Assembly: GCA_963924555.1 (NCBI GenBank)
Contig: OZ004595.1
Location: 744,001-808,000, forward strand
Source of the DNA: Crambe crambe
Taxonomy: Eukaryota > Porifera > Demospongiae > Poecilosclerida > Crambeidae
Length of the DNA: 64,000 nucleotides
Direction of reading: 5' to 3'
Shown piece after piece: positions 1 to 64,000 of this stretch. Position 1 is the stretch's first letter, and the number at the start of each line of letters is the position of its first letter. The notes beneath the pieces were generated by a model, which saw nothing but the letters and a program-made list of their open reading frames with translations, did not search any database and was not told the DNA's origin. The position numbers and the translations under genes were made by a program.

Positions 1-1004
1 CGCACTCGAACTGGAACTCGAAAAGAAAGAAGAGAGTGTGATTAGCTTCAAAGAATGTTTGGATATTGCCAAGCATTCCCTGCTTTTCGAAGAGACTGCG
101 GCCAGAACTGCCATCCATCATCTGGATAGCCTCAACCTCATCCAGTACTTCCCAGAGTGTGCCGAAGAGGTCATATTCTGTGACCCCAACATCCTCCTCA
201 ATAAGGTGAACGAGCTGATAGAGAAAAGCTACAGCTTGAGAGGTTTAACCCCTACAAAACTTGAGGCAGATGTGGGAGGGGACTGGATTAGATTCCACAT
301 GCGTGGCAGGGTGACCTTACCCATGCTTAAAAAGTTTCCCGAAGGCTTCGTGCAAAATCTTTATGATCATCGCACTCTGGCCAAGATCTTTGAAGACCTG
401 CTCATTTTCACTCGTTTTGAGCACGATGATAGCTTTTTCATGCCTGCCCTGCTCGATGTTAAAGATCTGAAGCTCATCCAGCGACCGACTAAGACGTGCC
501 TAATCATAGCGTTCTCCTCTGGGTATGCCCCCTTGGGACTTTTTTCTTCCTCCATTGCCTTTCTGACTTCGAGCAAAAATCGATGGCCTTCTCCATGGAT
601 GTTCTTGTTCGAAAAAGGTCAACTCTTCCGAAATGTGATCAGCTTTGATATGAATACGGTAAAGGTCACTCTTATTGACTGCTCAGCTCATTTCGAGGTT
701 CATGTGCAGCTGCAGGAAGGCATGCAAGAAGACCCGTCCATGATGCCCGAAGTGTGCAGAATCATACGCCAAGGGATCAAGGAGGCCATCAAGCAATCGA
801 TGAAGAAACGCCACATCTGTAGTGCATCGTATGGTGAGAGTTTCTTCTGCCCGTGTGACTCGTATGCTACCTACCACTTGGCCAGTGTGAAAGAAGTCTT
901 TGGAAAGTATCGCAGGTGTTGTGATGTCCACACTGGAAAGGGTGGAGCTTTGGAGGAACATCACTACCAGTGGCTGGGAATAGAACCCTCTACACCATCA
1001 AAAG
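1..1004 (+). CDS. Copy A: partial Roc-COR exon (5' end outside the window, Death domain missing)
   Basis: The frame is open from base 2 to a donor after base 1004 and is collinear with the second half of the large GTPase/COR exon of copies B, C and E. It covers the COR-like winged-helix segment (CDPNILLNKVNEL) and the Cys-rich C-terminal part (FFCPCDSYATYHLASV, then RRCCDVH, then HHYQWLGIEPSTPSKG). It matches copy E better than B, sharing FGKYRRCC and SAHFEVHV. No Death-domain exon follows: from about 1,020 the sequence is unrelated to the exon 8 region of B and E and passes into duplicated intergenic DNA. If unspliced, the frame reads to a stop at 1,105. It is either a truncated copy or one whose 3' end was replaced. 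Confidence 0.85.
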
Positions 1005-1236
1005 GTAGTAATACATTCTATTTAGCTAGTGGCCAAGGTACTGTAGGTGGCCGAGTCTTTGGTCACTCCAGCAGCTTGAACTACCTAGTGCATGCAGGCC
1101 TGTAACTGGGTACGGTGAACCTGCCTTAAAGACCACCTGTATCCAGTTCCCAAAGTATCATTTCGATTGATTTTGACCTCCATATAGAGACCATCTTCCT
1201 ATTAAGACCCACTTTTTTTTTGTGGCCCAGAGCTAC

Positions 1237-4045
1237 ATGCCACATGGTAACATATTTTGAGCCAGAGAAAGACTACATGTAGCTGTATAGACAAGAACAG
1301 AATTATGAAGCTAAGCTACAGTTGATCTAGTTGTTATTTGGGTGTGGTTTGGTCAAAAGTCAGCCAAAAATTTTAGGGCTGGAGCTAGCTATTTTATAGT
1401 GGTACAGCTTGCGACCACACAGTGGCACATAGCTACTGTGCAAAGTGCACCATTTAGGCCCAGAAAATTTTTTTCTATTTTAGGTGTCTCAGATCCAATC
1501 TGGTGCAATCTGGAGCATCAAATTTATCCAACTGAACTTGGATAAACTATCAGTTTCATCTGTGTGAATGTGCAGCACCATTAGGTTATTCAAAGCATTT
1601 GACTCACTGTAGTTCTCAGGTAAGGACAATCCATACATTTGAGAATGCTAGTCTCTGAGTGATACAACTTTATTATATTATCATGAGCTTTAAATAGTGC
1701 CAAAATTTATAAATCACATTGTGCACCCACCCATGGTTCACCATGCTTTCTTAAATCAGCTAGGCTATAGAATTACAACTTCATTACTCTTATCAGTGAG
1801 TGGGTGGATGAATACCACAATTGTAATGGAGTAATGAAGTGTGAAATTGAAATTCCTGTAAGTTACATGTAGTGTTCATCCATCCACTAATTAATTAGTT
1901 GGTGATAAATCTTTTAAGTGGGACGGGATGTGGTATGAATAATTCACACATCTGATGAGTGAACACTTGCAACACCTAAAACTAATACTGTTGAATATCA
2001 GACCGAGCCATATGACAATACGCTGCTTATGAATAATTTGAGAGGGACCCAATTCATCCCTGTCCAGAGTCTCCACTACAGTTTTCAGGGTTTTAAAAAA
2101 TGTGGTTTATGTTCACTGAAATCCAACTATATTAACATCTTAATTGAGATCAATTTAATACTTCATACATAATCAATGGCTGATCCAGGGGGCATGGTGC
2201 AAGCACATGGACCCTCTTTCCAAAAACTCTGGATCAGCTCCTGGTGAGTGTAGGTCCCCCCAACTAGAAAATGGGGACCCCAGGATCCCCACTTCTCTAA
2301 TGATTTGGGGATGGTGGGCCCTGATTTTGGGGGGTTCCCATATCACTGTTACAATGGTTCGACTTACATCGCTGATCTTTGCTCCACACAGCCTTCTCTC
2401 CCAACACCACACAAGGTAACATTGAGCTTGGTCTTGGAGTTAGTGACACTACAGGGAGACAGTCATGTCAACTGATGGCTTACATTGGTTCAGTATGAGC
2501 TAGGTTTCCATGGTGAAATGTCAAGGAAGGATTCATTAAGTAATCAACCCTCATGAAAACACTTTCTCTTGAAGCTGAACCACTATAATTGTAGGGTGGT
2601 CTGGAAGCATTCACCCTCAGAAGTATCACTGCATCAGTACTTAATTCCTGCACAATGTTCACAATGTTGGGTATTCACTGTTGATTTGGGGGGGGGGGGG
2701 GGGGGAGACAGCCCCCCAGATTTCTACGTCACTGTACTATGTTGAGAATTACTCACAGATAGAATTGATTCTTTTTTATGGAGCAACAATGACAGGGACC
2801 AGTTATTTATAGGATATACAAAATTCTAAAATGAAGAAAAGTCAACTCTTCTTGAAGTACAGGTTACTAACAGCCATGATACCGCCATTATAGATGAAAG
2901 ATGGTGCTCCCTTGCACTTATTGTGGTACTCGTAACCATGGCATCAAAAGGAACTTATTATTATGAAATACAAACTCATGGAAATAAAAGTTACTAAGCG
3001 ATCCTATTAAAATAATTTCACCTGAAAGATGAAGATGAACTAGTAGCTAACTTCTCTCAAAGATGCTGATCTCACGAGTCTTGCCAAAGAGGCATTAGAG
3101 ACAGGATCCATCCCCCAAACTATCTTTGATTTGTTCATATCCTGTTCACTCAAGATCAGGTACTTTTTATGTATGTGTACGAGATGGTATTCATTATGAG
3201 AAATGGCTAAACTTACTTTCTCAATTTATTTCGAACTACCTCACATAAGGAATCAAATAAAACCAATACGAAGAAACAGGCAAAAGGTTTGACATCTCCA
3301 GTTCCTTCTAACTGGAAACTATAAGGTAAAATCATGTTTATCATACAGGAACGTGGTTTTGTGGTAGAATTGTTATGTGAGGTCAAATGAAATATGCTGT
3401 ACACATGCATGAATTTGATACTGTGGAGATCATGTAGCTAGCTAACAACACTCCATCTTGTTGCATCATAATCACCTTGCAAATTCTATACTCACAGTAA
3501 TCTATCAGCTATGTCGCTACTGTAGCTTGTTTACAAGCTTGTACAGCAGGACAATTAATTGTTTTATTTTCATTGTTGAATTTACTGTTGCATGTTTTTT
3601 GACTTTTATTATTATCACAGTTTTGAGTGTACTTAAATAATTGCCTATTTAGTTATAATCATGATCATGGCACTGAATTAAGTCAGCCTATATTCTAATT
3701 ACCAGGGACCTACTCTGACTTAAAATGCTGCCATTAACTTATTGGCATGGAATTAAGTCACTGACCTATTTACTTGATTCAGTCGTGGCATGTTTGACTT
3801 AGCTAAATCAACGCCATGAGTGACTCAAGGCATGGATGACTTAATTCAATGCCATGAGTAACTCAAAGCATTTATGTCAAGTTCTGCACAACCGGGGTGT
3901 GGCATTTAGTAGGCTGTAAATTATCTTACCTGGTGGATCTCAATCACATGATCCTAACACTCCTAAAAATCTGCCATGCCCTTATTTTGTTCTTGAACAA
4001 TTTTCTTTTTCAGAGCTATATAGTATCTCTTAGCGGCTGTGGTTT
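1237..4045 (+). repeat. Intergenic duplication, unit 1, ending in an orphan gene-start region
   Basis: This stretch recurs almost base for base as unit 2 (4,056-7,150) and in part as unit 3 (56,815-59,640). It starts at a GCCACATGGTAACATATTT block and includes a G18 run at 2,688-2,705. At its right end (about 3,930-4,045) it carries the upstream region and first bases of the family's exon 1 (TATCTCTTAGCGGCTGTGG). It breaks off before the ATG where unit 2 begins. The short reading frames in it are not conserved as protein and I see no gene. Confidence 0.85.
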
Positions 4046-6553
4046 AAATGAAAGAGCCACATGGTAACATATTTTGAGCCAGAGAAAGACTACATGTAGC
4101 AATATAGACAAGAACAGAATTATGAAGCTAAGCTACAGTTGATTAGTTGTTATTGGGTGTGGTTTGGTCAAAAGTCAGCCAAAAATTTTAGGGCTGGAGC
4201 TAGCTATTTTATAGTGGTACAGCTTGCGACCACACAGTGGCACATAGCTACTGTGCAAAGTGCACCATCTAGGCCCAGAAAAATTTTTTCTATTTTAGGT
4301 GTCTCAGATCCAATCTGGTGCAATCTGGAGCATCAAATTTATCCAAGTCTACCTCTTAATTTGCAACTGAACTTGGATAAACTATCAGTTTCATCTGTGT
4401 GAATGTGCAGCACCATTAGGTTATTCAAAGCATTTGACTCACTGTAGTTCTCAGGTAAGGACAATCCATACATTTGAGAATGCTAGTCTCTGAGTGATAC
4501 AACTTTATTATATTATCATGAGCTTTAAATAGTGCCAAAATTTATAAATCACATTGTGCACCCACCCATGGTTCACCATGCTTTCTTAAATCAGCTAGGC
4601 TATAGAATTACAACTTCATTACTCTAATCAGTGAGTGGGTGGATGAATACCACAATTGTAATGGAGTAATGAAGTGTGAAATTGAAATTCCTGTAAGTTA
4701 CATGTAGTGTTCATCCATCCACTAATTAATTAGTTGGTGATAAATCTTTTAAGTGGGAGAGGATGTGGTGTGAATAATTCACACATCTGATGGGTGAACA
4801 CTTGCTAACACCTAAAACTAATACTGTTGAATATCAGACCGAGCCATATGACAATATGCTGCTTATAAATAATTTGAGAGGGACCCAATTCATCCCTGTC
4901 CAGAGTCTCCACTACAGTTTTCAGGATTTTTAAAAAATGTGGTTTATGTTCACTGAAATCCAACTATATTAACATCTTAATTGAGATCACTTCATACATA
5001 ATCAGTGGCTGATCCAGGGGCCATGGTGCAAGCCCATGGACCCTCTTTCCAAAAACTCTGGATCAGCTCCTGGTGAGTGTGGGTCCCCCCAACTAGAACA
5101 GGATCCCCACTTCTCTAATGATTTGGGGATGGTGGGCCCTGATTTTGGGGGGTTCCCATATCACTGTTTATACAATGGTTCGACTTACATCGCTGATTTT
5201 TGCTCCACACAGCCTTCTCTCCCAACACCACACAAGGTAGGTCTTGGAGTTAGTGACACTACAGGGAGACAGTCATGTCAACTGATGGCTTACATTGGTT
5301 CAGTATGAGCTAGGTTTCCATGGTGAAATGTCAAGGAAGGATTCATTAAGTAATCAACCCTCAAGATAACACTTTCTCTTGAAGCTGAACCACTATAATT
5401 GTAGGGTGGTCTGGAAGCATTCACCCTCAGAAGTATCACTGCATCAGTACTTAATTCCTGCACAATGTTCACAATGTTGGGTATTCACTGTTGATTTGGG
5501 GGGGGGGGGGGGGAGACAGCCCCCCAGATTTCTACGTCACTGTACTATGTTGAGAATTACTCACAGATAGAATTGATTCTTTTTTATGGAGCAACAATGA
5601 CAGGGACCAGTTATTTATGTGAATTTATAGGATATACAAAATTCTAAAATGAAGAAAAGTCAACTCTTCTTGAAGTACAGGTTACTAACAGCCATGATAC
5701 CGCCATTATAGATGAAAGATGGTGCTACCTTGCACTTATTGTGGTACTCGTAAGCAAGGCATCAAAAGGAACTTATCATTATGAAATACAAACTCATGGA
5801 AATAAAAGTTACTAAGTGATCCTATTAAAATAATTTAACCTGAAAGATGAAGATGGACTAGTAGCTAACTTCTCTCAAAGATGCTGATCTCACGAGTTTT
5901 GCCAAAGAGGCATTAGAGACAGGATCCATCCCCCAAACTATCTTTCATTTGTTCATATCCTGCTCACTCAAGATCAGGTACTTTTTATGTATGTGTACCA
6001 GATGGTATTCATTATGAGAAATGGCTAAACTTACTTTCTCAATTTATTTTGAACTACCTCACATAAGGAATCAAATAAAACCAATACGAAGAAACAGGCA
6101 AAAGGTTTGACATCTCCAGTTCCTTCTAACTGGAAACTATAAGGTAAATAATCATACAGGAACGTGGTTTTGTGGTAGAATTGTTATGTGAGGTCAAATG
6201 AAATATGCTGTACACATGCATGAATTTGATACTGTGGAGATCATGTAGCTAGCTAACAACACTCCATCTTGTACATCATAATCACCTTGCAAATTCTATA
6301 CTCACAGTAATCTATCAGCTATGTTGCTACTGTAGCTTGTTTACAAGCTTGTACAGCAGGACAATATTATTAATTGTTTTATTTTCATTGTTGAATTTAC
6401 TGTTGCATGTTTTTGACTTTTATTATTATCACAGTTTTGAGTGTACTTAAATAATTGCCCATTTAGTTATAATCATGATCATGTCACTGAATTAAGTCAG
6501 CCTATTATTCTAATTACCAGGGACCTACTCTGACTTAAAATGCTGCCATTTAA

Positions 6554-6876
6554 GGCCACTATTAATAGAATGATTGTTTCCTGTCCACCGCCCGCGTATT
6601 GAAAATGTCACCGCATCAAAAAATATTATTACTGCCTGGCGCCTGCCATTGCTCATGCGCGCAGTAGAGCGCGCACATTTGGCTTCACATGCAGCTCTTT
6701 TTGGGAAAGCCCGTGGTGAATGACTAGTCTCGCGGACTGCGAGACTAGTGAATGATGAAGACAGGACCCTTGAGACAAACAACGAAGCAGTAATAGAATA
6801 ATTATAATAACCGCCCGCCCGCAGCACTTGTGGATGTTTTCTTGGACAGGAAACTAGGATTCTATAAATAGTGGCC
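6554..6876. mobile_element. PIF/Harbinger-like MITE, 323 bp
   Basis: The ends are inverted repeats: GGCCACTATTAATAGAAT on the left and the complement of GGCCACTATTTATAGAATCC on the right. They are flanked by TAA on both sides (6,551-6,553 and 6,877-6,879). The inner parts also match (TTTCCTGTCCA). Units 1 and 3 lack the insertion. An inverted copy near 57,405-57,450 keeps the uninterrupted site CTGCCATTTAATGTG, which shows a 3-bp TAA duplication. A TAA target and GG-starting ends are typical of PIF/Harbinger MITEs. No transposase is present. Confidence 0.75.
6716..6756. mobile_element. Minimal Mutator-like end-to-end remnant nested in the MITE
   Basis: The palindrome at 6,725-6,747 (TAGTCTCGCGG, 1-base gap, CTGCGAGACTA) matches the terminal bases of the 3.2-kb element at 40,902-44,146. 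It is flanked by GTGAATGAC on the left and GTGAATGAT on the right, an 8 of 9 match expected for a 9-bp target duplication. It looks like two element ends joined after loss of everything internal. Confidence 0.6.
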
Positions 6877-6892
6877 TAATGTGAATACTTAT

Positions 6893-7159
6893 ATTGGCAT
6901 GGAATTAAGTCACTGACTTAATTCAGTATACTCGTGGCATGTTTGACTTAGCTAAATCAACGCCATGAGTGACTCAAGGCATGGATGACTTAATTCAATG
7001 CCATGAGTAACTCAAAGCATTTATGTAGGCTGTAAATTATCTTACCTGGATCTCAATCACATGATCCTAACACTCCTTAAAATCTGCCACGCCCTTATTT
7101 TGTTCTTGAACAATCTTCTTTTTCAGAGCTATATCGTATCTCTTAGCGGCTGTTGTGGT
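6893..7159 (+). promoter_or_regulatory. Upstream region of copy B with clustered inverted GAATTAAGTCA / GCCATG motifs
   Basis: Between about 6,895 and 7,025 the motifs GGCATGGAATTAAGTCA, TGACTTAATTCA and GCCATGAGTGACTCA recur in both orientations. The site TGACTCA is a perfect match to the AP-1/bZIP consensus. Downstream are CACATGATC, CCACGCCCTTATTTTGTT and a pyrimidine stretch ending in CAG shortly before the ATG. The block is conserved before copy E and in the orphan unit 1. The CACATGATC and CCACGCCCTTATTT words are also kept before copy D (about 44,322-44,355). A promoter role is inferred. Confidence 0.4.
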
Positions 7160-10100
7160 ATGGCAGAGGGAAAATCGAAACAGGTGAGCTGTAATGCATG
7201 CTCATCAGTAGGTTTAGAAATCCAGATGAAGAACTTGTTCACTACACGCATAGATGCCATTTATAAGGCTATGGCGCCTAAAATATTGGGGAGGACAGCT
7301 GCATTGGTCGGCTAATTCGCCTCAAAACTGCAGCTGTTTGTTTGTTATGTACAGCCTGTCCTGCTATTTATCAGTTGGCCAATTTATCTTTCTAGTAGAG
7401 ATAGCAGTTAGCTAGGTCTGCAAGTTCTTTTAGACTTGACTGGTAGATAGTGTTACTGCTAGTTTATAGTTTGACTATCTAGATGTTTCCTCCCTCTACA
7501 GAAACTCGAGAGAGAGCTTAAGACAGCATTGGCGGTAAGTTGTCATGAAAGTAGCTGCTGTGATGTTGTGTTGGTCCAGTGCCCTCTGGTCAGTCACTGC
7601 AAAGCACCTTAGGCCCATAGAAACAGTCTGTCAAAGATGAGGGGTGCTCGTATGCAGGGACAGGTTGCTTATTGGAATGCTGGACTACTCAACCTTAAAG
7701 CAGTTACCTCCAGCATGTGGGCCCCAATGTTTCGTACAGATTGTCAACACACCTCAGCTTGTGTGCCTACTAGACCCCTGTCCATTTTTATAGGCCAAAT
7801 GCTGACTCGGCATAATTCCTAGTGCCCCTCTGCCGAGGGAAGTGGGTGGAGTCTTGTGACTCACAGACCCCAGGACAATATTGAGCACACTTTTTAATGA
7901 ACATTCTCAATGTTTGGAGTGTACAGCTCAAACACCTTGCATGCTAGACCCCTGCTCAATTTTTTACAAGCCATTACCAACCCATTCAAGTGTGCCGAGG
8001 GAAATGGGCGGGGTCTAGTGACTCATGGACCCCATGACCTTATAGAGCATGATGTGCTCTACAGGTTCTCCAAGTTTGGAGGCCGTAGCTCGCATGCTGT
8101 GGGTGTGGTGATTTTTTTTTGTGGTGCATGATGGCTGTCTTTGTGTGTTGGTTGTATGGTTGTCTCACCTTCTCTCTCTCACTCCTCACAGTTGAAGGCA
8201 TTCTATCAGAGTATGATAGAGCACTGGGAACAGGTGAGTGATGAGTGTAGCAGTGGTGTGATGAGGGCGTGGCATGTGGCCCAGTCCATACCTGGTGTGT
8301 ATTCCATGTGTGCAGAAATTGTCTGCTGCTCAGAAGAAGCTCAGTCAGCCTTCCCTGAGTAAAGCAAGGCAGTCTGAGCTTGAGAAGGAGGTGAAGTATT
8401 GTGAGGGAGAGATCCAGAAATGGAAAAAGGTTCTCCTTACTCAAGAAGAAGAAATAAAGGAGCTGGAAGATGCCCTGGGGCAACTTACTTGTAAGTATAA
8501 AGATTTAGCACTAATTAGATGATGTAATGATACATTATACAAGTTAAGTAATAGCCCAGAGCTATAAAATAGTGTGCGCTCAGCTGGGAGGTGTAATTAG
8601 TAATTAATAGTAACATGTAAGAATTAATTAGTGACTAATTAAAAGTAGGTGAAATTAATAAATGTTTGAGTGGCCATAACTTTTGAAGGGAAAGTGCTAT
8701 AGTCTTGAAATAAGAACCATTCTGCTCAGAAAATTCTACTCTTTCTTTGTGTCACTACTAGCATTACCTAAGAGAGTGTTAGGGAGGTGGTAATCCATTT
8801 TGGCATGTATTTTATGACCTTATTATAATTTTATCAGCAGAATGTGACTGTTGTGATGTCTTGTAACACTTATTATAAACTGTTATGTAAATAATGTTCT
8901 TTTCCCCTCTTCAGCTGCTTCCCAGAAGCCTGACTCTTCTTCCCAGAAAGAAACACAGAGTGAGTATTGTAAGCCACAATAAGTGGTCCCATTGACAGCA
9001 ATGTACACATACAATGGTGTGCTTTAATTGAGGTTCTTAGGCAATAACATAATTTATTCAGTCAATGATTTACTTTACAGAATCAACATCAAGTGACTTG
9101 CATCTAGATGATGCAACTAGAGAGAAAATGGTAAGTGTAATTAATGGAGGGGGTGTGTGTATGCAGATATCATTCATGTGGGGTATGAACTCTATGATCG
9201 CTCTCCTGGTTTCTCTGATTCAGTTCAACCAGTCCATGACGTGGGGCCACGTTGAGGCAATCATCATCAAGGTCCTGATTGTGGGGGCTGCTGGAGTCGG
9301 CAAATCCCTTTTTTTGTCTCGTCTCCTTGGTGTCGCTATTTCTCTCATCCGAAACAGTACCGGAGTGGTCGAGAAAGCCCAGAGGGTCAACTGTCAAAGG
9401 TTGGGCACAACAGATCACTTAAAGAACATAGTTTGGGAAGTGGTCGGACCGAAAGAACTGATGAAACTTCTTGCCGATGCCATAACCTCAGGAATTGAGA
9501 AGTTCACTGCTTCTGTTTCCCCTCCACATGCATCTCGTCGTTCCAATAATGGATCAGGTTCTCATTCGACCAGTTCTGCTGATGCAAGCTACTCTACAGC
9601 TAGAACTACCGTCCTTCAGCTGATAGGTCGTTCCAAGGAAGGTAAATTGCTGAAGATGACTTGGATCTATCTGATAGATAGTGGAGGGCAGCCTCAATTC
9701 CACGAGCTTCTTACAGCATTCATCAGAAACACCACTTTAGGTATCTTTGTCTTCAGGCTCTCAGATCGGCTGGACGATAAGCCACGGATTGAATACTACA
9801 AAGGTGGAAAGCCACTGGGTGAGCCTTATCCTTTCCCCATGAGCCACAAGGAGATCTTCCAACACTGTATCCAGACCATTTCTTCCCTCCCTTCCACTTC
9901 TCCGAAGGATCAGGCCCCAACTTGCCCGAAGATTCTCGTCTTGGGAACTCATCGAGACGAAGAGAGCAAGTGTTCTGAAACACGTGATGAAAAAGAGAAG
10001 ATTCTCAGGGATGTCTTGCACAAAGGACCAAAACCTGACTCAGCCATCTCAGAAGACTTACTTTATTACGGAAATAAGTGCATCTTTCCTTTGAATGCTA

Positions 10101-11838
10101 AATCACCCGAGAAGCAGGACGAGGAGATCATCGGTGATATTCGAGAAGAAATAGTGCGTCTTGCACCTCAACCCCAATCCATCCCACTGCAGTATTACGC
10201 ACTCGAACTGGAACTTGAAAAAAAAGAAAAAAGTGTGATTAGCTTCAAAGAATGTTTGGACATTGCCAAGCATTCCCTGCTTTTCGAAGAGACTGCAGCC
10301 AAAGCTGCCATCCATCATCTTGATAGCCTCAACCTCATCCAACACTTCCCAGAGTGTGCCAAAGAGGTCATATTCTGTGACCCCAACATCCTCCTCAACA
10401 AGGTGAATGAGCTGATAGAGAAAAGCTACAGTTTGAGGGGTTTGACCCCTTCAAAACCCGAGGTACTTGTAGGAGGAGACTGGATTAAATTCCACATGCG
10501 TGGCAGGGTGACCTTACCCATGCTTAAAGAGTTTCCTGAAGGCTTTGTGCAAAATCTTTACGATCATCACACTTTGGCCAAGATCTTCGAAGACCTGCTC
10601 ATTTTCACTCGTTTCGAGCATGATGATAGCTTTTTCATGCCTGCCCTGCTCGATGTTAAAGATCTGAAGCTCATCCAGCGACCGACTAAGACATGCCTGA
10701 TCATAGCGTTCTCCTCTGGATATGCCCCCTTGGGGCTTTTTTCTTCCTCCATTGCCTTTCTGACTTCAAGCAATAATCGATGGCCTTCTCCATGGATGTT
10801 CTTGTTCGAAAAAGGTCAACTCTTCCGAAATGTGATCAGCTTCAATGTGGAATCAGTGGTGGTCACTCTTATTGACCGCTCCAGTCACTTTGAGGTTCAT
10901 GTGCAACTGCAGGGAAGCATGCAAGAAGACCCGTCTATGATGCCTGAAGTGTGCAAAACTGTACGACAAGGGATCAAGGAGGCCATCAAGCAATCGATGA
11001 AGAAACGCCACATCTGTAATGCATCGTACAGTGAGAGTTTCTTCTGCCCGTGTGACTCATATGCTACCTACCACTTGGCTAGTGTGAAGAAAGCATTTGG
11101 AAAGAAATATCATAGGTGTTGTGATGTCCACACTGGGAATAATGGAGCTTTGGAAGAACATCACTACCAGTGGCTGGGAATAGAACCCTCTACACCATCA
11201 AAAGGTAGGAATAACAATTTAGTTGTGGCACTGGTCTAAATCGTCCTCTATTATGTTCTTTATAGCCACTTCTGGTTCTCTTGGGATGGCTGCTCTTCCT
11301 GCAGTTAGTGAGTACTTGAAAGACGTGAACAGAGAAGAGGTGATCAGACTGGGGCTAGCTCTTGGATTGTTATACAGTAGACTTGAAGGGATGAAAATGT
11401 TTCCTGAAGATGTCATAGCTGCATGGTTGAGGGGAGACGACGAATGTGGTTTTCCCAGCTGGACTAGACTGGCCACAGCTCTTGATAAAACTGGTCACAC
11501 AGCTATTGCCTCCAAAGTCAGGAAAGGTGAGCACAGTCAAAATCAATGAGATTACGAACACTTAATTAGTCGATCTGTTTCCTATTTTATAGAAAAGCTC
11601 AGTCAAGTCCTCACTACTCCTTCACTTCCAAGACCTACACCAGCAGGTGAGCAGTTTAACAGAGTGTGTATTATCATACTGGTACATGGTACTGTTAATG
11701 AATGCAGGTCCTTCTGTCAACCCTTTACCTGGTGAGGTGGACAGTGCTGCAAACAGTTCTCCTAATGACAGGCAACAAAGGTCTCACCAAACTTCTTCCA
11801 CTCCTCAAAGACGTGATAAATTTTGCCGATTTTTGTGA
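7160..11838 (+). CDS. Copy B: coiled-coil / Roc-like GTPase / COR-like / Death domain protein
   Basis: Ten exons give about 931 aa: 7160-7183, 7502-7534, 8192-8233, 8316-8490, 8915-8959, 9081-9130, 9224-11204, 11266-11526, 11593-11646, 11708-11838. All junctions have GT-AG and matching phase. Residues 9-91 (exons 2-4) form a charged coiled coil. Exon 7 starts at residue 124, with P-loop GAAGVGKS (144-151), DSGGQ (275-279) and THRD (365-368), the pattern of Roc GTPases. A COR-like winged helix and a Cys-rich segment (FCPC, CC, QWLGI) follow. Exon 8 is a Death domain (EEVIRLGLALGL to WLRGDDE, SWTRLATAL). A Pro/Ser tail follows. The Roc-COR-Death order recalls DAPK/Roco proteins, so a scaffold or signalling role in cell death or immunity is inferred. 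Introns are shared with C, D and E. Confidence 0.88.
9131..9223 (+). other. Intron 6 of copy B: 93 nt, in frame, no stop
   Basis: The intron has a good GTAAGT donor and TCTGATTCAG acceptor, but its length is a multiple of three and it has no stop codon, so retention would add 31 residues. These include a hydrophobic run (residues encoded about 9,161-9,220, with FMWGM and IALLVSLI). Copy E has the same arrangement (61,605-61,697). In copy C the intron is 91 nt and retention would shift the frame, so splicing is needed there. Confidence 0.55.
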
Positions 11839-11930
11839 TTGTTATCATCTCATGTCTTCCATCCTTAAGCATTGTTCATAACTTCTTTATAACAATGGGG
11901 AAATAATACAGCCGCTTGACTTTGCCACAG

Positions 11931-12157
11931 GTGATGAGGTTTCTCAGAGTCATCAAGGAACTCTTGGTATCCATCCTTCCAATGAACTGGACATGGAACA
12001 ATGTCTAGTCTTATCTGAGTCTCCCAGCAAATCTGTCCGCCCTCAAATTTCAGCCCCCAGTCATCCTCTCACTGAATTGGGAAGAGAGGAGGGTATCAGG
12101 ATTGAACGAGTCCTTGTATTCTCCAGCACTTTGGACCCAACATTTTCCCCTTTGTAG
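11931..12157 (+). CDS. Possible alternative 3' exon of copy B
   Basis: A TTTGCCACAG acceptor precedes a phase-1 open frame of about 75 codons ending in TAG at 12,155-12,157 (begins GDEVSQSHQGTL). Exon 10 of copy B uniquely contains TTACCTG|GTGAGG, a phase-1 donor that would join it in frame; other copies read TTACCTGATGAGG. The last codons overlap a short dispersed repeat related to 29,395-29,450. The frame is Ser/Pro-rich and not recognised. Use of this exon is unproven. Confidence 0.35.
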
Positions 12158-12187
12158 AGAGACCTCTTCTTGGAGGCTGTAGAGTGT

Positions 12188-12297
12188 AAGGCCATTGATT
12201 CCTGGGTCTAGTCTCTCTCATCTCACACTCCCTCTGGTCCATGCTACCATAAAGTATATGCAATGTCACTATTTTAGTATTGAGAGATGTCAATATG
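12188..12297 (+). pseudogene. Scrap of the delta-catenin 3' end
   Basis: The bases encoding the last residues AIDSWV and stop, plus the following 3' flank, match 29,979-30,110 with a few small deletions. No upstream delta-catenin exon is present nearby. It sits directly behind the tail of copy B, so delta-catenin 3' sequence occurs twice in the window, on both sides of the KDZ element. Confidence 0.75.
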
Positions 12298-12393
12298 TGA
12301 CGGTTCAGTATACATGACTAGAATAAGTTTAGGGTCTGTTGAATTATGTATGTATGTAGGATGCTAAAAGTCAGTTTGTTCAAGTATTAATTT

Positions 12394-14158
12394 TCATTGA
12401 CGACTTCCACATAAGCATAGCCATTCTTGTCTCTTCTTTGCCAAAAGGTCCTCTTTGGTGGTCGTCCTTGTGCTACTTTTGGTTGACTGGGGGTGGGTGT
12501 GGCCCTCTGCTGCTGCTGCTGTGGTGGTGCACTTGGCCTGGTCTCGTAGTAGCCTGCCTGGTGGAGGGTGAGGCCGCCTCACTGCAGTCTGACAAGATGT
12601 GTTAGAGACATGCACGACCTGCTGGGAGATAGGGAGATACACAATTCATTGTGTGGGTTTTTAAATGATAGCAGCAAATTGGTAACTACAACTGTCAAAA
12701 TAATTATGCATGAGCATTGTTTGATTGCACATAATGTGAACATGGTAAAGGTAAAGCAACATGATCATGCCTTTTGACAAGTTAAACTTGTGGTTAGTAC
12801 ATGGACAGGCCAGATAATACTCTTACAGCCAGCTGCTAGTGACATGCCGAGCAAGCAAAATCTAAAAGAGCTGTGTAAACTTGAGGCATTTCCTCAATAA
12901 TACTGTAGATTTCAGGATGGTTGTCCATAGGGACTGGCACATTCTGTCACATTCTGTCCATCAAAGCAGGAAGCATAATGCTGGCATAATAGGCTATCGA
13001 AAGTGAACTTCATGGTTGATCTTGAATGTATTTATCATGTGTGCCTACACTAGCTAACCTAGCTGGACCAAACTTGTCTGCTAATAGCTATTTACGTAGT
13101 CTTTCAATACATATGACATCAGGTACGAGCATAATTAAAGAATAGTAGGTCAGTGAAATTAGAATAATGACTTTATAAAGCTGGAATTAAAGAATAGGGA
13201 AGCAAACAAGCATAATGTGCCAGTCCCTAGAACTTGTCCATAAGGAATGAGAAATAGGTAGTGGCTTACAATAAGACCTAAGAAACTTGATCCTTTCATG
13301 TCCTATACAATCCATGCAGTTGTGTAAACCATAGGACAAAATGTATTCCCCAAAACTTCCTGACAACCAACCTGCAATGGACAGTAGATGGAAGTTTTTT
13401 TTTGCATTTCACCGTATTAATTAAAGATCAGTTCCCTAATCTTTAAGAGAAATCCCCACATTCCACTGCCAATAGTAAATATCTAAGGGTGAGGTGGCTT
13501 CTTAGTAGATCAAGAGAAGGAATTTTTATTTAACATAATACAGCACACTTTGCAATTTGGGGGGGAAATGAAACTTGTAAGGGTGAGGTTTCCAAGGTAA
13601 CTTCACTAGACATTTAAAATATGAAGATGATGATGATTTAGATTTTGTTAATTCTGTCCTCTGATAACTGTATCAAAGTAGCCAAACTTTCCAGATAACA
13701 GACATTTTAAATGTCTTGATATCATGTTAAAGTTTAGTAGGTAACAATAGGTAAGAGCTATACATGAGCAACATAGCAGGGAGATAGTTATGTCTACTGG
13801 TGGCTTACACAGGTAAATACACTAACAGTATAGGTCTTCATGGTGTATGGAATGTCCTTATCCATTCATAAGGATTATCATTGAAGGACTATGTTTGTAC
13901 TACAAACATCATTGCAGGTGCTCGTCGAAACCTCCACAGAAATCATAATCTAGCTAATCCTTGAGCTCTGAATCCGTCCATTTTAAAATCTAGTACTCTA
14001 TCTCTCATCAACCTTAGGTATTATTTGATGTGTGGCAACTAGGTCACCATCAAAACATCCTGTCTCCGATTTAGCTAGCTAGCTCTAGGTGCCCAGCCCA
14101 GAACTTAGCCCTAGGACATAAGAAGAGGGTTTAGCCCTAGGGGATCACAGACCTAGTC
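12394..14158. other. Gene-poor stretch with one half of a duplicated GCTGCTG-rich block
   Basis: The block at about 12,470-12,620 is repeated at about 14,458-14,620 (TTTTGGTTGACTGGGGG, then a GCTGCTGCTG tract, then ACATGCAC). Minus-strand frames over the two blocks share the peptide QVVHVSNTS, so they may be duplicated pieces of one minus-strand exon. Elsewhere in 12,660-14,150 I see no gene, repeat or RNA. Confidence 0.45.
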
Positions 14159-14359
14159 CTATAGCTTAACTTTAATCTGTGATGACCCTCTCACCCTTGG
14201 TCTTTCAACAACTATTGATTTTTTTACCTGCCGTTGGGGGACTGCACGATAGACCCGCCTCTCTTCCACGCGCCTTCTTCTCTCCTCACCTTCTTGGCAT
14301 GCTCCGAAACAAGCTGCTATAAGGCCAACCGGAATTATGACTAGCATTCTCACTTGCAC
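14159..14359 (-). CDS. Small single-helix protein, member 1 of a local pair
   Basis: A 66-residue frame: hydrophobic MLVIIPVGLIAACFGAC, then an acidic/basic run (EGEERRRRVEERRVYRAV), then PQRQ. The frame at 15,025-15,285 has the same plan with different sequence: IPIGLI, a hydrophobic stretch, CFGAC, ENEERKRMRREEERR, FRAVEVPQ. Conservation of IP-GLI, CFGAC, EERR and RAV between diverged neighbours argues for coding. The exon may be internal, since an acceptor-like TTTGAACAG lies just upstream. It is probably a small membrane protein; family not recognised. Confidence 0.45.
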   Translation of the reverse strand: MQVRMLVIIPVGLIAACFGACQEGEERRRRVEERRVYRAVPQRQVKKSIVVERPRVRGSSQIKVKL

Positions 14360-14457
14360 TGTTCAAAGAAGGCTTGCTGGTGGATAAGACTCAAGTCACG
14401 CATGCGCAATACAAAGAAAAGGCGTTTATGACAAAATTTTAATGATAACTGGCCTCT

Positions 14458-14660
14458 TTGTTGTGCTACTTTTGGTTGACTGGGGGGTTGGTGTGGCCCT
14501 CTGCTGCTGCTGTGTGTGGTGGGTGTGGTTGGCAAGCACTTGGCCTAGCCTGCTTGGGGGGATGAGGGTGAGACTGCCACACTACAGTCTGACGAGATGT
14601 GTTAGAGACATGCACCACCTGCCACAGATACATACACAACTCTATAGGAAAATTTTGTAG
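14458..14660. repeat. Second half of the duplicated GCTGCTG-rich block
   Basis: This is a diverged copy of about 12,470-12,640. Shared landmarks are TGCTACTTTTGGTTGACTGG, GTGGCCCTCTGCTGCTGCTG and GATGTGTTAGAGACATGCAC. Overlapping frames on both strands are low-complexity and I do not call a gene. Confidence 0.6.
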
Positions 14661-15024
14661 CTCTCTAAGTATGAATGTTGGAAATAAAATAGCTAACATG
14701 ATTAGATATGCTCTTATCATGATTTAATACTTAACTTTTGACCGATAATTGCTACTGCAGAAATGGTCACCTTATTAAGTTGCCAGAGAACATAGCAAAC
14801 TTTGAGGTGAAGTCAAAGTAGCTACGAGGTCTAATCTCTCTGCAGAATCACTTCAAAATGATCCATTTTTGTCTGGAACATGGTGACGCTCCCCTATTGC
14901 ATGTATGAACCTTAGACCTACAGATGTATGGAGTGAGAAGTGAGCTATAAGCTACTAGGCCAGCATCAAAAACATTAAAATATTCTTTTAGCCCTAGGAC
15001 ATGATCACAGGCATAGCCCTAACT

Positions 15025-15285
15025 TTACTCTTCTTGGTTGTAGCTTTTTTTTCTTTTGACCTCCTCAGGCTCCAGATCTTGAGGCTCCAAATCATGTTGG
15101 GGGACCTCCACTGCACGAAATAACCGCCTCTCTTCCTCTCTTCTCATTCTTTTTCTCTCCTCATTTTCTCTGAGGCATGCTCCGAAGCAAGTTGTGAATA
15201 GTGGTATAAGATGTATTATCAGGCCTATGGGAATGTGAATCATGTGATACCTGAAGAAATTAGGAGAAGAGATCGTTAAAAACAC
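15025..15285 (-). CDS. Small single-helix protein, member 2 of a local pair
   Basis: The 86-residue frame contains MIHIPIGLIIHLIPLF, then CFGAC, an Arg/Glu-rich stretch and FRAVEVPQHDLEPQDLEPEEV. An acceptor-like TTTCTTCAG precedes GTATCACATG, so the true exon may start there rather than at the first Met. It is a diverged paralogue of 14,159-14,359. A fragment of its membrane segment recurs near 56,020-56,055, also behind an acceptor (TTCCTTTAG). Function unknown. Confidence 0.45.
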   Translation of the reverse strand: MFLTISSPNFFRYHMIHIPIGLIIHLIPLFTTCFGACLRENEERKRMRREEERRLFRAVEVPQHDLEPQDLEPEEVKRKKSYNQEE

Positions 15286-15613
15286 AAGTCAAAATGCTAC
15301 AACCTTAATACGATATCTTGTAGCATCTAGCTATAAAAATTGCCCTTTTTTGCTGTGTGTAGTAACAGCATGTGCAGTAGCTACTCCATAGCTAGCAGGT
15401 GCTTGTTTCATTTAGCTACTCCAAGCAACAGTGCGGGTTGCAAGCACCCAGTCTGGTGCAGCTGCTTAGGTTCAGAGTTATAATTATCATGTCCAATCAG
15501 TCCTGGCACAAAATGACATTTTCAAGTGGCCCAGCTAGCTAAAATATCCCCAGATTAGGGGGGCCCCAATAACCCTATTACTTTAAGGACCCCTGGTCCC
15601 CATATCCCTAGGG
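15190..15613. repeat. Block duplicated at 56,020-56,660
   Basis: From AATAGTGGTATAAGA through CATATCCCTAGGGG the block matches 56,020-56,648. The central part (15,308-15,448) is in the opposite orientation in the other copy. The match ends at CCTAGGGG, exactly where the KDZ left array begins, so the 56-kb copy marks the element's left boundary. Confidence 0.75.
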
Positions 15614-16765
15614 GCGGGGTCTATTACGGGCACCAGACTGCTCTAATCAGAGATACCACACTATACCAGCACTAAGACACTCTTGAGAGTCTCTGTACTG
15701 CATGTAATTAGAGTTGACACCCTGTGATGGAATCAATTTAGGATCACAGAGAAGGACCGGATGAAAAAGAGAAGGACCGGGCTCTATTGCGGGCACCAGA
15801 CTGCTCTAATTAGAGAGACCACACTATACCAGCACTAAGACACTCTTGAGAGTCTCTGTACTGCATGTAATTAGAGTGGCAGAATCAAATTAGAATCAAA
15901 GAAAAGGACTGGATGAAAAGAGAAGGGCATAAAAGTCAAGCACTCAGATTACTGAATGCCTGTGCCTCATACTTGCAACAATAGTTCACCTCAACTTGGC
16001 CTGCATGCAAACAATATTTCAGACTTGCACACTCAAGCTATCCAAAGAGGGGTGGAGCTGCACATCTGCAGGGTATTTCGGAGACTTTAAGGGGTTAACA
16101 TACAATAATGTTGTCATGGGTAGATTGGATGAGTAGAAAGGCTGTGACAATTTGGTGACCACAGACTTATTAATATCCGAGTAACAGGTAATTGATGTGC
16201 TTGTGACAGATTTCATGAAAAGATCACATAACATTATGTAGTGATTTTTTCCCTCCACTATGCTAGAAATCAGATTTTTGCTCGCAGAAAGTATAGTTTT
16301 GGTGATAGGAGGGTCAAACTATGACACCGGGACCTCTATACAGTGCTCTACCACATACTTCATGGAATCCCATCTAAGCTGATTACATGGCGTACCAAAT
16401 ATATAATCACAGAGAAGGACCAGATGAAAAGAGGAGGACCAGGCTCTATTGTGGGCACCAGACTGCTCCAATTAGGGAGACCACACTGCTAAATCACTCT
16501 TGAGAGTCTATGTACTGAATGTAAAGAGTTGACACCCTGTGACGGAGTTAAATTAGAATTACATAGAAGGACCGGATGAAAAGAGAAGGACCAGGCTCTA
16601 TTGTGGACATCAGACTGCTCTAATTGGAGAGACCATATTATACCAGCACTAAAACACTCTTGAGAGTCTCTGTACTGCATTAAAATTGACACCCTGCGAA
16701 TTAGAAGGACCGGATGAAAAAGAGAAGGACCGGGCTCTATTGAAGGCACCAGTAGTGGAGACAAC
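15614..16765 (-). repeat. Left KDZ tandem array (minus orientation)
   Basis: About five incomplete copies of the unit, landmarked by GGGCACCAGACTGCTCTAAT at about 15,628, 15,794, 16,454 and 16,609 and a broken copy at about 16,745. Each continues through CACTCTTGAGAGTCTCTGTA and AAGGACCGGATGAAAAAGAG. Between about 15,930 and 16,390 the array is interrupted by unrelated sequence in which I see no gene. Confidence 0.8.
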
Positions 16766-17594
16766 AGATTAAATGAAGTATTATCGTTGTCATCATTATT
16801 ATATATAATTCATACACATTCCTGTTAATTTTATAATGAAGTTGTAAGAGCTATTGAATAATGATTGCTGTTCATGTGTGATGCCCTTCCTAGTCTTTCC
16901 CCCTAAACGAAAAAATAAAACCATTATCATAGTATGTAGGTTCTTCCATAGATTCACCTTATTAGATTGTAGCATTCAAGGAGACACAGCCCCCTGATTT
17001 GTGCTGGGTCTACATTCTTTTTTGCAGACTTAAACGTTTTGATAATATCATCACTGGATACCTATGGATCAAAATAATATCGAAATGGAGAAGGTAGACC
17101 ATTAAGTGGCATAAGCCAAATTTTGAATGTTGTGCATTACATGAATGCCACAATTGTAACCATCCTCTTGTTCAGCCACCTGCAAACGTTATCACTACAT
17201 ATTTTGAAATAGTGCTGATACAATACTGTCCACTTACCTTGATGTATACAGGGTTTAAACATATATCTACCCCTAATAAAATTGTAAAGAATTTTCCTAC
17301 ATCTTCTATAGTTTGCTGTGCAAACACCTTAGTGCTATCCCCTCCCGAGTCAAATATATAAGCCCTATATATAAAGCAGAAAAAGTGACAACTATGTCTT
17401 GTAAACAGTCTCTTACGTTTTGCTTGCAGGAACAACAGCAATTGCAATCCAGTGCCAAATGTCTGCTGACTCTGAACCATGTCCTATATATCCTGCTTAC
17501 AATGTATTAAATTAAAATGTTATTGTTGCAAGGAATAAAAATACCTTGGCTTGCAAGGAAAAACTATCATATCAAAATTCCATATACAATGCTA
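16766..17594. other. KDZ internal non-coding stretch
   Basis: This lies between the left array and the last OTU/PHD exon. It is AT-rich with no convincing exon and no structured RNA that I can recognise. Confidence 0.4.
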
Positions 17595-20500
17595 TCATTG
17601 AAACAGGTCATAATTTAGGCTAGAAATTAAACTTAACATTTTGTCTTCACTAGACGTAATTTGCCCGCAGCAAGCAAAACTGGGAAAACTTTCCTCCGTC
17701 ACCCCGCAACATGCACAGTGATACCAACTGCTGCACTTGCTATACTGGATCCAGTCTACATCACTATCCCCACGGAGGTGCTTCACCATGCACTGGTGAG
17801 CTCCTTTGAAGACACACACCTCCCTAATGCTGTCAGCGATGTCTGTGCGATTATTGGGCATTGCACTAGCAATCACAAGATGTTCTCGTTCTGGTAATGC
17901 CACCATCATTATTGATTATTACCTGTAGCTACATACATAATGTACCTTCAGGCAGTAGAGGAACAATGTGGTTTAATTCTTTGCTTCCTCTAGTCATCCG
18001 TACCCACATGATATGGATAACAGATGTAGAGGCTTCACTCAAGCAACAGGGAAATAGAGTAAGCCGAGAGAGACTTAGTTCTTCATCATCATCATTATCA
18101 TCTTCACTGTGCTGTTATAGCAACTCCCACAGCACCAGCTAGAAACTGAATTTGTAACATTCTTAAAAATAACATGGACGACTTTAGTGAAGTGCAAGTC
18201 ATTGCTAATTATAGTTACCAGAATATGATCCAGATATCGTTGTGCTGCAAATCTCTTTCTCTAAGATGTATCGAACCATTTCCGGGACAGTAGCATCCAC
18301 CGGCTTATCTTCAAAAATCTTGTCACTGCTAGCCACAGCAGACACAAATGCTTGTGCTTCAGATATATCACTGAGTTGTGAGGCATACTGGGAATGCAAC
18401 TGTACATAATACTCAAAAGAAATCAATAATCAATGATAATACCATTTTACAATAGTGATCAAAGTGATCAACTGCATTACAAACACTTGCAAGCCGTAGA
18501 AGATGAGAATGTCTCTGTGAGCCAAATACCAGCAGGCTCACAGAGTTATACAAGCAATCACCATCACCGCGCGACTTCCCAATTATGAACTTTCGAGGGA
18601 CTCTGGATCTCAACTGATTCTGACGTCTGCAAGGTAAACAAAAATAAAATATTCCTTAATCTAGCATTTTAGCTAGCTACCTCTTATCAAGTCAAAAGGA
18701 TGGAATATCTGATGCCATCTTCAAATCCACTGATTGAAGGACAGTCTTTTTTATTATTTCTGCTGCCCTTTTAAGAAGTGGCCAGGAATGGGCACACTCT
18801 TCTAATAGCAAAAGAGCTCTTCTTGGTTTCTGCATAGATGTCCAGCTATTAGCTAGTGTAATGATCACCAGTACTTACTTACCACAGAACCATCAGTGAC
18901 TGCATATACTTGTACTAACTCTGGCACATTCACATCTTCACTCTGTTATAATTAGCTACTATCATCCAATTCTCATGAAGTATAATCATCATAAACCTAC
19001 TTTCTTGTCACTGCTGTGTGGCTACACAGACAATAGATAAATAATATTGTAAAAATGAGTCTTACACAATTGTTGTGACTTAGTGCTCACTTCTTCATTC
19101 TCAATCGTGGAAGCTTTGGGGGGTGACTACAGTATAATAGCATACTATAATTACATGCAATAGTGAATGTAGTTGTCTGATTACCATTTCATGTCCTGAT
19201 TCGCTGCTGTCATCATTTTCATCCCTTTTACTGCCGAAATCCATTTCACTGTCACTATCATCTTTGCTGTAAAAAATTACATTCATCAAAAGTGATTGCT
19301 TTAATACTCCTTACATTTCATAGTGATTTGGACATCTATCTAAAAATGCTTGCAGGATACATCTCATCTCTTTGGCAGTATACTTTGTGTTGTTTTCTAA
19401 TAATTATTATAGCAACAATGACAATTTTAATTTTGAGCATGTTGTGCATGTATACTTTTGGGATGGTTTGGGCTCTTAAATGTTAAGTCCTTCGGAAACC
19501 ATTCAGCCCTGTTATTTGGATTTGAGTAGAAGTTGTATTTTCCTATATTGTATATACAATAGTAACGTCATCCATCATTTTATCTCCAGATTGCAAGTCT
19601 ACCCTCCGGATTCATTATCCTGGGTAAGATTTTATACAGGAGATCTGCTACATAATGTTCTGGATTTCTTGAAGGGAGCGTGATCAGTTTACTACCACCA
19701 TCCTTTCTCTCCAGTTTTCCTTCCTTCCAGTGACAATCTTCATCACAATCTTAAGAAATTATAGGCATGAAGTTGCAACTGTCCGTTGAGTACCGTAAAT
19801 TGCAGTGTAGGATGTATGTGTAAACTTGCAATAAAGGCAAGTTTTTATTGCAGTCAATTTGCACTTTACATTTGGACAACCCATTTCCAATTCGTGGTGC
19901 CACTTCACACACCTCAGCTTTGACATGGGCAATGAAATACAACCAAGTTGGTTAACTAACTTACCAAAATTAATGGCTGCACTTCGAAATTTTTCCTGAA
20001 CTTCTTTATCATTTACAAATGATTTCATGTGTGTTGGAACTAAAACGTGTAATAATGAACAGTGTTGCAGAGTAGCATTAAACCATAGACTATAGAGGTT
20101 CCAGAATGGACTGGAAATGATTAATTACATCCGCCTTGCGGTGTTCCGTATATTTATGGTAATACTTACCGGATATTGTATTCTGGGCCGGCTGTTTCCA
20201 TCAATTAATTAACTGTCTAGTGAATTTCTACAACCAAATATGTACCCCAAATGGATAAAAACAATACCATGCAACACTGCAAACTTTATATGAACTGCTT
20301 ATATTACAGTATGAGCTGGATAGGTTAAACTTGGTCCTAGAAAATTACACAAAGCAGGTATACTATTTGACAAAGAAAGGTGTAGTAGTTAGTAACAATG
20401 TATTAGAAAGTTGATATGTATCTTTTAAAACAATTTACTAACATGTACTTCAAGTCCTCAACCACATTAACTATGGATGATAGAACTACTTCAGGAGATA

Positions 20501-21309
20501 AAATTACACAAAGTATTTATATGCAATTTTAACTGCTAGAGCACACTTTAACTCGAGTTTTGCTCTGACAATAATCCCAGGGTCTTGGCATCTTGTAGTA
20601 TAGTCTCCCTGGCAGAGGCTGAGCCTCTTCATAGCCACTTACAAGCTTGTACGGTTAACCACTAAAGTGATCTTTCCTGTTCATGGAGATACAGCTGCAG
20701 CGCAATAGGCGCAACACGGATATCACACGACCGGAAGTGCTTGTTAATATTAATTTAATAGGCGTTTCCAGTCCATGTAGGAACCTATATAGTCTATGAT
20801 TAAACTAACCTTTCCAAACAACCTGATGACGACCCTTAGAAACTTCCCAATAGAGGATAGCAAAGCTAGGGGGGTTGGGTTTAGTGGCTCTTATCCATCC
20901 ATCAGCCTAACATAGGTATGTATAGCAGGCTCAGTAATTATACAGTACTACATGACACATTACCTTTTTCATTAACTGCTTCCATTTTTTATTATTGATT
21001 GCAGATAGATTCTATAAATACATGCATACAATTTCTAAGAATTCTCTCTGGATGAAGTCCCAGTAAGAGAAGTGGCTCCTTCAAAACAGTCTCATAGTTA
21101 GCTATGAACTCACTTTTTTCCTTTCTGGATTATTTTTTTCCAGCTTAATGATCTATGATTGTATTGTGGCTAAGGTAGTAGCTAAAAGTGTAATAATGAT
21201 TCATTTTAAAGGCTAGTCATACCTTAGGAGAAGGAGGTTTGGGAACAAAGTCTTGCATAGGAATCTCTGGGGATCCCGGATCCAGTGATATATCACCACT
21301 AGAAGACAT
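17595..21309 (-). CDS. Transposon-borne OTU-type cysteine protease with a PHD-like zinc finger
   Basis: This is a multi-exon minus-strand gene. A first exon at 21,223-21,309 begins MSSSGDISLDPG. An exon near 20,960-21,115 encodes EFIANYETVLKEPLLLLG, and one near 19,950-20,035 encodes MKSFVNDKEVQEKFR. The exon at 18,451-18,626 holds the OTU signature GDGDCLYNSVS with the catalytic Cys. The exon ending near 17,950 holds IHIMWVRMTRG and NHIVPLLPE, which supplies the expected late catalytic His. The last exon (17,595-17,909) has a PHD-like WIQYSKCSSWYHCACCGV, where the first zinc Cys is replaced by Tyr. OTU proteases normally cleave ubiquitin chains; why a transposon carries one is unknown. Exon joins between 18.7 and 21.0 kb are incomplete, and the gene may be decayed. 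Confidence 0.6.
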
Positions 21310-21590
21310 TTTTTTGAAGCAGCAATTGGACTCTCTAATGTTAACCACAACACAGACTAACCAGCTGATTTGAGGGCGTAAATTAGCAAGCTAGCGATCG
21401 TGAAAGGCATGGATGAGGAGAAACAAACCGGTAGAACTTACCGTCCACCGCTATATGGAAGCCAGCAAGGGATGCAGATGATAATGAAAAGTACATGCTT
21501 GCTGAGGGATTTAAAAGAAGAAGAGCAACCGGTATTAGCTTATCATTAATAGCTATAACAGCTAATTTCACCTATTACAATTACAATAGA

Positions 21591-24500
21591 TAGCAAATGC
21601 TGTAGCAACACTGGTCCAGGTAGTTGTAGCAAGAAGAAATGCCATGATGGTACTACTAGTCTCACTGCTGGTAGATTAACCAAAGTGAGTGAGACCAGGC
21701 CCACCTCTCAATATGCTCTAACATTGATTGTGTATTTCAGCCAGATTTGCTGTTACATTTTCCACTCAATACAAGGTGACATAGCCAGCTATTTAGTTCC
21801 AATGACAAAATTAGCTGTAGCTATGACTAATACTAAAACTTTAATTCTAAAACAGCTGGAGGTGTTGGACATTCATCAAGATCCAGTATGTAGCTACAGA
21901 ATTTTTTTGGTTGAATGTTAATTTTATTATTGAAATAGGGAAGTTTAAATTTTGGTGACCTTTCTACTGAAGTAAAGTTTGATTCTCAAGAGGTACCCAT
22001 AACCAACTTATCTCCTATCTGATTCAATGATTTTGATACAGACAATAGCTGATATTGATGCTTATGTTTTCTTGCTGAGAACCAACAAGGCAATAGCCAC
22101 ATGTGATCAGAGTGTAAAAAATTTTGTTGTACAAGACTTTGATATCAAAGATAAGAAATTAAAGGTGAGTATAGTAATACTGTTACTTCAGCTAATGTTC
22201 ATAACTATACCCATAGATATAATATCTATGCTATACCTCTACAGAGCAGAACATTCTACTTTGTATCACGATTCGGGAAATTCTTTGCTGGTGAATCGCA
22301 CTGGGTTTATTGGTGTACTTGCAACAAGAAAAAATCTGAATTGATAGACAGCTTTTCTTGGTCTAGTCATATGAGGTTTCAGATATTTTGCTCAACTGTA
22401 TGCACATTAAAGCAGTCCAAAATATTGTTGTTTCACTTGATGGTATTCAGAGCATATCAGCAGACTCAGATTTGTCAGGTATGGCCAACAGCCATAATTA
22501 TTGCTACAGAAAATAGTACTTTTTAATAGTCATAGCTACTCAGCTTCAGGATATGCAATACCCATGCCACTAGAGGATTTCTCTTCTCCAGTAGCAGCAT
22601 TACAGGTTAGTATTTACTGTGGTATACGCTTGAGACATTCAACGTAATGCAATCAGGGTGATTTCAACAAAGTTGGTGTTGAGGGTGCTGTTTGTGTGAA
22701 GTGTGCAGAGGGAAATTTTGGTGTTGTGTTACCAATGAACACTGGAATCGTTTGTACAACTTGAAAATATGGAAAATCCAGCTGTGACCATGTGCAGAAA
22801 GTTCTCTCTATTATCGACAGCACTGATGAAGACGATATTCCACACCTTCTATTACCATTTGTGCTAGCTAAGAACGGAACCCCCCCAAAAACACATGAAA
22901 AATCCTCCTAGTTGCATTTCCAGAAAAAAGATTTCATTTCAAATTTCACTTTCTTTGGCAGTAGTCATGCAGCAACCATTGAAACAGAGGCTGAATATCC
23001 AAGATTCTCTCTGCCACCTCAAGGAATCCAGTATCCATACAGAGTGTCCAAAGTGTGATTGCTGCAATTGGAGAGATGTACCATCACACAAGCACAGAGC
23101 CTCCAAGTAGCAACCAAGAAAATGAATACTAAGATACCCAGGTCTGCATATTTTTAGTGTACCTTTGCATATTAAAGCTAGCTTAGCTGGCTAGAATTTT
23201 TATTCAGAAGAATCAAAACTGTGAACATGGGTGTAACACATGATTATCAGGTGATTCAGCATAGTATACCGCAGTGGAATTTTTAGCCCAGCTATTGCAT
23301 ATTTTGAGGAAGATTTGCATACTTGCATATTGATCATGATTTTTGCATATAAATATGCATAAAAACATACACTTGGAGGCACTGCAAGCAGAGCATAATA
23401 ATTATGCCGAGAATTACCCATCAGAGTTTAGGCAGGTTACATTTTCATGGGCTATCCCACATTTGCTTATTATTAATTTTCATCATAGTTTACAGCAAGC
23501 ATTGTAATACACCAGAATGTGAGGGACAATTGAATTTTGATGGTTGTGATCTTGGTTTGCTGAACATGAAAAGCTACCTTGTAGCACATGAAGTCCTTCG
23601 GGATCACATGTACCACTTTTTGATGGGAAGGTACATACATTTTGTGTGTATATATGATTAAAATTTTATTTGACTTTGTAGGACAACAATGTTTACCGAG
23701 TATTCCATACTAGTCAAAACACATGAGGATCTGGGAAACTATAATTTTTCATCACAATTACTTACAACCATTTCCGAATGGCATGGTATGCATTTATCCA
23801 GCTGCTTGATATCAATTTCAACCAAAGCTTCGTGTGCAACATTTGTGGTTGTGATCCCAAAAGAGTAATCATGGATGCCACGAGTCTTTCTTTTCGAAAG
23901 GATTATGATCCGTGGAAAAATTTTCTCTCAGATTCAATTAAAAATGAATCCAAGTTGAAGGAGAAAAGATAAGTGATTGTTTATTGAGCTTATGATTAAC
24001 TCTATAATACTTCATTACTAGGTACAGTGAGCGTGTTTTTATCCCCCACAAGCACACCCGTGATGTATTACATCGGTTTTGTGAGAAAGGATTGACAGAA
24101 AATGAATTCCATGAGTTAAAATCTCTTATTTCGCCATCACTAAGAGATGTAATTATGCTAGTGGCAACACCAAAGTCAGAATCTAAATCAAGTGGGAAAT
24201 TTTTCAAGTGTGATACTGAATGGCAAAAATTCCTTCTATCAATTTCTGCTGTATCATCTGTGTGTGGTCTTTCACATCCTTCAGACAGAAGCATGAAGTT
24301 AATAAAGGATATGTGCTCCACTGACATCACCAAAAATCCAAAGTCAATGGAGTGTCTTCAGGAAGAGATTCCAGTTCTATTTGAATTAATTAGAACAACA
24401 TCATCTCATTGGCCAACAATTCTTCGACCTGTACTAGAAGAATTGCTAAAAAAAGCAATGGCTCCTTTCGATCAACCAAGTTGTGTCAGTGCTGACTATA

Positions 24501-25221
24501 TGTGAAGTGATGAGTCATTGAGTTATTTTCCACGTCTTCCAAAGCATAGAAACAGATGCATGTATTCAGCAGATAATAATAATATAGGCAAAATATTAAC
24601 ATGCACAAAAAGGAGCAGTCGCCATCCCACGCTATTACCTGGTGTCTGTGAACATGGTAAATGAGAGAGCCATTTTATGTATAACTAATTTTCACACCTT
24701 TGCAGGTATATGTTACGGTTTTGAAGTTTTACGGATTTGTGAGTCCCCAAATATTCCTTTCACAATACTGTTTGAAAGGTTCCAGAAAGGTATTGCAATA
24801 GATCATGTGTAGCTAGCTATGTGGTTATTACTATTCTAGCCATTTTAAAAAAAGCTCCAGAAGTTGTCATTTACGATAATGCATGCAATTTGCATTCATA
24901 TTGCCTTAATCGAGAACCTGACTACTTCAAATCCACATGGTTCGTAGTGGACAGGTTCCATTGGCCCAACCACACAGGTATATAGCTATGTTAAATAATT
25001 TATACAACTTAATTGTTGATGTCATCTTGATAGGATGCAGCAGTGGTTACTGCATGGATTTGTATCCACAACTACAAGAGATAAACAGTCAGGTGGTAGA
25101 GCAGTCCAATTCAACACTCAAGAGGATCAAACCATCATTATCTTACATGAATGCACCAAACTTCTTATTTCACTGTAAATTCTTTTTATGGTACAGGAAC
25201 AAACTTAAATGTAATTCATAG
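21591..25221 (+). pseudogene. KDZ (Kyakuja-Dileera-Zisupton) transposase
   Basis: The exons run from a CxC-like start (SNTGPGSCSKKKCHDG, about 21,600-21,680) through CNICGCDPKRVIMDATSLSF (23,840-23,895, first catalytic Asp) and PGVCEHG|ICYGFEVL (24,640/24,706). They continue with VVIYDNACNLHSYCLNREP (about 24,860-24,920, second Asp), VVDRFHW, HTGCSSGY and NSQVVEQSNSTLKRIKP (about 25,085-25,130, catalytic Glu), to a stop at 25,221. This is the conserved KDZ order. Lesions: an in-frame TGA at about 24,503-24,505 after CVSADYM, in the middle of an otherwise continuous frame, and a TGA near 22,762 where a Cys would fit (VCTT*KYGKSSCDHV). Divergent transcription with the OTU gene from about 21.3-21.6 kb suggests a shared promoter region. 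Confidence 0.75.
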
Positions 25222-25394
25222 TGTGCAGTAAATCTTCATATAGTACAATAAATTTCAAGTCCTCTCAATTCCATATAATAGCAAGTTATGAGCAAGCAGG
25301 GGTGTATCCACAGAATTTTGAGTGGTCTGGTGTGCTTGTGTGTGAAGATTTAAGGATGGCCATGCCCACTTTTTTGATCTGAATTTTGATGATT

Positions 25395-26270
25395 AAGTTT
25401 GGTCTCCCTAATTAGAGCAGTCTGGTGCCCATGATAAAGCCCGGTCCTTCTTTTTTTCATCCGGTCCTTCTCTGTGATTCTAATTTGATTCCATCACAGG
25501 GTATCAACTCTAATTACATGCAGTACAGAGATTATAGTGTCTTAGTGCTGGTATAGTGTGGTCTCTTTAATTAGAGCAGTCTGGTGCCCACAATAGAGCC
25601 CGGTCCTTCTCTTTTTCATCCGGTCCTTTTAATTTGATTCCATCACAGGGTATCAACTCTAATTACATGCAGTACAGAGACTCTCAAGAGTGTCTTAGTG
25701 CTGGTACAGTGTGGTCTCTCTGATTAGAGCAGTCTGGTGCCCGCAATAGAGCCCAGTCCTTCTCTTTTTCATCCAGTCCTTCTCTGTGATTCTAATTTGA
25801 TTCCATCACAGGCTGTCAACTCTAATTACATGCAGTACAGAGACTCTCAAGAGTGTCTTAGTGTTGGTCCAGTGTGGTCTCTCTGATTAGAGCAGTCTGG
25901 TGCCCGCAATAGAGTCTGGTCCTTCTCTTTTTCATCTGGTCCTTCTCTGTGATCCTAATTTGATTCCGTCACAGCACATCAACTGAAGTACAGAGACTCT
26001 CAAGAGTGTCTTAGTGCTGGTATAGTGTGCTCTCTCTAATTAGAGCAGTCTGGTGCCCGCAATAGAGCCCAGTCCTTCTCTTTTTCATCCAGTCCTTCTC
26101 TGTGATCCTAAATTGATTCCATCACAGGATGTCAACTCTAATTACATGCAGTACAGAGATTCTCAAGAGTGTCTTAGTGCTGATATAGTGTGGTCTCTCT
26201 AATTAGAGCAGTCTGGTGCCCGCAATAGAGCCCGGTCTTTCTCTTTTTTCGTTCGGTTCTTCTTTATCAT
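25395..26270 (+). repeat. Right KDZ tandem array (plus orientation)
   Basis: Six units are landmarked by GTCTCTCTAATTAGAGCAG and variants at about 25,405, 25,560, 25,710, 25,876, 26,029 and 26,193, a period of 150-166 bp. The unit contains a short palindrome (CTCTAATTAGAG), two GGTCCTTCTCT boxes and ACAGAGACTCTCAAGAGTGT. It is the reverse complement of the left array. The 3' end decays into TCATTATCATTATAAT. Confidence 0.85.
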
Positions 26271-26300
26271 TATCATTATAATTTTAACCTTCACAGAGTG

Positions 26301-26672
26301 TCAATTCTAATTAAATGCAGTATCATTTCACTCATTTTACCCAATCCTTCACTCATCCTTCATGGTCCTTCTTCAGTCCTCTTTGTTTGATCACTTCTTG
26401 CAGCACAGCTAAACAGCTAGCATAATAGAATATGTTAGTACTGTAATGATTTTGGATCTACTATGACGTCATTTTTAGCCGGTCCTTCTGCTTCTACTGT
26501 TTTCGCTATATTTGATAGATGATTATTGTGACCGATTTTTAATCTAGACATTATGCTGATTTCCATTTGAACTAAAGTCTCCATGTAGTGATGATCTTTT
26601 ACCATACTTAAACCCAAGTGGTTTTAGTGGTGATGACCCCTTACCATGCACACCTTTACCTGTCCTCCCCAG
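26301..26672. other. Flank between the KDZ element and delta-catenin, no gene seen
   Basis: A few further GGTCCTTCT-like boxes occur (near 26,365 and 26,480), so the element's true end may lie here. From about 26,590 the sequence looks like a normal intron ending in TGTCCTCCCCAG before the first delta-catenin exon. Confidence 0.4.
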
Positions 26673-29024
26673 GCACTCTTCGGAACATGTCTTCTGCGGG
26701 AGAATCTGCTTGCTCATTCATGCGCAGCACCAACGGCATGGTTGACACCCTCCTCTGGCTCCTCAAGGCTGGTGTTCAACAAAAGTCAGCGGCTGATGAA
26801 AAGGTACGAGGGTAGAGTGAGAGAGAGGGAGGGTGGTCATTTTCCAAGCACTTGTGCTTTCAATACTTCTTTAGACGGTTGAGAATACTGTCTGTATCCT
26901 GCGAAACCTGTCATACCGGTTGGAGAACGAGGTGGACCCGCAGGAAGGAGGAGAGGACATTTTGGACCGGGAATGGGAACAGGAGCAGCGGAGGGAAGTG
27001 GAGGACCTGAACCGTTCCTTTTCCAAACCTTCCTCTGGTTGTCTGTCCTTCTGTGTGCGTCCCAAGACTCGTGATGATGCTCCTCGTGTGGCTCTCACTG
27101 CTGTCAACAGACCAGTCTTCAATGTGGACTTTGTCTATCCTGATATGTACGCACCTCGTTATTCAACCCCTTACTTACTTATGTAATGGAATTGATGACT
27201 GAGAGAAAGCATATTGCGAAGAGATTTTGAACATGCACATTAATAATTTAAACCCTTCCCCCATGACTCCTGGATTTCTCTCCCCTTGTCTATCCTGGTA
27301 TGGCATTCTTTACTTCTTGCTGAGAGATGCCTTAATAATTGTCAAAATTAAAACAACAATAACAACGACAATAACAAAACAAAAAACAAAACCTTTCTCC
27401 ATGAATATTAACAATTACTGTCACTCAATGAACATGCCTAGATCATTCCCTCTTTGCTGCAGATGCCTCAGTGATGCCGAAGCGTCGGAAGCCGGTGTAT
27501 GGGAAATGTTTACTGTGGCAGCCTGAGGTTGTGTTTGTGTACCTGGCAGTGGTGGAGCAGTATCCTGACTCTGTGGAGACCATAGAGGCTGCAGCAGGAG
27601 CTATACAGAACTTGACAGCATGTAACTGGAAGGTACAGTGAAAAGAGTCTCTCTCTCTCTCTCCCCCCGAGAAAGGCATTTCATATGAGGGTTTACTATG
27701 AAGTAAATTCCTTTTCTTTCTTTCCAGTGGTCAGTTTATATTCGTAACATCGTTCGCACATCAAATGGCCTCCACCTAATAGCTGAACTTCTCAACAATG
27801 GGCACGATTCGGTGGTTCGAGCAGCTGCCACAGCCCTGCGCAATGTGGCCATAGACCAGAGAAACAAGTCTGTCTTGGGTGCCCAAAGCATCGCCAATAT
27901 CATCCTTCGTCTTCCTCTGAGTACCAACCATCTCGGCATCTCTGAGGACACTTCAGTAGCATTGCTCTGCTGCCTTATGGAACTCTTTTCAAACTGTCCA
28001 GAAAATGCCAAGTAGGTCATGTGATTGTCATGTGATTTATCATGTGAGTGTGGTGGCTATGTAGGTTATTTCATGAGAAGGAAGGTGTTCTCCTGCTGAC
28101 AAGACTGGCTCGCTCCAGACAGCACACAGTTAAGGTCACCTTTGCAGCACATAAGGTAAACAATGTCATATACACTGGTTGCCCAAAAGAATGGTGGTGC
28201 TTACTGAAACCTGGAGATTGCAGTGATCTTGCAACAAACACCAAACCAAAATTTACATAGCTTCCTTTTAAGTAACCCCAACTCCAAAGCCACAGTTAAG
28301 TCCTTCACTATGTTTTTTGCTGGTCTGGATTTCTTGCACTGCAACACTAATCCATGCAGTTGTGTAATCCATAGAATGTCCCCCCACCAACCAGTGCTGT
28401 ATCATATTCCATGAACGAAATGGCATGTTTGATAGGAAGAGAAATGTGACTATGAAGGATTACTCAGTGTTTTGCAATGGATTTTATGATTTCCTGTATG
28501 TACTAGGTTTGTTCTCTGCTGTGGGACTACAAGGACTACAGGTCAGTGCTGAGGAAGTTGGGATGGGAAATCAGCCACTTCAACCATGCGGCCAAGGACA
28601 GCAAAGTGGCCCAGTTTGAGTTTGACATTCAGAAGAAAGAAAGAAGAAAGATAAAGATGGAGGGCCAGGCAGTGGAATAGGCTTTATTGCTGGGGGCTTA
28701 CCCCTAGGGGAGATGGCAGATGTACCAATGCAGGTATGCATGTATGTGTAACATCAGAGCTAGAAATAACTGGTCATTCCGTGGAAATGGCCAACCAACA
28801 GGATTATGACCAATCAAATTGATCTGTATGTATGTTTGCATGTATGTATGGTATTCTATTCTCTATTTCTTCAGAATCCGTCGTCTGCCATGAGTGTTGG
28901 TACTGGTACCATTAGCCCTTCCTTGACTAGCCCTTCTTCAGTGAACCCTTCCTCAGTGAACCCCTCCATGCTCTTAGAAGACCCCAACTATCAAACCATC
29001 CCCAGCCCCTCATCAGGCCACCAT

Positions 29025-29038
29025 CATCATCAACAACC

Positions 29039-29088
<50 letters not shown>
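29025..29088 (+). repeat. CAA microsatellite coding for poly-Gln in delta-catenin
   Basis: A run of CAA triplets (one CCA interruption near its start) encodes about 18-20 Gln after a His tetrad. It lies between two tyrosine motifs of the disordered tail. Confidence 0.9.
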
Positions 29089-29239
29089 CCCCTGCCTTGA
29101 TTGAACCCAGTTACCAAAGTGTTCCTGCTGCTTCCTCTCAACACAACCAATCCCCTCCCATGATAGAACCCAATTATGCCAGCGTCCCCACCACTTCCCC
29201 TGACCCCACCCCCTCCACCACAAACCCCCCAGCACCAAC

Positions 29240-29400
29240 TATAATATACCAGGTATTTATAATAGTATACCAGGCATGTATAATAGTAAACTACAGTATA
29301 CCAGGTATTTATAATAGTATACCAGGCATGTATAATAGTAAACTATAATATACCAGGTATGTGTAATAGTATAGGTATGTATGTTAGTATACCAGGCACT
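29240..29400 (+). repeat. Minisatellite TATACCAGGTATTTATAATAG overlapping an exon end
   Basis: About six diverged copies of a 20-22 bp unit start inside the last codons of the tail exon (IIYQ) and run into the intron. Each unit recreates CCAG|GTAT, so the array multiplies donor-like sites. Confidence 0.7.
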
Positions 29401-29734
29401 TGGGACCCAGCCTTTTGCCCTTTGTAGAGAAGTTGTCCTCTTTAGAGGTCGTAAAGGTACGAGAGTCTGTCCTCTTTCAGAGTGGGAGACTGGGACAGTG
29501 TGTGGTGCTTCAAAATCTCACCCTGTTCAGTTGGATTTTATTTTCTTACTTGCTGCAGTCTATTGATGACCCTGACATGAAGTCAGGGGTGCAAGCGAGT
29601 GCCACTACAGTGGAGACATCCGCCATAGCCTCCACTACCAGTGGACCAGTGTCAGTCACTTCTCTGGAGGAGGAGGTGGAGCCTGACCCCAATGCCACTT
29701 ACGCTTGTGTAAGTATATGTGCAGTGACTCCTGA

Positions 29735-29840
29735 TCAGAGAGGTGTCCTGATTAGAGGGGTGTCCTGATCAGAGAGGTGTCCTGATTAGAGGGGTGTCCT
29801 AATTAGAGGGATGTCCTAATTAGAGGGGGTTTCCTCAGTT
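29735..29840 (+). repeat. Short tandem repeat GTGTCCTGATTAGAGGG in the last delta-catenin intron
   Basis: Five to six diverged copies of about 17-21 bp. Related dispersed words occur at 40,530-40,550 (GTGTCCTGATTAGAGGG) and more loosely near 38,990-39,060 and 48,600-48,650, so this belongs to a dispersed repeat family. Confidence 0.7.
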
Positions 29841-29998
29841 TAGGGGAGAATAATCCACTGCGTTGTATGATTCTTGATATTTAGGTGGATATTGAGAAGA
29901 AGAGAGCCTCTCGTCGGAAGAAGAAAGAACAAGAGAAACAAGAACAGCAGCAGCAGCAGAGCCAGGAACAAGGAGAGGCCATTGATTCCTGGGTCTAG

Positions 29999-30583
29999 TC
30001 TCTTTCATCTCACACTCCCTCTCATTCAAACTGGTCCATGCTACCATAAGTATATGCAATGTCAAGTCCAACTTGTTAATATATCACTATTTTAGTATTG
30101 AGAGATGTCAATTTTACTTATCGATAATCATACTGGAAATGTATGACAGTTAAATGAAAGGAAAAAGTAGACGCTGAAGATAACATCCTGGGGGGGGGGG
30201 GGGGGGGGGGGGGCCAACCTCAGACACAACGTGAAATATGGGAGAGAGGACTTGGCAAGGGAAATAAACCAATAATTGAGTTCCGGGCTGTATGAAAGTA
30301 GCACCCTGTACTGTAGCATTTACAGATGTTATCAAAAGTATCATGTCAATATTCAATTAGTTTCAATGTTAACATCACTACTTCCCCACTACAGACTTTA
30401 TATAGTGGTCCCATTGCTTCATTTCAAGGAATCTACTCATATAAAAAGGGGTGTCAGTTTAATATCATTCACGTGATATTAAACGTGATATTAAACGCTA
30501 CTCTGATCAAACGATTGAGGATTGAGCCCTTATTAAATTTCTTTTCAGATCAGAGCCAAGTAACTTAAACTCACGTAGCTACA
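29999..30583. other. Intergenic stretch between delta-catenin and copy C
   Basis: It contains the delta-catenin 3' flank (copied at 12,188-12,297), a G24 run at 30,190-30,213 and a duplicated CGTGATATTAAACG word near 30,471-30,497. The last ~70 bp resemble the upstream region of copy D (TTTTCAG, CAGAGC, AACTCACGTA). No gene seen. Confidence 0.5.
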
Positions 30584-33500
30584 ATGGATGAATCTAAACA
30601 GGTGAGCTATAATGCATGCTCATCAGTAGGTCTAGAAATCCAGATGAAGAACTTGTTCACTGATGCCATTAAGTATCAGGCTATGGCGCCTAAAATATTG
30701 GGGAGGACAGCTGCATTGGTCGGCTAATTCGCCTCAAAACAGCAGCTGTTTGTTTGTTATGTACAGCCTGTCCTGCTATTTATCAGTTGGCCAATTTATC
30801 TTTCTAGTAGAGATAGCAGTTAGCTAGGTCTGCAAGTTCTTTTAGACTTGACTGGTAGATAGTGTTACTGCTAGTTTATAGTTTGACTATCTAGATGTAT
30901 CCTCCCAATACAGGAACTCGAGAGAAAGCTTGAGGATGCATTGTTGGTAAGTTGTCATGAAAGTAGCTGCTGTGATGTTGTGTTGGTCCAGTGCCCTCTG
31001 GTCAGTCACTGCAAAGCACCTTAGGCCCATAGAAACAGTCTGTCAAAGATGAGGGGTGCTTGTATGCAGGGACAGGTTGTATTGGAATGCTGGACTACTC
31101 AACCTTAAAGCAGTTACCTCCAGCATATGGGCCCTAAATGTTTCGTACAGATTGTCAACACACCTCAGCTTGTGTGCCTACTAGACCCCTGTCCATTTTT
31201 ATAGGCCAAATGCTGACTCGGCATAATTCTAGTGCACCTCTGCCGAGAGAAGTGGGTGGAGTCTAGTGACTCACATACCCCAGGACAATATTGAGCACAC
31301 TTTTTAATGAACATTCTCCACGTTTGGAGTGTACAGCTCGAACACCTTGCATGCTAGACCCCTGCTCAATTTTTTACAAGCCGTTACCAACCCATTCAAG
31401 TGTACTGAGGGAAATGGGCAGGGTCTAGTGACTCATGGACCCCATGACCTTATAGAGCATGATGTGCTCTACAGGTTCTCCAAGTTTGGAGGCCGTAGCT
31501 CGCATGCTGTGGGTGTGGTGATTTTTTTTTGTGGTGCATGATGGCTGTCTTTGTGTGTTGGTTGTATGGTTGTCTCACCTTCTCTCTCTCACTCCTCACA
31601 GGGGAAGGCAGTCTATCAGGGGGAGATAGAGGGCTATGAACTGGTGAGTGATGAGTGTAGCAGTGGTGTGATGAGGGCGTGGCATGTGGCCCAGTCCATA
31701 CCTGGTGTGTATTCCATGTGTGCAGAGATTGTCTGCTGCTCAGAAGAAGCTCAGTCAGCCTTCCCTGAGTGAAGCAAGGCAGTCTGAGCTTGAGAAGGAG
31801 GTGAAGCGTTGTGAGGGATGGATCCAGGATTATAAAAAGTATCTCCTTGGTAGTGAAGAAGAAATAAAGGAGCTACAAGATGCCCTGGGGCAACTTACTT
31901 GTAAGTATAAAGATTTAGCACTAATTAGATGATGTAATGATACATTATACAAGTTAAGTAATAGCCCAGAGCTATAAAATAGTGTGAGCTCAGCTGGGAG
32001 GTGTAATTAGTAATTAATAGTAACATGTAAGAATTAATTAGTGACTAATTAAAAGTAGGTGAAATTAATAAATGTTTGAGTGGCCATAACTTTTGAAGGG
32101 AAAGTGCTATAGTCTTGAAATAAGAACCATTCTGCTCAGAAAATTCTACTCTTTCTTTGTGTCACTACTAGCATTACCTAAGAGAGTGTTAGGGAGGTGG
32201 TAATCCATTTTGGCATGTATTTTACGACCTTATTATAATTTTATCAGCAGAATGTGACTGTTGTGATGTCTTGTAACACTTATTATAAACTGTTATGTAA
32301 ATAATGTTCTTTTTCCCTCTTCAGCTGCTTCCCAGAAGCCTGACTCTTCTTCCCAGAAAGAAACACAGAGTGAGTATTGTAAGCCACAATAAGTGGTCCC
32401 ATTGACAGCAATGTACACATACAATGGTGTGCTTTAATTGAGGTTCTTAGGCAATAACATAATAATTTATTCAGTCAATGATTTACTTTACAGAATCAAC
32501 ATCAAGTGACTTGCATCTAGATGATGCAACTAGAGAGAAAATGGTAAGTGTAATTAATGGAGGGGGTGTGTGTATGCAGATATCATTCATGTGGGGTGTG
32601 AACTCTATGGTTGCTCTCCTCATTTCTGTTTCAGTTCAACCAGTCCATGACATGGGGCCACGTTGAGGCAATCAGCATCAAGGTCCTGATCGTGGGGGCT
32701 GCTGGAGTCGGCAAATCCCTTTTTTTGTCTCGTCTCCTTGGTGTCGCTATTTCTCTCATCCGAAACAGTACCGGAGTGGTCGAGAAAGCCCAGAGGGTCA
32801 ACTGTCAAAGGTTGGGCACAACAGATCACTTAAAGAACATAGTTTGGGAAGTGGTCGGACCGAAAGAACTGATGAAACTTCTTGCCGATGCCATAACCTC
32901 AGGAATTGAGAAGTTCACTGCTTCTGTTTCCCCTCCACGTGCATCTCGTCGTTCCAATAATGGATCAGGTTCTCATTCGACCAGTTCTGCTGATGCAAGC
33001 TACTCTACAGCTAGAACTACCGTCCTTCAGCTGATAGGTCGTTCCAAGGAAGGTAAATTGCTGAAGATGACTTGGATCTATCTGATAGATAGTGGAGGGC
33101 AGCCTCAGTTCCACGAGCTTCTTACAGCATTCATCAGAAACACCACTTTAGGTATCTTTGTCTTCAGGCTCTCAGATCGGCTGGACGATAAGCCACGGAT
33201 TGAATACTACAAAGGTGGAAAGCCACTGGGTGAGCCTTATCCTTTCCCCATGAGCCACAAGGAGATCTTCCAACACTGTGTCCAGACCATTTCTTCCCTC
33301 CCTTTCACTTCTCCTCTGAAGGACCAGGCCCCAACTCACCCAAAAATTCTCGTTTTGGGAACACATCGAGACGAAGAGAGCAAGTGTTCCGAAACACGTG
33401 ATGAAAAAGAGAAGATTCTCAGGGATGTCTTGCACAAAGGACCAAATCCTGACTCAGCCATCTCAGAAGACTTACTTTATTACAGAAATAAGTGCATCTT

Positions 33501-36500
33501 TCCTTTGAATGCTAAATCACCTGAGAAGCAGGACGAGGAGATCATCGGTGATATTCGAGAAGAAATAGTGCGTCTTGCACCTCAACCCCAATCCATCCCA
33601 CTGCAGTATTACGCACTCGAACTGGAACTCGAAAAGAAAGAAGAGAGTGTGATTAGCTTCAAAGAATGTTTGGACATTGCCAAGCATTCCCTGCTTTTCG
33701 AAGAGACTGCAGCCAGAGCTGCCATCCATCATCTGGATAGCCTCAACCTCATCCAGTACTTGCCAGAGTGTGCCAAAGAGGTCATATTCTGTGACCCCAA
33801 CATCCTCCTCAATAAGGTGAATGAGCTGATAGAGAAAAGCTACAGCTTGAGGGGTTTTACCCCTTCAAAACCCGAGGCACTTGTAGGAGGAGACTGGATT
33901 AAATTCCACATGCGTGGCAGGGTGACCTTACCCATGCTTAAAGAGTTTCCAGAAGGCTTCGTGCAAAATCTTTACGATCATCGCACTTTGGCCAAGATCT
34001 TTGAAGACCTGCTCATTTTCACTCGTTTTGAGCATGATGATAGCTTTTTCATGCCTGCCCTGCTCGATATTAAAGATCTGAAGCTCATCCAGCGACCAAC
34101 CAAGACGTGCCTGATCATATCATTTTCTGGGTATGCCCCCTTGGGACTTTTTTCTTCCTCCATTGCCTTTCTGACTTCAAGCAATAATCAATGGCCTTCT
34201 CCATGGATGTTCTTGTTTGAAAAAGGCCAACTCTTCCGAAATGTGATTAGCTTCAATGTGGAATCAGTGGTGGTCACTCTTATTGACTGCTCCAGTCACT
34301 TTGAGGTTCATGTGCAACTGCAGGGAAGCATGCAAGAAGACCCGTCCATGATGCCCGAAGTGTGCAGAATCGTACGACAAGGAATCAAGGTGGCTATTGA
34401 TCAATCGATGAAGAAACGCCACATCTGTTGTGCATCGTACAGTGAGAGTTTCTTCTGCCCGTGTGACTCGTACGCTACCTACCACTTGGCCAGTGTGAAG
34501 AAAACATTTGGAAAGAAATATCATAGGTGTTGTGAAGTCCACACTGGGAATAATGGAGCTTTAGAAGAACATCACTACCAGTGGCTGGGAATAGAACCCT
34601 CTACACCATCAAAAGGTAGGAATCACCCCTAGACTGCTTATACCAAGTCACTTTTTTTTCTTTCTTTTTTTCGTAACAGCTGTTGAAAATTCTCTAGAAC
34701 CACCCGACCATTTTGAAACCTCAAGATTACTTAAAACTTTGAGCAACGATGAGTTAATAGAGTTGGGGACCAAAGTCAGGAAAGGTGAGCAGTCAAAATC
34801 AATGAAATTAAACACTTAATTAGTTGATCTGTTTCCTATTTTATCGATCAAGTCCTCACTACTCCTTCACCTCCAAGACCTACACCAGCAGGTGAGCAGT
34901 TTAACAGAGAGTGTGTTATCATACTGGTACATGGTACTGTTAATGAATGCAGGTCCTTCTGTCAACCCTTTACCTGATGAGGTGGACAGTACTCTAAAAC
35001 GCTCACCTGATAACAGCCATGAAAGGTTTCACCAAACTCCTTCCACTTCTCAAGGACCTCATTGTAAATATGTAGTTTTGTAATTCTGTGAACAGTCCAT
35101 GTAGAAATATAATTATTAGACATTCATTTTTGCCATACTTTAGCTCAGTCTACCAACTCTGAAGGGTTAGGAGAAAGTGGACCTCAATCAGCAAGTAAGT
35201 ATGTGTCCCTCACATGAACCCCCTCGTATCATAGTGCCACCTGTCCATGTCCAGCTAATATTGATCCATTAGCATTACATCATTATCATTGCATTAGCAT
35301 AGAATGACTTCTCCTTGGGACTGTTTTTTCTTTTCCTTTTAGCATCAACAAGCCCACCGCAAGAACCAACACATTTAAAGGTTTGTGTTTGCAATGAAAT
35401 GTGGACTATGAGTACCTATCCTTCATTGCAGTCTACCAGCTCTGAAGGGTTAAGAGAAAGACACATGAGTGGACCTCAACCAGCAAGTGAGAATGTGTCC
35501 ATCACATGAACCGTAGTGTCAAAATGAATGAAGAAATAACTCTCCCCTCTCTATTCTCACACACACTACGAACATTTCAGCCACTCAGAGTACAAGTACC
35601 CATCCTTTATTGCAGTCTACCACAAGTGAGTAAAATATTATGTGAAACCACCTCGTATCATAGGGCCACCTGTCCACAGAGAACCTCTCATAAGTGGTGA
35701 GGTTAGCTGTGGACAGGTGGCCCTATGGTGGCACTATAGTCCATTTTCTCATACAAGGTTACTGTATTTCTTTATTCTTGTGTACAACTTAATAGATACT
35801 ACTTCTATTTTACAAGCAGGAATTGCACAGCCTGCCACTCAAACATCTAATAGAGGTTAGTCACTACAGTATAGTTGGCCTCACTGCATTGTGGTAACAT
35901 CATCATCTAGGCTGGTTCTGGTGGACATTCTCATTACTAGCAATTATCTTTGCCCTCTCTTGTGAGTTATGCCATTTATAGCCTTATCTGCTAATAATAT
36001 TAATAATTCTTTAGACACTGTACCATCCAGTAAAGGTGAGTTTACTGTGTTTGTTTCATGTATGTATGTTTCCTCACTGTATTCAAGGCATTAAAACTAT
36101 CACTCCCTTAATATGTTCACTATTGATTCCTGTATAGAGCAAACCTCTGTTGATCTGGGAAGGAGTGATGCAACTACTCAACTAGGTGAGTACACGAAAC
36201 AAAACAAAACAAAACTCCTTTTCCTGGAAATGAAATTTTGTACAAGGAGGATTTTGTTGTTCTATCTCAGTTGAGGTTCTATGCTCGAGGGTTTCATACA
36301 CTTACCTATGCATTATGTATGTATTGCAAGTGGAAGTATCTTCCACTTGTGCTGTATCTCATAAGATGCTGTATCTCCACACACAGTATGAAAGTGCCAG
36401 GAAGTAAATTTGATGTGGGGACAACTTTGATACTAAAGAGTGTCCATTGTTATGCTTCTTTGTGATATGTTTTAGATAAGCCTGAATTGAGTTCATTGGA

Positions 36501-36968
36501 GCATCTAAAGGGTCCTCACAGTGATGTCCGCATTATCCATGACAGTGGCGAGTATAGAAAACTAGGAATCTGTTTGCTTAAATTACCAAATACAGCGGAA
36601 TTAGATGACATGGAAAGAGACTGCTCAGGGAAAACTTACTGTATAAAATTAGCCATTTTCAACAAGTGGTTGCAAGGACAAGGAGAGAAACCTGTGACTT
36701 GGACAACACTGATTTATGTACTTGAAGAATGCATGCAACTGGTAGAATTGGCCAAGGACGTAAAACTCATCATAGCATCAGCTGATGAGACACTTGCACG
36801 TGAGTATAATGATAGCACACACAGGAACTTCAAGCAGACAATTATATTTACTTAACCTCTTTTTGCATGCATACTCAAGGTCATTGTACTGTGATTGAAT
36901 AGTCTGTAGAATTATTCTTAATTAACTTTATTATTGCAGGGGCTTCCTCAACTGTTATTCCTCGCTAG
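30584..36968 (+). CDS. Copy C: Roc-COR protein with vestigial Death domain, linker exons and a second death-fold exon
   Basis: Shared exons: 30584-30601, 30914-30946, 31602-31643, 31726-31900, 32325-32369, 32494-32543, 32635-34615 (1,981 nt, same length as B and E). Exon 8 (34680-34784) keeps LLKTLSNDELIELG and then TKVRK, so the Death-domain core is missing. Exon 9 has lost its usual acceptor and needs the AG at 34,851-34,852, which keeps frame. Exon 10 (34953-) either stops at 35,083 or splices at 35,063 into phase-compatible linker exons 35144-35194, 35343-35380, 35432-35486, 35581-35625, 35820-35855, 36015-36035, 36138-36185. Then comes 36476-36799, a death-fold exon (YRKLGICLLKLPN, FNKWLQGQGEKPVTWTTLI), and 36940-36968. 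A Roc-COR signalling scaffold with a replaced C-terminal effector domain is the likely reading. Confidence 0.78.
35659..35727. repeat. Perfect 20-bp hairpin in an intron of copy C
   Basis: CATAGGGCCACCTGTCCACA (35,659-35,678) is the exact reverse complement of 35,708-35,727. Inside, AACCTC (35,682) pairs with GAGGTT (35,699), leaving an 11-base loop. A relative of the left arm occurs at 35,236-35,254. It could be a foldback remnant or a small-RNA precursor. Confidence 0.85.
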
Positions 36969-37071
36969 ACCAACTTCAGGACAATCTGGTGGTAAGTTGT
37001 CTAAGTTCAATTGGAATGCTTCCATAATTTTACTAGTAAACAATCTCACTTCCTGATCGCTGAATGAGCAG

Positions 37072-37187
37072 GTTCTTCTCTCAACCCTTTACCTGATCAG
37101 GTGGAGCTAGCAGGTCCTTCTTTCAACCCTTTACCTGATGAGGTGGACAGTAACAATCATGAAAGTTTTGTAATTATTTTGTCATGA
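37072..37187 (+). CDS. Extra family tail exon with two NPLPD units
   Basis: After a TGAATGAGCAG acceptor, a phase-1 frame reads GSSLNPLPDQVELAG and then GPSFNPLPDEVDSNNHE, ending at TGA 37,185-37,187. It is a doubled version of exon 10 of copies B and C. Its 3' flank matches that at 54,385-54,520 (ACTTC-ATGATT, CATCACCCCTTTGT, AATAATGAGAAGAGAA). It may be an alternative last exon of copy C, since the phase fits after 36,799, or a leftover of another copy. Confidence 0.5.
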
Positions 37188-37445
37188 CTTCCAATTCATG
37201 ATTAAAATTTTAATATTCCCATCACCCCTTTGTTTCTACCACTTACACAAAAATTAAATCACATAATACATTGTAATAATGAGAAGAGAAAACAAGTCAT
37301 GTGACTGAGGAAAGGATTGTGAGTACATTGACACAGGACTAGGAGAGGGAAAGAAAGGAATGGAGTCTTGATTTGGAGTGTTCTCTAGATTTGAATGAAG
37401 CCTCTATCGCAGGGTGGTGAGGTAGAGACAAGCTCCTGGAGAAGG

Positions 37446-37900
37446 TTGGGTTGCTGAACAGAGGGGGAGTGGCATGATTAATGAGGGGGGCAAGACGGGA
37501 TTGAGACTTGATTATTGGAGTGAACAGGATGAGCTGGAGTGGTGCTCGTGATGGGACTCACATCATAAGCGGAATATCCACTGCCTGATTCGTAACTAGC
37601 CAATGAGAACAACTTGTGGGCTCAGATCAAACAGCGGAGTGGAGAAACTGGTCACTCTGCTCACCAGACCAATCTTCATTCTCAGAATATTGTTCACAGA
37701 CAGGCCTGGGAGTCCTAAATGTTTGATAAACGTGTTCTACATGATGCTGGTTGTGGGTGTGGGTTTGATGAGGTGCCCCTGATGACAGGGATATCAATGA
37801 GGAGGAGGAGGGGGAGCAGAGAGACATCTGTTGTCCCAACATTCCAAGGTGTGGCTGGATCCCATCCGAGCAATGGAGAATTGATACCTAAAGGAATCAG
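37446..37900 (-). pseudogene. Minus-strand Ser/Pro-rich exon fragments
   Basis: After an acceptor-like TTCCTTTAG, the frame downward from about 37,890 reads GIQPHLGMLGQQMSLCSPSS and continues Ser-, His- and Thr-rich to a donor-like site in SENEDWSG. A second frame (ASYESGSGYSAYDV, about 37,460-37,600) follows an acceptor, but its phase does not fit the donor. A diverged duplicate lies at 39,222-39,345. Composition suggests the disordered tail of a regulatory protein. Not recognised; probably broken. Confidence 0.35.
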
Positions 37901-39221
37901 AAGAGACTGTTAAAATAAGGAGGAAGGATTCTTAGCAGTCATGTGATGATGACCCCTTATCTAACACCACTAGAATGGGACATTGTTGTCTGAACTTGTA
38001 CTTCATCATCTTGATGAGTGTGACAATATTGGATCTGCTCTGTATTAAAGTGAGACTTGCAAAGTGTGTCTCATGAAATCATTTGAGGGGAAAAACAATG
38101 ACATACTGCATACAGTCTGTTCTCTCCAATAGTCCACACCTCCCAATAGTCCATTCTCTATAATAGTCCACTCTGACTCATGTGCTTTGAGGTACACACA
38201 GCATCTTTACATGAATGTAGTGATAGAGGTCCACACACATTCTTAGTTTGCAGCATGCATGCACTTGAAGCTGCACTCACAGTTTGAAGTATGAGTATCT
38301 GAGGGAATAGTTCATATCAAAGTCAGTGTCAGTGAGATTGTGTGACTGAAATGGTTCTAGAAGAGGAGCAGCAATGCATAAACATCCCTCCAGTTAGTGC
38401 TCTTGTGAGTGCAGGTACCTTGTGGTTCACCAACTGACTCTGAAACAAAATTAATATTGCAAATGAGCTGAATCCTAAAACTGTAACTAACTGATCTTCC
38501 TATGGACCATTTCCCCTTCTCCCTAATAGTCTGGACTATAATAATACATTAGAGAGAACAGAATGTAACACTATCATTTTTTAAAGATCATAATGAAGTT
38601 CTCATGGGGAGGAGGAGGACAATGCTCCCTTACTACAATTATATGGGAGGCTATTGCCCCCTTGGTGCCCCCCATGCCCCCCTGTAATGAAACAGGGCTC
38701 TAGAAGGAGTTAAGGACCTTGTGTATAAGCCAGGAGGGTGTGGGAGTTTGAGAGAACTCACATCATGTAGTTGTATAGAGAGTCATTAGTACTATACTCA
38801 CCACTCAAACATGCATTGATATGGCACAGTGGAATTGGACCATGAATGGTTTTCCCCATAATGTTGTATCAAGTGGTTATTGCAGGGTTTTCCTTACAGT
38901 ATTTGTACTGTCTTATCAAGTGGTTATTACAGGGTTTTCCCCACAGTATTTCATGATTAGTGCCCCCTGGGTATGTATATAGTGAACACTTGGGGACCAG
39001 CTATTTTCCTTAATGGAGAGGGTTCCACTCTTCAGAGGTTCACTTTGTATTGGCAGTATATATGGTTTGGTTCCTTGGAACATGTCTCTAATAGGGTAGG
39101 GAGGTTTTATATACTGTGTCCTGAGTTCACTAAGAGAGGTTCCACTGCACAAATGCTCCAGTTGTAAGTGCTAGACTTATCTAAGTGCTTTGTGGTAAGC
39201 ATCGCAGCACAACATTATGGG
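37900..39221. other. Gene-poor stretch with short dispersed repeats
   Basis: It holds CAATAGTCCAC repeats near 38,128-38,170 and two similar copies of GTTATTGCAGGGTTTTCC / GTTATTACAGGGTTTTCC (38,876 and 38,924). It also has an ACTTGGGGACCAGCTATTTT word of the dispersed family. A minus-strand 21-nt candidate micro-exon (about 38,421-38,441, SQLVNHK, between TTTGTTTCAG and GTACCTGC) is the only coding hint. Confidence 0.35.
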
Positions 39222-39345
39222 TGTGGGTTTGGATGCTACACACAGAGGTGCCCCTGAAGACAGGGATATCAATGATGAAGAGGAGGGGGAGCAGAGGGAC
39301 GTTTGTTGTCCCGACATTCCAAGGTGCGGCTGGATACCTAAAGGA
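39222..39345 (-). pseudogene. Duplicate of the minus-strand Ser/Pro-rich exon
   Basis: It reads GIQPHLGMSGQQTSLCSPSS and LISLSSGAP after a TCTCCTTTAG acceptor. It is the diverged partner of the exon at about 37,780-37,880, differing by several substitutions and lacking the downstream His/Thr-rich part. Confidence 0.4.
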
Positions 39346-40306
39346 GAAGAAACCATAAAGAGAGCTCTATCCCCCAATTTCAATATCTCCTGATTAAAGG
39401 GACTGCCTCACAACTAGTTTTTAGACTGTGATGATGCCCTGCAAGTGCCTAGTTAGCTCAATCAGGTCAAGGAGCTCGTTACTACAGGACATTGAAAACA
39501 AAAACATGGTGGGAAAGAAGTATACAAGTGGATGAATCTTCTAGAGAAAGAAATGAAGTATTACAAGAGGAAGGAAGAGACTTCTTCCTGACCTGACCTG
39601 AATTGAAACCTTGAGGTTAGTTGAAGGACTGATAGCTCTTGAGTTAAGTGCATGTCAAGAGGTGAGCATCTGCTGGGGTTTGGGAGGAAGCAAGAGAGAA
39701 AGTGACTGTGTATCATCTGCCCAGACATGGACCCTACTTTGAGGTCAGTCATTAGGGAGACCAAGGCAGGCCACATTGATCTTTCTCGTTTTATGTTTGT
39801 CTGTTTTACAAGTAAGGACACTTGTGATGGAGTAGGAAAGGAAGAAGATTTTAAGAGTTTTTTTTTTCTTTATACTCGTTGAAACACACAAGAATCTCCC
39901 TTAGCATTGTCCCCCTTTAACTTTACTTCTTCTCACCTTGTGTTTCAACTTTGTGTTGTTGACACTGGACAGGTAGGGGTGACGTCCTCCCCCTCCAGAC
40001 TGCAGAAAATTATAAATAAGCGAGTTATCAAGAAACATTATCAAAAGCAAGTATGAAGGTAAGTCAAGTAAATATTTATGCCTAGATGCTTTGTGGATCA
40101 ACCACCACCATTCAACAAATAGCTAAGGCAGTTCCTCTATCAACAAGGCAACAGTGTAAATAGAACTAAGATCAAAAAAAGTTAAGTCAAAGATGCTTAA
40201 CATTAACCCACCAAATGTCTTAATTAAAGGGACTGCCTCATGCACAACTAGACCACTTTATTCACCAACAGGAAAGGGGCTTGAAGGAGGTGGACAGACC
40301 TGTGTC

Positions 40307-40457
40307 ACTGCTGGGCATATTATGGAGAGTGGATCGCCAGCCTCTTGTGGGAGAGGAAGCTGAGTTCACAGCCAGGGTGGGGTCAGTTGTACCCATAGTT
40401 GGTGAAGTGCATGTTGTAGACACTCTCTGAGGCAAATTTCTGACTGGAATCTGGAGA
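40307..40457 (-). CDS. Candidate minus-strand Ser/Thr/Pro-rich exon
   Basis: After a TTCTCCAG acceptor the frame reads IPVRNLPQRVSTTCTSPTMG and goes on through SASSPTRGWRSTLHNMPSSD to a GTCTGT donor. Composition resembles the other minus-strand fragments at 37.4-39.3 kb, so it may belong to the same regulatory-protein remnant. No domain is recognised. Confidence 0.3.
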
Positions 40458-40972
40458 AGAGTGGGAACAATACTGGAGGATAAGGTGATGACAGTAAACC
40501 TTTTCTGATCTGGCCACCCTTGGAGATCAAGTGTCCTGATTAGAGGGTGGCCTCATTTCACATCGGAACGTTTTCTAGCAGTCATGATGACCCCTTACCT
40601 AACACACCACTTGACATTGTCATTATCTTGATGAGTGTGATGTTACTGGATCTGCTCTGTAAATGAGAGACATAATACTGTGGAAATGACAGCTGGTAAC
40701 CATAGGCCTTCCAGCTACAGCATTAACTAGCTACTCCACTCACCCATAACTTCCACAGGTCTAATGCAACTCAACTGCATCAAGTCAGACTTCTTTCCAT
40801 CCTTGAAGGCTACAGGAAATAATAACTGACTCTAATGATACTCTTTAGTTGAGAATAACTTACTGTATTCCTTCAGGTCTCTGACCAGGGACCCTTGAAT
40901 CTAGTCTCGCGGGCCCGACCCTTTACCAACCGCGAGGGAAGGAAAGCGTCTGGTCAAATCCAATACATGATC

Positions 40973-41434
40973 TTGTTTCAATTGCCCAAAGATTTGGTGG
41001 GGGGCATGTCACGATACGTCACGGCTCTCAAACAGATTTTTTCGCGCGTGCACTTACAGAGTAGTCCTAGAGTTTAGTCATGTCATAGATATATCTATGG
41101 TCATGTTAATGAGCTGCTTGCTTGTATGCAGAGATCTCATTGGTGATCATAGGAAAAAGAAAAGGCTGCATGGTCCAGGGTGTGCATCAGCCAAAGAACT
41201 GCTCCAGGTACTTGCAGGAGTTGCACTGGAAAAATTTCCGACATTTTCTGACCAGAAAGCTGTTTCCAAGCCTCCTCCCACTCTCTTGAATAGCCGCCTC
41301 CAGTCTGTAATCATATTCCTGCTCAGCCATGTAGCGCTAAGAAATCCAGAGCGCAGATTTTTCCTAAATTCGTGATGTATAATAACGTCATAGTCGTGCC
41401 CCTCCTTCCGAAGATTGCTGACTGTGCACAACAA
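40973..41434. mobile_element. 462-bp insertion nested in the left terminal repeat
   Basis: It interrupts the Mutator-like left end between two GATC tetramers (40,969-40,972 and 41,435-41,438). The right end of the host element is uninterrupted (ACACGATCCAGTCG), which proves insertion with GATC duplication. Its termini are TTGTTT and AACAA. A 95-residue minus-strand frame (41,147-41,434) fills much of it and is not recognised. Confidence 0.75.
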
Positions 41435-43187
41435 GATCCAGTCGCGTAGCCACCGTGCAAATTCTATTGCAGACCGGAAGTGACGTCATGGGCCAAAATG
41501 GCCAAATTTTGTAAGGCCGAGGTGGTCAGTTTTATAGTTTCTTAACAGTGCGTAGCGGTGATGGAATGAGAAGTTTCTTACACAATTATTTTGCTAAATG
41601 AAAGTATTTTACCGATTTACCAACTTTTCGATGTAAGACTAGCGCCACGAAGAGAAACAGGCAGCTGACCTTGCTCCTTACCAATTTAGCAAGCTGCCTC
41701 GAGCTACGACTTTTGCCGCTAACATTCAGCAGAAGTATTTTGCAGTTTCAAGATTCAACGAAAGGTAAGTTCAGAGTATATTCTAGAGTATTTGGACAAA
41801 AAAAGGTTGAGTGCACGTTGCGGAATGATTTGTGCCAAGTGATCAGTGTTCGAATGAAGTCATTCCGTCACGTATTTGTGGTTAATCAGCATTCTATTGA
41901 CCACATCAATGGGAAGATGTACTTGAAGGCATTGTGGGCCCTTATTCTTAAGATATACTGGGGAGAACACTGCTTTTTTACACTTGCATCTCTGTTGTAC
42001 ATGTCATTCAACAAGGATTCTATATGGTGCACACCTGTTCTTGGGTTCCACTTGCATATACCTTTTATTGCTTAGCTATGAGTAGATTTCTATCTGGGAT
42101 GTACTCTCTAATGCAAACCACCCAGTATTTGAATCCTATTTCACTTTCTTTCTTTGTCCTTTTGTCTTTCAGTGAATATCTGACTCTCAAAGGATTTGTA
42201 GGCATGTGGTTTAAGGGGTGATTTAAGTTATACTACTGACCAATACTTACGATCTATTTATGAAAGAAGCAATAAAAGATGCAAGCGAGTCAGAAATAAG
42301 AAGAGATGCTTGCTCAATGCCTTTTTTTGGCATTTCTGTACATGTGATAATTGAGGGTAGAAATCAAACTTTATTCACACTTTCTACTTTTGAAAAAAGT
42401 TTAAAAGGCAGAAATTTTCATTGTAGAGCATCAAAGTAACCTCGACTGTCACACAGTAAGATCATTGGCACAGATCTCATCACATGCCTAACCAAAACAC
42501 TAAGGGGATGGGGGTGTCTTTTGTAATTCTTGAAAAGATACAAGACGATCTCAAAGACCATGAATCTCTAGTACCTATCAGGGTTTCATTATACCGGGGG
42601 ATGAAGGTTGAGAAATAAGGGGGAGGGGGCAGCATATCTGCACACTTGTGTGTGGAAAATTTTTGGCCTAACCATACCCACTTTTGTCTGACCTCACCTT
42701 TTGGATGGACTGTATGATATTAACAATGACTATGTATTGTATGTATTGTCAATGGACATTACATCACCTATCAATATGTGCTCTAAGGACCTTCAGAGCT
42801 GGTACCTATTCCCGGAAATTTGATCTATCTATTCTTTGTAATGTCCCTTAGCCTTGGGGGACTCAGCCATGCTCATCTAACTAAGCATAGTACTATAAAT
42901 GGAATAGAAGGCTTGCCGTAACTATGTCATTTAGTTAATTTACTGAAATCCCAAGGGTGAGCTCCTGCCTCTTCTTTCACATACTATTATCTATCTCCCT
43001 TTCTGCCCCACACAGAGTTCACTTGTTGAAGTAAATCATCAAGATTGTGATCATGGCTTATGGTTTATGATTGAAAGGTGAGTGTTATAACAGTTAGTGC
43101 ATGTATTGTCCTAGTATCATCTCTTGATGTTTCAATGTCACCATGAGTAGAGAAATGAAGCTAGTGGTTTGGGGATCTGGGTACCGG

Positions 43188-43406
43188 CAAGGGCGTATTG
43201 AGCCGCAAAGCGGCGAGAGGGCATGCAACTAGTATAGACGGCAAAATGTAAATTGTTACTATATTTAACCACAGTTTACTGCAGTATCCGGACATATGCA
43301 GACGGAACCTAAGCTATTTATAGTAATATTTTACATTACGCCGTCTATATACAGAGCATTGGAAGTTGCATGCCCTCTCGTCGCTTCGCGACTCGATAAG
43401 CCCTTG
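43188..43406. mobile_element. Foldback (MITE-like) element
   Basis: The two arms, about 43,188-43,275 and 43,318-43,406, are imperfect reverse complements: CAAGGGC, GCGGCGAGAGGGCATGCAACT and TAGACGGC on the left match their complements on the right. They are separated by about 40 bp. It could fold into a long hairpin. No target duplication is clear. Confidence 0.75.
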
Positions 43407-44422
43407 TAGTGCCTGCTTGGGCCCATAATATATTGTCTACATCGTGGTGCACTGGAATGATGCAGTGATATACATTTCTTTTATATTCCTTTCATAAACT
43501 TACAGATACAACTTGCCTCTCTAACTGAAGGAGTTTCTCTATAATTCCATGAAGATGGATGGGAGTAATAGTTTCACTCTTGTTTACAAAGAGAACATGG
43601 ACCATCAGGATGTTGAGGGTGGCAAGGATGAACTTTTGACATGACTAATTTTGGTTTTAATATTCTATTATTATTCAATAAATGAAGCACGCATAACTAC
43701 TTGTATAATACTTTTGCAGTTACAGTTTTTGGATATTTGGTGCATCTATCATTAAGCTACTTAGTGAGGGGGGTGACTAATACTGTCTTGCTTGCGGAAT
43801 GATTTGTGCCAAAAGTCTACAGACCTACCTACTTACTTTACAACGTGGTTAATTACTTCGTACAAGAAAACGAATGAACATTTCAAGAACGATGGGATAG
43901 AACACTTCTTCCTTGTTATTTTTGTAGCTGCTCTTGTAGCTAACCGTTTTTTTGCGGCCTGTGTATAATTTTTCATGTAGCTAACATTATTGATAAATTC
44001 GCGGAATTAAAAATTGCTTTGAAAAAGGAAATGTATTATTTCAATGTCACTTCCGGTCGGGTGGCTACGCGACTGGATCGTGTATTGGATTTGACCAGAC
44101 TCTTTCCTTCCCTCGCGGTTGGTAAAGGGTCTGGCCCGCGAGACTACCTTGAATCTGCTTAGTTGTAGGCCTACTCTTCAGTGTTTGGTTCTCTGTAGCT
44201 GAAGATCATGTGCAATTACTCATCTTCAGGTAATCTTACAGTTGCTAGCCGGTCCTGTATATTGTATTGGATGACATGTGCGCATCTAGTGAGGGGGTGT
44301 GGCATTTTAATAGCAATCCTATAGCACATGATCGTCATCTACCACGCCCTTATTTGTTTTAGAATAGTTTCCTTTTCAGCTCAGAGCGAGTACTTACCTC
44401 TGTTAACTCACGTATCAGTGCC

Positions 44423-47400
44423 ATGGAAGAGGGAAGATCCCAACAGGTGAGCAATAATGCATGCTCATCAGTAGGTCTAGAAATCCAGATGAAGAACTTG
44501 CCAGATTAGCTATGGCGCCTAAAATATTGGGGAGGACAGCTGCATTGGTCGGCTAATTCGCCTCAAAACAGCAGCTGTTTGTTTGTTATGTACAGCCTGT
44601 CCTGCTATTTATCAGTTGGCCAATTTATCTTTCTAGTAGAGATAGCAGTTAGCTAGGTCTGCAAGTTCTTTTAGACTTGACCGGTAGATAGTGTTACTGC
44701 TAGTTTATAGTTTGACTATCTAGATGTTTCCTCCCAATACAGGAACTCAAGAGAGAGCTTGAGGATGCATTGTGGGTAAGTTGTCATGAAAGTAGCTGCT
44801 GTGATGTTGTGTTGGTCCAGTGCCCTCTGGTCAGTCACTGCAAAGCACCTTAGGCCCATAGAAACAGTCTGTCAAAGATGAGGGGTGCTCGTTTGCAGGG
44901 ATGGGTTGTGTATTGGAATGCTGGACTACTCAACCATAAAGCAGTTACCTCCAGCATGTGGGGCCTAATGTTTCGTACAGATTGTCAACACGCCTCAGCT
45001 TGTGTGCCTACTAGACCCCTGTCCATTTTTATAGGCCAAATGCTGACTCGGCATAATTCTAGTGCATCTCTGCCGAGGGAAGTGGGAGGAGTCTTACGAC
45101 TCACAGACCCCAGGACAATATTGAGCACACTTTTTAATGAACATTCCCCACGTTTGGAGTGTACAGCTCGAACACCTTGCATGCTAGACCCCTGCTCAAT
45201 TTTTTACAAGCCGTTACCAACCCATTCAAGTGTACCGAGGGAAATGGGCGGGGTCTAATGACTCATGGACCCCATGACCTTATAGAGCAAGATGTGCTCT
45301 ACAGGTTCTCCAAGTTTGGAGGCCGTAGCTCGCATGCTGTGGGTGTGGTGATTTTTTTTTGTGGTGCATGATGGCTGTCTTTGTGTGTTGGTTGTATGGT
45401 TGTCTCACCTTCTCTCTCTCACTCCTCACAGTGGAAGGCAGACTATCAGTGGGGGATAGAGCACTATGAACAGGTGAGTGATGAGTGTAGCAGTGGTGTG
45501 ATGAGGGCGTGGCATGTGGCCCAGTCCATACCTGGTGTGTATTCCATGTGTGCAGGAATTGTCTGCTGCTCAGAAGGAGCTCAGTCAGCCTTCCCTGAGT
45601 GAAGCAAGGCAGTCTGAGCTTGAGAAGAAGGTGAAGGATTGTGAGGGAAGGATCCAGGATTATAAAAAGTATCTCCTTGGTAGTGAAGAAGAAATAAAGG
45701 AGCTACAAGATGCCCTGGGGCAACTTACTTGTAAGTATAAAGATTTAGCACTAATTAGATGATGTAATGATACATTATACAAGTTAAGTAATAGCCCAGA
45801 GCTATAAAATAGTGTGCGCTCAGCTGGGAGGTGTAATTAGTAATTAATAGTAACATGTAAGAATTAATTAGTGACTAATTAAAAGTAGGTGAAATTAATA
45901 AATGTTTGAGTGGCCATAACTTTTGAAGGGAAAGTGCTATAGTCTTGAAATAAGAACCATTCTGCTCAGAAAATTCTACTCTTTCTTTGTGTCACTACTA
46001 GCATTACCTAAGAGAGTGTTAGGGAGGTGGTAATCCATTTTGGCATGTATTTTATGACCTTATTATCATTTTATCAGCAGAATGTGACTGTTATGATGTC
46101 TTGTAACACTTATTATAAACTGTTATGTAAATAATGTTCTTTTTCCCTCTTCAGCTGCTTCCCAGAAGCCTGACTCTTCTCTCCAGAAAGAAACACAGAG
46201 TGAGTAAGCGGTCCCATTGACAGCAATGTACACATACAATGGTGTGGTTTAATTGAGGTACTTAGGCATAATAACTTATTCAGTTAATGCTTTATCTTAC
46301 AGAACTGACATCAAGTGACTCACATCTAGATGATGCAACTAGAGAGAAAATGGTAAGTGTGATTAATGGAGTGGGTGTGTGTAGAAGAGAAAAGGCAGCT
46401 CTTGATCAAAAAATTGAGCTTAGCAAAAAAGAGCTAGACAATGAAGTTAGTTTTAAAAATATTTTAAAGTTCTGTTACAAATTCAAAACTTGCAGATCAG
46501 GGAGGAAGAATCACAACTGGAAGAATGGAAAAAGAGTAAGAGCAACATTTTAAATAATTCTTCTGCTGATAACATGTTTAGCTAAATTCTTTTATTTCAT
46601 ATGAAGGTCGTCAAAAGGACCTGGAGAGTCAGAAAAGGCAGGAGCTAGATGATGTAGACTCTGCACTTACAGAAGAGGGCAAAGGTATATTATAGCTATC
46701 TGCTAAAGTTTAAAAAACACAGTAAAGTCTATTAAATGTGTTCACTTGATGCCTAGATCATCCTCAATTCTTAACCAAATTCCTAATTTCAAAGACCAGT
46801 GCCTGAGTGTTTTAAATGTGAAATTTGGTCAAGAATTGAGAGCAAATATTCAAGGGATCAAGCGAATTAGTAGAATGTTTCAACCATTAGCTACATATTT
46901 AATACCTCCATTACGTATATAGTAGTTCTCTGTGAAGATGAGAAATATCCTGGAGTTGTTGTGGTCAAAAATCAAGTCTTTTCTGAAAAGATCTCGTGTG
47001 TGAGACAGGAACTTGACTACAGAGAGGATATGGGAATATCTGTACTCATTCCCAAAGATTCTGTTTCACCAGATGAATCGCTGGACATAGTGATTCAGCC
47101 CAGTTTCTCTGGATCCTTTGAGATGCCTGAAGATACAGAACCAGCTAGTCCAGCTTATCTCATTGAAATTAGCAAGGAAACTGAACTGAGGAAAGCTATC
47201 ATAGTGAGGATGCAACACTATGCCAATCTGAAGAGTGATAATGATTGCAAAGACATGGTGTTCTTGAGGGCTAACTCAGATCCTGAATACAGGGGGTCCA
47301 ATCCAGTCTATGTCTTCAAGGAGGTTGAAGGAATCGAGGTGAAGTATAGTGTTGATGATGCTGGATATCAAGTGGGGGAGATAGCACTTAAACAGTTCAG

Positions 47401-49730
47401 TTGGTGGAGAATTGGAAAGAAAAAGACAGAAGGTATTGACATCTTCATGTTAGTTATAATTAGTAATACTGTTCTTCTTGTAGCAAAAGAAATTAAAAAA
47501 TTGTATTCAGCACGACTTTATAAGTCATTGGAAGCTACTAAAGTCACTGCTGTGTTCTGCATGTGTCCTTACCAAATGTACTACACCCAGGTAAGGTTAG
47601 CTAGGTATGTCATTATTTTATGAACCTTGGTTTTGCCTCATTTTCTACAGTATTGTGATGACTACATTGCAAGTCATTACACTGGAATGACATGTAAGGC
47701 TGAGAACTGCTCCACTTACAATGCATTGAAAATCACTTCCGATAAAGTCACTCTTGTCAAAGGGAACAAAGCCAAGTGCATAATGGATAAATCAAAAGTG
47801 AGTGCATGCCCTACATGGGGAAAGGAAAGTATGAACAACAGTACCTCTGAGTAATGGACACAACCTTGTTAAAAGGTTTGTCCTCTTTTGAAGTGTCCTT
47901 TATTGGCTCATGGAGGTTCCACTGTTTCCACAAAAAATTCAACCTTGATAATTTTAACATTTGTACTGTATGATGATTATTAGATTTCAAAGGCAGAGAT
48001 TGACCTTCCAGAGGTAATATCCAAGAAAGCTGATAAGATACCGGACTACCCTCCCAGGATCTTCATCACCTGCACAGGGGGTGGGGCTGAGGAGGCAGAG
48101 TTGATGACACTGAGAGTCACTGGGCTAGACGAGGAGTGCAACTTTGAGATACCCATTCCAACCACTCCAAGTACTGCTAAAACTGACTTGGTTAAAATGT
48201 AATATTCTGTATTTTGCATGTAGCTTCACCACCCCCAACTGTGACTCACCTAGAAGTTAATACTCAGCTTCTTCAGGTGATAGGAATAAGATTGCCCACT
48301 TCAATCATTAATATGATTACTATCTCTTGATGATATCACAGAAAGCCAAGGCTTCATTAGAAAGGAAAACATGGAACACAAGAAGCTTGAAGAAAAGTGA
48401 TCTGTTGATCAGTATAACAATGATGATCAGTCTCATGAAGGAAGTGGAGAGACTTGTTCAGTAAGTATTATAGTTGTGCATGAGTTAAAAGCTCAAAATC
48501 ATGATTGTATAACTACTGTGCATGGGGAAGTCCCTATCAGATAAAAAGGATAAACTGTAGACTTTGGGGGAAAACCTCCAAAAGAATCTTCTAACAGGGC
48601 AAAAAGTTGGGTCCCAAGTGTCCATTATTGGAGGTTCCACTCTAATAGCTAGTCACATTGTACCAGCTGTAGAGTCAGACATAATATAATATCTGATTAT
48701 TTCAGTGACCCAAGTTCCATGAAATTACTTGTGGAGACAGTGGAACAGATACAGAGTCAAACAGACACAATAGTCAGATCCACTGAAAGTACAAAGGTAT
48801 GGTATGGATACAGTATATAGTCTGGTCCACTATTCCACTACAATGTTGTGTGAAGAACATAGAAATGGAGATTTCCAAAGTTATCACTACTTCTCAGCAG
48901 CTGAAAATAGGGGCCATGGTCAAACTGAAACACTGTGAAGGTACATGAAGCCAGCATGTATGTAGCTAACTAGCATGATCATAATATGTAGATGAGAGAG
49001 ATTGGCTGATGGCTGTGGACATGCTTGTGGGTAATGCTGCTGAACTCATGAGCTGTATTGAGGAGATGCTCAAAGTTGCAGAACAGGATCAACTCAAATC
49101 CAAAAAGGATGATATCCCTAAATGTAAGTCGTGACACTTAAGATGTAGCCTGGAGCAAACTAATTTTTTTTATAGCTGTTGACGTCCACATGTCATCCTT
49201 GCCTGCCTGTGTTCGCCCATTCCTGGAGCAGCAATTGGACTGGGACCATGGGGGAGTGGACAGGGACCTGAACGCCATAGCCGAGCACATCTTGGACTGG
49301 GAAGAGAAGCTCTCAACTCCTTTGGAACTCACTCGCACTGAAATACATGACATCAAGTTCTTATACAGCAACCAGCCTGTTCTCCTAAGGTTAGTAGCTG
49401 CTCACTATTGGGGGGGGGGGGATCATCCATTTGTTTGTTTGTTCATTTATTGTTTGCAGGAGAGAGGTTTTAAGAAAGTGGAAAGAGAAGAAGGGTCTCC
49501 ACTGCACGTACGGGAACCTGCTGAAAGTGTGCTGTGAGGGAGGGGACACACACACTGCTGAAACCATTTGCGAAGTGCTGAGGAAAAAGAAAGAGGGTGG
49601 TAAGTAAAAGTGACTGCAATATAATATAGCTAATCCAAATGTGTTCCATGCAGGACTTGGAGTGATTAACAGACCAAATGGCAGTCAAGAGGAAGAGATG
49701 AAGACAGATCTAGCTATATCCAGATCATGA
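44423..49730 (+). CDS. Copy D: family N-terminal coiled coil joined to ZU5-UPA-Death domain
   Basis: Twenty exons give about 812 aa. The first six (44423-44446, 44743-44775, 45432-45473, 45556-45730, 46155-46199, 46303-) belong to the shared module with near-identical introns. Exon 6 then reads through the usual donor into new coiled-coil codons to 46,445. Exons 46496-46535 and 46607-46684 extend the coiled coil. 46926-47432 is a ZU5-like domain (GISVLIPKDSV, FEMPEDTEPASPAYLIEI, RMQHYANL, DMVFLRA). 47484-47590, 47651-47797 and 47984-48170 resemble UPA (TAVFCMCPYQMYY, PPRIFITCTGGG). Helical exons 48224-48276, 48342-48460, 48706-48796, 48856-48940 and 48992-49123 follow. The Death domain is 49176-49389 plus 49460-49599 (EIHDIKFLYSNQPVLLRREV, LRKWKEKKG, TYGNLLKVCC). 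The last exon is 49654-49730. ZU5-UPA-Death is the PIDD/UNC5/ankyrin-type signalling tail. Confidence 0.85.
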
Positions 49731-50606
49731 ACCAACTTTTGAGTGGAGGACCAAAATGACTAGCTAAGCTGCATGCCGTTTTTGTTAGTCACAGATGGAC
49801 ACGAATGTTACCTTAAGCTGCTAGCTAGAGTGATCATGGAGGTACAGGAAAAGATACACTTAATTGAGCATGCGCGCGCATGTCATTGCGAATTAATTGC
49901 GCACAAACCGGAAATGAAAGGGGCGTGTCTTCGCAAGCGATTAACGACTGTGCATGTGAGGCTGCAGCTCAAACCCTAGGAGAACAGTGAATAATCAGTC
50001 CAGTTGTGTATGGAAGAAGCGTAAAATACAGTAGTGAGAGGTACCATGTCCGGGTCAGTGAAAGTAGCTGTCCGGGTGAGGCCTTTCAATTCTAGAGAGA
50101 TTGACAGGAAGTCAGTCTGCATTATCTCCATGTCAGGGAAGACCACTTGTAAGTTATACGTGTATCACGGGCCTAGCTAGCTAGCTGAGTACTACCAGGG
50201 CCTGGGATAGCAGCTGCCAGTGGCCAAGCTTGATCACTGTATATTTATACACTGTGAGAGGGAACAGCTGTTTGTATAATATTCATAGATTGCATGAAGG
50301 GGTTATAAGAGATATTCTGACCTTCTTACACGTGGAAATTGGGCTGTTAATAGAGTAGTAATAACTGCCATATTAATTAATGAGTCTATTCCCTAATATG
50401 GAACACTAAACATAATAAGATTCATTCAATTTAAGCCACTTCGATCGTCAGGGACCCACATATGACAATTACCCTTACTATGTCCCCAGCTGGCTGGACA
50501 GCCTAAGTTGATTTATCAAGGGCCTCTGAGCAGTGCATAGCATTGCATTGGCTTCTGTGGGCCACACCCCTAATTGCCGACAATTATGGCAAAAAGCAAA
50601 CAAAGT

Positions 50607-50970
<364 letters not shown>

Positions 50971-51048
50971 ATCCATGATCCTAAAGCCTCCCTGAGTGAA
51001 GGAACAAAGCGTTTCAACTTTGATTTCTCATACTGGACACATACAAAG

Positions 51049-52290
51049 GTGGGTGTGGTGTGGCTTTATGGCACAACAGTTATAGGTAGGTAGCTAAGGT
51101 GGATGTGGTTGGGAGGGTGTGGCTTTGGGTATTGAGACTCATGGAAGTTTGCACTCACAGGCAGGTAGCAAGTGATGCACTCAGTATGTCATTTAGTAAC
51201 CTTGGATAGAAATTTGGTGTGGAGATAGTCCAAACACATGATGAAAATTCATTTGGAAGAGGAAAAAAGATTTTTAAGAGACTGCCACAAAGTGATATTG
51301 AAAATCAGTCTCTGTCTGTCCCCTTCTCTTGCTGACAGGATGGAACTTAGAACTGGTGAATGATGTGATATGGAAGCTACACGCCTTATAGTGTGTGCTC
51401 ACATGAAAGTGATTGTTAATGTGCCACACATACAGTAATAATCCCACAAGTGCTCACTTTTATGGATGTGAGAAGTACCTTTGGATTGTAACTACAGCAC
51501 TTGGACAGCTTCAGAGCTAGAGACTTTCAGGATAAAACTTAGGATTGAAGTGGTTGGTCATGTCAACCAACAGAACAGGTTGCAGTGCTTTGGGTGGGCA
51601 CTTTTCTCACTGTACTAGAAACTATAAGACCCACATGCTGTTGAGGAACCAACTTGTAATACTTGTGTTATTTTTAAAAGAAATCCTTTTCTAAACTGAC
51701 CAATCAAGTTATTGACATAATATATCCAACAACCAATTATTACTCTATTACTGCCTCATTTCAAACACTCACTGTCACTACATACATAATAAAGTTGATT
51801 TATTTCTCAATGCCTCACCACCTCCACTCCACCTCACCCCACCCCACCTGTATGTAAAGGTGCCGTAGTCCAAAGACCTTATCAGCATAATGGACGCCAG
51901 ATTCCAACTAACATCGTTTGACATTCCATTCTCCATAGCCTCCTGTATTGCACTCCATTTAGAGTCATTTGTATCATCATGTTCACTTGAATGTCAGCTG
52001 GAAAAGCTATATGTACCCAATGGTGACCTCATGGGTGGTTGGAAACGGTCAAAGTTCACCTGTAAAGTAGAAAGGGCTCTTATAGTTGAGAGAGAGAGAG
52101 AGAGAGATCTTTCAGCTGCTAACGGCTGATGTGTTGTGTTGACGGGAGCAGTTCTAAGTGGCTGGTATATGTAGTTCCTACAAAGTCTAAATCAATTTTA
52201 CAGCTGCTACTACTAATTAACTGACAACATCATCTCTAATCCTCTAGCAATGCTAGTTAATTAACTGCCACACCCACATTATCCCCCTAG
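51049..52290. other. Kinesin intron 2, no gene seen
   Basis: About 1.2 kb of AT-rich intron with no internal exon that fits the kinesin phase. A short (AG)n run lies at 52,088-52,106. Nothing else recognised. Confidence 0.5.
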
Positions 52291-54027
52291 CCCTCTGACC
52301 CTAGCTATGCTGGACAAGACGTGGTCTACAATGACATTGGCAAGGAAATGCTGAGTCATGCTTTTGAAGGGTAAGTCCCTATAATTATTGTCATGGAGCC
52401 AGCACTTAATTTCTTCTGCAGGTACAATGTCTGCATTTTTGCCTATGGGCAGACGGGCTCTGGGAAGTCGTATACCATGATGGGCGGGTCTCCACTGGAC
52501 CTATCCCAGCAAGGCATCATTCCGAGGGTAAACCACCAGTAATTAATTCTATCCACTACTCATAGATCACTGCTTCCTCTCTCTACTTTCTCTTTTGCCA
52601 CTTCCTCTCCTGTCATACCTGCCACACCCCCTCTCCCCTTCCTTAGACTTGTGAAGAGATGTTTAGAATGATCAGTTGGGAACACTGACTCCAATCTCAA
52701 GTACTCAGTTGAAGTAAGCAACATCATCACATGACAGTCATGTGATAAAGTGATAACTTCTTCTTAGGTGAGTTACATGGAGATCTATTGTGAACGTGTG
52801 AAGGACCTTTTGAACCCCAAGTCCAAGAGTAACTTGCGAGTGAGGTGAGTCAAGTTTGCTTAGAACTAAAGTTATAGCTAAAACAAGATTTCACTTTCAT
52901 GCTTGCTTTGAGTGTGTGTATTGATGGAATGAGATATTAAAATTCGTTAATAAAGTAGTAGCCTGTTATGTTGTATAAGTGGGAGTCATCAAAATATAGT
53001 GATTCTTGATGATATCAACCCTTCTAATATAAACTTGATCAAGAACCTGGGTGGGTTGATGGTGCGTTGGTGGTTAGAGGGATTCATCAGTTTGTTTTGT
53101 GTGTGTGTGTGTGTGTGTATGTGCAGAGAGCATCCTAAGTTAGGGCCGTATGTGGAGAACTTGGCTAAACTGGCTGTCACTTCTTATGAAAACACCAGGT
53201 ACGTTAGACCCCACAATTCTATTCCAGATCCAATGGAATGAACTGTAGTTTTCGTGTGAATTTCATTCTGGATCTTTTTGTTTCTGATTCTAGGACAGTT
53301 GCGTCTACTAACATGAATGCAGTGAGTTCTCGTTCCCATGCTGTCTTCACAATGGTACTGACTGAGAAAAAGTGGGTGTGATAGATAATTCTAATTATAC
53401 ACTTACTAAGTAATTTTGAACTGCAGAAAAGATTCGATGACTGGCCTGGCGGCAGAGAAAGTCAGCAAGATCAGTTTAGTGGACCTTGCAGGCAGCGAAA
53501 GGGCAAAGGACACAGGAGCCGAGGGAAGAAGACTACAGGTACATCTTACAATAAGTGGGTGTGGCTATGTCTTGACTTCCTGGTATCCAGGAAGCTGCAA
53601 AATATCAACAAGTCCCCGACTACGTTGGGAAAAGTGATCCATGCTCTAGCGGAGCAGGCAGGCTCCAGTTCCAAGAAGAAAACATTTGTCCCATACAGAG
53701 ACTCTGTCCTCACCTGGATCCTCAAGGAGAACCTCGGTGAGTATCCGTCGTCCCCTTAAGGGGAATAATGCTAACAATTACTTTATTTATTGTCTTTGCA
53801 GGAGGTAATTCTCGTACGGCAATGATTGCTACCATCAGTCCTGCTGATATCAACTACGATGAGACACTCAGCACGCTGATGTGGGTGAGGCTAAGGGTGT
53901 GGTCACAATCACAGATTATTGTTTTTGTATTCAGATATGCTGACAGTGCAAAACATTGTCTGCAAGGCTGTGGTGAATGAAGACCCTAATGTCAAGGTAA
54001 TAGAGGGGTTTTCCCCTTCACTCAAGT

Positions 54028-54381
54028 CACGGCTCTTGAAGGAACTGGTCACACAGCTATTGCCTCCAAAGTCAGGAAAGGTGAGCACAGTCAAAATCAA
54101 TGAGATTACAAACATTGATCTGCTTCTATTTTATAGAAAAGCTCGGTCAAGTCCTCACTACTCCTTCACCTCCAAGACCTACACCAGCAGGTGAGCAGTT
54201 TAACACAGAGTGTGTAATATCATACTGGTACATGGTACTGTTAATGAATGCAGATCCTTCTGTCAACCCTTTACCTGATGAGGTGGACAGTATAAAGAGC
54301 TCACCTGATAACAGTCATGAAAGGTCTCACCAAACTCCTTCCACTCTTCAAAGACCTCATCATAAATGCCAAGTTTTATAA
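54028..54381 (+). pseudogene. 3' end of a Death-domain gene fused behind the kinesin
   Basis: From GGCTCTTGAAGGAACTGGTC (54,033 on) the sequence is that of the last part of exon 8 of copies B and E (compare 63,955-64,000). It is followed by exon 9 (54,137-54,190), exon 10 (54,254-54,381, DPSVNPLPDEVDS) and the family 3' flank. The start of exon 8 and everything upstream are missing. The junction lies in the kinesin intron that begins GTAATAGAGG at 53,997. Confidence 0.85.
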
Positions 54382-55684
54382 ATATTTTGTTTGTCATGAC
54401 TTCATGATTGAAATATCCACACACACCATCACCCCTTTGTATCTATCTACCACTGCTTGTCTTCATCACACAAAAATCCTTTATTAAATTTTTACATTTT
54501 GTGTAAAATAAATAATGAGAAGAGAAGATAAAGTATGGAGGTCATCAGCTGCTTGACTGTGCCAGGCACCACAAGGAATAGAAGTATGTAGAGATACACA
54601 CTGATAAATGAGTTAGGAGTGTTATGGCACAAGAAAAGAATTTCAAATCAGAAGATGTAGAACAGAATAGAATCAAAATAATGAAGTATGTAAGAATATT
54701 CAGTAAGCTAAAACTTTCACTAAAAGTCTTAAATTTTCACTAAAAGTCTTAAAATTCCACAGGACCCTGATGGAGTCCACCATGGCTTCTGGCTAGAAGG
54801 GTGTTGTGGTGCAACTGGAGGAAAATGTGTTGGATGTGGTACTTGGAACTGTTGTCCTCATCACTCACCCCATCCAGCTCCTGAGTTCCATCAGGGTCAG
54901 ATCCAGGATTGCCACTGGGCCACGGGGAAGGAGGGGACATAAATATGACAGCATGAGTGTAGGCAAAGGGGTGAAGTACCCCATGCATGTGTTATAGCTA
55001 TTCTGAAGTGACACATGCAAGGTCACAGGTCGCAGGTGTGATTTGTTAAAGGAAATATGCACTGAGTTATCTAATGTGTGACCTTCCAAAGTACAGTGCA
55101 ATATGGATGTTCCGAAAGATATCTTTGAAGCAACAGTGACACATGCTAGATCACAGGTGTGATTGTTAAGTTAGTGTGCACTGAGTTATCCAATGTGAGA
55201 CCTAGAAAGTTCAAGCCAAAGTGTGTCTTCCATAGCTCATGGTCTTCAAGGGAGTTATGGTTTCAAAAATAAAGGACACTTTTAAAACATCTAACTTCAA
55301 CAATTGAGGTCATATTCATATATTGGGGGGATGGAGGGTGAGTATTTAAGTACACCAAGAGAGTTCTCTTTTGAAGTTTTGTTGGGTAATATGAATAAGT
55401 TATGTACATTAAGAATAAACCCCCCAGAGATCCACCCTTATTTACAAGTAATTAGGTTTTTTGATCCAATTAGTAGGAGGGGGTTAGGACACTCATCACT
55501 TATGGATCAATTCCAGAAGGACCGGCCCCACGGAGAACCCTGTTGCTGACAATAATGGAACTATAATACTATTAGCAATTAGCTTTGAATGGATGTGGGA
55601 GTTTCCAGCTCATGACTCAGCTTGATCATGTGATAGTCACATGGTGTATCATGTAGCAGGAGAGGGTTGTGTGTGGTTGCTTAC
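54382..55684. other. Mostly non-coding stretch
   Basis: It holds the 3' flank shared with 37,190-37,290 and a doubled ~70-bp segment (55,012-55,085 and 55,136-55,203: TGACACATGC, TCACAGGT, CACTGAGTTATC). On the minus strand there is a possible small exon at about 54,876-54,919 (GNPGSDPDGTQELDG, between CGTGGCCCAG and GTGAGT). Nothing else recognised. Confidence 0.4.
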
Positions 55685-55774
55685 CAGGTATGGTGTCTCC
55701 TTGGTGTGACTCTTGATGTGTCTGCGTAGTTTGTAGGGTGTGGCAAATCTCCAGTGACAACCGTCAAAGGGACA
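55685..55774 (-). CDS. Single C2H2 zinc-finger exon, ZXD-like
   Basis: A 90-nt exon between CCTCTCCACAG and GTAAGC donor (minus strand) encodes CPFDGCHWRFATPYKLRRHI and then KSHTKETPYL, a complete C-x4-C-x12-H-x3-H finger. The W-R-F-x-T-x-Y-K-L-x-R-H pattern recalls the ZXD zinc-finger family, from memory. No neighbouring finger exons were found, so this is a stranded fragment or an exon of a gene with large introns. Confidence 0.6.
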
Positions 55775-56019
55775 CTGTGGAGAGGAGGGGAGAGGGAGGA
55801 GGGGAGAGGGGAAGCAGGTGAATAACATGTTACATCTTTTTTCCCTAAATCCACAATGCAACCATGGGGTTTCTTGAGAGAACCTTACCACTCATGATTA
55901 TACAGTGTTTGGAAAGAGATAACTAAGAACCTCATTAGCTGGACTATTCCACACCAGCAAGTATCACAAACACAGCCAAAAGGTGACCCATTCAAACACA
56001 ATTTATCAAGCCATTAATA

Positions 56020-56660
56020 GTGGTATAAGACGTATTATCAGGCCTATGGGAATGTGAACCTAAAGGAATCGGGAGAAGAGATCATTAAAAACACAAGTCA
56101 AAATGCTACAACCTTAAAGGTGCTTGCAACCAGTTAACTTCAGAGCTGCTAAATGAAACAAGCACCTGCTAGCTATGGAGTAGCTACTGCACATGCTGCT
56201 ACTACACACAGCAAAAAAAGGGCAATTTTTATAGCTAGATGCTACAAGATATCGTATGGACAAGATCTTGCTGACAGGTGTAGCTAATAGTGATAGTCTG
56301 GTGCAGCTGCTCAGGTTCAGAGTTATATCATGTCCAATCAGTCCTGGCACAGCAGTCATGGCACGAAATGACATTTTCAAGCAGGAATTTACGGCCCAAC
56401 TTGCTACTTATTATCGTAGGCTAGCAATAATCATAAAATTATTTTAGTTAGTGGATTAATTTTTCATTAATAGACCCTGGCAACCTCTGGTTGTGCCAGT
56501 GTGAAAACTGACTGGTTTCTGGATAGACTAACTATCATCTTGGAACTATACGAAAGACGATATGGATGCATGAGATTCTCCCATATCGATTAGGGGGCCC
56601 CCTAACAACCCCATTACTCTGGGCCCACTGGTCCCCATATCCCTAGGGGGATGACGAGAG
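56020..56660. repeat. Second copy of the 15.2-15.6 kb block, with inverted core and no KDZ insertion
   Basis: The outer parts match 15,190-15,307 and 15,449-15,613 in direct orientation, while 56,119-56,257 is the reverse complement of 15,308-15,448. The block continues past CCCTAGGGG into GATGACGAGAGG, unlike 15.6 kb where the KDZ array starts. A 170-bp stretch with no counterpart lies at about 56,385-56,560. Confidence 0.75.
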
Positions 56661-57162
56661 GCCCCAAATTAGGGACTCCCTATACTTGGCTTTGCTAAAG
56701 AGACCAGCAGATAGGTAGGTCTGGATCTACCTATGGAACTCTGGATCTGCATCTGGATCTACCCATGGAAGTGATGCTAGAAAATATTCCACTCCTAAAC
56801 TGTAACTACATTAGCAGTTCAAGTGAGTGTGGGTCCCCCTGACTAGAAAAATGGGGACCCCAGGATCCCCACTTCTCTAATGATTTGGGGATGGTGGGTC
56901 CTGATTTTGGGGGTCTCCATATCACTGTTATAATGGTTCGACTTACATCGCTGATCTTTGCTCCACACAGCCTTCTCTCCCAACACCACACAAGGTAACA
57001 TTGAGCTTGGTCTTGGAGTTAGTCAGTGACACTACAGGGAGACAGTCATGTCAACTGATGGCTTACATTGGTTCAGTATTAGCTAGGTTTCCATGGTGGA
57101 ATGTCAAGGAAGGATTCATTTAGTTTTTAACCCTCAAGAAAACACTTTCTCTTCAAGCTGAA

Positions 57163-57673
57163 CTTTGGACTCTACACACACCCATCACTGCTCATCAAAA
57201 TATCACCAACTCAATTTTCAAAATGACCTAATCCTTGCAATGCTTCCGATAACACTATCTCCTGACTACAATAAGCTCATGAAACTATTCTACTAGCTAA
57301 TACTTCTAGCAAGTCACCACATTTACTATGTTTTGATACGGCCATAACGTGCCATGAGTATACATGACACTGAATTAAGTCAGTGACTTAATTCCATGCC
57401 AATATAAGTATTCACATTAAATGGCAGCATTTTAAGTCGGAGTAGGTCCCTGGTAATTAGAATAATAGACTGACTTAATTCAGTGCCATGATAATGATAA
57501 TAACTAAATGGGCAATTATTTAAGTATAAAAGTTATTAGGTAATGTTGACATGGTGATAAATTTGCAAGGTAATTATTGTACATGAGATTATAACAGTCT
57601 CTAGATTCAATAGCTAAAACAGTTTCTTCATCCTCAGCACAGCATATCATTTCATTTTCCATTGCATAAGTCA

Positions 57674-57714
<41 letters not shown>

Positions 57715-58178
57715 GGGAGAGGGGAGGGGGGGAGGGAGGGGAGGGGAGGGAGGGAGGGAGGGGAGGGGGGAGGGAGGGGGAGGGGGGTTACTTGACTAGT
57801 TGAAAATATTCATAACTGCATCATGACAATTATGAGAAAACTGGCTGCACGTAGTTTTTGGGCATTGATGTTGTGAATGACATGGCAGGTATATAATATC
57901 CACTCACTCCACTTGACGTATGAGATCTTTACGAGGTTCTATTAGCTCTCAGTATGTGGAGCAACTGTTAACAATAACTCAATGTCTATTACAAGTTTGT
58001 GTTTGTGGTCAGTAATGAATATTCTTAACCAGTGAGGTCTCGTCTCGTACCCGGTGTAAAGTAGCTACCGTTGTAAAGCTTTCTTTTGAGACCAAAATCA
58101 AATTGATGAGGGTAGCTAGCATCATGGAGGTATGGATGGGAAAAAGAATGGCAGCTGTAAATAGTGGGTGGGAGGCCA
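57163..58178. mobile_element. Insertion in unit 3, with inverted copy of upstream motifs and a G-rich tract
   Basis: About 1,016 bp split the unit between AAGCTGAAC and CACTATAATT, which are adjacent in units 1 and 2. Inside, about 57,365-57,530 is the reverse complement of 59,250-59,420 (GAATTAAGTCAGTGACTTAATTC block). There is also a G39 run at 57,675-57,713 followed by GGGA repeats to about 57,787. No coding sequence. The mechanism is unclear; no target duplication seen. Confidence 0.55.
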
Positions 58179-59339
58179 CCACTATAATTGTAGGGTGGTC
58201 TGGAAGCATTCACCCTCAGAAGTATCACTGCATCAGTACTTAATTCCTGCACAATGTTGGGCATTCACTGAGGGGGACTAAGCCCCATAGTTAATTTGGG
58301 AGGGGGGACAGCCCCCCAGATTTCTACGTCACTGTACTATGTTGAGAATTACTCACAGATAGAAATGATTCTTTTTTATGGAGCAACAATGACAGGGATC
58401 AGTTATTTATGTGAATTTATAGGATATGCAAAATTCTAAAATGAAGAAAAGTCAACTCTTCTTGAAGTACAGGTTACTAACAGCCATGATACCGCCATTA
58501 TAGATGAAAGATGGTGCTCCCTTGCACTTATTGTGGTACTCGTAAGCAAGGCATCAAAAGGAACTTATTATTATGAAATACAAACTCATGGAAATAAAAG
58601 TTACTAAGCGATCCTATTAAAATAATTTCACATGAAAGATGAAGATGAACTAGTAGCTAACTTCTCTCAAAGATGCTGATCTCACGAGTCTTGCCAAAGA
58701 GGCATTAGAGACAGGATCCATCCCACAAACTATCTTTGATTTGTTCATATCCTGCTCACTCAAGATCAGGTACTTTTTATGTATGTGTACGAGATGGTAT
58801 TCATTATGAGAAATGGCTAAACTTACTTTCTCAATTTATTTCGAACTACCTCACATAAGGAATCAAATAAAACCAATACGAAGAAACAGGCAAAAGGTTT
58901 GACATCTCCAGTTCCTTCTAACTGGAAACTATAAGGTAAAATCATGTTTATCATACAGGAACGTGGTTTTGTGGTAGAATTGTTATGTGAGGTCAAATGA
59001 AATATGCTGTACACATGCATGAATTTGATACTGTGGAGATCATGTAGCTAGCTAACAACACTCCATCTTGTACATCATTATTACCTTGCAAATTCTATAC
59101 TCACAGTAATCTATCAGCTATGTCGCTACTGTAGCTTGTTTACAAGCTTGTACAGCAGGACAATTAATTATTTTATTTTCATTGTTGAATTTACTGTTGC
59201 ATGTTTTTGACTTTTATTATTATCACAGTTTTGAGTGTACTTAAATAATTGCCCATTTAGTTATAATCATGATCATGGCACTGAATTAAGTCAGCCTATT
59301 ATTCTAATTACCAGGGACCTACTCTGACTTAAAATGCTG

Positions 59340-59636
59340 CCAAATGTGAATACTTATATTGGCATGGAATTAAGTCACTGACTTAATTCAGTGCCATGTA
59401 TACTCGTGGCATGTTTGACTTAGCTAAATCAACGCCATGAGTGACTAAAGGCATGGGTGACTTAATTCAATGCCATGAGTAACTCAAAGCATTAATTTTA
59501 TGTAGGCTGTAAATTATCTTACCTGGATCTCAATCACATGATCCTAACGCTCCTTAAAATCTGCCACGCCCTTATTTTGTTCTTGAACAATCTTCTTTTT
59601 CAGAGCTATATCGTATCTCTTAGCGGCTGTTGTGGT
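59340..59636 (+). promoter_or_regulatory. Upstream region of copy E
   Basis: This is the same clustered GAATTAAGTCA / GCCATG motifs and CCACGCCCTTATTTTGTT segment as upstream of copy B. The AP-1-like TGACTCA present before copy B reads TGACTAA here. Promoter role inferred from conservation next to the start codon. Confidence 0.35.
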
Positions 59637-62600
59637 ATGGCAGAGGGAAAATCGAAACAGGTGAGCTGTAATGCATGCTCATCAGTAGGTCTAGAAATCC
59701 AGATGAAGAACTTGTTCACTACACGCATAGATGCCATTTATAAGGCTATGGCGCCTAAAATATTGGGGAGGACAGCTGCATTGGTCGGCTAATTCGCCTC
59801 AAAACTGCAGCTGTTTGTTTGTTATGTACAGCCTGTCCTGCTATTTATCAGTTGGCCAATTTATCTTTCTAGTAGAGATAGCAGTTAGCTAGGTCTGCAA
59901 GTTCTTTTAGACTTGACTGGTAGATAGTGTTACTGCTAGTTTATAGTTTGACTATCTAGATGTTTCCTCCCAATACAGGAACTCGAGGGAGAGCTTGCGA
60001 CAGCATTGATTGTAAGTTGTCATGAAAGTAGCTGCTGTGATGTTGTGTTGGTCCAGTGCCCTCTGGTCAGTCACTGCAAAGCACCTTAGGCCCATAGAAA
60101 CAGTCTGTCAAAGATGAGGGGTGCTCGTATGCAGGGACAGGTTGCTTATTGGAATGCTGGACTACTCAACCTTAAAGCAGTTACCTCCAGCATGTGGGCC
60201 CCAATGTTTCGTACAGATTGTCAACACGCCTCAGCTTGTGTGCCTACTAGACCCCTGTCCATTTTTATAGGCCAAATGCTGACTCGGCATAATTCCTAGT
60301 GCCCCTCTGCCGAGGGAAGTGGGTGGAGTCTTGTGACTCACAGACCCCAGGACAATATTGAGCACACTTTTTAATGAACATTCCCCACGTTTGGAGTGTA
60401 CAGCTCAAACACCTTGCATGCTAGACCCCTGCTCAATTTTTTACAAGCCGTTACCAACCCATTCAAGTGTGCCGAGGGAAATGGGTGGGGTCTAGTGACT
60501 CATGGACCCCATGACCTTATAGAGCATGATGTGCTCTACAGGTTCTCCAAGTTTGGAGGCCGTAGCTCGCATGCTGTGGGTGTGGTGATTTTTTTTTGTG
60601 GTGCATGATGGCTGTCTTTGTGTGTTGGTTGTATGGTTGTCTCACCTTCTCTCTCTCACTCCTCACAGTGGAAGGCATACTATCAGAGGTGGATAGAGGT
60701 CTATGAACAGGTGAGTGATGAGTGTAGCAGTGGTGTGATGAGGGCGTGGCATGTGGCCCAGTCCATACCTGGTGTGTATTCCATGTGTGCAGGGATTGTC
60801 TGCTGCTCAGAAGAAGCTCAGTCAGCCTTCCCTGAGTAAAGCAAGGCAGTCTGAGCTTGAGGAGGAGGTGAAGGATTATGAGGGAATGATCCAGGAATTT
60901 AAAAAGCTTCTCCTTGGTAGAGAAGAAGCTATAAATAAGCTTCAAGATGCCCTGGGGCAACTTACTTGTAAGTATAAAGATTTAGCACTAATTAGATGAT
61001 GTAATGATACATTATACAAGTTAAGTAATAGCCCAGAGCTATAAAATAGTGTGCGCTCAGCTGGGAGGTGTAATTAGTAATTAATAGTAACATGTAAGAA
61101 TTAATTAGTGACTAATTAAAAGTAGGTGAATTAATAAATGTTTGAGTGGCCATAACTTTTGAAGGGAAAGTGCTATAGTCTTGAAATAAGAACCATTCTG
61201 CTCAGAAAATTCTACTCTTTCTTTGTGTCACTACTAGCATTACCTAAGAGAGTGTTAGGGAGGTGATAATCCATTTTGGCATATTTTTAACAATGTTATA
61301 ATTATTTTATCAGCAGAATGTGACTGTTGTGATGTCTTGTAACACTTATTATAAACTGTTATGTAAATAATGTTCTTTTTCCCTCTTCAGCTGCTTCCCA
61401 GAAGCCTGACTCTTCTTCCCAGAAAGAAACACAGAGTGAGTATTGTAAGCCACAATAAGTGGTCCCATTGACAGCAATGTACACATACAATGGTGTGCTT
61501 TAATTGAGGTTCTTAGGCAATAACAATTTATTCAGTCAATGATTTACTTTACAGAATCAACATCAAGTGACTTGCGTCTAGATGATGCAACTAGAGAGAA
61601 AATGGTAAGTGTAATCAATGGAGGGGGTGTGTGTATGCAGATATCATTCATGTGGGGTATGAACTCTATGATCGCTCTCCTGGTTTCTCTAATTCAGTTC
61701 AACCAGTCCATGACGTGGGGCCACGTTGAGGCAATCATCATCAAGGTCCTGATCGTGGGGGCTGCTGGAGTCGGCAAATCCCTTTTTTTGTCTCGTCTCC
61801 TTGGTGTCGCTATTTCTCTCATCCGAAACAGTACCGGAGTGGTCGAGAAAGCCCAGAGGGTCAACTGTCAAAGGTTGGGCACAACAGATCACTTAAAGAA
61901 CATAGTTTGGGAAGTGGTCGGACCGAAAGAACTGATGAAACTTCTTGCCGATGCCATAACCTCAGGAATTGAGAAGTTCACTGCTTCTGTTTCCCCTCCA
62001 CATGCATCTCGTCGTTCCAATAATGGATCAGGTTCTCATTCGACCAGTTCTGCTGATGCAAGCTACTCTACAGCTAGAACTACCGTCCTTCAGCTGATAG
62101 GTCGTTCCAAGGAAGGTAAATTGCTGAAGATGACTTGGATCTCTCTGATAGATAGTGGAGGGCAGCCTCAGTTCCACGAGCTTCTTACAGCATTCATCAG
62201 AAACACCACTTTAGGTATCTTTGTCTTCAGACTCTCAGATCGGCTGGACGATAAGCCACGGATTGAATACTACAAAGGTGGAAAGCCACTGGGTGAGCCT
62301 TATCCTTTCCCCATGAGCCACAAGGAGATCTTCCAACACTGTATCCAGACCATTTCTTCCCTCCCTTCCACTTCTCCTCCGAAGGATCAGGCCCCAACTT
62401 TCCCGAAGATTCTCGTCTTGGGAACTCATCGAGACAAAGAGAGCAAGTGTTCCGAAACACGTGATGAAAAAGAGAAGATTCTCAGGGATATCTTGCACAA
62501 AGGACCAAAACCTGACTCAGCCATCTCAGAAGACTTACTTTATTACGGAAATAAGTGCATCTTTCCTTTGAATGCTAAATCACCCGAGAAGCAGGACGAG

Positions 62601-64000
62601 GAGATCATCGGTGATATTCGAGAAAAAATAGTGCATCTTGCACCTCAACCCCAATCCATCCCACTGCAGTATTACGCACTCGAACTGGAACTTGAAAAAA
62701 AAGAAGAGAGTGTGATTAGCTTCAAAGAATGTTTGGACATTGCCAAGCATTCCCTGCTTTTCGAAGAGACTGCAGCCAAAGCTGCCATCCATCATCTCGA
62801 TAGCCTCAACCTCATCCAGTACTTCCCAGAGTGTGCCGAAGAGGTCATATTCTGTGACCCCAACATCCTCCTCAACAAGGTGAACGCGCTGATAGAGAAA
62901 AGCTACAGCTTGAGAGGTTTTACCCCTACAAAACCCGAGGTACTTGTAGGAGGAGATTGGGGTAAATTCCACATGCGTGGCAGGGTGACCTTACCCATGC
63001 TGAAAGAGTTTCCCGAAGGCTTCGTGCAAAATCTTTACGATCATCGCACTTTGGCCACGATCTTTGAAGACCTGCTCATCTTGACTCGTTTTGAGCATGA
63101 TGATAGCTTTTTTATGCCTGCCCTGCTCGATGTTAAAGATCTGAAGCTCATCCAGCGACCGACCAAGACGTGCCTGATCATAGCATTCTCCTCTGGGTAT
63201 GCCCCCTTGGGACTTTTTTCTTCCTCCATCGCCTTTCTGACTTCAAGCAATAATCGATGGCCTTCTCCATGGATGTTCTTGTTCGAAAAAGGTCAACTCT
63301 TCCGAAATGTGATCAGCTTTGAAGTGAATGCAGTAAAGGTCACTCTTATTGACTCCTCAGCTCATTTTGAGGTTCACGTAGAGCTGCAGGAAGACATGCA
63401 AGAAGACCCATCTATGATGCCCGAAGTTTGCAGAATCGTACGACAAGGGATCAAGGAGGCCATCAAGCAATCGATGAAGAAACGCCACATCTGTAGTGCA
63501 TCGTACAATGAGAGTTTCTTCTGCCCGTGTGACTCGTATGCTACCTACCACTTGGCCAGTGTGAAAGAAGTCTTTGGGAAGTATCGCAGGTGTTGTGACG
63601 TTCACACTGGGAAGGGTGGAGCTTTGGAAGAACATCACTACCAGTGGCTGGGAATAGAACCCTCTACACCATCAAAAGGTAGGAATAACAATTTTTATCA
63701 TTGGTTTGTGCCAATGGCCTAATGTAATTATGTTCTTTATAGCCACTTCTGGTTCTCTTGGGATGGCTGCTCTTCCTGCAGCTAGTGAGTACTTGAAAGA
63801 CATGAACAGAGAAGAAGTGATCAGACTGGGGCTAGCTCTTGGATTGTTATACAGTAGACTTGAAGGGATGAAAATGTTTCCTGAAGATGTCATAGCTGCA
63901 TGGTTGAGGGGAGACGACGAATGTGGTTTTCCCAGCTGGACTAGTCTGGCCACAGCTCTTGAAAGAACTGGTCACACAGTTATTGCCTCCAAAGTCAGGA
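59637..64000 (+). CDS. Copy E: coiled-coil / Roc-like GTPase / COR-like / Death domain protein (3' end outside the window)
   Basis: Exons: 59637-59660, 59979-60011, 60669-60710, 60793-60967, 61391-61435, 61555-61604, 61698-63678 (1,981 nt), 63743-64000 (Death-domain exon, cut about 3 nt before its expected donor). P-loop GAAGVGKS, DSGGQ and a THRD motif (followed by K instead of E) are intact. The COR-like and Cys-rich parts are complete and the Death domain matches copy B closely. Intron 6 is again 93 nt and in frame. The C-terminal third of exon 7 resembles copy A more than B. The first two-thirds of exon 7 is almost identical to B and C, which points to gene conversion or recent duplication. 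Confidence 0.88.

Follow-up and report, generated by a model that had tools for sequence, protein, structure and literature searches.

Replacement-saturated exons beside nearly invariant introns in a dispersed gene family of the sponge Crambe crambe, with a candidate helical recognition face

How can a short coding region differ between gene copies almost entirely by amino acid replacement while the intron beside it stays the same? The question is raised by a 64,000-nucleotide stretch of the Crambe crambe genome (the window; C18:744001-808000, where C18 is contig OZ004595.1 of assembly GCA_963924555.1), in which four gene copies, B, C, D and E, can be compared codon by codon. The original prediction, made from the letters of the window, held that exons 2-4 of these copies were under diversifying selection, or else under targeted hypermutation or conversion, on a binding or dimer-choice surface of a death-domain receptor family. 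Our recount of the four copies agreed exactly: amino acid differences affect 31 of 83 codons and a purely synonymous difference affects one (residue 83, exon 4 codon 50), the exon 3 peptides read as quoted, and the 82-nt intron 3 is identical in all four. We followed the family through the whole genome (143 Mb in 119 contigs), naming the contigs that carry it C8, C15, C16, C17 and C18.

Gene structure and extent of the family

Copy B (L027) codes for at least 870 residues in eight forward-strand exons separated by GT-AG introns. Exon 1 (MAEGKSKQ; 7160..7183) runs from an ATG to a GT donor; exon 2 (11 codons; 7502..7534), exon 3 (14 codons; 8192..8233) and exon 4 (8316..8490, encoding a QPSLS motif and a putative second helix) form the variable head and are parted by intron 2 (7535..8191) and intron 3 (8234..8315); two linker exons follow, exon 5 (8915..8959) and exon 6 (9081..9130), and then a long exon 7 (9224..11204) and exon 8 (11266..11526). 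Exons 2-4 of copies C (L028; 30915..31900), D (L029; 44744..45730) and E (L030; 59980..60967) lie on the same strand, copy D having a different tail. By self-alignment, positions 1..1013 (+) hold the 3′ part of the Roc-COR exon of a preceding copy, L026, the head of which lies left of the window, with a match at C18:741307. An antisense frame of 154 codons is open over exon 4, intron 3 and exon 3 in copy B (8040-8504, - strand) and copy E (60517-60981, - strand).

A genome-wide search with a 29-mer spanning the exon-3/intron-3 junction, allowing up to two mismatches, found 77 places on five contigs (C8 18, C15 two, C16 10, C17 15 and C18 32), while the reversed 29-mer, used as a control, had no occurrence in the genome. 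Two of the C8 places belong to one locus, L059, in which a 49-nt tandem duplication spans the junction, so that the 77 places amount to 76 loci. With the DNA of 7502-8490 as query, 40 of 94 candidates were scored, which gave 32 C18 copies (two of them split in two pieces), seven C17 copies and one C8 copy. Exon 3 could be read in all 76 loci, with a length of 42 nt in 74, 60 nt in L054 (an in-frame tandem duplication of 18 nt) and 36 nt in L069 (a 6-nt deletion); as L054 and L059 illustrate, small repeats arise within the exon-3 cassette defined below. The 74 copies of 42 nt include 71 distinct sequences and three identical pairs, each within one contig. Upstream segments of the window (1239-3735, 4056-6550 and 58178-59493) occur in duplicate, about 94-95% identical, suggesting growth of the array through duplication of units larger than the gene. 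One repeat family is present in direct and inverted copies at 25396-26322, 15615-15926 and 16396-16752, and a long perfect TC/GA simple repeat lies at 50609-50966.

On its motifs and predicted fold, exon 7 of copy B is assigned to a Roc domain followed by COR. The Pfam matches (Roc 1.4e-5, COR-A 4e-5) are both under the curated cut-off; the predicted model (pLDDT 82.9) matches 3dpu, 6hlu, LRRK1 and LRRK2 at E 1e-12 to 1e-14 with TM about 0.5, and the exon holds the Roc motifs GAAGVGKS (P-loop), DSGGQPQF and THRD. In an alignment of copy B with 49 relatives the G and K of the P-loop, DSGGQPQF and THR are invariant or nearly so, and the D of THRD is not. Relatives of the Roc-COR exon number 512, and the only named protein among the 120 listed comes from the freshwater sponge Ephydatia muelleri. 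The death domain that had been proposed is upheld by structure prediction, which gives exon 8 a six-helix death-like fold, and not by Pfam, whose Death family had no match in copy B and five relatives; that these proteins act as receptors we infer.

A full exon 7 is found in 23 of the 32 C18 copies over the stretch read and is open in 22 of them, and an exon-8 relative is full in 13 of the 23 and partial in two. Among the other tails, that of L036 has a second Roc-COR-like exon (Pfam COR-A 2e-5, under cut-off) and an exon-8 relative, and that of copy D gives a weak ZU5 match under cut-off (46874-47623, E 0.021). The natural reading of these arrangements would be a recognition head set on exchangeable signalling tails. 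In the place of the tail at L013 (2967-6106) lie long antisense open frames of 1040 and 775 aa, by eye retroelement-like, with reverse transcriptase and recombinase-like parts.

The variable codons and selection

The variable positions first listed are real, but a neighbouring stripe (residues 15, 20, 24, 27, 31 and 69) had been missed. By the codon table of copy B, variable residues stand at 15, 16 and 19 in exon 2; those of exon 3 are 20, 23, 24, 26, 27, 30 and 31, and those of exon 4 are 34, 61, 65, 68, 69, 72 and 75. Amino-acid entropy exceeds 1.8 bits at 15 sites, each with 5 to 13 amino acids, among the 28-32 of 32 C18 copies readable per site; residue 19 also shows one stop. The same seven residues of exon 3 have high entropy in four clusters (C18, 32 copies; C17, 15; C8, 16; C16, 9), and exon-4 entropy has rank correlations with C18 of 0.52 in C17 (10 copies) and 0.48 in C8 (five copies). 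The usual third bases of exon 4 differ between clusters (residue 65, G in 28/28 C18 copies and C in 10/10 C17 copies; residue 72, T in C18 and C in C17), indicating that the clusters independently diversified the same residues. Where exons 2 and 4 could be read, further set positions in them vary in like manner. Among the 518 cells of the seven constant exon-3 codons (74 copies), 3 depart from the common codon synonymously and 30 by replacement. Residue 83 is a synonymous hot spot among frozen neighbouring codons, with CTA 12, CTT 11, CTG 2, CTC 1, TTG 1 and GTG once in 28 C18 copies.

Diversifying selection at the amino-acid level appears to be needed to explain the variable codons. In support of selection on a helix face, as first suggested, nearly all differences are replacements, the same exon-3 sites vary in four clusters, and stops number 0 in 518 variable exon-3 codons, compared with 27.9 expected from base frequencies; one stop occurs in exon 2, in L015. 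At the 17 variable sites pN is 0.53, a ratio of about 5, uncorrected, to the pS of exon 7, of 4.1 to their own path-counted pS (0.127), and far higher when set against the head introns. Exon 7 itself (pS 0.10, pN 0.028, pN/pS 0.28 in the 22 open copies of 23 full) is, by the same measures, under purifying selection. A first estimate of a 100-fold rate excess, made from the head introns, was dropped because exon 7 gave pS 0.10, and absent proline at the variable sites was dropped as evidence, merely 1.4 being expected. The young pair L018/L033 has hardly changed, and turnover is thus not uniform.

Hypermutation blind to the codon, one form of the alternative first raised, is rejected because third bases are far from random. 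When whole codons were hypermutated in simulation under an amino-acid filter, with only stops and proline removed, third-base entropy over the 17 sites came to 27.4 bits with 65 states, compared with 9.45 bits and 35 states observed. Four-fold codons at residues 20, 24 and 30 keep a single third base in 50 of 50, and those at residues 23, 26 and 27 use two or three. Residues 20, 23, 24 and 31 each show two third bases, a purine and a pyrimidine; in two-fold codons such a swap is a replacement, which points to selection on the protein. Selection-only simulations gave 53-57 third-base states against the 35 observed, an excess conservation meaning either that a third-position change alters the residue too little to be favoured or that something limits change to the first two positions. 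Together, the absence of stops and the retention of third bases look like the pattern left by selection for amino-acid change.

The exon-3 cassette, conversion and copying

That the introns are frozen proved truer than had been stated, yet the contrast with them overstates the case, since intron 3 and the end of intron 2 scarcely change even from one contig to another and so provide no neutral yardstick; elsewhere in the same genes divergence is greater (exon 7 pS as above; intron 5 pi 0.083). We call the end of intron 2, the constant exon-3 codons and intron 3 the cassette, which is present on five contigs. Between copy B and four others (three on C17, one on C8), the last ~90 nt of intron 2 (pi 0.0026 in 17 C18 copies) and intron 3 are 98-99% identical, the bulk of intron 2 is 65-88% identical, and identity in exon 4 is 51-61% over the first half and 60-70% over the second; intron 1 aligns poorly, at 29-59% by segment. 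Ten more loci on C8, C15, C16 and C17 repeat this picture, divergence becoming broad from exon 4 on. Over the last 75 nt of intron 2, 37 of 46 comparable loci equal the consensus, six have one difference and three (L018, L033 and L034) have many, probably through an indel shift; among 16 loci with just ~25 nt readable there, L075 and L084 differ. Intron 3 is readable in 60 of the 76 loci, and the 57 plainly aligning rows have three variant letters in 3306 at positions 1-58; the exceptions are L018 and L033 (81 nt) and L059 (duplication). All 82 bases matched in 26 of the best 40 of 84 candidate places. Cluster-specific bases occur solely near positions 59-68, and because the clusters keep their own bases there, the cassette is unlikely to have been copied wholesale in recent times.

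Constraint on DNA or RNA is our preferred reading of the cassette. Most likely it would be held by a function at that level, such as the definition of a 42-nt exon whose hypervariability leaves no room for exonic splicing signals. As a lead, the cassette core has TGCATG upstream and GCATG downstream, which we take to be a splicing-factor motif. The fold of cassette RNA was no better than that of shuffles (z 0.91), Rfam gave no match over 7000-9200 at E up to 1, and the cassette 24-mer was found in no viral or prokaryote contigs. Along the introns, within-C18 diversity and cross-contig conservation were not significantly related (rho -0.26, p 0.18, 28 windows), and constraint is therefore argued for the cassette core alone. 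In intron 4, positions 8591-8700 have zero variation in 110 nt among 17 C18 copies and include the palindrome TTAATTAGTGACTAATTAA, two bases of which differ in the compared C17 and C8 copies.

Ordinary concerted evolution, in which the head region is kept uniform by conversion and selection has preserved old differences at the variable codons, is the alternative that survives best, although we hold it unlikely. It is consistent with the low pi of introns 1-4 (0.026, 0.021, 0.004 and 0.011) compared with introns 5 and 6 (0.083 and 0.070) and with exon 7 third positions (up to 0.107; 17 copies), and with a recent conversion and a head swap. L042 and L048 have 0 substitutions over ~750 nt around exons 3-4, their differences lying outside; copies B and L021 differ by 15 substitutions over ~3,700 nt past 8490, by 33 in 250 nt of exons 2-4 and by 23 in 657 nt of intron 2, a common tail with a different head, which implies that the head was exchanged. 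Under such homogenisation, however, constant codons 3-9 nt from variable ones should carry old synonymous differences, and they do so in three of 518 cells. Exon 3 is, moreover, never identical between contigs, and the 3′ step is not sharp, third-position pi in the first 600 nt of exon 7 being 0.035 and 0.021, like that of intron 2.

Conversion had also been offered as a source of the diversity. Judged from the B/L021 and L042/L048 comparisons it does appear to shuffle heads onto tails, but it is unlikely to create the diversity, because variable sites 3-9 nt apart are statistically independent. Mosaic reshuffling was rejected as the source: the lowest p of 21 exon-3 site pairs was 0.028, with none significant after correction. 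Over exons 2-4, 7 of 136 site pairs fell at p<0.05 with 6.8 expected (26 C18 copies), and pairwise differences among the 74 exon 3 sequences fit independence (for example, three differences in 40 pairs, 33.6 expected), the exception being the three identical pairs.

Rather improbable, in our judgement, is a dedicated templated or targeted process, resembling diversity-generating retroelements in principle, in which a fixed template would serve to copy or rewrite exon 3, change being confined to set nucleotides, mainly at first and second codon positions. Equally doubtful is its fullest form, a germline (or somatic) system rewriting chosen recognition-surface codons and copying ~200 flanking nt faithfully across chromosomes, of which the invariant cassette would be the visible part. 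Such a process would accommodate a near-invariant cassette that ends at exon 4 on all five contigs, linkage equilibrium among the variable codons, third bases fixed more tightly overall than selection alone would give, and saturation at small flank distances (correlation of variable-site differences with flank distance, r -0.04). But no template is found among the 76 junction loci, where all exon 3 read are ordinary gene-like versions, and adenines of the constant codons AAG, GCA, CAG, ATA and GAA are retained almost throughout the 74 copies (AAG 72/74, ATA 69/74), a pattern that the known adenine-specific chemistry does not fit; the purine/pyrimidine choice at residues 20, 23, 24 and 31 argues for the protein level, and exon 4 behaves alike without a cross-contig cassette.

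The variable face and its meaning

The heptad-like stripe first described, for which a lack of heptad bias would have been fatal, is confirmed as a helical periodicity in both helices and is not due to chance: variability peaks at 100 degrees per residue over residues 9-42 and 50-86, a level reached by 0/5000 and 1/5000 shuffles. In helix 1 the variable stripe points 99 degrees away from the conserved hydrophobic direction, and in helix 2 it points 77 degrees away on the same side (116 and 86 degrees, respectively, at 102.86 degrees per residue). Given this equal handedness, antiparallel packing by the hydrophobic sides would place both stripes on one face; parallel packing would put them on opposite faces. 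From these offsets we infer that exons 2-4 form an antiparallel helical hairpin, one face of which carries the variable residues; the conserved QPSLS and the mirror correlation at sum 95 (also 88) agree with a hairpin. The mirror register of the two helices correlates best at sums 88 (0.80) and 95 (0.75), and with two competing sums the turn is not uniquely fixed.

Of the two roles first named for this surface, the binding face is favoured and dimer choice is less likely. Were the stripe to decide which family members dimerise through a coiled coil, the heptad-like 3-4 spacing and the E/K alternation at residues 9, 11, 13, 41, 49, 57 and 58 would fit; yet variable residues at the core a/d positions, as in a parallel coiled coil, are not what is seen, since in both helices the stripe is turned 77-116 degrees away from the conserved hydrophobic face and so is not the core, and the commonest variable exon-3 residues are Y, R and W (43%), as expected of contact surfaces. 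We consider partner choice improbable. Relaxed constraint or pseudogenes can hardly be entertained, for although L015 has the exon 2 stop and a broken exon 7, L037 has a frameshift in exon 4, and exon 2 was not found at its expected place in L031 and L034, exon 7 is open in nearly all full copies and conserved in protein, the codons neighbouring the variable ones are frozen, and exon 3 has zero stops at its variable sites.

The observation is real and large, and strong diversifying selection acting on one side of a helical recognition domain would explain it best. We think it probable, with some reserve, that this is a large, dispersed family of intracellular recognition proteins whose head is diversified by selection, conversion joining heads to tails. 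Exons 2-4 would fold as the antiparallel hairpin with conserved sides inward, and the variable outer face would bind a varied ligand or partner (a pathogen product or self marker); binding would switch the Roc-COR GTPase, freeing the death domain for signalling. Diversity would come from selection for amino-acid change at the variable residues, copy by copy, while gene conversion and unequal exchange would join new heads to existing tails. If this is true, an early-branching animal has a many-copy intracellular recognition repertoire built on a helical face rather than on leucine-rich repeats or immunoglobulin folds and coupled to an LRRK-like GTPase and a death-like domain, and self/non-self or pathogen recognition in such animals becomes directly testable. 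Also an unusual puzzle of molecular evolution is a replacement-saturated exon flanked, on five large contigs, by intron sequence that hardly varies; it can be read in two ways, as a strong noncoding function overlapping a hypervariable exon or as a copying mechanism that maintains the cassette.

Several known systems resemble this family in part. Roco proteins (LRRK1/LRRK2 and bacterial Roco) have the same Roc-COR tandem, as the P-loop, DSGGQ, THRD and fold match of copy B attest; unlike them, the family here has a death-domain-like exon after COR and a hypervariable helical head, and exons 7 and 8 gave no kinase or LRR match. NLR-type innate immune receptors likewise form a large expanded family that combines a recognition part, a nucleotide-binding switch and a death-fold domain in one protein, but here the nucleotide-binding exon is Roc-COR and not NACHT, a variable helical head replaces leucine-rich repeats, and the order differs. 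Hypervariable families with frozen codons and introns, conotoxins among them, share the replacement-rich exon beside conserved introns and the position-specific codon retention, whereas the genes here encode a signalling protein with a GTPase and carry a near-invariant cassette on several contigs. Diversity-generating retroelements also produce many-site combinatorial variation between fixed flanks, in contrast to which we see no adenine rule, no template among the junction loci, and similar behaviour in exon 4 without the cassette. Finally, designed helical binders such as affibodies vary ~13-17 residues on one face of a helical scaffold, much as in this family, which differs in being natural, in its two inferred helices and in their fusion to a GTPase and a death-like domain.
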